NCBI GenBank assembly: GCA_037576195.1
Contig: CM075104.1
Coordinates: 4,408,775 to 4,472,774, forward strand
DNA length: 64,000 nt
DNA from: Phytoseiulus persimilis
Lineage: Eukaryota; Arthropoda; Arachnida; Mesostigmata; Phytoseiidae
Direction: 5' to 3'
Shown here: piece after piece, positions 1 to 64,000 of the stretch
How positions within the stretch are numbered: position 1 is the stretch's first letter
Layout: each line of letters starts with the position of its first letter
Made by a program: the position numbers and the translations under genes
The notes under the pieces: generated by a model
What the model saw: the letters and a program-made list of their open reading frames with translations, nothing else
Told to the model about the DNA's origin: nothing
The model's database searches: none

Positions 1-390
1 AGTTCCTCCCATAACTCCGTGCATTGAGTGAGGAATCGCCGAGCTAGCGGCCCAAAATCCAAGTTGAGGCCGAGCGAGCTTTCGGCGAAGGGGGCTGCGA
101 CCGCTCGGAATGCGCGAAGGATCGCTTTTCTATTTCCCCGGAGCTCGAGTCCCCGAACGTCCACGCTGATCGAGATTGAAGACATGCATCGAATGTCCCA
201 TCCATTCATCATGATTCATTCGTTGCCATCATCAGCAAACCATCAATAAATCACAGGGGGTGCGGTGCAGCGTGTACCATATGTACAAAGGGTCTGCCGC
301 ATGACTCGCGCTCGTTGCAGACGTCGGAGACGCTTTGCTCCCAAATCCGCTTAATTAGCGGGGATCTATCCGGGATCGGGAGAGGGTTTC

Positions 391-465
391 ATTCTGGCAT
401 CTGAGTTTCTGGCATCTGAGTTTCTGGCATCTGAGTTTCTGGCATCTGAGTTTCTGGCATCTGAG
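391..465. repeat. 15-bp minisatellite, five units
   Basis: Five consecutive copies of the unit tttctggcatctgag occupy 391-465. The first differs only at its first base (a for t); the other four are identical. The last unit runs directly into one arm of a 16-bp inverted repeat. Confidence 0.95.
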
Positions 466-854
466 GCATAACCAATACAGACGGTTACCTCGTACTCTAT
501 GCATCCACATCCAGACAGAGATAGTATTTAAACGTTCTGTGATAATGATTCAGGCGGGAGCGTAAGAATGTAACGCAGAAGCCGATGGTTGCAAACCATC
601 CGCAAATATCGTTGAAGATCGAAGCTTCCAAAATTTTATTGTTGAATCGAACGACTCGCTTCCTTACTTCTCTTTGGGGCAGGACGGCGATAATCAAACC
701 GTGATCGGAAAGTGCTCATTGGGCTTAACAACTCTGGACTCAGCATGGATAATTCTTCTTTCCGATGGGCTTCTGGATCGGGATATATTCAATCTGGTGG
801 CAATTTCTCCCAGTTCAGGGGGCGGCAGTTCCTCTCAGGGTTATGCCTCAGATG
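458..854. repeat. Inverted repeat with 365-bp spacer
   Basis: CATCTGAGGCATAACC at 458-473 recurs as its perfect reverse complement at 839-854. The left arm overlaps the inner end of the 15-bp minisatellite. The layout (short tandem array plus inverted arm) recalls the foldback-type element at 46.3 kb, but no second tandem array or target duplication is evident here. Confidence 0.7.
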
Positions 855-1124
855 TATTTGGGTAAATTGTGAGAATGCACTCGCGGAGTTTCCGTCAACA
901 GTTTGGATTCCAATATTGCTGAGTCAGAGCTGAGTCGAGCGTCGTGCCGGCGTGAGGTTCAAAGTCTGAATCAGGTAACTGGTGTCAAACGCGAGAGAGG
1001 ACAAGGGGCAGCACTGCCAGCATCTCTGCTGAAATGGAGGCAATAAGTCTCTGCAGAGATATTGATTGACGGATGAAAATCAGTTTTATTGGTGGGAGTA
1101 TAGGAGCGCCTAACGGTCCCGTTA

Positions 1125-1237
1125 AATTCATCGCCGCTGGAAAACTCGCCGCCACTGTAAAATTTGCCTGGATCAACTGATTCGCCGCTTTTGCAAAGCT
1201 TACCGCCGCTGAAAATTTTGCCGCCCTGAGCTATGGC
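1125..1237. repeat. Degenerate ~17-bp array (gccgcc type)
   Basis: About six imperfect units of the kind aaaactcgccgccactg follow one another, each joining an A/T-rich half (aaaattt, aattcat) to a cgccgc core. Units are too diverged to give exact borders. The design resembles the arrays at 8.74 kb and 61.9 kb and in the foldback-like element. Confidence 0.4.
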
Positions 1238-3582
1238 CCAGACGAGCCTAATGGTAAATCCGGCCCTGTCAGGAGCTGCAACTCGATGCTACCTCAAAGC
1301 TCCATAATGAAGCCCATTCAGGTTACAATCCGACGAGAGACGCGGAATTACCCTTGGGACTCGCTCAAGAGGGACCTGCCGCTTCGGAAAAGTTTACCAC
1401 GTACAAGGGGCTTCCCGGATAAATTTTTGCATGGAAGACCTTTCGTTTAAAGGACGTGTGGGGAACTCTGGCATAGATGATTCTGGGGTGCTAGCTTCGC
1501 CGCGCAATTCCGTTATGAGAGTGATTCATCGGACGAGTGAGAATTCGGATTTCATATTCGGACTCCCCGCGTAGAGCCACCCATCAAATTCACTCGCAGT
1601 ACATCGTCACCGCTGAGGATCACCCTCCAAGAATAACAACGACTCGACTTTGACACAATCATTGGGTTCGCCCATTATCATCAGCTAGGATTTTTGAAGC
1701 CAGAGTACCCTCCCGGATCTGGGCTCAGGCGAGAATTACAAACCATGTTTATGAGTAAGTAGTGGTTCCTAATGCCATGCGGTCTATGACCCCTTATACG
1801 GAAAGTCTTCTATACGAAAAGTCCCTCAAACGACAATTCCCTCTCACGCGGGGCATTGAGGGTCATCTCCGGAGAAGAGAATCAAACACCCCATCTCCGA
1901 TGAGAACAGGAAAGATGTATTCGGGAACACGAGCTGAGCACGAAAATTTCGAAATTCCACCAGCATCCGGTTATCTCTACGAGCATGGAACTGTCTTTGG
2001 GGAGAAAGCGCAGGAAATAATGCAACGGATACACATTCGAAGCCTGTGGACCTCCGATAGATTTGCAGAATGCGTTTGGGCAGCTAGGAAGATAGCATTA
2101 TGACATTGTTGGAAGGGTCCCAGCTCTCGCTTGGGTTAGTTGGGAGGATCCTCTACAATCGTCGTATTTGTGGGTGATTGTCGTCCTTGACTCTTTGTGA
2201 GCTAGGTACATCCCGAGAGTGGATCTCTTTTCCATCATGTCTTCCCAGGCCTTATCGTGTATGGTCTCAACCTTTTTCGGATAGCTTCCGGTAGTAGACT
2301 CCAAGGAGTGCTCGGTTCTCATGGTCGTGTTCGATCGTAAGTGCGTCGCAATCGAATTTTGTTTTGAGAACTCCCATTCTCAGGTAGGCTTTCGTTTCGT
2401 TTTCTTGTAGCTAAACTTCATCAAGTAGCATTTTGGGCCATCCCGAGTCCTGCATCGAGCGGATCCTCGCAAAATACCTGAGCTTACTTTTGGCCTCCCT
2501 CGCTTCGAAGGAGCTCCAGCCCAGCTCCGATGAAGCTACCTTCCATCTGGTATACCCAGTGCCCATCGCGCTGCCCCGCGCTCGTACCGGTACCAGTTCG
2601 GTAATATGGCATTGTTATAGCTGAGTGAAGCTCGCACAGTTTTCCGATTTTAACCGAGGTCTCGTGAACACTCCATGAAAACGGTTCTCCTACTATTTCG
2701 GATGGGGATCGGGCAGATGTTCTGGGATCCAAACTTCCTGTAAACAGCCAACGAGCAATTAGCTCGAAGAGGTCGACGAACTCAATCAAGATAGTCTCCG
2801 GGCATAAAGTATCTGTCTGGGCAATCGGAGGAAGCGGTCCGAGCCCATTGCTTCATGTGAGATTGAGCACGAGCATATCCGCAGCGAAATCGACGCGACC
2901 CGCCACGCGGAAAAACTACCAAATCACAAATCAGCGACCTTCTTGATTCAGTGAACATCGACTTATCGTCGAGTTAATTATCGCTGACCACACTACCACT
3001 GACAGCCCGTATAGGAAGTGGAATATGAATATCGATGTAATTCAAGATTTGTCGCCGTGCAATCGCTGGTTCCACTCATTCCATTTATTCGAGACTGATT
3101 TCTCGTTGCTTCCGATATTCTCAATCACCCGGCATCATCAACTCGTTTCTATGACCAAAGTATTTCATTCATCAGTATCAGTATGTTAGTATCCTTGTCC
3201 ATGGGAGGGATTCGATATTCATGCTCATACTGTCTATCAGATGAGAACGAGCTCAACCTCCGCGGTGAGTTCAGCGAAGAGAACAGAAATAGAGCGTCCT
3301 GCGGTTGTTTGAGAACTGTGATCCGCAGCAGAGTCATGTTTTTCTTTTGAAGATGTTATTCAGCATTTTCAAAGCCCCTACAGTTAGCCCTCTGCAAGTT
3401 TGCGGAGTCAGAGAGGACTGAATGTTCCAGAAGCGGTACCGACAAGAGCCTTGAGAAGCCACGAGAGGGATCCATCTTCAACTCATCGTTTTCCGGGTTA
3501 TTCAACCAGTTGCCCAAATCCTGCTGATGCCGTCAGCTGGTGTTCCTTGTAGTTTATGAAACGAGTTTTTAAAGTCGGCGTT

Positions 3583-4530
3583 TCAGACCGTCACTTTGGG
3601 CCCCGTTCCCTGGTGAGTACGGAGGTGGAATTTCAGCGCTCGATGATCGATGAATTTCTCACTGCATTCCTCACATGAATAGGGTTTCTCGCCAGTATGA
3701 GTGCGAACGTGTACGGTGAGACTCGATCTTGCGATGAACTTCGCAGGACACTCGGAGCAAAGGTACATCTTATCGCCGACGTGGGTTTTCCTGTGTCTCG
3801 ACAAGTTACAGGAGAGGGTGAAACATTTGCCACACTCCTCGCAAGCATAAGGTCTCTCACCGGTGTGAGATCTCTTGTGCGCCTTGAGTTCTAGAGCGTC
3901 GATGAAGCCTTTTTCGCATTCATTACAAGTGAAAGGTCTCTCACTGGTGTGTTTTCGTTTGTGCCTTAAGAGGTGAGCGGAAACTGAAAAGAAACTTTCG
4001 CATTCGTCGCAAGCGAAAGGTTTCTCGCCAGTATGATAGCGCTTGTGTCTGCTGACGTCACCCAGGCGGGCGAAACGTTTGTCGCACTCGTCACAAGCAT
4101 AAGGCCGCTCGCCGGTGTGGACGCGCTTGTGCGATAGAAGACTTGAGCGCAGGGCGAACGTCGCAGAACACTCAGAGCAAGGATAAGGTCTCTCTCCGGT
4201 GTGAACTCGCATGTGGCTCTTGAGGTTCCCAGAGGCGCCGAAACGCATGTCGCATTCATTACAAGCGAATGGTTTCTCACCGGTGTGACAGCGTCGATGA
4301 GCTATTAAGTTGCTTGTATTGTTGAAGGTTGAGGGGCATTCTGTACAGGAGAACGGCTTCTCGCCCGTGTGGGTGCGAATGTGAACCACCAAGGCGCTCT
4401 TTCCGGCGAAACTCTTGGAACACTCCGGGCAAGAAAACGGTTTTTCACCCGAATGATAACGTAGATGCTTCTTCAGGAGGTATCGCTTTGCGAACGATTT
4501 TCCGCATTCGCCGCATCGATGGGATTCCAT
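3583..4530 (-). CDS. C2H2 zinc finger protein, 11 fingers
   Basis: An intronless frame ends in TGA at 3583-3585. The first ATG in frame is at 4530; an in-frame TGA at 4549-4551 blocks extension, so the protein is about 315 aa unless a 5' exon is spliced on. Nearly the whole length is eleven tandem C2H2 fingers (CxxC, 12 residues, HxxxH) with TGEKP/TGERP-type linkers; linkers after fingers 7, 9 and 10 vary. There is no KRAB, SCAN, ZAD or BTB domain. The family consists of sequence-specific DNA-binding transcription regulators in the nucleus; target and orthologue cannot be named because such arrays evolve fast. All eleven zinc-ligand sets look intact, so the gene is probably functional. Confidence 0.9.
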   Translation of the reverse strand: MESHRCGECGKSFAKRYLLKKHLRYHSGEKPFSCPECSKSFAGKSALVVHIRTHTGEKPFSCTECPSTFNNTSNLIAHRRCHTGEKPFACNECDMRFGASGNLKSHMRVHTGERPYPCSECSATFALRSSLLSHKRVHTGERPYACDECDKRFARLGDVSRHKRYHTGEKPFACDECESFFSVSAHLLRHKRKHTSERPFTCNECEKGFIDALELKAHKRSHTGERPYACEECGKCFTLSCNLSRHRKTHVGDKMYLCSECPAKFIARSSLTVHVRTHTGEKPYSCEECSEKFIDHRALKFHLRTHQGTGPKVTV

Positions 4531-5561
4531 CGCGAGTTCCACAGCTCCTCACTACGATCAGGACAAAACTACCTCAAGGGCTCCGAGAATTCGCGCTCAA
4601 TCAAATCAACACAGGAACACACGACGCGGAATAAAATGCCAAGTTGTTTTGCTCAGTTTACAATCAAGTCGATCGGGAGAGTGTGAGTGGGAAAGAGAGA
4701 GATTGAGCTTCACCCACCTGACTTCCGGTTTCGGGTATACTACCCGGAGCACAGGGCTCGTTCACCGGAAACGACACAGAAAGGGTTGATCACACGCGCT
4801 CGATATTTCTCGTCGTTGAATGGAAACCCGTAGAGTAGGACAGAACGGAAGGCGTCGACCATCGTAAGGGGCGGTCAGGCTCGCTTTCTTGTGGGATACT
4901 GCGTCTCCTCCGAGTCGATCGATCTTGGGACAACGAAATCTTGCAGCCCTTGTGAGTTTCTCTTCCGACGTGCCTGCAGGAGGAAGATTGCACGCGATCG
5001 TTGGGTACAGGGAAGGAAGTGGCCTTCGCGAGCTCCTCTGCCTCTTTCCGAAGATGCTAAAAAACTTCTCTGATCTCATAGAACGGAGGGTATCGGCAGT
5101 GCCGACTTTCAGGGGGGGGGGGGGACGAGGCGGCCCGGGCGCATACTGTTTGGGGGTGGCTCGGTGCTTTGTAAGAAGCTGGTTGAGTAAATCTGATGTA
5201 ACGCGATACGTTCCCGGGGGAAACGGCGAACGGCTCCGATGCGTCCTTCTCGCCAGGCGGCGATTGGACGATCGTTTTTCATCACCAGCAGTGCTCCCCA
5301 AAGAGCCGAAGTCCTGAGGTCTTCGGATCTCCGCGACGTGTTCTCCGAGTCCGCATCAAATAAAGCCCGTGAAGTTTCATTCCAGATCCTTGTTCTCTTT
5401 CCACGGAGCTCCGTTCTCGAATAGAATTTTGTTCATCTGTTGTTCGTCAGCAATCCGAGACACCAGAGATTGGCACTTGGTTTTGCAACGTCTCTGAATT
5501 CGTCTCTTTATCATATCTGTGAGGGTCGCTTCGGGAATTTTCGTTCCGGGCGCCATTTGCT

Positions 5562-6078
5562 ATGAGCCGGGCCTGGGTATTAGCGTTAGCTCTCGTCAGT
5601 TCGACTGCTCTTGTTGAGCGTGTCATTGAACTTTGCAGAGATTCAGACGAGAACTCCACTACACCCCAATACCTCATTGAGAATCACCGGCATGAGGAGA
5701 AAGTCGGAGGACCTCTCTCTAACGACTTCCTCGTTGACTTGAGACAGTTCAGCGTTTTCAATGTCCAAATATGTCGGAAGGCTCTCCGTTGATCCAGGCT
5801 TCCCTCGCATGTACATAGATCATGCCTGGAACTACGTCGAGCTGGGAATGTCTCCGCTGCTCTCCTGCGTAGGAGCTCGAATTTCGTACCCAAGACGCTC
5901 TTGATTCACTGCACCAGCGGGGATCGTACCATCACGGTATTCAATCTACAGTTGAACCTCACTGTTTCTCTGCCCTCTCACAGTAACCGGCTTTTCTCTC
6001 GGAGCTACTATGAAAGACTCCGGTTGACTGCAGAAGGCTCAACAGATCCTGAACGAACGACATCGAATAGCAACTAGA
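5562..6078 (+). CDS. Candidate small secreted protein, structure unresolved
   Basis: The frame from ATG 5562 begins with a plausible signal peptide (MSRAWVLALALVSSTA) and a charged stretch, then meets TGA at 5790-5792. In the same frame, after that stop, a second stretch to the TAG at 6076-6078 also reads like protein (it includes LLIHCTSGDRTITVFNLQ and a basic, Ser-rich tail). A short intron could remove the stop, but I see no strong GTRAGT donor between the halves. It may therefore be a decayed gene or coincidence. No family is recognised; the secreted guess rests only on the N-terminus. Confidence 0.25.
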
Positions 6079-8521
6079 ACCGAGCTCACGCAACGAGCCT
6101 AGCTGTGAATTTACGGGTCGAATTATGCGTCGAATTATCGGGATGAATGGAACCCGAGGATTCTCTACATAGCTTGAGCCTCTCGGACGTATCTCAGGTG
6201 AACCCTAAGCTGCTCCGTTCCACTGGCAATTACAAGGTGTTCATCGTAAATCGGGAACTGTCTTACTCTCTCTCCTTTTGCTCACAGCTCGGTGGAAAAT
6301 CATCCGATCCTGGATTTCTTTTCGGCGTTCGTAATCTGGAAGGCCAAATGTTTCTGAATCATCTTCGACAGTACGCCAGACGTCTCGCATAACGATCAGA
6401 TGAGCCAGATACTCCGCTACGTGAAAATCGATGAATCTCAGTTCAGCGTGGTCGAATCCTTCGTTGATTTCATTGAAGCGGAAGGTAAATCTGCACAAGA
6501 GCCGACACAATTGATGCGAAAGAATCGAATTTGACGATATCGGCACCCAGAACTGTCGTGGTCGAGCTAACGGTAACGCGGCGTTGATGGCTGGCAAGTA
6601 TACTGGTCTGCGGGCAAGATTCAAGGCCATAAATCCCCAAGCCCAGTGTGTCCCGTGCTCAAACCTTGTTCCTAAACTTGGCAGGTGTCCACGCTGCCTC
6701 AAAATTCGATGCAATCTGTATGTCTGACGAATGTCTGATCTCGATTTCCTTCGAAACCTTGGCAATCGTTCTCCGTCCCCTCTAGGTGGCGCGGGTAGAT
6801 GAAAGATAGGCAGCGAAGCAATGGGGAACACGAAATACTCTACTCAGACATGATACTGAGGATTCTCGATAAAAATCTCGGCTAATCCGAAGATTTGATA
6901 GGTTTGATAGCGGGCAGGGATCTAGCTGGAAATACACATGATATGATGAGAAGAGAAGGGAACGCAACGCGAGAAAAATAGCTGTGATTTGAAACTCATG
7001 AAGTACTGATCCATATTGATTCCATAGAGACCGGGGAGAAACCAGTGATCGTTTTCTAGCCATGTGCCAATGAAGTACTCCTTGAACTCATTCATCTGGG
7101 TTTAGGCTGGGTGGTTCACACCCGGTGAGTCAGCATTCAACTGCAGCCAGGGGTCATCGATTGCTCTCCAGGTTTATCATGCTCAACGCCTTGACTGATC
7201 GTACGAACCTGCACGAATGAAACGATTCACGGCTACACTAGCATGCGACGCGATCAATTGGTTCCTTCTGAATCAACTCACCATGAGGAGTGCGGAGGGA
7301 ATCTTTACCTCTTCACGGAAATGCCGTTACCAAAGGATGTCTTTAGGCCCAAACTTCGGACTTTCCGATGGAGAGCCTGTGAGAAGGCCGTGAGAGAGCC
7401 GGTGAGCCTGTGGGGGGTGAGCGTTTGCACCCTTCACATCCGAAGAGGGAAAGTCTCCTCCATTTCCCTCAGGACGCTGATCTTAGAATCACCCGTAGAG
7501 GAGTTTCGTGACCCAGCTTATCTGTCTCGCGAGGGAATGCATCATCACGGCTAGCCGCAGGCGGTCTTCAAAGGTGATTACTGGCGGGCGGAGACGTGCA
7601 TTCGTCTGCCTCCCTCAATCAAGTTCAACCGGCGGAAGCTGGCATCCATAACTCTCTTGACCCTTTCATGGAGCCTGAGCAACTGAGCTCTGTATAGGAC
7701 ATTTTGAGTCCTCAATAAAGACAACGCAGTTTCGAAAAATCGCTGTCCGTGAGTTGGAACTTGGATGACTGACAGCAGAGACTAGCAGCAGCTGCATCAT
7801 TTTCGAGCACATCAAGCATCCGTTTCTATGTCTGTGTTCCCTTCGTTTGATATGGTATAAGGAAATATACCAGGGGCAAGTGTCGTTGAGTGAAAATTGC
7901 CGAAACGACTCGTAATGTGCCGTTCATGACCACATTGCGGGCTGAACGAAGGATACGCATCGCTACCTCAGTGCTGAAGCCGAGGATTACGTCCGATGAA
8001 CCCTCGTTGAACCGCAGGAAGTGCTCCCTGCCCTCGCTTGTCGCCCACACATTATCCAAGATGAAGTAAGCTCGGGTTGCTTCGACCTAGCTTTGGACCG
8101 CTGCCGTTGGAGGGGAATGCGAGAACTCCTCAATAGACCGCTTCGCAGGATTTGTCGGGTCGGGAAGATGCTGCGTCCTTCATTTGGAGTCTGGCCGTGC
8201 GACGAACGCGATCCCGATCTTCTCATTCCGTGGCTGTGCGAATTTGACTATTTCACGAGTCCCTGTCGGGTTTCCGGAAGTTATTCATCATATGTACTCC
8301 GAAATGAAACAGGTTGGTATGACGAGATCCGTACCTTAATAAAGATCGCCCTACCGCTACACTAAACGCTCTCCTTCCCTATGCAGCAACAGTATAACTT
8401 GTCCTCTTTCCGTTTTTCACCGCGGGACATGTACCCGTCTATTCTTAACACAGAATTCCCGTGAGCAAATGGCCAATCTTCGATATCGACACTCATGGTT
8501 CCTTCAAATACGTGAACTCGA

Positions 8522-8646
8522 GCCACAGAGGAATAACGGTTACATGAGGGGTCGACGCAGACGCGCGGAGCATTCTTGCCTCGAATTATTATTTGAAATC
8601 GCGCCACAGAGGAATAACGGCTACACTCGACTCGACGCAGGCGCAG
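8522..8646. repeat. Direct repeat pair, 81-bp period
   Basis: The segment gccacagaggaataacgg at 8522 recurs at 8603. Both copies are followed after a short variable stretch by tcgacgcag, so about 45 bp is shared at 81-bp spacing. The pair lies immediately left of the short-unit array at 8740-8837 and may belong to the same element. Confidence 0.75.
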
Positions 8647-8739
8647 AAGGCATGGCGCCATCTCCAATTCTTGCATACTTCCTCCAACCCCGACTCCGAG
8701 AACGTAATTTTTCCGTCGCCCATGACACCGGACGTGCGC

Positions 8740-8837
8740 TCCAGGACATCCTGGCGCAGACATATCGGCTCTGGACATTTCGGTGCATAGGACATTTTGG
8801 CGCAGGACGTTTTGCCACAGGGTTTATTGGCGCAGAT
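8740..8837. repeat. Degenerate ~16-bp array, ggacattttggcgca type
   Basis: Consecutive imperfect units read ggacatcctggcgcag, ggacatttcggtgcat, aggacattttggcgca, ggacgttttgccacag and gggtttattggcgcag. The unit is close to ggacattttgagccca, the unit in the inverted arrays of the foldback-like element at 46.3-47.4 kb. No inverted partner was found next to it, so it may be a single-ended remnant. Confidence 0.6.
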
Positions 8838-9320
8838 TCAGATGAAGCACCCATGAGTCATCGGAACAGTATTGTTCAGTGGCTATCGATGCTTCATGTG
8901 GCGAATGTGACCGCCGGAGCTCCCATCGATAGTCTCCGTTCCCACATGCACGGTGCAGACGAAGCGGCGAAAAAGCTCGCTTGAATCGCTCACTTCGAGA
9001 GTCACTCGCTCTCAAATGCGCAGGCACCGTCGGTGCCGACTCGGCAGTAGTGCTCGGTAAAATAACACATTGAAGCATGAGCCTAATCGGAATGTTGACG
9101 TACGCTGGGAGAATAGTGTGGGACTCGCCCGGAAGCTGTCCACATCTTATTGACTCTCATGGAAAGCACTGACATCGGGATATCTCAAAGTGGTTCGATT
9201 CCTTCAATGACCAGTTTCAACCGCGAGCGGAAATTGTGAAGCATAATTCAAGGATCTTAGAGATCGGTTGATGAAATCGTCCCGAACGCGTCCCACACTG
9301 CTCTCTCAGCTACGTTGGTG

Positions 9321-9352
9321 GACCTCCCGGTGGTTGGACCCACCGGGAGGTC
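9321..9352. repeat. Perfect 13-bp hairpin
   Basis: gacctcccggtgg (9321-9333) is followed by a 6-nt loop and its exact reverse complement (9340-9352). The stem is GC-rich. No gene end can be assigned nearby, so a role (transcript 3' structure, transposon end or chance) is not established. Confidence 0.8.
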
Positions 9353-12300
9353 GTGCTTCAATGCAATCTATTGCAGCCTGAATCAATAAAGAATAAAAGT
9401 TTGGAGCCGCTTCTGCACTGACAACACCTGACTATTTGAAACCCCGCTACTATAGATGTGGGCGATTCGAGCGAAATTTTTCGAGCATGTGGCATCGGAA
9501 AGCATAGGGTATTGATTGAAGCTCTGATGGTCTTTACATCGCAAAGAAGCATTGGTAGCTACGGAACAGTACTGTCGCAATTGTTTGGATAACTCATGGG
9601 AGCTCCGTCTGAATCTGCGCCGAAATTTCCGGGTCCGCCGGGCGTATACATATGTGTATACATGAATGCCGGCGATTCTCAGTGGGCAGTTGGTCACGTT
9701 TTCCGCGCATCGTTGCGCCTGAACCATGTCGAACTCGGCAGACGTCACCCGCTGACAGGGGGTTCACTCAATCGTTGACATTCTTCCTCTGCCCCGAAAA
9801 AATGCTCCGCATTGCTTTCAATCCATCATTCGATATCATTCATTCAGAAGTCAGAGATTCATGATATTGAAAACTTCCATTCGGGCACGTGAATGTTGGA
9901 CAGGTGAAAGTCTCGAAATGATGATCCTCTTCCTTCGAGCGCCTACCCAATACAGTTCTCGAAGGCGGTCTCCCTGAGTCACTCGTCAGAAAGCCCCAGG
10001 ATGATATCTGGGCGTAGCTTCACGGGGGTTGCGCGGAGTACTCGGTCTCTGCGAATATCTTTCTGAGTCTTGCTCCACAGTGGATTCTCGCACCATCACC
10101 TATCGTTCACCAGCATAACTGCGAGGAGGGGCGACGAGGATGGAAGGGAGAGTACGCAATCGATGCCCTAGAGGAGGATGGAGCTGCTCGCATGTGAAGT
10201 GTCGGAAAGATCCTCGAGGAACGTTACTTGGATGAGGCCACTACATGAAGTTTAGGAAGAGGAAATCGAGGATAGGTTGAATAGGACTTCGGCGAGGAAG
10301 CCTACGAGACTTCTATTCTTTTTGATTGCAAACTGAGGACGGAGTTTTCGAATAGCCAGAGCAACAACTCAATTTGCATAGTGCTCAGCCAGCAAGTGGA
10401 GCACTTGCTGCAAGCAAGTGTAGCGAAAGCATTGCTTACAGAATGAGAGTTTTCGACGCCTCGCATAGAAGCTTCCCTAGCTTGGAGCGAGCCCCAGATT
10501 CTGTCGCGGTAATGGGTTTCGCGGTGATGGGCTGTAGCCGACGGGTGATGTAATTTGAATCTTCCTTCAGCAGGTTCAGTCCTTGGAACGTACCGGAGTA
10601 CCGTAGCGACCCTCGGTGATGCCCGGGGCGAAACCTCAATGTGATGCATTGGCGACAAATCTGAAGTTGCGCTCGTACCTGAGGCGTTTGAGGTGGTGTT
10701 GGAGAGGATTTCCCTCATGGATGGCGCTCATTAGCTGCTGAGATCCTCGGGAGAAAGCGTGTGACACAAAACCAGGCATGCAATAATTAACGCAAAACTC
10801 ATCGCAGTACACAATGACAACAGTACAGAGTCCATCTCCTCAGGTCTGATGTCATCCTTCGCCAAGGCGAGTCGGCCACGGGATTGATCTGGGCAAAATG
10901 TTCCTCAAGACTGTTGATTGGCATGGAGAATGTTACGTGACTCCTGTCGAATGAGAGTACGTTTGCGACCCCTGAAGAATCTTCGGAGAGATGCCGATTA
11001 CGGCCGCGTTTCCCCCTCAATTTGGGACAATTTGTTCATGTGATGATTTTGTGCGAGTCATTCGTGGACTATCCAGACTCCTAGTGGGCGATGTTCCCGG
11101 GCCGAATATCTGATAGAACTACCTGACAGAATGCCCAGACGTGAGTCTGTAATTTAGCGAGATTGTGGTCTCGTGCCTGAGAACGGCTGCCTAGTGAAAC
11201 GTTTCGAAACTCCCTGAACTCGAGCTGAAATTGTATTCTCCAGTTGGATCAGTCTTGGGCGGCGAGCGTCTGTGCGCACGAAGTTCACCCCTGTTGTGAC
11301 GGCCCCTGTACTTGGCCCCCGTTGCAACCTCCGGAGTCGAATCTCGTTAGTGTCTTTTATCGGATTTCGCAGTTTCGTCTATTTATGGGTTACTCCTCCA
11401 CCGAACTCCGTATCGATGATCTACGTCTCGATTCCCTCTTTCCGAAGGAGGTAGAAAACAGCGCCGTCATTGAGAGAGGACCTGTGTGGGACTCGGGCGG
11501 TGTGTGGAGGACATGGGCGCTGTGTGGAGAGTCGAGGAAGGCGAAAGCACAGAGCCAGGGAAGCTTCAGCGTCTCTACCTGTTGACTTGACTAGAATTCA
11601 ATCTACAGCTTATAAACGTGAGTTTCCGAACAGAGTTGTCTTTGTGGATTCATGTTTGGCAGCCTTTTCTGATCTCGAACAGCATTGGTTGCGTGGAGCA
11701 CAGGTGTTTCAGACCAGGCGTCTATTCTGTTGTCTTCCCTGGTCGGAGTCAAGGCTGTTGTCTTCTGCTCAGGGAACGACAAGCCGCTTCTCGGAGAGTT
11801 GTTGTTGTCGCTTGTTCACACTCCGGTTTCGAGCGCGAGACTCAACAGGGAGTGAATACAGATAGCTTCCAAACGAGGAACACGATACCAGAACCTCTCT
11901 ATGGAAGAATTCTTCGGACTTCGCTAGAGCCTGAGATTCGACGAACCCGATCGCTGCCTGGGCTACTCGATATCGGAGCATCGACTCTCATTAGTTGTAG
12001 CGTAATCCAGCGCGTTCTTTGCAACAAGCACGTCAAAGCGCTGCTGTTCAAGCTCCTCCAACAGATGGTGAGGCCAGATGGTGGGGTTCTCGTCGACGGA
12101 GACGGACAGGCTGCAAAATAGCGGCTCCCTTCATATTTTTTGTCTCTTCCCGGTGAAGCACAGGGGAATGATCATCAAGGCTCATGGCGGCCGAATGCCA
12201 GGGGCGGCCAGGAGCGTCGCTATTGCTAGAGCCTGCGTGCTGGATCCATGGGGACGATTTCACTCGCGTGCTTGTTTGCGTGCTTGTTCACTTGTCGATC

Positions 12301-12559
12301 ACTCTCTCGGTGCGGTTCTGTCGGACCGCTCCAACGCCGTCGCGCTCAGATGCCGTGAAGGAAAATACCACAAACGGCGTCAACCCGGGGCTGCTGAACC
12401 GACGCGCCAATTCAGCACACCTCGGAGCTCGAAACAATTGAGCCGATTCGGAGGATAGAAAATGCATCACAACCTTTTATCCACCAGCTGCTTCGATCAG
12501 GCCTCGAACTCTGTGCTCGACGATCCGAGGAGGCAGCCAGCGTTAAGCGGCGAGTTTTC

Positions 12560-15131
12560 ATGCGCATGAGGTCGCGATCCATCGAGAGAAACATGCGTAT
12601 GCTTGAAATAGAGAGCTCACAAGGCTCCAGCCCCTGGGAGGGATTTTCCATAAACTCGATACAACACTGCGGCCGCGTGTACGAGTGTCACGATATCGGT
12701 CGCTACGATGACGTATATTTGCAGATGGTTCGTTCGAAGTCTCGAGGCGCTCGAGTCCGGAAACTTCGTCCGCGACACGCTCCGCAGCCGGAAGTTGAGG
12801 AGAGCTTTGCGTATAGCGGGCCGATCCCGAGCCTCGATTTCGATTGCATCGTTTTAGCGGAAATGTGAGTCAGCTTCCTCCCCGTTACAGTGCAGGTGCC
12901 CGATAGAATTTCGAGCTGCGAGAAAATCCTTAAGGGCAAGCCTGAGCGTCGATGTTGGGAGAAGTGGAGATTTTCGGATAAGCGAATTTTCACCTTGTCA
13001 GAATCGAAGATGTCTATCCCATGCGCGATCTATGGCCCGAAAAACCAGCTCCCGGGACGGAAAGTCTCTGCAGGAAGCAGGACGTGTATGTTGTGGAATT
13101 GGCCAGGAACATCGCGATAGCGTCAATCAAAGAAGCACGAAGAAGAAATCTGCCGAATGGGAATGCAGAGGAGGAACCTGCGATTTGGAACGTGAGTTTG
13201 TCGCTGTTTTCGCCGAAACATCATGTCGGCTGGACCCAGTCAATCAGTTACAGTGGCTCCTGAAATTTCAGGTCCTGACCGAGGACAACTACCCTAGGGA
13301 AGCGATATATCGCCGCAGATTGAGAAAGAACGATGGAACGCCATATGAGCTCTACCAGTTCCTTAAGAGCCTCTCTAGACACAAGAGTCCCAAACAGACT
13401 GCAACCGTGGAACCCAAACTCGCGACCGAGGTGAGGGAGCCAGAACATTCCCTTGTCCCGAAAGCGAGCGATGCACGACAGCTGTTCCCGACGTTCCAGG
13501 CTTCGACGGAGGGCTCCGGTCCGAGGATGCCACGAGCTCACGAAAGGGCCTTCGATCTCAGCGGGATGTCGAATGATTTTTACCATTCCTTGACGAGGAT
13601 TCCCGGCGGTCCTGAGCTGCAGCTCACGGCCGCTCCGGAGAAAGCTGTCGATGTTTACGCAAGTTCTCTCCCAATCCTACCTCGTTCCGAGCTATTGCTC
13701 GTCTCGGAGAGACGGCTCGTTGATGCGGAGATACGAAGCTACGCTCTCACCTTGGTCCTCGAACAGACCGTGCTTCGGTATTTGCGGTATGTCCAACGTT
13801 ACTGCAGCACGAATCGTGTGCCCGTAGCTCCTGAAAGAGAGGGCACTGCTGTCAGCGAGCGCTGCAACGATATTCTGCGGAACTTCGCAAGGAGCATTCG
13901 CCGGTATGCAGAAACTTTCGAAGGGCCGTTAATTTTGCGCGGGAGGCCCAGAGAAGCTGACAAACGCCGGTGGGCAACAAGTGCAAGACGGAGAGCTATT
14001 TGCAGTTCACTCGCCATAGTTGTGAAACCGCACAAGAAAGCTCACAGACGGCGCGGAAATCCGAAAGCGACGATTTCCAAAGACCCTCGGTACAACGAGA
14101 GGTCCTCAAGACAAACGGACTCCGCGAATGCCGCGGGCTGTGGTGTCACGAGATTGGACTGCTTCTTTGGAGGGAAGCGTCTGTCTGCTGGAGGATGACC
14201 AAGGACTGCACGGAAATTGGAAGAAGTGGCAACGAGACTAAAAGCTGCGGTGCTCGACGCCATCGTGCGTGGAGTCGATTGGTTTTATGATGTCACAGCC
14301 AGAGCAAGAGAGCGCAAAGCTGAAACAATACGCCGCAAATCTGAAGCAGAACGAGGACGGGCCATCAGGGTGGAGCTCCTCAAATCCATCGACCACTACA
14401 CGACTGTCGTACGCAATTCCGAACGGGGCAAAAAAGGGAAGAACCCCGACGAAGAGCCGGAAACCTTCGAGGAATGGCACAAAACTGCCACAGAGCAGCG
14501 GGATGCTGTCATAGAGTACCTCATTAAAATCGTTGACAAGTACAGAAGAGCTGCCGCTTGGCCCAGGACACCTGACCAGCGGCGAAGAGCTGCAAGGGAA
14601 CAGCAAGACGTCGCTGGCACATTCCTGCGCGAGGGCTGCCTGCTCGCACTTTCACAGCTCAAAACTCATGTATGGCTCCAGAGTCAGCGCGCGACTTCTG
14701 GAAAACAGTCCAACACTGGTGTCGAAGGGACTCGAACGCCTGGAGAACAACCCATGTCCGCCGAGGAACGTGCGTCAGGAGGTCAACCCGCGGCGAGTTG
14801 CGAAGTCACTGCTGGGACTCGTGGCGAGTTATGCGATAGCAGGCTCAGAGCCGACCAAGAAGTGTCTGAGTCTCCCGCTCGATCGACTTAGAATATCGAA
14901 AATCTGCAACAGAAGTCTCCGGCTCAGCTCAAAATTATTCTCAAACACGAATGCAGGTCCATCGTGGCGACGTCTGCATTCTGTAGTCAGGCTACGGGCT
15001 CTCAAGTCCAAACCCAACACGAGCCTAAGGTTCACGACCAGCTTTGCCATTGTTTGGAAGAGATTTCCCCAGAACTCTTCCATTCGACGGTCTTAGGAAG
15101 TCAGGGTCTGGGATCTACGAAGAATTTCTTG
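12560..15131 (+). CDS. Multi-exon gene of unknown function
   Basis: Three exons join cleanly. Exon a is 12560-12864 (ATG at 12560; GTGAGT donor; phase 2). Exon b is 13002-13191 (190 nt; GTGAGT donor; phase 0). Exon c starts at 13272 after ATTTCAG and stays open to TGA 14196-14198. The same frame reopens to 14891 and again to 15131 after a TAG that is itself preceded by an acceptor-like context, so two more short introns are likely; an AG|GTCCTC donor near 14100 would fit the first. The predicted protein is roughly 700-800 aa and rich in Arg, Lys and Glu, with helical stretches in the C-terminal half (14217-14700). There is no signal peptide or membrane span, and I recognise no domain. More than 300 stop-free codons in exon c argue that it is real. 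It could also be two genes. Confidence 0.55.
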
Positions 15132-16119
15132 TAGAGCCTTACATGCGCTCATTCCACCGGTTGCCCAGTAGTTGTACCTCAGTGATCGACACTGTTCTTG
15201 AAGGAAAAATGTGAGTTCCTGTGAATTCTTCAGATCATGTTCGATATCCTCTGTTCTTATAGTCCGAGTTCGACGGAATCCGTTCCCGTCGGGCTGCCCC
15301 GAGTTCACTTCAGTTGAATGTCAAGCAGTACTCTGTTGGAGGCGGTTCGGAAGGTTGGCAGACCAACTTTTCGGCCTGAGCATTTGTGAGTCGCCTTCTG
15401 ATTGGCCTCGATGTCGAAAAACGCGGGTTACTCGACGGGTGTTGTCACCTGATTCACCGGCATAACTTGTGCAATGTCATCCCCTGTTTTCATCGAAAAG
15501 TGGAGCGTGTTGAACTGTCGCATAGTTAACCGTACGTGTCCGGAGCTGATGCTCCTTGCGACTGGCAAGGTATGGGACATTTCCATTTGCAAACCTGGTG
15601 GTAACACTCACTCTGCAGATACTCTGTGTTATCGTCTCATTTTCGTCATTCTCAATCGAGTGACCCGACTGTCCAATTTGTTCCAATAAAGGTAGATTTA
15701 TTATAGCCATCTGTCTCGAACTTTTCAGGAGTCTTCTTGCTCGGTTTATTTCTACATATAGGCTGTTCATGTATCTATGAACCTCTAACAGTTTCAGTAT
15801 AGTTACAATGCATCTTATCGATGTCCTACTACGGTGCATAGACTTTGGAACAGGAGACGTTCATTATTTCAACAAAACGTATCATTATATCTATAATACT
15901 ACGACTTGGTTCAATCTCCACGGTACCTACAAGTTTTATGCGCATGAGAATGATTGATTGAACGAAATATTATATTGTTGCAGGAATCGTCTCGGAGAGT
16001 TGCGTTTTTTTTTTGGTTTCCTTCTCCGCCTTTGTCGATCGCTCATACTTCATGACATCAATCTGGTTCACGGTCTATCGCAGTCCAATGCAATAACCGA
16101 CGCTCCGTGATCAGACTCT
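15132..16119. other. Intergenic, AT-richer than the rest
   Basis: No gene seen. It lies between the 3' end of the unknown plus-strand gene and the 3' end of minus-strand CoREST. Base composition drops toward A/T between about 15,650 and 16,010. A minus-strand AATAAA (15,697-15,702) could be the CoREST polyadenylation signal, giving a 3' UTR of about 420 nt. Confidence 0.4.
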
Positions 16120-18707
16120 TCAAGAAAGTTTGCTGATTTTAGCAGGAGATGGAGATCCCGGCGAGTTCGCGGCTTTGATTCCCGGGGAAGCGCTGCGAGA
16201 AGTTGTCTCTACTTTGGGAACGTCACGTTCGCTTTCCGGTTTCTCATTGGTTCGAGGCGAAATCCCGTTCTCTGCCTCCCATTCGGAAAGAACATTGTCG
16301 AGCTTGTAGCGATCTCTATAATGAGAAACGACGCATGGTCAGAATGGATTCCGGACTCCGACGCCATAACTGATCCTGCCGCACAAGAATCACAGCATCA
16401 GCCACGAGTCGCCTCAATCGGCCTCTGATTACCTTTGATTCGCGTAGAAACTCTTCACGTGGGTCTCGGTTTTGTTACCGATGACCTCAGCGATTGCTTT
16501 GAAGTCCACCCCGTATTTGCGAATGCCTTGAACTGCCAAGAGCATTTCATCGTTCGTCCATCGAGGGTTGGTCTTCCCATTGGTCTCTGGGGGTCGTAAG
16601 TGATCGATTCCGCGAGCGGTTTCGTCTTTCAGCTTAGAAATATCGGCTTTGTTCAGCTGAACCTGGAAAGGGGACGAAACTTAATATCATACAACAAACT
16701 AAAGACGAATGTGGAACGCATCTGATGTATCCAACCGATTGCTCACCTGACGCTTCAAGGAGCACAGCTCCGAGTCAAGGCCTTTGAGGATGGCATCCCC
16801 CTGCCCCGCGGGACCAGACGCGATGCTCATCAAGTCCTGGTAGTTCAGATACATGCCCTTAGGAGGCTTTTTCTGCTTCTTGAGGTCAGCTCCGGTGACT
16901 CCGTTCCCTCCACCGAGCCCAACAATGTGCTTCGAGAGTCCCCCGGTCTTCGGGAGCATCCCAGTCTTCTTCCAATGTTGATTACAATTGGAACAGAGGC
17001 TTCCTTTAGGGGAGTTGTGGAGCCCTTGAGGAGCGTTCTGGTTGCAGTTGCTACAGATGTCTTTATCGTCCACATCTGATTCATTCTCAGTGACGTTCCC
17101 GCTCCCTGTAGGGGAGATTGAAAAAGATCACTCATGTCTCCCTCTCGATGACTGTTCTCGACGAGGTGCAACCAACTGAACGTGAAATGTGGTTGTATTC
17201 AGATATCGAGTGGAGAATTTACCTCCATCCTCGGGCTGCTCGTCGTGTCTCAGTCTCCTGGCTTGTCTGTCCATGAGCGAGACTCTGTTCTTGGTTTTTT
17301 TCCAGGAGTAGTAATATTTGACGAGCGAAGGGATCGATTTGTCGGGGAGCATTTGTCGGATTTTAGCGAAGTTCTTCCCATGGAACTGATATGCTTGCTC
17401 GAAAAGGACCTTGTCCTCAACAGTCCACTCGTCAGGCAGTGGAGTGAAGTTCGGCAAATCGTGGATGGCCTTGTCGATATCGTACGCATGCCAGAATAAC
17501 ATGCCTAGAGCTTGTTCGCCATTGTAACTGAAATCAACGGGAGCGGCACCATTGTTTGAGATGATTTGAACACTCTCCTCACCACAAGAACAACAGCGCG
17601 TCCGAGCCACGTTACGACAGATACTCACCCATATTTCTCTTTAGCTAGACAAATGTAGTCTTCGAGAGAGTTTTCCGACATGGTACTCTCGGGCTTCCAT
17701 ACCAGAAGTGCTTTTTCTGGCATGGCAGCGGGACATGGCTCTGACGAGGATATCAGCTCCGGGCACGTCGCCTGATAGGCGCTGCCGATATGAATAACGT
17801 TCTCTGAAAGCAGAAATACGCAAAGTGACCACCGATTCGATGAGCGTTCAAACTCCGAAGAGGACGACCATTGGGAAGCAGCTCAGGCGGCTCAGTCCCA
17901 TGTTCCTTGTCCCGAGGGTTATCCCAAGAAGCGGCGAGGAATAAAAGTCACTCCCGTAAGGGTTCGCGAGATCTCCACACGAGACTGTCAAAATATGCGG
18001 ATATCTCAGGACAATTGGAGGCGCGACCTCTGTATGTTCGGGAAGGTTCGGGAGCTTCCGGCGCACACGTAGTTGGGGCTCAAGTTCTAATTGGGGGGAA
18101 TTCCTCCATACATGATTGTTCACCGGCGTCTCAGTCCCCCACCTGATATTCAGGTTATATCGTCATACGAGACATCAAAATGAACTTCGAATCGTTAGAA
18201 TAGAATGTAGGACACTGAGACTGCTCGAGTGTTCGATCCCGGCGGGGGTTTTGATCCGAATCGAAAATCCGGTCCCAGTTCCGAGATCAACCCAGAACTA
18301 TCTTCCACTAACTAGCAAGTACTGGAGACGCAGCATTCGGAAGAATCGAGAAATGCCCGCAAATCAGACCGAAACAATGCGTCATGGAACAACCGCCTAG
18401 GATGAAAACACCGGCAGAATAGATCGTAAACACCGCTGAGCCTCCACATGGCCCAAATGTGGGATCTCCAGGAGTACCGCGATGAGGAAAAATGTGGACT
18501 GCGGCGTGAAAACGCGGCGCCGAAACTCTCAACTCTCGCGAAAGGTAGACAGTCGCAACTTCTAGTCACAGCATGAACATCACCGCAACGAAAAGCATAA
18601 TCCTATCTGCATGGAGAAATGAGCTTACCACGCTCTCGTTCATCGTCGTCTGAATCCCCATGGTGGCCGTTGTTGGCAAGAACCATCCTCCGCGCTTGAG
18701 TCTCCAT
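16120..18707 (-). CDS. RCOR: REST corepressor (CoREST), 447 aa, 6 exons
   Basis: Exons in transcript order: 18707-18629, 17803-17629, 17527-17223, 17105-16747, 16662-16433 and 16315-16120. All have GT-AG introns and consistent phases (1,2,1,0,2). CoREST is the scaffold that joins LSD1 (KDM1A) and HDAC1/2 on chromatin. ELM2 spans about residues 28-110 (contains [17 protein letters not shown]). SANT1 spans about 115-165 ([20 protein letters not shown]). The LSD1-binding linker includes KKPPKGMYL, and SANT2 is at about 336-383 ([20 protein letters not shown]). A CxxC-x16-CxxC zinc-binding motif (about residues 203-226) lies between SANT1 and the linker; human RCOR1-3 as I remember them lack it. 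The C-terminus is Ser/Pro-rich and the acidic N-terminus is very short. Confidence 0.93.
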
Positions 18708-20692
18708 CTTATCGTAGATGGGGCAACACTAGGAAAACCTTAAAGACGAGGCACGGCGCCCAACCAGTGACCAGAACCAGCGCTCGCACCGCACTGCAGC
18801 CAGCTCTCTCAAGAAAGCACTCCACAGGCGGCTGGCGCGGCGGAATATCATGTAGCCGGCGATGCGGCCTCGTAGGTTGCCGACAACTAGATCTTTTCCG
18901 AATGTCATACATGGAGGACCAGAGACGCAAACTCACACTCCTGCATCCGAAGAAGCTTAGGTCATCCTGTTGAAGTTTCAGCGTCACCGGAGAACGAGCT
19001 CGGAACTTGACGCCATAATTTTTTTGAAGAAATCGATTCGAGAGCGGTCCGCGTACGGAGCGCCGTCCACGTCGAGCAACGCTTCATAGTTCTGAAAGCC
19101 ATCCGGGAAATGCCGCCGAACGAGCTCATGATGATGAACCGGGGCGAGGTAATTTGGGTAAGCTAGATCCGCGTAGATTCGATGAGATGAGGCTTCAGGC
19201 ATAATGGAATCTCATGAGGACGGTGCTCCGTAGGAATGACCGCATCACCAGCGAAACCGACTTGGGTCTCCACTGGCGGCAACTATCTATCTTTTTGCGC
19301 TCATATTTGATCAAGCAGCAGTCCGCTCCAAAGATGATAGCTCACATCTGAAAGCTTAAAGGCGCAGTGGGAAAGTTCTTTCTCCACTTGATTCATACTC
19401 TGAGTTCAGGGGGATACATTCTGAACTCCGGACTCTTAAGAGAAAACGAGAATCTCAACACGATCGGAAACTCATATGTTCGATTCCCGTTTGAATTCTG
19501 CGGTTTGAGTGACGGGCCCTCGGATGCAACTCCTCGAGATTTTCCATTGACAGGCATTCATTGAGCGAGGAACGTTTCAACTTGGATAGTTGAAAGTGCT
19601 GGAACTCCCAAGGACTTTAACGACGCCTTAGTTCCAATCTGGCGCAATCAACGCTGTACGCCGTCGTGTACGAAATTCCGTGGCTGAAGTTCTTCCAGAC
19701 TGTTGAGTCCTGCGAGGAGCCAGTGGCGGAGCATGTCGGGACATCGCTCAGAGCATGTTGCCCCCGCTGCGTTTCTCTTTCTCATAGCTTTCAGTTTTGA
19801 GTCGAACTCTTCCTCTCCTCTTCGATCCATTGCAAGCTCCGCAGATCCGTGTGATTGAGCAACTCTCTCCAAGATCCCGATCTCGGCGTCCTGGGATTGA
19901 CTATCCTTGGTTCTGGGCAGTGCAAGCGAGCACTGTCATAGCCCTGAAGAGGGGAGGGGCGGGAGACGGGGGGTTCTGATGCCAGGCCACTTCTCGTTGT
20001 GCCTGAGGAAATTGTTCGCGAGACAATGAGGACGGAGAGAGAGAGAGAGCGACGTATGAATGACGCGTGTTCTGCTTTTAACATGACGTAGTACCTGACG
20101 GGTAATTCTTAGAATGTCGTTCACGTTTTTTCAGGTACCAAACCCGTCTATAAATTCCCCTTATTTGTTGAGGATCGGCCTCCCGGTGCCATGTCAGGTT
20201 GAACTGACTTTTCTTCCGACAGGAAAAACTCATTTTATATCGGTCCGGGACGTGATCAACAGGCGGTGATCGTGACTCGAGACGGCGGAACTCGAGACAA
20301 TCATGAGAAACCCACGCCCGGGTTTTGTTGACTTCGGGAATGGGTCTGGGGGGAGCCCGAGAGTCGGGCTGATCCAATAAGTTCATTCGGCCGGGACAAG
20401 GACTTTGAGGTCATGATCCGCCAATGAGAACTTCACAGGTGTAACACTAAGTCGGGTTTTATTCCGCGCCAGTTGTTCTCGTTTGTATGACATGCGGACG
20501 CAAGTGCCCAGCGTGTTCCTCCAATGAAGTTCTCAACAATATCATCGTCTGGTAATCGCAGAGGCGTCTCCAAAACACATGAGGGCACCCCGCAAACTTA
20601 TTTCTTAACCGGCTATCCGGAACGAGGACCCTTCCGACTAACTGAGTGCGCTTGAGAACGCGAAAAATCTCGCGAGCAAAAGGTGCTTCGTA
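18708..20692. other. Intergenic region upstream of CoREST
   Basis: It probably contains the CoREST promoter next to 18,707. A 72-codon minus-strand frame (18984-19202) has a protein-like composition (LAYPNYLAPVHHHELVRRHF) and could be an isolated exon, but no partner exon or family was found. A 102-codon minus frame at 20078-20386 has no motif. A (GA)7 run sits at 20,035-20,048. Confidence 0.35.
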
Positions 20693-21388
20693 TCAAAACT
20701 TCTCGTTCTCCACCAAGAGAACGTGGACATATTTCTCAAGGATGCTCGTCTTATAGAGTTCGGCTGCTTGAGAGGGTAACCGAATCGAAGACGATGAAGA
20801 CAATATCGCGTCTCTCATTTCGCTCTTGTGCTGGCAGGGCATCATTTCTTCGATCGAAGTCCAGAGACCTTCTGGATTCAGTTTGGGACTGGCATCACAT
20901 GCGCTTAGGTTATCGACATGATGCTTGAAATGTCGATAACAGAGACATTCGAATAGTACCAGATGAAACACTCGAAAACTGATCGCGTGCCCGAGGTAGC
21001 TTGTCCTTGAACTCAACATGTCCTCCAAACTGAAATCACAATCGGCCAGACATCGATCTACGAGGTTGACGAGGATTTCACAGCGTAAGAAGTTCGCATC
21101 CGTTGAACACAGCGACTGGAAAGTCTTGTGAAATATGAACATGTTGGAGATACGCAGCGGGTTCAGGGCTTTCAGGCACACGACGTGCCTCTCGAGGGAG
21201 TCTTCTGGATGAGTGAAGTATTCCTCGATGAATTTCAGCGGCTGCTCAGGTTGAGCCAACATGATGTCCATGAGGAGGCGGTTCATAGAATCCTGAATCA
21301 GCTGGCGACGTTTGTTCATTACGGTTGGGGATCTTTTCGGAGAATTGGGAACGCTCCTCGAGTGCAAAGCCTTCCCCGGCGAAGTCAT
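20693..21388 (-). CDS. TPGS1: Probable tubulin polyglutamylase complex subunit 1
   Basis: One exon encodes about 231 aa from an ATG at 21388. The open frame continues upstream to 21625, but that part reads poorly and contains acceptor-like sequence (CCTCAG) just before the ATG, so a spliced 5' leader is possible. The N-terminal part has a short helix followed by MLAQPEQPLKFIEEYF, the pattern I associate with the dimerisation-like region of TPGS1 (a lesser match would be other RIIa-like proteins). The C-terminal half is helical and ends near LYKTSILEKYVHVLLVENE, where TPGS1 has a comparable terminal helix. TPGS1 is a non-catalytic subunit that targets the TTLL1 polyglutamylase to axonemal and neuronal tubulin. 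Assignment rests on remembered similarity, length and domain order. Confidence 0.6.
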   Translation of the reverse strand: MTSPGKALHSRSVPNSPKRSPTVMNKRRQLIQDSMNRLLMDIMLAQPEQPLKFIEEYFTHPEDSLERHVVCLKALNPLRISNMFIFHKTFQSLCSTDANFLRCEILVNLVDRCLADCDFSLEDMLSSRTSYLGHAISFRVFHLVLFECLCYRHFKHHVDNLSACDASPKLNPEGLWTSIEEMMPCQHKSEMRDAILSSSSSIRLPSQAAELYKTSILEKYVHVLLVENEKF

Positions 21389-22572
21389 CGCAGCTGAGGT
21401 TTGCCAACAGACTGAGTTATCCCCGGTCGTTTGATTTTCGCGAAAATGGAACACTCGTCCGGGAGTAGGAAAGCCCTCATAGAGACAACAAACGCCGTCG
21501 TCCTGGAAACGGGAGCGCGAGGTACACTCGAGGGGTTTCCGCGCCAAAATGCTTTTCCGAGGAAGTATTCTTTCGTTTTTCTCCGGACATCTAACGTTCT
21601 CGATCTTGCGCTCGTCGCTCAACATTCTTCCGGAGGCCCGCGAGCTTCCCGCGTCCCCACGAACGCGTCATCGGAGGAATCGATCCGGGAAAAGAGCTCC
21701 AGGTTGTCAAGCTTATTGTCAGACGAGCACGAATTGCCGCGTCCCTGTGTGGGTATTCTTTCTCACAGCCTCTGAGGACATCGAAGCAGTGTTTCAGGGC
21801 CAGCTGTTGCAACGGGACTTGGAACGGGTTCGAGCGTGAGTGAAAGTGGTATCGGAAGGCGGGCATGCGAGGAGAATCTTGTTTGCCTTAGTTTCGCCCG
21901 TACTCAATCAAGTTCGCACTGACGGGCGGTTCCGTGGCCGGCGGCGGTCCCAGGTCTCAATATATTCACGGTTTGTGATTCATGTGTGGAGGAGCCGCCA
22001 TGTCAGCAAAGATCAGCCCATCATTATCGCCATTCAACATTCCGACGACGGAGCAACCACCAAGGCGAAAACATTGCGGGCTCAGGGTGGGAACTCAGCT
22101 GCTCAATGTCTCCACGCGAGTACAGATTCGTACATTTGTTCGTGCCTCGAATTTCAACCTAGACCGATGAAGAGTGCTTGTGGCTCCCCCGCCTAGTCAA
22201 CGAACGCGAGAGTCAACAATGGATGGAATACCTCCTGAGGTAAGCTGTCGGATAGGAATGACATGAGCCTCGCTACAGGTGTCTCGATTTGATTCGAACA
22301 CCACTCGAATCTCAGTGACGAGGAATCTGTGAGCGTGATGCCTTCACAAGCTTCGGAAACGTTCTCGCCCTCGTCGAACGAGGGGCCCTGGTCTGACAAA
22401 ATGCTCGAGAGCCTGATCAAAAGAAGATCCTGGGAAAATGGTGACTGTATAACGGACACTGCCTCTCTCCGCGGTAGCCTTTGCGCGAAACGGTTGTCGT
22501 CAACCGTTCTCGCCCAGAGTTTGGAGGGTGTATGCAATTGCGGGGGCATTCGAACTCATGGTGTTCTGAGTA
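21389..22572. promoter_or_regulatory. Divergent intergenic region TPGS1-like / SOWAH
   Basis: About 1.2 kb separates the minus-strand TPGS1-like start from the first plus-strand SOWAH codon, so both promoters should lie here. Frames on both strands (for example 21840-22196 plus) show no family resemblance. I could not identify TATA or initiator elements with confidence. Confidence 0.35.
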
Positions 22573-25500
22573 TTGGAGCGCACGGAATTCGCAATGGCTT
22601 CTTCTCGACAGTTCCCGATGTTCACGAAGGAAGACATCTTCAGGGAGCTCTCATCGTCAGGTGGCCGTATGTTGAATTCGCAGTTAGTGCTCCGTTTCGC
22701 GCGCTACTTGAAGAACCCCTCGACGAAAGAGGGTAAGTTTCCTGGGTCTGAACGACGGCTCCCGAACCTTTCGATATCCCCTCCATACTAGCGACGAACC
22801 CGGGTTGGATCTTACAGAGGCAAAAGCGAAATTCAAGGACTATGTGAACAAAATGGCTACGCTGGTCACGGACCCGCTCACTGGCGATAAGTTCGTGGTC
22901 CTGCGACCTGAAGCTCGTGAACAGCTTCGGCGGAACTGTGCCCCGCCTGTTGTGAACCCATCACTCGTGATGAGCTCCGCAGCAGCCGTGAAAGGTCAAC
23001 CGCTCCCCATGCAACCCGGTCCCCCTGCGGTGTCGCACCACAGAACGGCTCATCAGAATCCTGCGAGAAAGAGTGAGTCTTCACCCTGCTTCCGAGATTG
23101 ATTTCCGCGCTGGCGAATCGGATTTGTAACGAACGACTCAATTCATAGCTTCACAAGAATGTCAACCACAAGCTCCAACGCGGCCGTCCCGCCAACCTCC
23201 GATGTACCAACAAGCCGTCACAGCGTCGAAACTCAATCGCCCGCCACAGAACGCTGTGCACAATCCCACTTCAGCTCCTGTCTCGCATCCGATGCAAAAC
23301 CGACCGTCGTCGCTGAAACTCGTCCATGACAATCAATCGTTCATGGATGGAAGCCCGGGACATCAGAGGAGAGGTTCGGCGGGAACCATCAATACCCAGC
23401 TGCTACAGCAGTCCGGAATGGTGATTCCGAAAAGTGAGTTAATTCCGCAGTTTTCTCAGAATTCAACTCGGAGCTCCTGAAAGTATCAGGGCCGGGTGGC
23501 TGGTGAAATTTTCGATGTGGGCCCTGAGCGAGCGGGTCTTGCTACCTTCTTTCGTTCTCCTCATTTTCGGGAATCGGTTTCGTATCACTTCCGCGTGGCG
23601 GAGGGGCAGCTTACAGCCGTCAGGGTGGCCAAGTTGTGAAGCGTGCCGGGAGAGAGCTCTGGGAGCAAGAACGGGGGTCGAAAATACCACCGGAAACCGT
23701 CTAAGGAGGAGACGTTTCCATCCTCGCGGTTTAACAAGGATCGATCGCTTGAATTGCAGATGTCAACGGGAGTCCGGTGCCTCCTCCCCCTCCTCCGTCG
23801 AGGTCCCTGTCGAAGAGCGTTCCGAGTCTTTTGAGTGAAACGGACTCGCCGCCCGTCGTCCCTTCAAGGAGCCGGAGACATTCTGCGAAAGGAACCGTGG
23901 TGGAGGAGAAAGTCAAACAGTTCGCGGAGAAAGAATTCGTCAAGGTGAGCTCAACCGCATATCTCCTCCACGCCATGATCCATTCGTGTTGGGGTTTCGA
24001 GAGTATTGCTGACTTCATGGAATGGTCGAAACCGCCGAACTGCAAACATTGGAAAGAATTTAAACAAAGTGAGCTCTCGGCGGCGCTTCTGGGCCGGCCG
24101 ACCGAATCTCTCACTGATCGGTCGCTACTGCGCTTCTCGATGATTCGGACGTTTCCCTGTTCGGATCGTGTGGCAAATATTCGAAGTCACGCTGCGTCAT
24201 GGTTTTGTTGGACTCCGGAGGAGTCTCTGGACTGGCGCCGGAAAAACTGAGCTGCTCTTGTAGGAGCGGGCTCTTGATTGAGCGAACAATCGAGAGCGCG
24301 AGCTGCGCAAGATCCCCAGGGATAAAGCGTCTACCTGGTCTCGTGAATTTAGGCTTCGACTCGAATGAGCGTCTTTGGAGCATCCTTCCGACCTTGGACG
24401 CTTTCGTCACTCGAGTTTGGCGGTCCGTCTCCTCTTGCATCGGAACATTCATCGGTTGTCAAGGCCAAGCTGGAACTAATTAGAACATCGTAGCTGAACG
24501 AAAAACTTCCGAGGAGAACAATGACGGCGGTGAATGTTTTATCGAGTCTTTTATCTGTGAGTATATGTCGTTGGGTGAGTGAGTGAATGACAGCCCAAAA
24601 GGACGGTCGACTGACCGGCGAGAGGATGAGTCCGCGAATATTTGTGCGGCGAAGCTTATTTCCGGCGTTACGCTGGGGATCCAGTGGCTCAATGAGCACA
24701 TCCGTGGCATGTGATGCCACGTGAGGACATTCGGAATTGAACTCTCCCCTGACTTCTGGTTTTCGCACTGGACCGCTCACAGCTGAGTGAGAGCAACCTG
24801 TGTCCTGTTATGTCCGGTATCATGTCCCGTCGGACCCTTCGGTTTGTGACACAGTTCTGTGCTGCGCAATTCGATGTGTGAAAACAGAGCAGGTATGTGC
24901 CGCACATTCGGTTGAAGTGTCTGTGAACTCGGCGTAATGTACAACCTCCCCGTTTTCGCGATTTCAACGCAAACTGGACGCGGAGACGGGTTCTATGAAA
25001 ACCCTCCGAGCCCCATCCCCGGATTCGCCTTTCGCGGGATTCCCAGTGCAGTTTCTGGACTAGGATGCGATCCGAGAGTCGGCACCTGTCAGTCTTGCGC
25101 CTGCGACTAGGACGAGCCGAACTAGATACTCCCCACGGGATCCGAATCCAGACCGGAAAAAAACCGCCGTGATCGACCCAGATTATCACATCAACCGCTC
25201 CGAGCAGAGGCGATCAGGGCGAGTTTCCCTGTTTCGACGGCGAAGACGGGCTCAATGACGTTGCTCGCTTCCTTTTTACACTCAAACACTTTCCTTCAGA
25301 TCGGTCGCTCGATCCGGACGATTCTGTTCGATTGGTCGGCGCTCCCGCCGACTTTCTTGATCGCTCGCGTGCCTTGGTGAATCAGAACTGCGGAGAGCTC
25401 GGGCGAGTTTGGAAAAGTTGGAGGCTGCGTGACCTTGCCACTGCAAGCTCCAGCTGTCCGAGCGCAAACTGCTCCACCGCCTGTGACGCGTCGAGCAACG

Positions 25501-28500
25501 TCGGCTCGTCCGAGTGTTCTCACACGGTGAATTTTCTTCGGTGAACTCGTCATTTTTTGCGAGGTACAACACTTGTTGACAGAGTGACTTCTCGGTATGA
25601 AGTATCCTTTCATCCGTCCAGTGCCCAGTTTGGCGTGTGGAGAGACCGGAACGCGTCGAGAGTGTTTCGCAGATTAGATGCAGCCTGTACCATCGTTTCG
25701 ATGGATGGCGAATCTGCTTCCCTCTGGAGTATTTGGGAGACCAAGTCGACTATGGAGCTCAGGAATCTCCGTGCCGTTCGATAGAGTTGCGAACGGAGAG
25801 GGCGCGCTCTGTTCCCCAACCGCTGTCGAAGGGCGTGGAGCCGAATCAGCTCCGGACGATACCGAGGAGTAGAGAAACGGCTCTCGATGAGGGAAACCTC
25901 ACATCATCGTGCGCCATCCAATGGATGGAACGGAACGTGCTTTGGTTCTGGACCCATGAGCGATTCCGAGGAATCGTCGGCTTGAATTATGTCCTTGACT
26001 TTGCGAAGATGCAACGCTTTCAAACCGAACCTCGAAACTTGTGGCGGCCCTGTATGTCACCTGAAATCGGAAGGATCGCGCCGATCGATTCCAATGAACC
26101 GAATGACATCGAGTTTCCAGTTTGCGCTGTGCACGTCAAGCTGTGATTCTTCCAGGATGAGGTTCGTCAATCTGTGACGGAGAAGACTTCGGTGGCTGTG
26201 AGTCCTGGGACTGTTATGGAGAAGGTTCGCATGTTAAAGATGACGTCCGAAGGCAACCTCACAGCCCCGCAGCCCCAGATCAACATAAGAGCTGCGCAGA
26301 ACAAGGACACGGGCAGACGGATTCTCAGTTCACGCAACGTGAGTTTTTCTCGACAGAATCGACAGTCGGAAACCCATTCCAATCAGGCTTCAGCATTTCG
26401 AGCGATTTATTGACGACTCCGTTGCAGTCAAACCAGGACTCGGACGACAAGTGTTCCGTGTCGACTTTGGACCCGCTGAGACGAGAATTCTGTCGGAAAG
26501 CCATGACCTGCGATTACCAGTCGATGCAAAAAATGCTACAAGAAGATCCGTCTCTAGCAAAAGCGATCGACTACGTTCTGGGTTACAACGCCCTGCACTG
26601 GGCTGCAAAATATGGGCACAGCGATGTTGTGAAACTTATAGCAGGCACATACAATGTCGACCCGAACATCAAAACGCGCGGAGCCGTAAGAATCCCAGCT
26701 TTTTTTTTTCACGAGACCGGATTCGGAACTCCGTGCTCCTCACGTTCCTGACTGGATTGCGTTCCTCTCCTCATTCTCCCGACGTTGGCGTCACATGAGA
26801 GCGACCGGAAGAAGCATGTTCTCCAAATCTTAAGCCAATTCGTCGATTTGCAGGGTCAAACGCCGCTCCACATAGCGTACATGTTCAACCAGAGGGCGAT
26901 AATCGACCTTCTCATCATGACTTATGGTGAGTGAATTAAGCGAATCGGTTCATGCCGATCAGGTTTTCCCTGTTGATCGCACTTCATTATTCCGAATTCC
27001 AGGAGCCCAGAAAGACGTCCGGGACTTCAGTGGTCGAAAGCCTGATTTTTACGGAAACCAGAAGAACGTCGAGACTCTTCGCTCGAAAATTTATCATCAA
27101 AAAGAAAAAGAGGATAAATTCGAGGGGACAACTTTTGCAAGTAAGCAGAAAGTCGGCAAGACGCGAAGAATACTCGACAAGGTTAAGGGTCGAACCGAGA
27201 GCTGGAGAACTCCAACTCTACGAAGCATATCGTTAGTGGAAGATTTCGGACGAGTTGAGAGAAAAGCCACCAATCGCTCCACTTCAGTGGATTATCATCG
27301 AAGCGACTTGCTCCTGATGAACAGTCACTGAACTTGTTCGGAGCTTTTACTTAAATTAGGAGACGACACGGAGTCTGTCCTGCTTTTTGTTTCAAGCGGG
27401 TCTCAAGACCTCCGACACTCGATTTCACTCAATCAACAATCTCATTGAGTCAGCAATGTGCAGCTTTAGGCGTGAGAGTTCGCCAAGACCAAAGATTCCC
27501 CATGGATCTCACAAAGTTCTTCTGGTTCCAGTGCATCACCTTCTATTTCTGTTCATTCAGTTTCGTTGATCCAGGGATGAACAATGCTTTCTTTTGCATT
27601 CGATTGGTATTTCAGATCGCAATTCGGGTCGGCTAATTTATCGCAGTCGTCACTGGTAGCATTTTTTTGTTTCTTATATTATTGCTCCTCCCATTACTAT
27701 TAATACCAGCGATGACAGCAAGTGGCATTATACTTAGGGGATTCAGATGCAATGCTTAGGTAGAGAACCAAATTGTTTGGCCGATGGTTTCTTGTGACCA
27801 AAGGATTTAGTGGTCAAAATAAAAGTGGAAGAATAATTATTGTTCGCCAACAAAAGAAAATGTTCCCTACGCTTGGAGGTATGCCACGCTTTTCGCAACA
27901 CCTTCCGACCCCCGTCGCACGATGCCACCCGCTCCGAGCCCTCCCGGCAGAAAAGCATTCGCAATCAAACGCCAGAGCACTCTAAACTGTACTGGAACTT
28001 AAAAGAATGCCGGAAATCCAAGCCTCGACAGTAATCCATGATCTAAACCAGGTCGACTGAATGTTTCATCCTCTCCCTGTTTGCTGTGATCTTGGGACGA
28101 CTCTGAACAGTCACTAGTCTGGCTTTTCTCTCGATCTCTTTTCCGTTCGTCTTTCGATTCGAGTGAAATGTCATGGACGCTCACAAAACGTGACCCGAGC
28201 GTTTTGCTGAGGTGTTCCTCCGGCACGGGCTAATCTAATGTTCGTTTGACTTCGCAGAGCCCGAAACAAAACCCTTCGCCAAGCGCTATGGGTCCTTCAA
28301 CGTCAATATCAAGAAGACACTCCATCATTTGAACCTTAAAAATTGGGAAGGCCTCGGTGGAGTTGACGAGGAGTCGCACAGTCTTCCACCCCTGCACAGG
28401 GGTAGTCGGAAACTACCGAAGCGAGCGAAGCGTACCGCTTCCCTTTTATCATCGTGAGTACTCATTACAGTTCCACTCTCGGCGGATCCATCCCCGTTAC

Positions 28501-28644
28501 CCGGTTCATTTTCTTAACAGCGATTATTTTCTACTATCATTCTCATGCAATTCCAGTGTCACAGGTCGCTCAACAGCACCGCCAACGGTCACTGAGGAGA
28601 AACAAGATTCGGATTCCGACAGTGCATACGGTTTCAACTCCTGA
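22573..28644 (+). CDS. SOWAH: Sosondowah-type ankyrin repeat protein, 10 exons
   Basis: Exons are 22573-22732, 22818-23072, 23149-23433, 23760-23944, 26156-26338, 26428-26685, 26854-26926, 27003-27140, 28258-28453 and 28557-28644, all GT-AG with matching phases (606 aa). Translation may start at ATG 22573 or at ATG 22594. Residues about 10-75 form the winged-helix-like SOWAH N-terminal domain (FTKEDIFRELSSSGGRMLNS, then FKDYVNKMATLV). A long Pro/Ser-rich linker follows, and ankyrin repeats lie at about 390-480 (GYNALHWAAKYGHSDVVKLI, then GQTPLHIAYMFNQ). The protein ends in an acidic Asp-Ser tail. If the donor at 27141 is not used, exon 8 reads on to a TGA at 27329-27331, giving a second possible C-terminus. 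Molecular function of the family is poorly known. Intron 4 is 2.2 kb. Confidence 0.85.
23945..26155. other. Long intron 4 of the SOWAH gene
   Basis: This is by far the longest intron of the gene; the others are about 75-330 bp, except the 1.1-kb intron 8. Frames on either strand (for example 24689-25189 minus, 166 codons) show no recognisable domain. I see no transposon ends or tandem repeats. Confidence 0.5.
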
Positions 28645-29262
28645 GACGCTATCCATCGACTCCTCGAGTAATAGGGAACGGGGAAGAACGAAAGCAGCTG
28701 ACATTGTGGATAGGATACAGAAACTGCGAGCGTATCCTCGGGGACGCCACTTTTTACATTGTACCTGGCCAACTTGCTCACAATTTACTCTGGCAATATG
28801 TAGAGGGAGAATACAATCTCCTCATTTCAGACACTTGAAGATACCGTGACTCTTGAAGAAGCTTTCGTAGCACAGAGGCCCTAGTATCGGGAACAAAAGC
28901 CTCACGCATGTTGTGATATTACTACCGTTATCGTCTTCGTTCCGTGCATCTCAATTTCGCGAGGCATGAATGTTCATACAGCATCAAGATCCTGGACATA
29001 TTCCATGCAAAGCCGTGTAAGCCAGAATGAGTTTGTCAGCTGAGCGCGGATGACACTTCGACTCAAGGGACCTAAATTTCATGTACGTTGATCACCGGAT
29101 TCGCCTCTTGGAACAATGTTGAGGACGAAAATTCGTGGACACTGTATACTCAAGGAGCTTCACGAATCCTCTGAACGTGTTGGAAGCAAACGAGAAAATC
29201 GGGGGAAATTCCGCTCAGACAACGACGAATTTACACGTGCTCACGACCACTTGAAGGTCCCT

Positions 29263-29268
29263 AATAAA
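29263..29268 (+). terminator. Possible polyadenylation signal of SOWAH
   Basis: AATAAA lies about 620 nt after the SOWAH stop codon, just before the convergent AP3M gene. Position and hexamer only; cleavage site not determinable. Confidence 0.3.
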
Positions 29269-29339
29269 AAGAACACGATATACATTTAAGGTAGAAACGA
29301 AGAGTGATGGTCCTCTTTCGAGTAACGTTCTTATTTCAA

Positions 29340-29345
29340 TTTATT
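29340..29345 (-). terminator. Possible polyadenylation signal of AP3M
   Basis: On the minus strand AATAAA lies about 150 nt after the AP3M stop codon at 29494-29496. The SOWAH and AP3M transcripts would therefore overlap or nearly touch at their 3' ends. Confidence 0.4.
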
Positions 29346-29493
29346 CATTCAGATTCGTTCGTGATTCTTATAAAGCGTGCACAAGCTGACTAATCTTAAC
29401 ACTGCTCGGCCTCAGTAAGAAAAATACACAGACACGGAAGTCATTTCAAAATACAGTGACCGGTCCATCGAGTTCAGTCTCGGGGGGCCATTT

Positions 29494-32400
29494 TCACGTC
29501 CGGACTTGAAATTTACCGCCTTTTGTGATGTATTTGACGCCCTTGAACGGTTTGTAACTCTGAAATGGAGTTATGCGTTAACCATGTGAATGGGCTCGTC
29601 AGAACGAAATGAGAGAAAGGTCATGCTCGTCTATCCCTAGGGACGCTCACAGGCACGCTCATCCGTACTGAACGGATCCCCTCTCTGCGTTCCCAGGACG
29701 GAACGTCAAAGACACAAGAACTCGAAGACCCGCAATGCAAAACGAATCTCTGGCGCCAGGACACATGAAGAGCCAGTCCCTGCTGTGACGTGCTCCGAAT
29801 GTACCTGTGAGACAAGGACCCCCACAAAACCAGCGCAGATCGCAATACAGCGCACCGTTACACACTGAAGTGGCGCCTCTCCCTCTCTCAATACATAACG
29901 AGTGGCTTCGTGCGGCAGGGTTATTCGAACCAACGATCGAAGTGCTTCAGCAAGGCTTGTTAGTAGCGTCTAGATTCTAGCTTAGCTTCCAGACAAGCTC
30001 TCCTCAACCAACGAGTCCGAGTCCAACAAGCGACCACGACGAAACTTTGCTACATGGTTACACGCAGAGACTTTCTGCAATCGGGTTGTGGAACCGATTC
30101 TGACAACACTATTAAGCCTAGTTGTGCTCTCGAATGGTTTGCGTTTCCTTAGCGTACCGGACTTGGCGCGACCTGTTTGTGAAGAATCCCAGACTCATAT
30201 TCCATCAGGCAGTTTCCTCCACGGTACTAGAAATGCCGCAGCAGTCAGACACATGAGGGTTGATCTTTGTTCCTCCAGTTATCAATTTCTTATGCATCGG
30301 TTCGATTGATTATCTCGTCTCAGCGTACGTTAAGGAAGATTTACAAGAGAGCTCATGAATCTTCTACTCCGCTTGGATTCGAGTGAGTTGAAGTTACGAG
30401 TCCACCAGTGGACTACTCATGCTGAAAACTACCCTCTTCGACGTTTGTGGATCAAGGCACTGAAAAGCAGTCTAGTTCTCACCTCTCCATACATGTCGAG
30501 GCGATTGACTTTGACGCCGGACACGGCCAGACTTTGTATACTGAAGTGTACGCTGATGATGGGTTGGCTTTCAGGGGGTGGAGCCCCACTAACAACAGAG
30601 ATCGATCCGCGGATATTCGGCTGCTTGCCGATCTGGGGAACCAGAGCATAGTTTAGCAATCGAGACCCTCGAGACTGACGCGGATACTTAACTATGCTGC
30701 GAAGACTTATTTTGATACACACATAATCGAGGGAGATTGTTGATAAAAAACGTGAGCATCATCATCGCCTTCATCACTCACCTCTATTTTTCCCACGTTC
30801 CATATAAGTAGTTTAGAAGTCGGTTCGAATGAGTATTTGCCCTGACTGGCCGTGAGTGATACATTGAGAACGCCTTTCGGCATCGTCATTTCCAAAATCA
30901 CTTCATCAACAGTTTTGCCCATCGGCGTCTTCGCTCCAACAGAAATATCGACACGGCCTCCCCCCGGTTCTCGGAATGAAATTTGGTTCCTGCACGATTG
31001 AATGAGCAATCAGCATCCCTTCAAGATGAGCCGTAAATCACAACGAAGAAGAGAGAGGCTGACTCTGTCGGGAATCGCGTTGAAATGCACTAGCCTGACA
31101 TTGATGGGTATGTTGACTTGATTCTGACTGTTGATGTGATAAGTCATAAGCCGGAAGTTTCCGTCTGGAGGCACGAATGATAGAACTTTCTCCGACTCCC
31201 AGCGTCGGAACCTCACGCAGGGATGGAAGGAGACGTCGTCGAAAACTCGAGGGTTCATGAAGTTCAGTGTGAGATCCGGCATTCCCGAAAGTTTCATGCA
31301 ACAGTCGATCTGAGGAATGGCAGGAAGTCGTCAATTTTCTCAATCCTGTTTGCCTGGGACTCAGCTCTGGGTTCGATGAGAGGAGCATCGAGTACACTTG
31401 CGACATGATACTCACCCGGCCTTGAATTTCTGCAGAAACTATAGCCCCGGTTTTGTCGATGATAGCATCAACTTCTTCGATCACATCGAAGTAGGCTTCA
31501 TTGTTCGTATATTTCACCCCGGCTCTCCTCCAAGGCACACACGAGAGTTGGCCCGTGGGTAACGTAGCCGAAACGTTGCTTCGACCTGGAATGATAGCAA
31601 CCATCAGAATTCCACATTCACACCTATCTGGAACGAAACCTGGAACGCTTTATCGCCGTTCATTGCGTTCATCCTAATCGCCCCACGGTGCACGTTACCT
31701 GTTACAGTGTTGGCGATGGTTCTTAGTAAGTTGGGTGGCTTGATGAGCTCTTTGAGTATATTGAGCTCCGTCGCAAGAGGGAAACCGTTGTCCAGCATCT
31801 CATCGAGGAGCTCATACACGACCACGACGTGCTCTTTGAGCGTCGATTCGTTGCAGTCGTTGAAGTAGTCCACCAGAGTGTCGACAACGCGGTGTAGGAA
31901 CTCGATAATGAACAGAGGGGACACTGGGAAATTAAACCGGAGATAAAGACCTCATCCGTCCTATTGTTTGAATACCTCAGCTAGCGGAACTCTCGATCTC
32001 GCTGTGCATGTCTAAGTCGAGACGATAGGACTAGACAATGAGACGACCACGGTACCGAGTATGAGATCGAAGGGATTTACCTTCTGACATTGTGACTGCC
32101 AGGAAGAATAGCTTGTTCCGGAGTATGGAGATCAAATAGTGATGCGGCGTCGCGATAACTGGAGGGATATCTTGAGGACTGCCAGCTCTGGCCTGTGCAT
32201 CGAAGAAGTAATCACAGACCGATCTTGGGATCACAGATTTCCAATGTTTTTCCAACAACACGTCCCTGCAAATATTTCGAACCACACGGAACCCTTAGCA
32301 ACCCGACTCCATGAGATCCGGATGTTCCGTTCTGACAAGGGAGCTCTTGAGCCCTGCATGTTTATGGAAGAATCGACTGTTCTCAAGCTATCGAACAGAT

Positions 32401-32526
32401 GGAACCACCGGTGTCACTACGGACTCCTGGTGTCTCCGGCTTTACGCTCCGACGTGCGGATCCCGAGCACGAGTTTCGCTCAGAGCCTTACCCTGACGGG
32501 TTGATGATGAACAAACTGTGAATCAT
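29494..32526 (-). CDS. AP3M: AP-3 complex subunit mu, 417 aa, 8 exons
   Basis: Exons in transcript order: 32526-32492, 32265-32081, 31923-31699, 31585-31416, 31309-31095, 30989-30782, 30632-30483 and 29559-29494. The sum is 1254 nt, giving 417 aa against 418 in human AP3M1. It begins MIHSLFIINPSG and ends GGKFQVRT, as the family does. The longin-like N-terminal domain (residues 1-140) includes LEKHWKSVIPRSVCDYFFDA. The mu homology domain starts near GQLSCVPWRRAGVKYTNNEA and ends with VSGVKVNRLDMYGE. AP-3 mu recognises YxxPhi sorting signals for transport from endosomes to lysosomes and lysosome-related organelles. Intron 5 appears to use a GC donor (GTCAG|GCTAGT), the only junction that keeps the conserved frame. 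Intron 7 is 923 bp. It is head-to-head with PEX12. Confidence 0.96.
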
Positions 32527-32952
32527 CTCTCGACATCCAGTTTCGCACTGAATGGCGAACAGACACAGAACACTGCGAATAAGTTCCTCGATCCTCTCCA
32601 ATCTTCTCGGTGCTGTCACAGGGTGAATTCTAGATGCAGAATACAAACCAGGAAAACAGCTGCTCTGTTGAAATGACTTATCTGCATCGCTTGTACTCCG
32701 ACACCAACAGTCGGGAGGAGAGTGCTGGGTTCTTCGGAACCCCGCACGCTCATGGTCAGATGAAGTTCAAGGATCGCTCGGATCGGAATCAGTTTCAGCG
32801 CTCGCTGGCTCAAAACCAGCGGCTTGGCCGCATCTAGTGCGCCTGGATAACACATCAAACTGAAACTACTCATAATCACATGTTGTGCTCCCCCCGAGTT
32901 CTCTCTATCGAATTTTTAGAATGGAAGATTGATCTGGTGAATCGTTGCCGGC
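32527..32952. promoter_or_regulatory. Bidirectional promoter region AP3M / PEX12
   Basis: Only 426 bp separate the two divergent start codons, so both promoters must share this interval unless upstream noncoding exons exist. No TATA box at a convincing distance was seen. The geometry is the evidence. Confidence 0.6.
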
Positions 32953-34096
32953 ATGGCGAGTGCCTTCGGAGCTCATCTAGCCCGTTCGGTTATCAGTAGA
33001 ATTTCTACTTTCGATGTTCTCGCTATCGACGACTTGACAATAGGCTTTCGAACTGGCCTGAAGTATCTTGCCAACTTCAGCGGTCAAACTTGGCCGCAAC
33101 GGGTCAAATTCCTGAGTTTGTACTCGGACGAGGTGGTGTTGGCTCTCGAGCTATTTTTGCAGTATCACCACTTGAAGAAATACAACGCATCTTTTTCCGA
33201 GAAATTCTATGGCGTAGCCAGAAATGGTAAAGTGAAGCTTTTCCGGTGAGTGGAGACGTCTGAGAAAGCGAGTTCCATCTTCAGAACATTCCTGATTGTG
33301 TATCCGGTCGCAAGGGTTTTCCTACAGAGCTTACTTTCCATTTTCGATACTCCAAGATGACTATGTGAGGGGAGACGATTATCTGGCTTTTCTTTCTTCT
33401 CTCAGCACCCTGCTGCTTATATCGGTGTTGCCGTACCTAAGCTCAAAGCTGGAGGATCTCTTTCGGCAGTGGAAAGACGACCGGGCTGAGGGAGTCCGTG
33501 CTCAGAACGAGAAAGTCCGCAAAATATTCCTACGCTTCTATCCCTACGTGTACTTTGTTACCCGAGGCTCCTATTTCCTGCTCGCGCTGTTACACACTCT
33601 AGGACGAACTGACTTCCATTGTATGGAGCTTCTTCTCAGCGGCAGCCGCCTGGAGCAATTCGATGACGGCAAACATCTCCGACAAACTAGTCCCGTTAGC
33701 AGCTCGTACTGGCTCCTCCGATATCTTGCGTACCCGAAACGAATTTTATCGGCGACAGCCGACATGGGAATCAATGCCTTGGTGCTCGGTGCGCATATAC
33801 TGCAGATGATGGAGTTTTGGTATCAGAACAATGATGTTAGTCCTTTCCAGAGAGGTTTGGTAGTTCCACCCACGCCCGACGAGCGAAGTAGCGTTGAATG
33901 CCTTTCGCAGGGGCATCATCTTCCGAAAGGCAAATGCCCGCTTTGCAAGGAGGTCGTCGTTAATGAGACGGTTCTAGCAACCAGTGGTTTCGCTTTCTGC
34001 TACGCTTGCATCTTCCGACACCTCATCGATCACAACACTTGTCCGGTTACTGGCTACCCTTCCACGGTCGATGCTCTGATCAAGGTGTATCAGTAG
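32953..34096 (+). CDS. PEX12: Peroxisome assembly protein 12 (PEX12), 353 aa
   Basis: Two exons, 32953-33245 and 33328-34096, are joined by an 82-bp GT-AG intron in phase 2; the human protein has 359 aa. The start ATG has good context (gccggcATGgcg). The N-terminal PEX2/10/12 domain contains the family pattern SFSEKFYG (about residue 82). The C-terminal RING-like domain has CPLC, then VNETVLATSGFAFCYAC and CPVTGYP, the reduced ligand set typical of PEX12. PEX12 forms, with PEX2 and PEX10, the peroxisomal membrane ubiquitin ligase that ubiquitinates the import receptor PEX5 for recycling. Membrane segments are visible as hydrophobic stretches around LAFLSSLSTLLLISVLPYL and YFLLALLHTLG. The gene is divergently paired with AP3M. 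Confidence 0.96.
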
Positions 34097-35852
34097 GCCG
34101 GTGATGAGTGACTCTCGTACCGGTGTCATTTATAGCAACTAAAAAATCGATTGCTTTGTTACGCAGCGTGGCGAAGAAGTCTTACCAGCTTTCCCAGACG
34201 AACCTCTCTCCGGACCATCAATGCTCCGATAACAGCTCTCATGAAGGGACGATCCCATGGATACTTTAGGGCTTCGTTATTCGACACTTTGTGTAATATT
34301 CCGAGTCGAATTTGCGAATGACAACACTAGTGATGATGGAAGCTTGCGTGAATGCTCATATTGTAGAATCCGAAGGATTTTCATAGACTGACCGTGTAGA
34401 AACAACTCATTGACCGATCTCTTGGCTCTGATGTGATCGCAGCCTTTGAAGGTTGCAGGAACTGAGCCGAATGAGCAAATAAATCTCAACAGTACTGTGA
34501 TACAGCAACTCGGCTTATTGTTTCGTTCTCTCATATTCTCATTCGTCCGGATCTACCTACTCGTCCGAGACACGTTCACCCACCGACGTTGGAGCTCAAA
34601 TGTTCTCAATCATTCAAGGATTGTACAACAAATTGGTGCTGCAATCTGCGGAGAGGAAGTAATGGTAGGGCAGAACGGAGGACAATGTGCTCTGTGCGGT
34701 TGGGCGCCTCATCAAACTCGTCTCGGAAAAAATCGAATCAAGCCCGACGGCTCGACTACAAGCAGCTCATCCAGCACTTCTATATAATAGAGTCATCGAA
34801 TCGATGCCGATTTATTCCGTAGAGGATCATTCCAGGAAGTGACCGTCCCTCTCGGCCTAATTGAACAACCATCCAAGTCCGACCCTCGACTTGATGATTC
34901 GATATTTTGCAGGTCCTCGATGCCGGGAATATATTCACATGGGCGCCGGACATAGCGGCTCAGTCGCCTGATTACCAGGCGACAGACAGCTCGCCTCTGT
35001 CAACAGGTGCTTGCAGGTCTGTGACAGCAGTCCTAGCCGGCTCTTGACCGCGGCGTTGGGTTCCCCGGCAGGGTCAGAACTTTCCGCGGAAGAACACATA
35101 TGTTTCGAGATCGGAGGACAGGGCTCATCCATTTCTCCTGAAGTGAGCGAGCCATTCAAGTTTCAAATATCTGGCATCTGCTTATGGCTGAACTGACGCA
35201 ACTCGACTTTGGAGGAAAACACAGCCTTAGGAAGTGTACCGACGTGTTGGGTCACCATGCTCCAAATAATTTCCAACGCTCCACGAGTAAGGGGTCAGAG
35301 AATCGAATGGTCGCCGCTCTGACCGAAGACAGCTGTGGACCAATTATTCCCTAACGACCTGAGTTCATGTTCGCTCCAGTGCCACCTGCCCTTCTTGCAG
35401 TCGTGTCACAATAAGCGTTCGCTGGGTAACTGTTCTGGCAGCATTGAATTTGAAATCGGCGCGTGCTGAGCTGGCGCGTCGTCTGCTCAGCAGACGCTTT
35501 GCCGTATGTACAGTAACACACTACTGTAGCAGTCTGTCAGAGGTTACGTGGCATGTGCCGAAATTGATCAATTTTGACCAGCTTGACGTTCCAAAATTCG
35601 AAGCGGCGACGAGGGAGTTCTATCGGAGGTCCGAGTAACCTACGGTGAGTTTTGAAAGGATTCCGGGAGAGTTGGAAGCCTTCCAGTTGGGTGAGCCGTC
35701 ACTTTTGATTACCACCATATGATCGGAGAACATTCTTATCCAGTCGTTGTTCGCTGAGAGTCGCACTGTGCCGCGCTCCTCTGTGCTAAGACTCTCTTCT
35801 CAGCTGGATTTGACCCACGGTGGGTAAGCTCTCGAGCTAGCCTGTGAGGGAC
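34097..35852. other. Intergenic, no gene recognised
   Basis: This includes the PEX12 3' flank; an AATAAA lies at 34478-34483. Short frames such as 34446-34787 and 35444-35638 on the plus strand show no family features. No tandem repeats or transposon ends noticed. Confidence 0.45.
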
Positions 35853-36479
35853 TCAGCAAATCTTCTTCTTGTCGAATGCTGTAGTCTTTCTCAGGAGGCG
35901 ATTTTCCGGCTTGTACGCGATTCCCCATGCGCCGCAAGTCATGCATGAACCCGAGTCAAATGTGTGACATGTGTTCCTCACCATATGCTTTTTCTTGGAA
36001 CAAGTGAGAGTTCTTTTAGTAATTCTCGGAATGAATCCATTTTTTTCACTGTCGCGGAAGGAAACACGAGCATCTGTTGGCGTAGACCCAAAACAAGAGC
36101 TCATTAACCAAGTGATACACGTCACTCGATCGATAACAGGTTGATCCGGCTCAATGTTCTCAGTGTCTTCCCAACGGCTTAGCTCTGGATTTGTCATTCT
36201 CTCGCACAGAGAACCGGCTCCGAGCGAGGATTCAATGAGTATGGACCTGGTGGAATTTTGTGAAAGAGCAGGTACTCCCGAGGATGGTGTTCCATTGATG
36301 AACTGCCGTGCCGGTCTCGAGATGGTGCCCACTGACACTTCGGGAGCTGTTCTCTTCGAGCTATTAGAGCTCGATTCGAAGGCGTGACCTTGCGTGGCTC
36401 GTACGGGCCCCGACGGAAGGGGTGAATCGAAGGGAATGCGCTCCGGAGTCCTCGAGTCTGTTTGTCGGCGAAAATCCAC
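35853..36479 (-). CDS. Hypothetical protein fragment divergent from Sec24
   Basis: A 208-codon minus-strand frame lies just upstream of and divergent from Sec24. Its composition is protein-like (Ser/Pro/Glu-rich, with stretches such as SRWEDTENIEPDQPVIDRV), ending in a Cys-containing, Lys-rich tail (CSKKKHMVRNTC, CMTCGAWG). The first codon of the frame is GTG, not ATG. An ATG-initiated frame one register away (near 36,506) could be a first exon, but I could not join the two with good splice sites in matching phase. I do not recognise a family. It may be a small nuclear or cell-cycle type protein, or chance. Confidence 0.3.
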   Translation of the reverse strand: MDFRRQTDSRTPERIPFDSPLPSGPVRATQGHAFESSSNSSKRTAPEVSVGTISRPARQFINGTPSSGVPALSQNSTRSILIESSLGAGSLCERMTNPELSRWEDTENIEPDQPVIDRVTCITWLMSSCFGSTPTDARVSFRDSEKNGFIPRITKRTLTCSKKKHMVRNTCHTFDSGSCMTCGAWGIAYKPENRLLRKTTAFDKKKIC

Positions 36480-36569
36480 GATCCCGGGTCTCTAGCATTT
36501 CTCCTGTTTCTGCGCGCAATGGCTCATGTCCAGCCCTTAAACGACAGAGTCTTGGTTTTCAGATCCAGT

Positions 36570-39500
36570 ATGCAGCCGCCTCCTCAATCGGGGTACGGCA
36601 ACTATCCTCAAAATGGACCGGTGCAGCCGCAGAGTGGCCCTCGGAAAGGCCCTCCTCAAGGCTACGCGCAAGGAGGTGACAACCTCTCTGCTCAATTAGG
36701 CAACATGCAGGTTGGATATCGATCCAAGTTTACTAATCTTGAATTTCGCTTCAATATATTCGTTCCACCATTGTGTTTAACGCAACTCGTTTCACCAATA
36801 TGGCCAGAGACATTCTCGAGACATTTCTCAGTTGTTCATGTTTGTGCTCCCGCAGATCGGCGGTCAAAGTTATCGAACCACGGCGGGTGGATATTCACAA
36901 CAACCGAACGGGCAGCAGTATTCTAACGGACAACAGGGGCCTCCCCTGAGTAACCAACAGCCATTCCGTCCCCCATCAACAAATACGTCTCTGAATCAAG
37001 GTCATCCGAACGGGCTGAATGGACCCCATCCGTCCCCTCAAGCGAGTGGACCTCCTCAAACTGGTTTACCAGCCCACGGCATGCCCCAAATGAGAACTCC
37101 GCAGGCATTCGCCCAAGGTGGTCACCCTCCGCTGAATTCACCGTCGATGTCTGGAGCCCCACAAGGAGGTGGTCCCCCAGCGGGTCTTCCTCAGTTTGGT
37201 GGTCCGATTGTGAGCCCCTCTCATCCAAGTGGGCCTCCTCAGGGCACATCACACATCGGCGCACCCCCATCTGGTCCATCGCATCCTGGTGCACAATCAA
37301 CATTTCAAGGACCTCCACCGCCGGGTGGATTCCAACCTGGTCCCCCAAGTTCCGGCGGTTTCCCTCAAGGAGCCCCGCAACCCGGCGGTTTCCCTCAAGG
37401 ACCCCCGCAATCCGGCGCTGTACATCCAGGCACACCGCAATCTGCAGTTATGCCGCCAACGGGAGGATATCCCGTTGGGCCTCCATCAATCGGTGGTCTA
37501 CCTGCGGGATGTCCACAAGCCGGCGGACAGCCTCCGGCTGTTCCTCATCCAAGTGGCCATGGTGCACCATTTCTACCGCAGTCGGCTCATTCCCAGTCGA
37601 ACATGCCTGGAGCTGCTCCGGGGATGAGCGGGGGACATCCTGGAGGCCAACAACAGGCTCGGGGACCTCCCCAGATGTCTGGTCCAGCGATCGGGGCGTC
37701 TCCGATTGGCGCTCCTCCACTCGGACCTGGTCAAGGGCCTACGCAAGGACTTGGCCAAGGGCCCCCACAAGGACTCGCTCAAGGTCCTCCACAAGGACTT
37801 GCACAGGGGCCTCCGCTCAGCCAAAATCCTTACGGTTCGAATAACAACAGTGCGGGCCCTACGCAGCGGCCAGCGGGCTTCCCACCTGGTGGACCTCCAC
37901 AAAATGCCATGATGCCGCCGATGTCGGGACAACCACCAACAGGTGCCCAGAACGGCCTTCATAGCGGGCCAACATCAGCTTTCCAACCGCCTCCTCAATC
38001 ACAAGGGCCGCCGATAGGACCTTCTCAGGGATACAATATGGGATCGCCGATGTCTCCTCCAGGGCAATACAATGCAGCGCCGATGGGTCAGGGATACGCT
38101 CAATCGCCTCCTAGCATGTTCAATCAACAGCAAAACGGTCAGTATCCACCAATGCAACAGCCACAGCAGATGCAAGCGCCCGGTGGCTATCCTCAACAAC
38201 CGCAATCTGCTCCCCAGAGGAAACTCGATCCTGACCACATGCCGAGTCCCATTCAGGTAAACTGCGACGTTCAGTGCACTTCATGTTTTTATTCGAAACA
38301 GCGTCCCCTCAATATTCCCTATCGAATCTTCTGAAAACAGGTGATCGAGGATGATCGGAAAGCCGCCGGTCAAGTTTTCGGTACATCGCGGTTGGGAACA
38401 CTCCCCCCGCTGGTGACGACCGATGTAGAGATTCAGGATGAAGGCAACGCGGGACCGAACTACATCAGATCAACAGTCTATTCCGTACCGTGCAGTCCAG
38501 ATGTAATAAAACAGACGCAAGTGCCTCTTGCGGTAGCCATCACCCCTTTCGCAAGACACGCTAGAAGCGATGTGAGTTTCACGCGGGAATCTGTGGCGTA
38601 CATTCTGTCCGAATCCGACGAGGACTTTCCTGACTTTGGGTGTGTATTACAGGGCGTCTTGCCATTGTCGGTGTTCAACGAAGAAGTCGTTCGTTGCAAC
38701 CGTTGCAAGGCGTACATGTGCCCCTTCATGCAATTCATGGACGGGGGCAGGAGGTTCCAGTGTGTTTTCTGCAAGGCGACTACTGAGGTTCCGCAGAACT
38801 ACTTCAACCATCTAGATCACAACGGCGCACGTGTGGACAAGTGGCAGCGTGCCGAACTCTGCCTCGGCTCATACGAAATCCTCGCGACCCAAGAGTACTG
38901 CAAGAACAACGTTTTCCCCAAAGCTCCCCCTGCTTTGATCTTTGTTCTGGACGTGAGCTACAACGCCATCAAGAACGGCATGGTGCATTTATTCTGTCAG
39001 AATATCAAGGATATTTTAGAGGATCTGCCCGTCGAAGAAGACGATCAGAACGGTCCGCCAGCTGTGCGCGTCGGCTTCATCACTTACTCTTCACAAGTTC
39101 ATTTCTACAACATCGACCCAACTTTGTCGAATCCACAAATGATGGTGGTGCCCGACGTGGTCGACATGTTTGTGCCTTTCCTGGAAGGTTGTCTCGTGAA
39201 GCCGTCGGAAGCGATGCACGTGATCGAGAGCCTCTGCGAGGAGATTCCCAAGATGTTCCAGGACACTCGCGAAACCGAGACCATCCTTGGCCCAGCCATT
39301 CAAGCGGGTATGGAAGCTCTGAAAGCAGCCGAATGTCCTGGGAAGCTGTTCGTGTTCCACACCACGATGCCGACCATCGAGGCTCCTGGCAAGCTGAAAA
39401 GTCGCGACGATCGGAAACTTCTCGGAACGGAGAAGGAAAAAACGGTTCTAGCGCCCGCATGCCCCTACTATCAAGAGTTAGCAGTTCAATGCGTACAAGT

Positions 39501-41403
39501 TGGGTGTTCCGTTGACCTCTTCGTAGCCAACAACTCATTCGTCGATGTAGCATCGATCGGCCAAGTAGCCAAAATCTCCGGGGGAGAGATATACAAATAC
39601 ACGTACTTCCAGGTAAGCGATAGCTGCTGAGTTTTTTTCTCCGGAACATCGATTCCCGGCATACTTGGATTCCGCTCTGCGATACCAACGAGACAACGGC
39701 TTCATACTAGAGGAAATTATCTTTCAGGCTGACACAGACGGAGAACGATTCCTGTCGGATCTTCGCCGAGACGTAGCAAGACCGATAGCGTTCGACGCGG
39801 TGATGCGCGTGAGAACCTCTACTGGTTTGCGGCCCACTGATTTCTACGGCAACTTCTATATGCAGAACACGACGGATGTTGAACTCGGCAGCATCGACTG
39901 CGACAAATGTATCACTGTCGAGATGAAATACGATGATAAGCTTCCCGAGGGAGAGTGCGCCTACATCCAGGTTGCTCTCCTTTACACCTCAGTGAAAGGA
40001 GTTCGGAAACTTCGCTTGCACAATCTCTGCCTGCAAACCACGAACCAGATGGCCGATATGTTCCGGAATTGTGAACTCGACACGATCTTGAACCTGTTCT
40101 GCAAACAAGGCCTCAGGTATGAGCATCGACGGTTCTTCTTCACATCAACCTAAATTTTTTCAGATTGGATTGAATCCCTTTTGTGAGGCTGAGACTCAAT
40201 TTTACTCCACAGGCAACTTATGGATGGAAACCCGAAAGCACTCCGTGATGCTCTCACGCTACGGGCCTCCACCATATTGGCCAACTATCGAAAGCACTGT
40301 GCAACAGCGTCGTCTTCCGGACAACTCATACTACCAGAGTGTATGAAGTTGATGCCGTTATACGTCTGCTGCATGATGGTACGCTTAGGTTCCAACCTGA
40401 TGAGTTTATATCTTCCCCCGTGTCTGTCCGGGTCGTTGCCACACGAAGCCGCAATATCCTACCTGAAACGAGTGTTGGAAAACTTTCAGAAATCCGATGC
40501 ATTGTCTGGTGGACCAGAACTCACAGTCGATGACCGCGCATACGCGATGCTCTGTCTGGGGAGCATGGACGTCAATAGTTCTCAAGTGAGACCAAGATTC
40601 TCTCGGCTGATCCGATGTATTTTGGACGTTCCAAACTCGATGTTCGATCGAGGTTATCATCTGAATTACTCAATTCCCAGGTGTATCTTTATCCTCGTTT
40701 GTTGGCCGTTCACAATTTGGACCCATCCGATAACACGATGCCGAGTGCGACGAGAACGACGGTGGAGAAGATCCATGAGAACGAAGCCTACATTCTCGAG
40801 AACGGCGTGCTCATGTTCCTTTACATCGGTCTCCAGGTTTGTCATCCAAAATAAAGTTGCTCTGGAGAAGCCCCGTGTCCCCGACTCGTTTCCTCGCAAG
40901 TTCCCATGGGCCAAACGGTATGACCCTTGCTCCACTTCTTTCAGATCAATCCCGGGTGGTGTGAATCAATTTTCGGTGTCAGCAGTCCGGTACAGATCGA
41001 AGTGGAACGCCAGCTGCCAGTCCTCAACAACCCACAGTCGAAACATCTCCACGAGCTCATTGCTTCTGTCAGGAACGAACGCCAGCGTTTCATGAAGGTG
41101 CGCGAAATATTATCCTTCACCTCCTCCCCTATAATTTCGATCCTCATGCCCCTCCCAAGTTTCTGTGGACTCCCACAGATTGCCCTCCCTCACCATCAAT
41201 CCTGGTCCGTCCAAGGGTTCGGAGCTCTCCCTCATTCTGATTTGACGAATCCAATATCGTTTCAGCTGTATGTGGTCCGGCAAGGTGATAAATTGGAGAG
41301 AGTGCTCCGACAATTCCTTGTCGAGGATCGTATGTCTGACGCGCAGCCTTCGTACGTCGACTACCTCTGTCAGCTCCACAGAGAGATCCGGAATCTGATT
41401 TGA
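36570..41403 (+). CDS. SEC24: COPII coat subunit Sec24, C/D type, 1276 aa
   Basis: Ten exons: 36570-36710, 36856-38256, 38341-38571, 38653-39612, 39728-40116, 40213-40378, 40490-40585, 40681-40836, 40945-41097 and 41266-41403. All are GT-AG with continuous phase. Sec24 binds cargo export signals at ER exit sites as part of the Sec23-Sec24 inner COPII coat. Residues 1-515 are disordered and rich in Pro, Gly and Gln with internal repeats (for example QGPPQGLAQGPP). Then come the zinc finger (CNRCKAYMCPFMQF ... CVFC, about 603-630), the trunk domain (IFVLDVSYNAIKNGM), the beta-sandwich (FDAVMRVRTSTGLRPTDFYG), the helical domain and the gelsolin-like C-terminus (VRQFLVED type). It matches vertebrate SEC24C/D better than A/B. 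The ATG at 36570 directly follows an acceptor-like CAG, so a 5' noncoding exon may exist. Confidence 0.96.
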
Positions 41404-44400
41404 GGAGATTGGCAACAAGTGATGGCCCGCTCCGGAGGCGATACTTCATCATTCATGTACAATTGAGCTATAGAATAAGGCGAGACATTTGCTTTTTGAA
41501 GGCAGATTCAGAGAATCGCGTCGACATCGGATGCGGAAGCGTGTGGATTGGTTTCTGAAATCAGTCCGAGCCAGCTCGGTTCCCGATTTTCCGCAGTAAT
41601 ATTGAACTAGGACACTGAAAGAAGAATGAACGAGCCCGGTTGGATAAGGAATATAAATTGCTATTTTCCCTTTCATAAACTATTGGTGCTATTCCTTCCT
41701 CCGCTTTCTAAGCATCGAGAATGTTTAGAAAGTGGAAGTGGTGGAGGAGAAAACTTTTTACCGATGGACACGCTGAATCAGAGGGATTCGTAGTCGAACG
41801 AATGTACCGACGGTGGCTGCGTGTGTGCGTGGGAGCAGCTTGCTTTCCAGATCAAATGGAACAGTCGGAGGGAGAACCGGAGGCTTGAAGCGCGGCGAAC
41901 GATACAATTATGAATTCTTCATCGATTAGAGAATTATGAAACCGCTTCAGCCCGGTTGATCTTTTTTATTGAGACGTATTGTTGGGTGTCTAGGACTGCT
42001 GCGAAGTAGACGGAATAAATGTCTTCTGTAACAATACAATTCCTTTGGGTTTTTCTCCCCCTCAATCACGCTGAACTCTGTGGGGTTTTGTTCTGTTACG
42101 AAAAGCAAGATTCAGATGACGACATGGCTCGATTATCAACCATTTTGAGAGTCTGAGAGCAGAGAATGTTCCCCCTCGTTTCATCTTCTCTCCCTCCTGC
42201 GAGGTGGGAGTGGGCAGCTGCCACTCAATTTGGCTTGTGATACTCAGGTTGTCGGTGATTCGGTCAAATCAGCTGCTCCGTCCAGACGCTGCAGCAGAGG
42301 GCCTGATTCTCTCAATTTTACAAGCTCCATTCACCAGCGATGGGTGATTTTTTCCTTCGGTGAGCCGAATGCTCTGAGGAAATGGTCGTCGCTGTAGGAT
42401 GCGACGTAATATCCGAATATCATGTCACCGCACCTCGCACATGTGTGGTCGCTCCGTAGAGCGAAAAATGCCCTCCTCTGTGCAGTGGCAGCCGGAGCCA
42501 CCATGGTTGTACCGCCAAGAGGAGCTTCTTATATCCGGTACGCAGCAAAACGGTTCTTGGAAGCATGCCCCGGCTCCAACTTCATTCCTGAACTCGTTAA
42601 AGTCAATACTTGGTCTGGGAGTTATTTGCGTTCGAGGCTGGTGCTTCTTCGCTTGATGGAACCAGAGTAAAACCTGAGCCCTTTGACTTACGACTTACGA
42701 GGCTCAGGTTTCACTTGGGGTATTGAGGGCTGGCCCCGAGTTATTTGACAAATTCTCAATGCAATCCATCATGTCGGTACGCAGCGGCGGAATCGGAACG
42801 GGGATTCGTAGGAAATGGTTTTGGGCACAAATGTAGTGTTATCATCCGCCGTTGGTTTCGTCGAGTTGGAAAAGCGAATTCGGAGGCTCTCACGGAATTG
42901 TTGGTCAAATCGTTGACGTCCTCGCTGATTTCAAAACAAGGATCACGAGATCCTCGGATTAGGATCATGCACCAGATGTGAACACGAAGAGAAACATAGT
43001 TCATAGATCCTTTCAACCCAGCAGGCTCATCAAGGAACTGACTATCGTCGCTTGTCTTCGATTCTTATTTGGGTCGCCGCTTTGCTAACACTTTCCAGAT
43101 TCATCTAATTCAGAATTCAAATGCAGATGAAATGCGAGCTTCCTAGTCGACCAACACCGGGCTGCAAACGATGATGTGGAACGAGCACCAGTGTTTCGAC
43201 TTCAACCCCGGGTAGCACCGTACACCGGAGAGCCCCGTTTTCGGCGAATCGGCGAAGAAGTTCTCATTCATCTCCGCACGCTTCGGAGTCCTTCGAAAAA
43301 TAGTATTGAACGACAGAGAGAATATGCATTCTACTGCCTTTACCATGAGTCCATCAGAAGTTCGGAAATTCGTGAGTCGAGAATCGTCTTACTCTTCTCC
43401 TCTAGCTCATTACTCGGTTAGAAATGATTGGATTCATGACCGAGAGCTGTGGGGATGACGCATCTTTTTAATTTCCATCAATCAAGAACTGCATTTCGAA
43501 GAACGGCTCGAAAAGACATATTTTCCCGCTTGTTTGACAAAACTCACCGAGAAATGTCTGTAAACTCCTTTCTTCACTCGAAAATCGAACTCATTCAGTT
43601 TTTCCTTCCTAGACCAAATTACTTCCATGATCGATGAGCGCAAATGAAGAAGAAAATATGCGACATCCTCGATCGCAAATCAAATCCAAAATCCGATCCT
43701 TTTCCATCGAATAATGAGCCGAAAGAGGAGGGTGAGAAAATTCGCGACTGTCCCGAGGGATCGGTCGCAGCAAAATGCGCATTCCATCGGAACGCTCGCA
43801 TTGTGAACACGCGCTCGGAACAGGGGCAAATTGATGGGGGGATGTCGAGCTAGCCTGTTCTCGTGGAAGGATAGAGAGATGAGCCAGAGCTGTTCTTCCT
43901 CGGTGAGAAGAACTTTCTCCGAATTGTGAGCTCGAACGAGAGACGTCAGGGAGCGCATCCGCGGCCTTGTCGACTGCTGCAAGACCGAGCAAGGGTTGGA
44001 TTAGTCGGATCTGGCGGCAAGAAACCAATCTCCGTCAGGAAATAGATCACAATATCTGCCTTATGATGAATCGTGTCTCCTATTTTCTTCTCTGTCGAAA
44101 ATGGGGGATGACTTGGTCTCGGGGTCAGGGGTCGCAGACTCGGACTCCCGAGTCCGGCAAGTCTGAGTCCACGAGCCCAGATGAGGGCGCAAAATCGTGT
44201 ACTTGGAGCCAGATTCATGTCTCGGTTCTGGCCTGAAACACTCCGTTGTGCTGATATTCTTGGAGGTATTTGAGGTCTTGCGACCGTCGTGAGCTGTGCA
44301 TCGTTCAGGCACCGACGTGTCTGCGAAATTCCGAGTGTCCACCCGCCCGATTGCGGTCTCGTGAGGCGCGGTTAGATGACGTTAGTCGAAGGATGATCAC

Positions 44401-45450
44401 GATCGACAGCGATTCCACGGGGCCGGGTCACAATACAGTCGAATCGCCAGACTGTTTTCCGGATTCTCAAAGCTTTGTGGGCCAGAATAAGTTGGGACAG
44501 ATGGGGTCCGGGAGAGTCTATTCGAACAAGACAGAAGCGCCTGCTTCTGGAAGAGCATGGGGATTGATTCTGGTCATCACCAACTCAGAATCAGACATTC
44601 TGGAATCGGAACCCATATCCGAGACTTTTCGTCCTCACCTTGACTCGTGGACTCGATCTCGTCCAAAATTACGGATTCGCCAGCTCCAGACTCGGACTCG
44701 CGGATTTCTGCGACTCCTACTCGGGATATGTCTCGTATTGAAATTCCCTCGTTTCATGGCCTTGCCATGCGAATTTCGAGTGAGAACATTGAGAACACAC
44801 CGGATCACAACTCGAAAGAACTCTATTCTTCTTAAACTTGATTTAATAGATCTCGAGACTGCAGTCACTCCAGAACAACAGGCTCATCTTCCTCCGGCGA
44901 GGGCTTCGCGGTAGGGTTTCTGTTCCAGCTCTTTCTCGGGATACTCAAGATATCGCGCATTTTCGATACTTGGTTCATGTTTGGAATATGGCTTTAATGG
45001 CCGGAGTATTCGAGTCCGGGGGTTGTCTTACTTTCAGGGTGTGTCTCATCAAAAGGCAAACATGCTATCATAGTATCTCCTCGTCGTTCTTCTCAACACC
45101 GCTGCTGTCGATTAGGAAATCATTCTCAAGGAGCTGAGCGGAAAGAATCTAACAATGCAATGCTTACGAGGAGGGACCTCCGAAAATCTTCGCGGGAACC
45201 GCGTCGTTTCGCCTCAGCCTGGCAAGCCTGGGATAGGACCACCTCATGGTTTCATTCGGAGCGATCGCTCGGAGCGACGGAATAGGAGACTCAGAGGGGA
45301 GTGGTAAAGTTGCCCACCCAAGATCTCCGTTTCCCAAGGAAGATCAGCGGCTCAGAATACAATGAAGGAAGTAAAAACGAGGGATGAAGAACGCGATGAA
45401 TGGATGTGTGCCTCCCGGTTTGGCTGATCGCATGAGACGGACATGAAATA
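41404..45450. other. Gene-poor region before the Tc1 element
   Basis: It begins with the Sec24 3' flank; a candidate AATAAA is at 42,014-42,019. An 82-codon plus frame (42422-42670) is Ala/Arg-rich without motif. An imperfect hairpin (aacctgagcc 42671-42680 with ggctcaggtt 42701-42710) follows it. Between about 44,100 and 44,720 the sequence is enriched in gactcg/gagtcc-like words, like a decayed simple repeat. No tRNA or other RNA gene recognised. Confidence 0.45.
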
Positions 45451-46271
45451 CACTGCCCGACATAATGATAGCACATTTCGACTTCCCGGGATTTTTCGAT
45501 CTTATTCTGCGGGCAACCTCGCCATCCGCTGTCAGACCGATGGCAGATTCATTCAGGCGTTCCCGGCTCAGTTTCCGTCCCTCCCAGAACTCCAGTTCGA
45601 TTTCACAACAGAAAAATGCAATTTTGCAGGGTTAGTAAAGTATAGCACATTTATTGCTGAACTGCAAAATCGTGGTTGAGGACGCTCTCTCAATATCCTG
45701 TGCAGCTGCCTTGGGCCTCTAGTACGGCGACCATGCGGTTGGGAAGTGATCTGAACAGATCGCGCACGTAATTTTGAGGAAGATTTCCCCATTCTTGCGT
45801 TATTGCTAGTTTGAGCTCATCAATGGCGGAAAACTGACGATTCTCTCGGTAAACCGCTTGAGACAGATGTCCCCAGACGTTCTCGATTATGTTCAAGTCA
45901 AATGACTTCGCAGGCCACTTGAGACAGGCAATCCTTTTTCTCGCGAAGTGAGCTTTCACGTGTCCTGCAGTGTGCACAGCGGCATTATCTTGTTGGAATA
46001 TGAACGGACGAGATGGGAACGCCACGGCATCGGGTTTTCTGAACGGTCGTATCTGCGGTTTGATGATCCTCGAGCAGGTCTTCGCGTCCATACGACCGGG
46101 AACGAAGACTATATCCGTTTTTCAATCATAACCAATTCCGGCCCACACCATGACACCGCCACCACCTATTTGACGTCTGAAGAGGCGTTTCTCTCCCTTT
46201 CTCAAGTTATGTAAGCAGTACGCGTAGCCATCGGGACCATCCAAGGTGAATCTTTTTTCGGGAACTGACCT

Positions 46272-46440
46272 TTTGAGCCCGAAGACATTTAGAGCCCAAG
46301 TACATTTGAGCCCGAAGACACCAAGAGCCCAGGAGCATTTAGAGCTCAAGGACATTTTGAGCCCAGCGACGTCTGAGCCCAGCGACGTTCTGAGCCCAGC
46401 GACGTTTTGAGCCCAGCGACGTTCTGAGACCAGCGAATAA
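46272..46440. repeat. Left inverted array of the foldback-like element
   Basis: About ten units follow one another. The outer ones read gagcccgaagacattta and gagcccaagtacattt; the inner four read gagcccagcgacgtttt with few changes. The inner units are nearly identical and the outer ones diverged. Confidence 0.9.
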
Positions 46441-47186
46441 AAGGTTGATCAGAGGTTGAAGTTTGCGGATGAAGCATTCGATAAGCCGCGTTGCGACAGA
46501 GAGCCCGGATAGGCAATGACTGGGTAGTCTTTAAGATGAGCCTTCCGGCCTCCAAGGGAAGAATTCCACAGGTTTTTTGAGGAGTTTTTTTTTAATTCAC
46601 TCAGCAGCGCTGTGGTAGTAGACTCTCATGAGAAGAAGAGCGCCCACAGGTTGCTGCTTCAAGACTGATGAAATCGTTGGAATCAGGGAGAGGTCGCTCT
46701 CTATCTCTTCCAATGTAACTCTTGAGCGCAGCTCTTGAAATGTATTTGCTCTTCAACAGCGAAATAGAACTCGTGTGGAGCGATCGATGTGCTGCTCCTA
46801 GGCATGTATCGGAGACTCGGATTTCGGCAGTTAATTTCCGACTCGGAAAACAGAGAACCGCTGTTCACCGATTGATTCCGGGGGTTGGGAGCGTCCGTTA
46901 ATGATGGATCTCCGTTTTCCAAATAAAATATTGATTTCCGAGTCTCAAATCATTTTCCGAGTTCCGGGTCCCGGGAATACATGTCCAGCTGCTCCCATGA
47001 GCCCTACATGAAAAACATACGCTTCCGAATCCGATTCACGACGGTTCTCCGCTCGCTGGAGGATTTTCTGTTCGCAAAGAGCAGACACCATTCCCAAGAA
47101 AAAAATATGGAATCAACGAAGGAACATAGCATTGCGTGATCAGAAACGTTTCCATCTCCAAAAACATTTAAAGCACTCTGTATGGA

Positions 47187-47356
47187 GGCTGGGCTCAAAA
47201 TGTCTTCGGGCTCAAATCGTCCTTGGGCTGATATCGTCCCTGGGCTCTAAATGTCCTTGGGCTCTAAATGTCCTTGGGCTTTGTTTGTTCCTGGGCTCTG
47301 AATGTTTTTGGGCTTTAATGTACTTGGGCTCTAAATGTGTTTGGGCTCAAAATGAC
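47187..47356. repeat. Right inverted array of the foldback-like element
   Basis: Units are the reverse complement of the left array, for example gggctctaaatgtccttg, twice in a row around 47250-47282, and gggctcaaaatgtcttcg at the inner edge. A more diverged unit may extend the array inward to about 47150. Confidence 0.88.
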
Positions 47357-48126
47357 CCACACCTCTTTTTTCATCCGAGAACAAAACACCGTACTACGCG
47401 GCACTCCATCGGACATGCTTGCGAGCGAACTCTAATCGATTGAGTTTGTGAATCGGTTTCAGGGCCGGACAGCCGCGTAACTTCTTCCTTTTCAAGTGTG
47501 GAGCACGCTTGATCACTCTTTGCACCGTCCGTACACTGCAGGACACTCCCGCGGCTTTCGCGATCTCCCTAGTCGACCGAGAACTGTTCGACGCGGCTCG
47601 TAGTAGAGTTCTTTTCTGTCGTCTCGTGATTACACTCGGACGTCCCGAGCTCCTCTCTTTCCCATAACCCTCTGGGTCAGCCAAAAAGTTGCTGATCACC
47701 TTCCGGCTGCTACCGGTCATTCGAGAGATTTCGGTTTGCGACTTGTTCTGGGTATGAAGTCGCAGGATCACAAATTTTTCACTTTCAACGAGAGCCTTGC
47801 CTCGACCCATGGCGGAATCATCACCGAAATGGAGTGGAGAGAATCAGGCAACGAGGAGGCTTATTGTGGACCCAACTTCGTTGTCATACTTGTTCACGCG
47901 AGCGTCTCAGCTAGGATTCCCCGCTAACGTGCTATATTTTTGTCGGCCCCGAAAACTCATTTTTCCTGAATAAGTTCCGAAATTTGAAGCCGAGGAGTAT
48001 GAGAACCGAACTCTGGATTTCGAATCGGGGGAGGTTTCGGCCCCGGGGGAGAATCGCCGAGTGTTTCGGAGGAAATGTGATTTTTTGAGCCAAAAAGCAG
48101 TCGGGCTATCATTTTGTCGGGCAGTG

Positions 48127-48770
48127 TACCTACTATTTCGATCAGATCACAGGCTGCCTTGAAGACATCAAGAGATAACTTTATTGCTCACTTTGACTGT
48201 TTCCGCGTTTTTTTTCTTCTCGGATTTTTGATTTATCACGTTCTAAGTGAACTCATGTTTCTCCGTTGCCTTGGGAAACGACACTGTGCCTCGGTCTGTT
48301 ACAATGGGTACGGGGTTTTGCCTCAACATGAGTCATGGCGGGAGTGTTACCTTTTGTCGATCAGAGGAGCCGAAACTGTGAAACGCTCCGACAAGTTTTC
48401 CGAAAAACGAATCTGGAACATATTTGTAGCGGCTCCATGAGAGAACATCGTTCCGCATTGTTCCACTTGAGCGAGCAAGAAGAAAGCACTACTTCAGAAG
48501 TTCAGTGAGGTCTCCGGATCGCGATGATGAAGTTCGTCAGGGAAATCAAAGCTGTACATCTGGACTGCATTTATTCTTGGTACTTGATTTAGAAATATCA
48601 CTGTCATCCTGAGAGACCCAAGCTCTGAATCAGGTAGCTCAAGATTTTCTCAAAGATTCTCCTCAGGAGTCCGGATTCTTCGTCTCCGGTGCTGAGTACA
48701 CAGCGGTCTGGCAGATTTTGAGTTGTATCAATGTAAACGATTTCTTCCTCATCATCCGTGGCATTTCGCC
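48127..48770. other. Short intergenic gap
   Basis: It lies between the right end of the Tc1 element and the lipase A stop codon. No coding sequence, repeat or RNA gene recognised; it should hold the lipase A 3' UTR. Confidence 0.45.
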
Positions 48771-51700
48771 TCAAGAACTCAACATACTTGCAGATGTCTC
48801 GTTCCGGTCCCTTAAAAGTGCCTCAAGATCAGAATCGGGATGTGACGCTTCCAAACAAGGATTCTGTAATCTACTGGTTTGGGAAGTCCGAAGCTCATTT
48901 CGAACTCACCGTGCAATTACGATTCACAGCATCCGTCACGCTCGCACAGCTGTTTCCAGTATATCGACAATTACGGTCGCAATTAACGAGGAAGTCTGTG
49001 TAAAAGGTGGTGGCCATGATGTGGCTGCAAGCAATCTGCAAAGCTGGAAAGCGACGACGTGCTCCAATAAGTATTCTCCTCTGAGGGAAAGATGAATCGG
49101 GAATATTGATGGGCCCCTCCGCCCGGAAAGGTGAAGAGTTCTCACGAGGTATCGGGCATCCAGGCTGAGGAGCCACGCCACCGTTAGGGTAAAAATCAAT
49201 GTTTCCGAAGTTGTCTTTCAGGCCCAGCTGGCCCGCGAGGATTTCGTTGCCGGAGGAAGTGTGAACAGCTTCCAGGAATTGGCTGTCAGATTTATTCGGC
49301 CAAACGTTGAGTCTCTCGAATCCTGGAGCGGCCACGTCTAAGCCTTGAGAGTGAATATCGTGATTAGGATGAATGATCCGCATCGGAGATTGATCATCAT
49401 AGTTCCTGTGAGATTGTAGCTCTCGACCTGAATCGATCGTTTCGCCTCCGCACCGCTACGTGAAAAGTCTAGGGTCTCACCGGTAGCTCGGCCGACTTTC
49501 GTGTTGTGTTGAGTGGAAAGCCATTCCGTAATTCGCCCGACCGTCTGGCCACCAAGCGAATGGCCGATGAGGTGTATCCTGTCAGGCTGTTGGGGGAAGC
49601 AGGGTAATGTTGACGACTCGCGGATTGTGGTATTTGCTAGCCCCAAACTACCTATGCTAGATTTGAAGATCAGACGCGAGTATACGACGTGAGATCAGAT
49701 GCAGATAGGGTGCGCTCGTCTGGCCTCCGTGAGCGCGTTTGGCTTCCACTCAGTAGCTGGAGTCAGCTTTTAAAGAGCGCGGCAGAGGATTGTGGAGGAC
49801 TTGAGTGACGCCTCACCGCTTTCCCGTCTTATTCATCAACGCGCCGCACGCTCCCTAGCATTTTCTGCCAGGGTAGCTGGTGGTTGAATTTCAATACGAT
49901 CTCTCGAGCGAAATAAGAAATGCAAATGGTGAAAGAAGCGTGTGAAGCTTTTTCCGCCGATTCCATTCGCACCGGATGATCAATCGATACTCGTATCCCG
50001 AATGAAGAATGCGACGGCCCATTGCTCGAATCGCCGTCTTCCCTGGGCCTTCCTAGGATATGGATACACTTACGTTCAAGTTGTATTTGACTGAGAGGCG
50101 ATAAACGAGTTCGGCTGCAACTCTTCCCATCATGAAAGTGTTGACCGCCGCTTGTATGTAGTTGGGACCCTTCGCGCCGTTTCTCCAATCTACAGTGATC
50201 ACATTCCGCTTGAACAAGGAAAAATAATCTTAGAAAGAGGTGTTCAGCAGATGCATTCTGAATTTAGGCCTCCTGTTCCTTGACCGCACTCAGACAACGT
50301 ATAGCTTTCAGGTCTCGTCGGCGATGGATTTGTTGATCGCGCTCAAAATCGGAGGGAAGTCCGCCAGTGGCATCAGAGCTTGTCGGAACACAGCCGGGTC
50401 TGGCTAGCCTGAAGCTTCCTCGCCACGAGACTCATGACTCGGCAACATGATGACGCCCAGCTCTATCACGTGCAATCTATATTTCGTGAATGGTTCCCCT
50501 TGTCTAACAGTCGAAAGCGCCCGCATAACTTGAAGGGCAGAACTATCCTCCCTTCTTTGACCTGGGGGTTTATATGATGAATAAACCTGATATGTTCCCA
50601 ACTGGTGTTAATGCCCAACAGCCCGGGCATCCCGGTGGGTACTCGTCTTGATAATTGGCGTTTTGCCATATCATTTCAATCGATACTTCCAGGTATTCGA
50701 TTCAGAACTTCTCCTTTCGTTTCACAGCCCAGGATTATGAGTTTCCGGGACTCGAGAGTAGCCTAGAGAGTCAGAGGTCTCCGAGGGTTTCGAGGTCACA
50801 GAGAGACTCAGGTTCTCGATCAGAGGATTCTTCAAGCGGTTCCCGATCTCATTCCCTGAATCAGTGATTCCCACCAGGAGCCATGAATCCCACGGCGCCG
50901 GCGGCTACTTGGGGGTCATCGGGAGGTGGTCTTGGGACACCTTATAGTACGGGGACGTTCAAGAGTTTGGACTCTCATGCATGATTGAGAAGAATCTCGT
51001 GTGATATATGGGTTCTTATATGGCCGTCATACATCTCGATGGTACTCTGGAAGTCCCAATGATCGTGATCATACTGCTCGTCTCCTCACTCAGAACTTTT
51101 GACGGCGTTCGGGGGAACGACTCCCGCTCTGTCCAGCTTCAGGGGGAACACGGGCCTGAAAAAGCTCAGAACCCCCGCTCTAGATGGGAGGGTAACGTCG
51201 CTCACCTGTCGAGGCTCGGTCAGATTCAATAATGCCTCTGTCATGTTGAACACCCAGTCGGCGTCTGCATCACTCATGAAGCCGTGAATGACGGCTGATA
51301 AGTAAGATTGGGAGTTCAAGAGCGTAGAGCTCTCATTTTGGAAAGATTCATCGAACTTCCAACGGCGATACGGCACTGAGGCGTTCCCCTAGGAGTAGAA
51401 ATTCCCAGCTTCAATCTTGGTGGTTTAGAATTTTTCTAGGATGGCCTTAAAATTTCGTATGCAGAATGGACGATATGGAGGATGAAAGCTCGCTCACATC
51501 TCGGAATAGTGCGAAGGTCGCGTTGATGACATCGGGCATTTCGGGAGCGGTGTCTCCCTCGGAGAAGTTGAAGCACCCAACATTTAAGGGTTCGCCAGAA
51601 TCGAGGTGAAGCTCCGGACACAAGCTAACTTGCTTCTTGGAACTGTCCGTTTCGCTGTGATTAATTGGAAACACCAACGGATTAGATATGATTGCGTCGA

Positions 51701-54339
51701 AAACGAGCTGGGCGCGCTCTTCGGCGGGGAATAATCAAGACTAGTGTATGCTCATCCCCTTTCTCCTACAGCTCCTCCATTGGCACCAATGCACCACGTA
51801 CTTCACTGCTGATATTTGTGCTTTTCCCCGCTCAAATAATATGAGAATGAACCATGTTCCTCGAATGGTCGATCAAGGCCATGTTTCCGACTATTCCATC
51901 CGAAATCTCCTCAATGAAAGTACGATGATGAACATTTCATGATTTAATCCGTGGACCTTTGCTGACGAAGCAAACGTTTGTGAAAGGTAGCTTTTTGGAT
52001 CGGAACATGTCTAGTTGATCGCTCTCCTCTCGGACATTAGACAGCTCTTGCTCCGAAAAGCCCGGAGCTTTGACTGTACACGAGCAATATACAGGGTAAT
52101 GGCTGTATGTCGAGGTTTTCATCCTTCATTTCGACGGCTTCAGACGATGCATCCTTACCCGTTTCTCTTCCGGTGTTCTTTTGAGAATTGGTGACTTTAG
52201 AGCATGTCGAACTCGACTCTCCATTTTTCCTCGACGCATAACTTTAACAAGCTCGCAAATAGCCAGAACCGGCTGATTCGACTTCTACCCTCTTCAAGAT
52301 GCTTCTACGCGCACGAAAAAATCACTTTTCGCTCGGGACTCACTGACGAGGCCGGTGATCCGTTGGGCAGGGAGGAGGCTCTTCTCTAAGCGAAGCCCCG
52401 AAAACTCGTGGACGGTGGATAATCCATGCATTGCTATCATGATCGGGGCTCTGACCGCTTTCGCACCGCTCCCCGCAGCTGATGTATCCGCAATTTCGAG
52501 GGACACGCTTCAGGGTTCCTCTCGAGTAGCCGAACAGATCGATGATCTGCGTTTCGGTTCTGCCTTTCCCCAGGGCCGGGATGATCACTCCCTTCTGACG
52601 GCTACGGTCCTGGAGCCTATTCCTGATGGCAGCGTGGCTGATCACATTGCCATCGGACATCTTCAAACTTGAGTTTTCTCGGCTTTTGAGAGAAGCAGAA
52701 CCGGAAGGCGGATCATCGCGCTCTCCGGCTATTTTCAAGAGATCGTGAGGCGAGTCATTCAAGAGCGACAGAAACATCAGATGCGGGGAGGGCGTCTTCC
52801 CGATGCGCCGAAAGTTATTTCACCGAGAACCCGGAGGACCAAAAAATAATCCCTTAGGGCCGAAAACCCTCCCTCTCGTTTCGATGGTAAAGCGAATCGA
52901 GATAGGCTTCTATGCACGGGTCTGAGAGACTGCCCTCGTGTGATTCTGGAGTGGTGGTTTTCAAGCACGTAAGTGGCTTCCTTCAAATACCCGGTACGTC
53001 ATTGACCAGTACCCTTAAAAGCTCGGCTCGCGAGTCGGGCATCGTTTTAGATGTGCAGTTCCCAGACTTGTCATTATTCAACTGGTCTCTTCCTGCCCAT
53101 CAACGCGCAGTCTCTCAGACCCTGTGCTGCGCATTGGAGCTTAGCTAGAGTCACTCGACGGGAGAAGGGGTTGAGATTTTTTTTCGGCCCCACGGATTTT
53201 CGATGCAATCGGTTCCGGCACATCGGGTATGAACCGCGGGAAGAGGTGCCGAAGCGCTCGAGGTCCCGATCATCTAAGCCACGTGCTCCACCTGATTCAT
53301 GATGCACCGATCACGCCATCATCATGCCGTCCGCTATCCGAAAATGTTCGATAGGTGAAGGGTCGACATGGTGAATAAGGATCAACGATTTTTCTGTTGT
53401 TTTGCTCGGAACGGACCCTTCTCTGAGCAGGAACGATCCTCGTAATCGGCCCCCTCAGTGAGCCGTCGAGACGGCGGTTCCACAGAACCACCAAGATCGA
53501 GGGAACAAACTGTGAATCTATATTCGAGTTTTCGAGTCCGCGCGCCAATGGGGATTGAGGAATCGGAACGGGAAAATATGCGTCTTCTGAAGAGCTACCG
53601 AACGAAGAAGAGCATCGGTGGCTGCAGATTCTTCGGAAAATTCCCGTGCCTGAACTTGTTCGAACTCCGTCTCCTCACTCTACCGCGAGCACGATTCTGA
53701 TGTAAGAACTTATCCACGGGGTCGATGCCGAGCATTGTGTTTTCGGCGAGGACTCCACCAAGACAGCTTGAGGATATCAACGAATATTTCGCCACTCCTA
53801 TCTCAACTGGAGTGGTCGAATCGAGCTGCGAGTCTCTCGTCTCCAACCACTCGATCCTGAGGGTCTTGAGGGCTTTCGGCGTCTCGAGCTCTACCTGAGG
53901 TAGCTCTTCAACATTCTGGAGCGGCGATTTAACAAGAAAGGAATCGTGTCCGCTTCGAAGCAGCCATCTTCCTCAGTTATCCTTTTCCTCGTCAATTACC
54001 ATCGACTCATGAGATGCTCGACCCCATACCACTCTCAGGAGGATGATTTGATCATCGGAAACCCCTCGGAAACTTCGAAACAGAGGACAAATCCGCGTAG
54101 AGCGTAAAAAGAACGCGACAGTGCAGATCAGTACTTGTAGTAAACATGTTTTCATGTGGAGATAGAGGTCTTCTCTCGTAACCTTTTGGCGATTCTTTCT
54201 CGAAACCTTGTTCGGTTCTAGGCTATTGTCGGCGACAATCTACTGGGGGGAAGAATAAACAAGAAATGGATACGTACGCTGGGGAAACAACTTGAAGAGC
54301 ACCGAGAACGGAGGTCACGATAATTGTTGCAAGCATCAT
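48771..54339 (-). CDS. Secreted pancreatic-lipase-like enzyme A, 355 aa
   Basis: Exons in transcript order: 54339-54278, 51654-51498, 51388-51206, 50208-50074, 49586-49481, 49343-49146, 49043-48910 and 48863-48771; phases match throughout. Exon 1 encodes a signal peptide (MMLATIIVTSVLGALQVVSP) and joins across a 2.6-kb intron; it is the least certain exon but has the required phase 2 and a GTACGT donor. The catalytic triad is visible: Ser189 in GHSLGG, Asp217 in GLDVAAP and His288 in CSHIMATTFYTDF. A short lid and paired cysteines follow the family, and no PLAT domain is present. The substrate should be a tri- or diacylglycerol or phospholipid, outside the cell. An N-terminal ~60-residue segment with CPELHLDSGEPLNVGCF is shared with lipase B. 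Intron 3 is enlarged to 997 bp. Confidence 0.88.
51950..52665 (-). pseudogene. Decayed mariner-like transposase remnant
   Basis: The minus strand at about 52,665-52,480 reads like a mariner N-terminal helix-turn-helix (AAIRNRLQDRSRQKGVIIPA, then QIIDLFGYSRGTLKRV). After a frame change the stretch to 52,294 ends in LVSESRAKSDFFVRVEA, where such transposases have a second helix-turn-helix. At 52,120-51,950 FSEQELSNVREESDQLD resembles the FSDEK-type catalytic start. No ends were identified. The remnant lies inside intron 1 of lipase A in the same orientation, which helps explain that intron's length. Confidence 0.42.
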
Positions 54340-54479
54340 CGAACGATCGGAGTCTTCCGCGGTGTATGACTCGATACTTTTCTGTCCACTCAGCCACAAT
54401 CAAGCCAGTCCCACGTTAAATAACCGAGCTTTTCCCTCAGTCGGAAACAGGAAGCGATAGTAATTGAAATGGGAGGCGA

Positions 54480-54770
54480 GCCTTCCATTTCGACCAGAAA
54501 AAAATGAGCCGAGCTTGCTACAAATTGAATTTGGCCCCACTCGGACTCCGAGCGAAGGTTTTCGATTTCCAATTCAAGTAGCTTGTCAACGAATGAGAGT
54601 TGAACTCGCCAGCTGGGATGAACAGCGTTACGAAGTCATAATTCACTGTTCACACGTTTCGAGATATCGCCCTACTCCGCGACGCCTGCCTTCTGGGCTT
54701 CAAACTCACCGTCCGGGGCAGGTCGAGCATCGATGGTTTCCATTCCAGGCATGGAACTAGGGAGCATCTG
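54480..54770. repeat. Duplicated segment, copy 1
   Basis: About 290 bp aligns by eye with 56,818-57,095 in the same orientation, with blocks such as cgccagctgggatga and gtttcgagat. Read on the minus strand, both copies contain a short frame ending MxTIDAR...GVAx-stop, with an in-frame indel of two codons, then a second shared stop. This copy lies about 140 bp upstream of lipase A exon 1. Confidence 0.7.
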
Positions 54771-57700
54771 GCGTGATTCGAGCTTTTTTGAAATCAATCA
54801 ACCCAGCTCCTGAATTACCAGTATAGCGTTTAATGTTCCCTTTAGACGGCAGAAATGACACCGATTGAGACTACGCTGGATCTCAACTATGCCGAAATGG
54901 TTCTGTGAGAATGAGAGTTACAGTTCACCCTCGTGTAATTCAAATCATAAATGCGGAGAGCGATTGAAATAATCAGAAGTTGAAACATTCGAGGTTTCAC
55001 TGTATGTCAGATCCATACTGGACAACCGGCTGTCCAAGCAGAGGCGCTGATGAGAACGACTCGGCTTTGGAGGTCAGTGACCCTTGGCTAGTCGTTGGAG
55101 CTGACTGCTTTTCTCAGATTCTAAGGATCGTCCAAGTTCCCTCGGTGACTCCTGCTGTCCGTATTCGACCCTGGTCCGGTCACAGATTATACTCTTCTCT
55201 CGGGAAGTGCTCTTCGGAATTTCTCATCGATTACCGCTGTTTATGCCATCAGAACATGTCAAACTCATGTTTCAGACCGTCCTTGCTCACGAGAAGGAAG
55301 CTCTCATCCGACCAACTCAAGCCAAGCCAACATAGAGACTATTTCAGACGCTTTGTGTAGTCAGGCATCCCGCGTCCAGAAATTCAGTGACTCCTGTACA
55401 TATTCATGCAAGTCTCTTCCACACCCAATACAGCACGGATGGAGTTTGTAGCCTCTTTTTCTCTCTTGCCACAGCAAGTAAGAAACTTCGTATATTTTCC
55501 CCATGAATACACGGCTGATTTCTTAGTCATAAATTATTCGAATTCTTCGTTCGTTCTCCATACTCATCTGCAGACTCTGCAGTTCTGGGATTCCCCGATG
55601 GCGTACCACATTCGCATACGTCAAACCAGGCGCCGCTTAATTTTCCAAACGTGATGATTCGCTTTCAAAACTCTACCCAAGTGGCTCAGCGTCCCGAGTT
55701 GGGTCCCCGTGGGTTCCGCATCACGCGCCAATTCTGGCTCGACTCTGGGTCCGGTGAGCCAAACTCGACTGATCAGCAGTGCAACATGGTCTGGAGATCT
55801 CATTTTCTCTCATCAACGGGGAAAGCGTCTCGCCATATACGCTAGATCTACTCTACTGGAGCCACAACTCAAACTGATTTGTGCTTCCTGGTCGAGAGTA
55901 TTTGATTGGCTCTCCGGTTCTCGAAATCTAATCGAATGACGCACGCTATTCTCATTGATGTTCTCTATTCTCTAGAAATACACAGGGTCCCCGATGGACA
56001 AGCGGAGTAAGTACAGCTCGACTTGTCAGCGGATCCTAATGAGAAAAACGCTCGACGTTTCCATTGATTCTCGATTTCCCGTTGGGAGGGGTCATGTGAC
56101 TCATGGTACCGCTGAGAGACGCTGCTCTCCGCACGAGAAAGGCGCACATGGAAAGCGGAGCCGCAGTGACGGGTCGGCGTGCTCCAGTGGTCGGTGAGAG
56201 CCAAGCGCCGACTCAACGAGAGATATCTTGACTTTTCGCAGCAAACAGCTGTTTTCTTTTCTTCCGGCGGGCAATACTTCCACGGCAACATGCACACGTA
56301 TCCGAATGAGGAGCTCAAGATTTGCTAAATACGTAGGTCGAAAAGAAATGCAGCGTCAGTGTTGAAATGACGACACATTCTATTGATTCTGAAACGGCTA
56401 GATTCAGGATCACGGGCAGCTTCGCGAGGGAGGCATGTGATCGGGAACGGGCCTGGTCAGCGCATTGCTCGAGAGTGCGGCGCCTCACATCCCTCCAGGG
56501 ATGCGATTCAAACTACTATCATTGTTGCGGAAAACCGTGTAGAAGGCAGACCGAGGAGGGACTTTATCTTCGTGCCGAGAAGAATCGTGACAGCGTCGAC
56601 CCGGCCGCTACGTCGATTCGGCTCACACGACAGCGCGGCCGTTGCGTACGGATGTCAACCGCAACCTCGATTATAACAACTAATCCATACGAAAAACCAG
56701 CGAGAACGGTTCAGAGGGATCGGCGCTCCAGCTGTCAAGCATTCCTCAGCTGGTACTCTCTTCATCCATTATGACAGAATAGAACGATCATCCCCGCGCC
56801 CCTGCAGATATATGTATGAACCGAAAAGGGTCGGGAAATGATGACCGGAACTCGCTCGCAACTGATTTTGGCCTGACTCGGATTCAAACCGAACTTTGTA
56901 GACTTCCCGTTGTAGCAGCTCCTCAACGAACGGGAATCGACTTCGCCGGCTGGGATGAGCAGCGTCACAGAGTCATAACTCGTTGCCCACTCGTTTCGAG
57001 ATAAGGCCCTATTTTGCGACGCCTACTTTCGGGGCTTTGAGGTCATTGTTCGTTCGAGCGTCGATGGTTCCCATTTCAGGCTTGGAACGAGACAACATTC
57101 GACCTGAATCAAGACCGCTGTCAGTCCAGGGGCATATACCCGACACTCGTTCCATGTCTCTTGCGGGGAGGCAAGTCTCACCGAGCTCGTATTTGGTCCA
57201 GAAGCAATGAACGAACATCACTGCCGGCCAATAGAGAGAAGCTGCTAGCCGAGCCGAAAGGCAAAACTGCTGGCCTGCGGCTGCTCACAGTTGAGAGGCC
57301 AAAGAACATTTCCGAACTCTGGAGCGATCCTAGCTCTGGCAACTGAGTTGGACCCTTCTCCGCACCGAATGATACCGGTACGAACTCGATTGGTTGATTT
57401 TGGACGTTCTCTTGCTGGTCGGGTGGAGCATTAAGTGGGAACAGGTGAATTCTCGCTGCGCTCGAAACGCAATCCTTTTCCGGATGATTGATCGAAACAC
57501 GTGCCATCCTGCCTGCTACGAGGGATCTAGCCGTGTCGGTGTTTTTGTACGCGGTCCTGGAATCTTGGGGGAGCGTACTGTTTGCCTTTCAGAGCATTTC
57601 GACATCAACGACTTGCCTGTCCCCGACTTTAGCCTGTTCGGGCGGACAACCGCTGTGTTCCATGGACGTATCAGTGTGGAGTCCATATTGAGGACCGCGA

Positions 57701-58548
57701 CTCGACGTCGACGTGGAAAACCTCAGCGCTCACCTCTTCATATTCCGGAGTGCAGACGAGCGATCGAGGAGAGCTCGCGGATGTTCCGGAAGAATGGAGG
57801 GAGGAGGTTCTGGATCCGCGTAATCCCGAGATTCTGTCAGAAAGTCAAGGTGGCGGTGCCAGGAAAGTAATATGCCGGATGGGGTGAATCACGCAAGAGT
57901 TATCACGCCATGGGTGCGGAGCCCAGCTGCCCGACCAATCTCTAACGATGCAAGGGAGTGATGGGGATATTGAAGATTGAGAGCACAGCTGATGAGGGGA
58001 AGATACAATCTGATTCATGTTTTGCGCGCTACAGAACCGAGCCTCTTCAGAATGGCTTTCGCTGCTTCCAACAATGCTTTATTCGCTACACTTTCCAAAC
58101 TCGATCACAGGTGATACAGTTCTTCGAAGTTCTCTTTCCTGGAACTCAGTGCCGATCATAAATGTGTAGAATCCAGTTCTTCAGTCCGAGTCGGTCTGCA
58201 AGCAAGCAATACAGAATTGGAATACGTATCTTCGAAATTCAGAAAACACATCATTGAGTACGCCGCCCCGGAGCCACGACTCAGAAGAAAGGAACAATGA
58301 ATCGGAAATCGTTCGGCCTCGAATGAATACGCCAGGAACGGATGGAAGGGCTCCGTACCGTATTTCCGTTTGAGCATCGGTTCTTGTATTCCTCTGAAGT
58401 GGTGTCAATGAAGACTATCTGATTGTTGACTTTGATTTCTTGCTGTAGCGAAATCTGAATATGGTCGCAGAGATTCAAGCTTCGGCCCTGCAAGGAAGCG
58501 GATCTTGCAGCTGAGATTGTCATCAGATATATTCGTCGAGAATAGACA
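54771..58548. other. Intergenic region between the two lipase genes
   Basis: Apart from the second duplicated segment, no gene is recognised. Frames such as 54980-55360, 56367-56774 and 57394-57870 (plus) have no conserved motif. The lipase B 3' UTR should lie at the right edge; a minus-strand AATAAA is at about 58,078-58,083. Confidence 0.4.
56818..57095. repeat. Duplicated segment, copy 2
   Basis: Partner of 54,480-54,770. Matching blocks include cgccggctgggatga, gtttcgagat and gcgtcgatggttcc. By eye identity looks near 70-80% in the central 170 bp and lower toward the ends. Confidence 0.7.
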
Positions 58549-60451
58549 TCAAAAGCTCCTTAGTCCCCAATCCTCCTCAATCCTGAAAATTGGCTCCACT
58601 CGATCACAAACCTCGCAGGCAGCATCCTCGGCGCAAGCCACACTCCTGCAAAGTCGTGCCGGATATCGACAGCCAGATGCGCAACTCCTCAGGAAATCGG
58701 TGTAAAAAGTTCGAGCCATATTGTGGCTGCAAGACACGTCGAGAGCTGAAACCAGAGAAAACCCAGTTGCATCTGAACCTCCTCTCACGTTCATATACTC
58801 AAATTCACGAAGTGTCAGGCTCAGCGACGGATCCCTGCTCACCAACGATGGGGCACTCGGGCTGGGCGGCTTTGCCTCCGTTCGGGTACACATCGACATG
58901 AGCAAAGTTCACGGTCAGTCCGAGATCTCCAGTCACCGGAGAGGGCCCCGATGAAGTGTGGATCCCTTCGAGAAACTTGGAGTCCTCCTTATCCGGCCAC
59001 ATGCTGCGTTCTTCGAAAAGAGGAGCCGCGACATCCAGACCTGGAATCGTGGCGCGGAGAACCTTGAAACATCTCCTAAAAGTCAGGGACTCCAAAACTT
59101 CGAGATATGTTGGACGCTTACCGGTCGCGCGACCCACTCGCACTCCGTACTTCTCGTTCCACCACTTCGTTATTTGGCCGACAGTCTGCCCTCCAAGGGA
59201 ATGCCCGATCAAGTGCATTTTGTCCGTCTGGAATATGGAGCGGACGCTATTCGTCAACGGAACGTGCGGAACTCCTTTCGGAGCCCTTCTACAGCGTGAC
59301 TCATCGATTAGATCCTGATTCGAGGAGACAATATGGAGACGGATCGTCGAAGGGAGCCGACTGCGTTCAGTCGCGCATCGCGAGTACTCACGTCCAGGTT
59401 GAATCGTTTCGTCAGACGATTCAGGAATTCTGCCGTCACTCTGCCAAGCATGACAATGTTGCTCGCAGCCCTCGCGTAATTGGGTCCTTCTGCACCCTCG
59501 CTCCAATCGAGGAGGATTACGGCTCTCTTCAAAAAACAGCCATAGTGAGTCAGGTGAGAGTGAAGTTTTCGCTCGCGCTCTTCTCATTTCTGGGTCGCAG
59601 ACATGATGTGCAGCCAGTCGGTCGTGCGTACCTTCTCTGGTTCCGGCAGCTTCAAGATTGCATTTTTCATGTCGATCATCCAATCAGCACTGTCTGCATC
59701 TTGGAAGCCATGGATGATGACTGACAGATAAGAATCGGGGCCGAGAATACCGTCCGCCTCGTTTCCAAGGGGCTCATCGTACCTCCATTGGCGAACACAG
59801 CGTGATGCATTGTCCTGAAAGGAGACGAAAGGTTTCAACTCCGAGGCAAGCTCTTCCTTCCACTGGTACTCGCAGCGAAGCTAGATTCACACAGGTCCAA
59901 TCCCCGGCGCTCAAGTGTTCAATACATAATACGCACGCTCTTGTACAACGAGTAAGTGGGGTTTATGTATTTGGGCTTCAGTGGTTTGAAACCCAGAACT
60001 GAATCGAAGCATCCCACTTTCAGGGCTTCCCCATTGTACAGTTTGAGTTTCGGGCAGTAGCCCTCGTTGAATATGAATTGGAGTGATCCAGGAGCATTGG
60101 TGTCGGACAGCCTGCAACGTGAGAGAGCCTGCTGAATATTCGATGATATTGTTACGCACGCCGTTTTTTGATAAGCTCAGGCTCATTGATCGCCAATATC
60201 GCGGGATCACCTGTACACTTCCCCGGTCAGCGCTGATAGCTTTTGAAACGGTCGCAACAACGGCCATTGAGAGCCTCGCTAGAATTTAATTGTGACGCGA
60301 GAACCACATCGGTGATTTTCAAGATATTCCTATCAGAGCTAGCGAAGCGATTTAAAGAATCGCCACTTCCAGGAGGTGATACTCACGTAGCTTGTGATCG
60401 GGTACAGTGACACACGAGGACGAAGATCAGAGAAGCTGGAATCGACCGCAT
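58549..60451 (-). CDS. Secreted pancreatic-lipase-like enzyme B, 352 aa
   Basis: Exons in transcript order: 60451-60387, 60111-59937, 59814-59632, 59526-59392, 59227-59122, 59040-58843 and 58745-58549, all GT-AG and phase-consistent. Exon 1 encodes a signal peptide (MRSIPASLIFVLVCHCTRSQ). The triad is Ser196 in GHSLGG, Asp224 in GLDVAAP and His295 in CSHNMARTFYTDF. Strand and oxyanion region include YLSVIIHGFQ and LLDWSEGAEGPNYARAA. The C-terminus carries two close cysteines (CEVC) and no PLAT domain. Exons 3-6 have exactly the lengths of lipase A exons 3-6 (183, 135, 106, 198 nt), so the two are tandem duplicates; the last two exons of A correspond to a single exon here. It is expected to be an extracellular digestive or salivary lipase; substrate not determinable. 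Confidence 0.93.
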
Positions 60452-63400
60452 ATTTGCTGATGGCGATACAGACTGGAAGTTGTTGACGAGAGCTTTCCAT
60501 ATTTATGGTTTCCAAGTCCCGGCTGTATGACGTCGGACAGTGGACCTTGCGTATGTCAAGAAATGCCTCAGAGATGTCAAAAGGAACAACTACGACGATG
60601 TAAAACTTTCTGTGTATGACAATCGAAAATCGAAATTCTATGGATACGAAAGGAGGAATTCCATTCATGGCCGTCTGGGAGCGACGGCTGTGCTCACCCT
60701 TCGAAGAATGGATAGCGCAGAGAGATAATCCCCAGAGTCAACGGGAATCGAAGACGGCCTTGGCCTCGAAAACTTTCGATGCGGAACCCTCCATGGCCTC
60801 CGAAATGTCCCAAATTTTCAACTGAGGTGGTCGTCGAAAATCTTGCGTCGATTGTCCCTCACCCTACCGAGGCAATTCACCCAATCAGCTTGGTTCTCAC
60901 TCTGCTCTGTCGATGGATGTTGACGCAAGTGATCCTGTCAATGCCGTCCACGTCAGACGAGCGGACTCGAATCATTGTTGGAACGGTTTCTGAGTCTGAA
61001 TCGCCTGGCCTGGGCATTGTCTTCCGAATGCGCTCTCAACAATTCAAGAGGCCGTGTCGCTGAGAGACAGGACGCAGTTTCGCTGCTCGATGCACCTCGG
61101 TCATGCGACTTTGAATGACGGAAGGGTTTCTGTGAGCCCTGGAATTCACTAAGTGGGTGAAAGTTCCCTTCTCACATGTCACGTCTCAGGTCCCTAGACA
61201 GGAAAACCAGGGTGGTCCAGAGTAGCAAGTAGCAGTATATTCAAAAGGAAGACCAAAGTAACGGCGATCGCATCCAATAACGTCACTGTCGATACCTTCC
61301 ACTGAAATCGAACATATGTCGGCTCCTCGTGAGCAATTACAATGATCGAAGACACTGGCTCATTCTGTCAGGAGAAAAGTCCCGAAATCTTGACAGATAT
61401 CACGGAGAATCCACACAACCTGTTATAACGAGCGAAATCATCCTTCTCTGAGGATGTAGCACCCTAACTGTTTCTCGCGAGCGACGTTGACGTTCAGGCG
61501 GATGTCAAGCCCGATATGTCTGTCCCCGGGAGTTCCCGTCTCCCAGAGAACCTTGCCTCATGTGAATATCCCACATTGGAAGAGGTCACAGCGAAAACCT
61601 TCATGGCGCATGAAAGATAAATCTGACTTTGGATCCGTGTACAGAGGAATCGGTTCCGAATGATTCAAATTCGTTCACATTCAACGAGAAACGCCGAGCC
61701 GATCAGAAAGTTATAATGAACACCGTGGACCAGCAGTGATGCCCCAAGTCTTTTTGAACCTGCTGAACCACGTAGTTTCTGGGTCAATACTGGATGAGTC
61801 GATCACGCAATATTCCAATGCACTGAAGGAAACACTTGAATCTCCCGCTTGATCATAAGAGCGTGAGAAATCACAGATTCTCCCCGGGTATCATCGTAGG
61901 AGGCGTCTCGATCCGGCGAGGGACATGACGAGCGGAGCGGGCCCAGACAATTCGGCGCCGACAATTTGGCGCGAAACTGTTCGGCCCAGCACAACTCGGC
62001 GCAGGACGACTCGGCGCAGAAGACTTGGCGCAGACAGCTTGACGCGAACCTTCACGCTACCGATCAAGCCTATGCTCTCGCCGACAAGGTTGAGTTCCGA
62101 AGGAGCCACTAGACTCCGAATCGGAATCCGAATGGTAACTATTACCTGGGTGAACCGTTATCTGAGGGAGAATTCACCGAATGATGGATCTGATATTTCA
62201 GGTATTCCAAGGTGGTCTCGTCAAGACAGCTGACCATTCGGTCCTAAATGAGCCAGGAGCTTTCACACTCAGGAACACCTCAGATAATCAATCTTCCTGA
62301 TGGGAAGTCCCCTTGATCAATTAAAATGAGCATTCTGACGTAGCTCCACAATGATTGCTACTCATGATGAATCAAAACTCAATCCTGTCGTGAGTACTAC
62401 TTCCGGCTCGGTGATCGAAGTCCAACCCGGAGAAATCGGCGCGATTTGGAACATCCTCAAATTTCGTAGACGAGTCGCTAAGTAGAATGAAAGGTTCCGA
62501 AAACTTTGCTCCCAGCGAGGGCAAAGCGACTGTTGCAGGCTTTGTCCCTGTCGCGAGGAACCAGGTTTCTGTCAAACACATAACGCTCGCTCTCATTACA
62601 ACCGAGTCAGTCATCGAATCATGTCAATGGGCACTTGAGCTCTAAACATTGAAATTGAGCAGGATTGAGGTCTGTTCTTGCGAGAAAGCCGCCTCCATGG
62701 CAATCGCTCGAAACACTATTCTTAAGAGTTGGCGGTGCCAGGAGCAAAACAAAAACGAAATCCGAATCGGATCTTGTGCAGATGATCAAAAGTCGGAGTC
62801 GCCCTACGTCGGCTCCATGAAAAGCTAGTATGTCCGCAAGACTCTGAGGCACATGCTGGGGGCTTCCGCCCGCCTATTCATCAGACGTGATAGTTGGAGC
62901 AGGACTGACTTGTTCGATTCGTCTCAGGGTAGTGCCCTGTGGAGCACAGGGGCGAAAGACACCGGCTTGATCTCGCGAGAGATTCCTCTGACGCGGGCTC
63001 GATCCTCGGCGTACGCAAATATGGCTGCTCAAAGCTCCGCTCGATATTTTGGACCCCTTCTCCGGAAAAGACCGCAGATGCATCGGGAAAATGTGGTCCT
63101 TAGTCAGAGTGAGGAGTGTCAGCAACTGTACGCGGTTCCTCCCGTGGTCTACAGAGCCGGGTTACCCCTGCCGAACTCGGTCTGAGAGTCTTAGACCTCT
63201 CCAGATTTCACGACGTCGAATCCCGAACCTCAGGGGACCGCTGAGAACTTGAGCGATTCCTGCAGCCATATCAGCTCTTGCCCCTGTGCTATTCAGATTG
63301 CGGTTCCTTGAGAGCTCGGAGGACTCATTGCCAATGAGTCATTGGTACCACAGAGCCGATCCGATGATCCTTCCAAGGTCAATGTTGAGGGCTGCTGGAC

Positions 63401-64000
63401 CAATGCTGCGATTTTCATTTGATCCTGCCATGCGCAAACTTTGGCACCTTAGGGCGAGGTTCTTCATCAGGGTGATTTGGTGAATCGTGGAGTTCACGTA
63501 ATTTTATTTCACGAGGATGCTGCCAGTGAGTCCCGACCGGATTTCTTGGGCAATACCGGGGACTAAAGCCAGAAAGCCGGCCGCTTCCGTTGCGAGGAGA
63601 TGACCTCAGCAGTCTGCCACTCATACCACGACCATCGATAGAGTGGCATCAGGTGCTATTGAGTTACTAACATTCGCACCAAATCGTAGTTGAGCGTTTG
63701 ATGATCCTTACCCGGGTAACATCCCATCACAACTCTTCGCAATCCCTCAAGGGGACTACCCTGTATGATTTCACGATATTTCGATTTTCTTCTACAAGAA
63801 ACGAGGCTGTTGAAATCGATGCCCTCTTAGGCAGTAGCCAGCTTGGTCTCTGAGCTCTATTTGCGGGGGAAGAAAACGAATTCGTCGCAGTGGTTTTCTC
63901 GCTGTGGTCACTAACCCGTCCCTATGACAAAAAACTGCGGGACACGTCACTCTCGAACGATGCATCTGGAAAGAGCGAGATGGCTAGCGGATATCCTCTA
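60452..64000. other. Right end of window, no firm gene
   Basis: The left part should hold the lipase B promoter. A plus frame at 60540-60728 (MDLAYVKKCLRDVKRNNYDD at its start) overlaps it without a known family. A short-unit array is at 61,921-62,050. On the minus strand 63,791-63,712 looks like an 80-nt exon with a good donor (GTAAGG) and acceptor (TTGTAG), encoding a stretch with SPLEGLRRVVMGCYP. Too little is visible to assign a gene. Confidence 0.4.
61921..62050. repeat. Degenerate ~15-bp array, acaactcggcgcag type
   Basis: Seven or so units follow one another, such as gacaattcggcgcc, gacaatttggcgcg, acaactcggcgcagg, acgactcggcgcaga and gacttggcgcaga. The unit has the same plan (gac + T-rich + ggcgca) as the array at 8,740-8,837. 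No inverted partner is seen within a few hundred bases. Confidence 0.65.

Follow-up and report, generated by a model that had tools for sequence, protein, structure and literature searches.

A foldback-type element with short-unit inverted arrays, probably Mutator-like, inserted in a Tc1 transposase frame of Phytoseiulus persimilis

An insert of 1,104 bp at positions 46260 to 47363 of the 64-kb stretch of Phytoseiulus persimilis DNA analyzed here (the window) is quite probably a DNA transposon that has the foldback form and is non-autonomous; its likeliest class is that of the Mutator-like elements (MULEs), within which it would be of the Muta/Phantom kind. This kind of element is already well described; the insert is a further example of it and leaves knowledge of the class unchanged. 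As a foldback element whose ends are built of short units, it has very clean borders, and it sits inside an open reading frame (ORF). Its arms stand in register, differ at one-fifth of their sites and show an arm-specific expansion of units, which makes the element useful for studying how such arrays originate and whether a transposase binds the units.

Borders of the insert and its Tc1 host

The insert interrupts a Tc1-type transposon that lies on the minus strand at 45449 to 48128 (2,680 bp with the insert) and ends in TACACTGCCCGACAWAATGATAGC, including the TA target dinucleotides; the two ends, of 24 nt each, differ at one site. The Tc1 transposase is split into an N-terminal part (47364 to 47810, minus strand; 149 codons with one internal stop), which overlaps the right copy of the target duplication, and a C-terminal part (45690 to 46250, minus strand; 186 codons with one internal stop and no frameshift). 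Rejoined, the two parts form a frame of 335 codons if codon 336 is taken as the terminal stop; no frameshift interrupts this ~1 kb, and codons 139 and 192 are internal stops. The best Pfam families were HTH_Tnp_Tc3_2 (1.2e-8) and HTH_Tnp_Tc3_1 (2.2e-7) for the N-terminal stop-free piece and DDE_3 (1.3e-12) for the C-terminal stop-free piece; the 42-residue Tc1 piece beside the insert had no Pfam match.

The insert, to which no strand was assigned, is flanked by copies of the 9-bp target duplication TCTTTTTTC, read on the plus strand at 46251 to 46259 (left) and 47364 to 47372 (right). The duplication is exactly 9 bp, as the neighboring bases differ (A and C before it, G and A after it). In the empty site, made of the flanks and one 9-bp copy, one unbroken Tc1 frame runs over the junction, with ...LFSDEKR on one side and FTLDGPDG... 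on the other, and the borders of the insert are thus fixed independently of its repeats. A preliminary description of this DNA had given the length of 1,104 bp, the coordinates and the 9-bp duplication, all of which proved exact to the base and agree with the in-frame empty site.

No second copy of the element was found within the 64-kb window by self-BLAST or by a scan with the unit pattern. When a 19-nt unit pattern was searched for at a tolerance of 3 mismatches, the window gave seven matches, all of them inside the insert (0.01 expected from 100 shuffles). Unit patterns had no match in viral contigs, one of the patterns used being that of another array in the window (array B, described below) and not that of the insert. 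The insert itself had no match among phages or plasmids, virus and bacterial collections that are little informative for an animal element. A single unit-pattern match in a bacterial contig (L001) was attributed to chance, the only tandem array of that contig having another unit. The array in question (L001:4940-5015, in a bacterial MAG contig) is a 19-bp array of four copies at 98% and is unrelated to the insert.

Architecture, turnover and interior of the insert

Both ends of the insert are arrays of short tandem units. The left array (46267 to 46442, plus strand) consists of the part-unit GACCTTTT followed by ten units of 16 to 17 bp, the first of which is GAGCCCGAAGACATTTA; the right array (47180 to 47356, minus strand) consists of the part-unit GTCATTTT, again followed by ten units of 16 to 17 bp. 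The unit consensus is GAGCCCAAGGACATTTA, and the innermost unit (unit 10) is degenerate in each array. Since each of the two part-units is similar to the latter half of a unit (GACATTTT), the arrays, in our own reading, begin at base 8. Outside them lie the terminal motifs, GGGAACT on the left (46260 to 46266, plus strand) and, read inwards, GGTGTGG on the right (47357 to 47363, minus strand), which is not the inverse of the left motif. The proposal that the ends are inverted arrays of ~17-bp units was borne out by a 165-nt inverted match when the window was aligned with itself by BLAST (79%, E 9.9e-33); the inversion holds from base 8 on, whereas the outermost 7 bp are not inverted. The terminal motifs are alike at only 2 of 7 bases, so that the two ends show no shared, conserved cutting site. 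Their first three bases are GGG and GGT, five of the six being G or C.

The inverted arms are 79 to 82% alike and correspond unit by unit. In an ungapped comparison of the 105 bases that follow the terminal motifs inwards, they are 80% alike in register and 61% and 69.5% alike when shifted by one unit. Right units 1 to 5 match left units 1 to 5 in register, with unit 2 being 16 bp long in both arms, and for these five outer units the true pairing is the single best of the 120 permutations. By this register, both arms derive from one arm and not from two independent arrays. The insert has the long inverted ends built of short tandem units that characterize foldback elements. It also has the end pattern of the Muta/Phantom type, in which a short terminal motif is followed by about nine subterminal units; here there are ten, of 16 to 17 bp.

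Turnover of the units differs between the arms. Left units 6 to 9 are near-identical (GAGCCCAGCGACGTTCT; 88 to 100% alike), and among the right units each of them is closest to right unit 7 (76 to 82%). This pattern suggests that a single ancestral unit was multiplied in the left arm only. In the right arm the closest neighbors are units 5 and 6 (94%), the four inner neighbor pairs being 71, 82, 71 and 47% alike. The suggestion that the innermost units on the left are the most alike holds if the degenerate unit 10 is set aside; the same is not true of the right arm, whose closest pair lies further out. The related suggestion that the arrays grow from inside likewise applies to the left arm alone, the right arm being without such an inner block; to judge from the unit sequences, growth from inside is one event in one arm.

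Departures from the consensus are unevenly spread along the unit. Columns 1 to 7 and 11 to 12 (9 of the 17 columns) hold 11 of the 59 departures and the other eight columns hold 48, and 80 of 20,000 random draws gave a between-column variance at least as large, in a test of 17 units (left units 6 to 9 collapsed to one) that treats units as independent despite their shared ancestry. The constrained columns were chosen after the counts had been seen. This bias would suit a protein-bound core with free spacers.

The interior (46443 to 47179, no strand assigned) has a coding capacity within chance. The longest open stretch of the insert spans 117 codons, where 200 shuffles gave a median of 95 and a 95th percentile of 138, and the longest ATG-started ORF is 53 codons; these values agree with the preliminary description, which had seen no coding capacity. 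In the self-BLAST, no other part of the window matched the interior at an E better than 0.2. It contains an imperfect inverted repeat (46814 to 46970, no strand assigned) with 39-nt arms that are 74% alike, possibly a nested small element. Rfam gave no match in the window at the gathering score, and two sub-threshold matches to long noncoding RNAs (lncRNAs) in the insert (E 0.64 and 0.95) were taken as chance. In a fold predicted with ViennaRNA, with a parameter set that was possibly not that for DNA, 131 of the 380 pairs join the two arms and the energy is -233.5, compared with -140.8 ± 6.8 for 30 mononucleotide shuffles. By this prediction, a strand can fold back through the arms.

Affinity of the element and rival explanations

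Drosophila FB and sea-urchin TU elements are further relatives in form. Among the published elements that we found, the insert is closest in anatomy to MULEs whose ends carry subterminal tandem repeats (Muta1, Muta5 and Tm1); the comparisons made here draw on parts of the published descriptions. In Aedes aegypti, Muta1 makes 8- to 9-bp duplications and has terminal inverted repeats (TIRs) composed of a 10-bp terminal motif and nine 12-bp repeats with 3- to 4-bp spacers, while Muta5 has an 8-bp terminal motif and nine 15-bp repeats (PMC5225508). According to the same source, 10 of the 12 long-TIR families have subterminal repeats of 9 to 15 bp, Muta1 derivatives vary in unit number and have mostly unrelated interiors, the authors class Muta1 as a type 2 foldback element, and its transposition in yeast with 8- to 9-bp duplications has been demonstrated (PMC5225508). 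Muta belongs to the Phantom family (PMC6446971). The insert is like Muta1 and Muta5 in its duplication, given as 8 to 9 bp, and in having a short terminal motif followed by some nine or ten short direct units. It is unlike them in the length of its units (17 bp), in arms only ~80% alike, in terminal motifs that are not inverted copies and in that no transposase was seen.

Tm1, a Mutator/Foldback family of root-knot nematodes (Meloidogyne), is described as having mostly 9-bp duplications (of 53 complete copies, 45 have duplications of 8 to 10 bp), 7-bp terminal motifs that are asymmetric and not part of the inverted repeat, and tandem units of 13 to 15 bp (~14 bp) in the TIR (PMC3169594). A gene-less copy of it is 1,080 bp long, the autonomous form carries a Phantom-type transposase, and the arms are mostly non-identical, with an average identity of 93% (PMC3169594). 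The insert shares with Tm1 the 9-bp duplication, the asymmetric 7-bp terminal motifs, the tandem units within the TIR, the gene-less state at ~1.1 kb and the non-identical arms. It differs in unit sequence, in unit length (16 to 17 versus 13 to 15 bp) and in the similarity of the arms (~80% versus 93%); further, no histone stem-loop of the Tm1-HH kind was found in the insert with a consensus of that motif.

Other described elements are less close. Tetris of Drosophila virilis, apparently a non-autonomous foldback element, has 8- to 10-bp duplications and tandem repeats within the TIR, but its units are ~220 bp and its TIRs reach 1,735 bp (PMC4079207). Rehavkus shares the 9-bp duplication and a minisatellite with the insert; its TIRs are 26 to 400 bp, its minisatellite lies before the 3' TIR and its transposase has a PHD finger (PMC6446971), whereas the arrays of the insert form both inverted arms. 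Galileo, like the insert, has long, internally repetitive TIRs, with THAP-domain binding sites in the tandem repeats (PMC3688188), but it belongs to the P superfamily.

The exact 9-bp duplication with its in-frame empty site lies in the range of 8 to 11 bp given for MULE duplications (PMC6446971). In most arthropod MULE ends the first three bases are said to be conserved as G or C, a tendency and not a strict rule (PMC13359780). The foldback/Mutator affinity suggested in the preliminary description gains support from duplication length, end anatomy and published architectures, while the class is one that we infer, no transposase having been seen. The insert may, as that description proposed, represent an undescribed family within this well-described kind of element. 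None of the window ORFs scanned with Pfam (26 of the 30 of at least 150 aa) encodes a MULE transposase, and smaller or intron-split genes would escape such a scan. Counted against this explanation are that only one copy was found and that the duplicated 9-mer is T-rich.

Under this explanation, a transposase encoded elsewhere in the host, which we infer together with its class, would bind the ends and excise the element. Insertion at a 9-bp staggered cut followed by fill-in would then produce the 9-bp duplication, which is seen here with its exact borders. By analogy, the ~17-bp units would probably be repeated transposase-binding sites beside a short terminal cutting site, and their number would change through local duplication, the left arm providing an example. 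Such an element would need neither a gene of its own nor exact symmetry of the arms.

A foldback-type element moved by another superfamily, such as Merlin or hAT (with duplications of 8 to 9 bp) or a P-superfamily transposase like that of Galileo, seems a distinctly unlikely source of the insert. Merlin makes duplications of 8 to 9 bp; those of hAT elements (8 bp) and of P-type elements (7 to 8 bp, Galileo included) are shorter than the 9 bp of the insert. In favor of such a source, the foldback form has arisen in further superfamilies too, Galileo in the P superfamily being an example (PMC3169594), and the TIR repeats of Galileo are bound by the DNA-binding domain of its transposase, in a report that as of 2013 called repeat binding untested for Foldback and Phantom (PMC3688188). 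Against it, mosquito MULEs often carry short-unit arrays beside a short terminal motif (PMC5225508). Far less probable is that two unrelated minisatellite arrays grew around an older small insertion or palindrome and that the whole never transposed. The left inner units do resemble local duplication and the window contains other short-unit arrays, but the 9-bp duplication, which is exact, lies at the outer borders and has an in-frame empty site, largely refutes this idea, as does the unit-by-unit register of the arms, in both of which the 16-bp unit holds the same position.

A further question concerns age only and is compatible with a foldback MULE: the arms might have diverged after insertion, the copy being old. 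We regard this as unlikely. The unchanged 9-bp duplication alone would be compatible with it, since at 18 to 20% divergence nine sites would all be alike with a p of ~0.13 to 0.17 (our own arithmetic). The Tc1 ORF, however, which is older than the insert, has two internal stops and no frameshift over ~1 kb. Divergence after insertion (9 to 10% per lineage) predicts 3 to 10 frameshifts, and zero has a p of ≤0.05, under an assumption of 0.05 to 0.15 indels per substitution that ignores selection on the Tc1 ORF before insertion. The Tc1 ends, moreover, differ at just 1 of 24 sites. The arms probably acquired most of their divergence before the jump, which suggests that transposition does not require matched arms.

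Other short-unit arrays and features of the window

A scan for periods of 13 to 19 gave seven spots in the window, namely, the two arms of the insert and five others, compared with 0 or 1 per shuffled window (ten shuffles). Array F (392-465) is a perfect 15-bp unit (TTCTGGCATCTGAGT) repeated 4.9 times, and array B (8735-8861) has ~15-bp units like GGACATTTTGGCGCA. Arrays D (1118-1240), E (1778-1864) and C (about 61935-62050) are degenerate, with units of 14 to 18 bp; the bounds of B, C, D and E were adjusted by eye. All five may be old remains of similar elements, target duplications having been searched for at B and F. Array B abuts an inverted domain (8829-9045 and 9406-9621; 65%, E 1.6e-15, self-BLAST), and the stretch from 8735 to 9625 may be an old second foldback-type element that has lost nearly all of its right-arm units. 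No exact duplication pair of 8 to 10 bp was found around this locus. An overlapping 10-bp pair with one mismatch (8674 and 9779) was rejected, as it lies far from the array edges and such pairs are as numerous as chance expects (our own arithmetic). At array F, the inner edge CATCTGAGGCATAACC (458-473) recurs inverted at 839-854, about 380 bp on; around this locus there was no exact 8-bp pair and no 9-bp pair with one mismatch or fewer. Exact inverted 15-mers no more than 1.5 kb apart occur at three places only in the window: array F, the insert and 52918/53107. The last of these is an exact 16-bp inverted repeat (52918-53122) whose copies start ~190 bp apart.

Local alignment against shuffled sequence gave the left array of the insert a score of 192 with its own right array (47 for shuffles) and a marginal 43 versus 42 with an upstream stretch at 44130-44261. 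Within 4 kb on each side, the inverted partner of array B scored 49 (largest shuffle, 48), and arrays D, E and C had no inverted partner above the largest of 15 shuffles, D having one that equaled it at 34. Array C had a direct match at 58582-58691 (45 versus 39), where no array was seen on reading.

A 13-base core read from arrays B and C has one match in each array of the insert, a number reached in 15 and 23 of 200 shuffles; common ancestry of the insert arrays with B and C is therefore not claimed. The same core has two matches in D (reached in 1 of 200 shuffles) and none in E. For a 10-base core, the number of matches in the right array of the insert was reached in none of 200 shuffles and that in E in 1 of 200, both of which indicate enrichment; enrichment is weak in the left array of the insert (12 of 200 shuffles) and absent from D (35 of 200). 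Arrays B and C have 6 and 7 matches to the 13-base core and 5 and 6 to the 10-base core (0 of 200), which is circular, as the core was read from them. It is a tentative and somewhat doubtful possibility that the host genome carries a set of MULE families with end arrays of 15- to 17-bp units, the units differing but perhaps sharing one core (GACAWTT..GGCGC / GACATTTTGAGCCC). In these families the arrays would change more rapidly than the catalytic ends. The elements would then go on jumping although their arms had diverged strongly and their terminal motifs were not inverted, and the loss of one arm would leave an isolated minisatellite.

The window has several other features. A direct repeat of ~280 bp (54499-54782 and 56836-57113) has copies that are 71% alike and 2.3 kb apart. 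Pieces of lipase-family genes (Pfam PF00151) lie on the minus strand at 48895-49383 and 58805-59683, and the DNA around them is related (48961-49348 versus 58663-59045, 59%). The Pfam scan also identified a Sec23/Sec24-type gene in pieces and C2H2 fingers.
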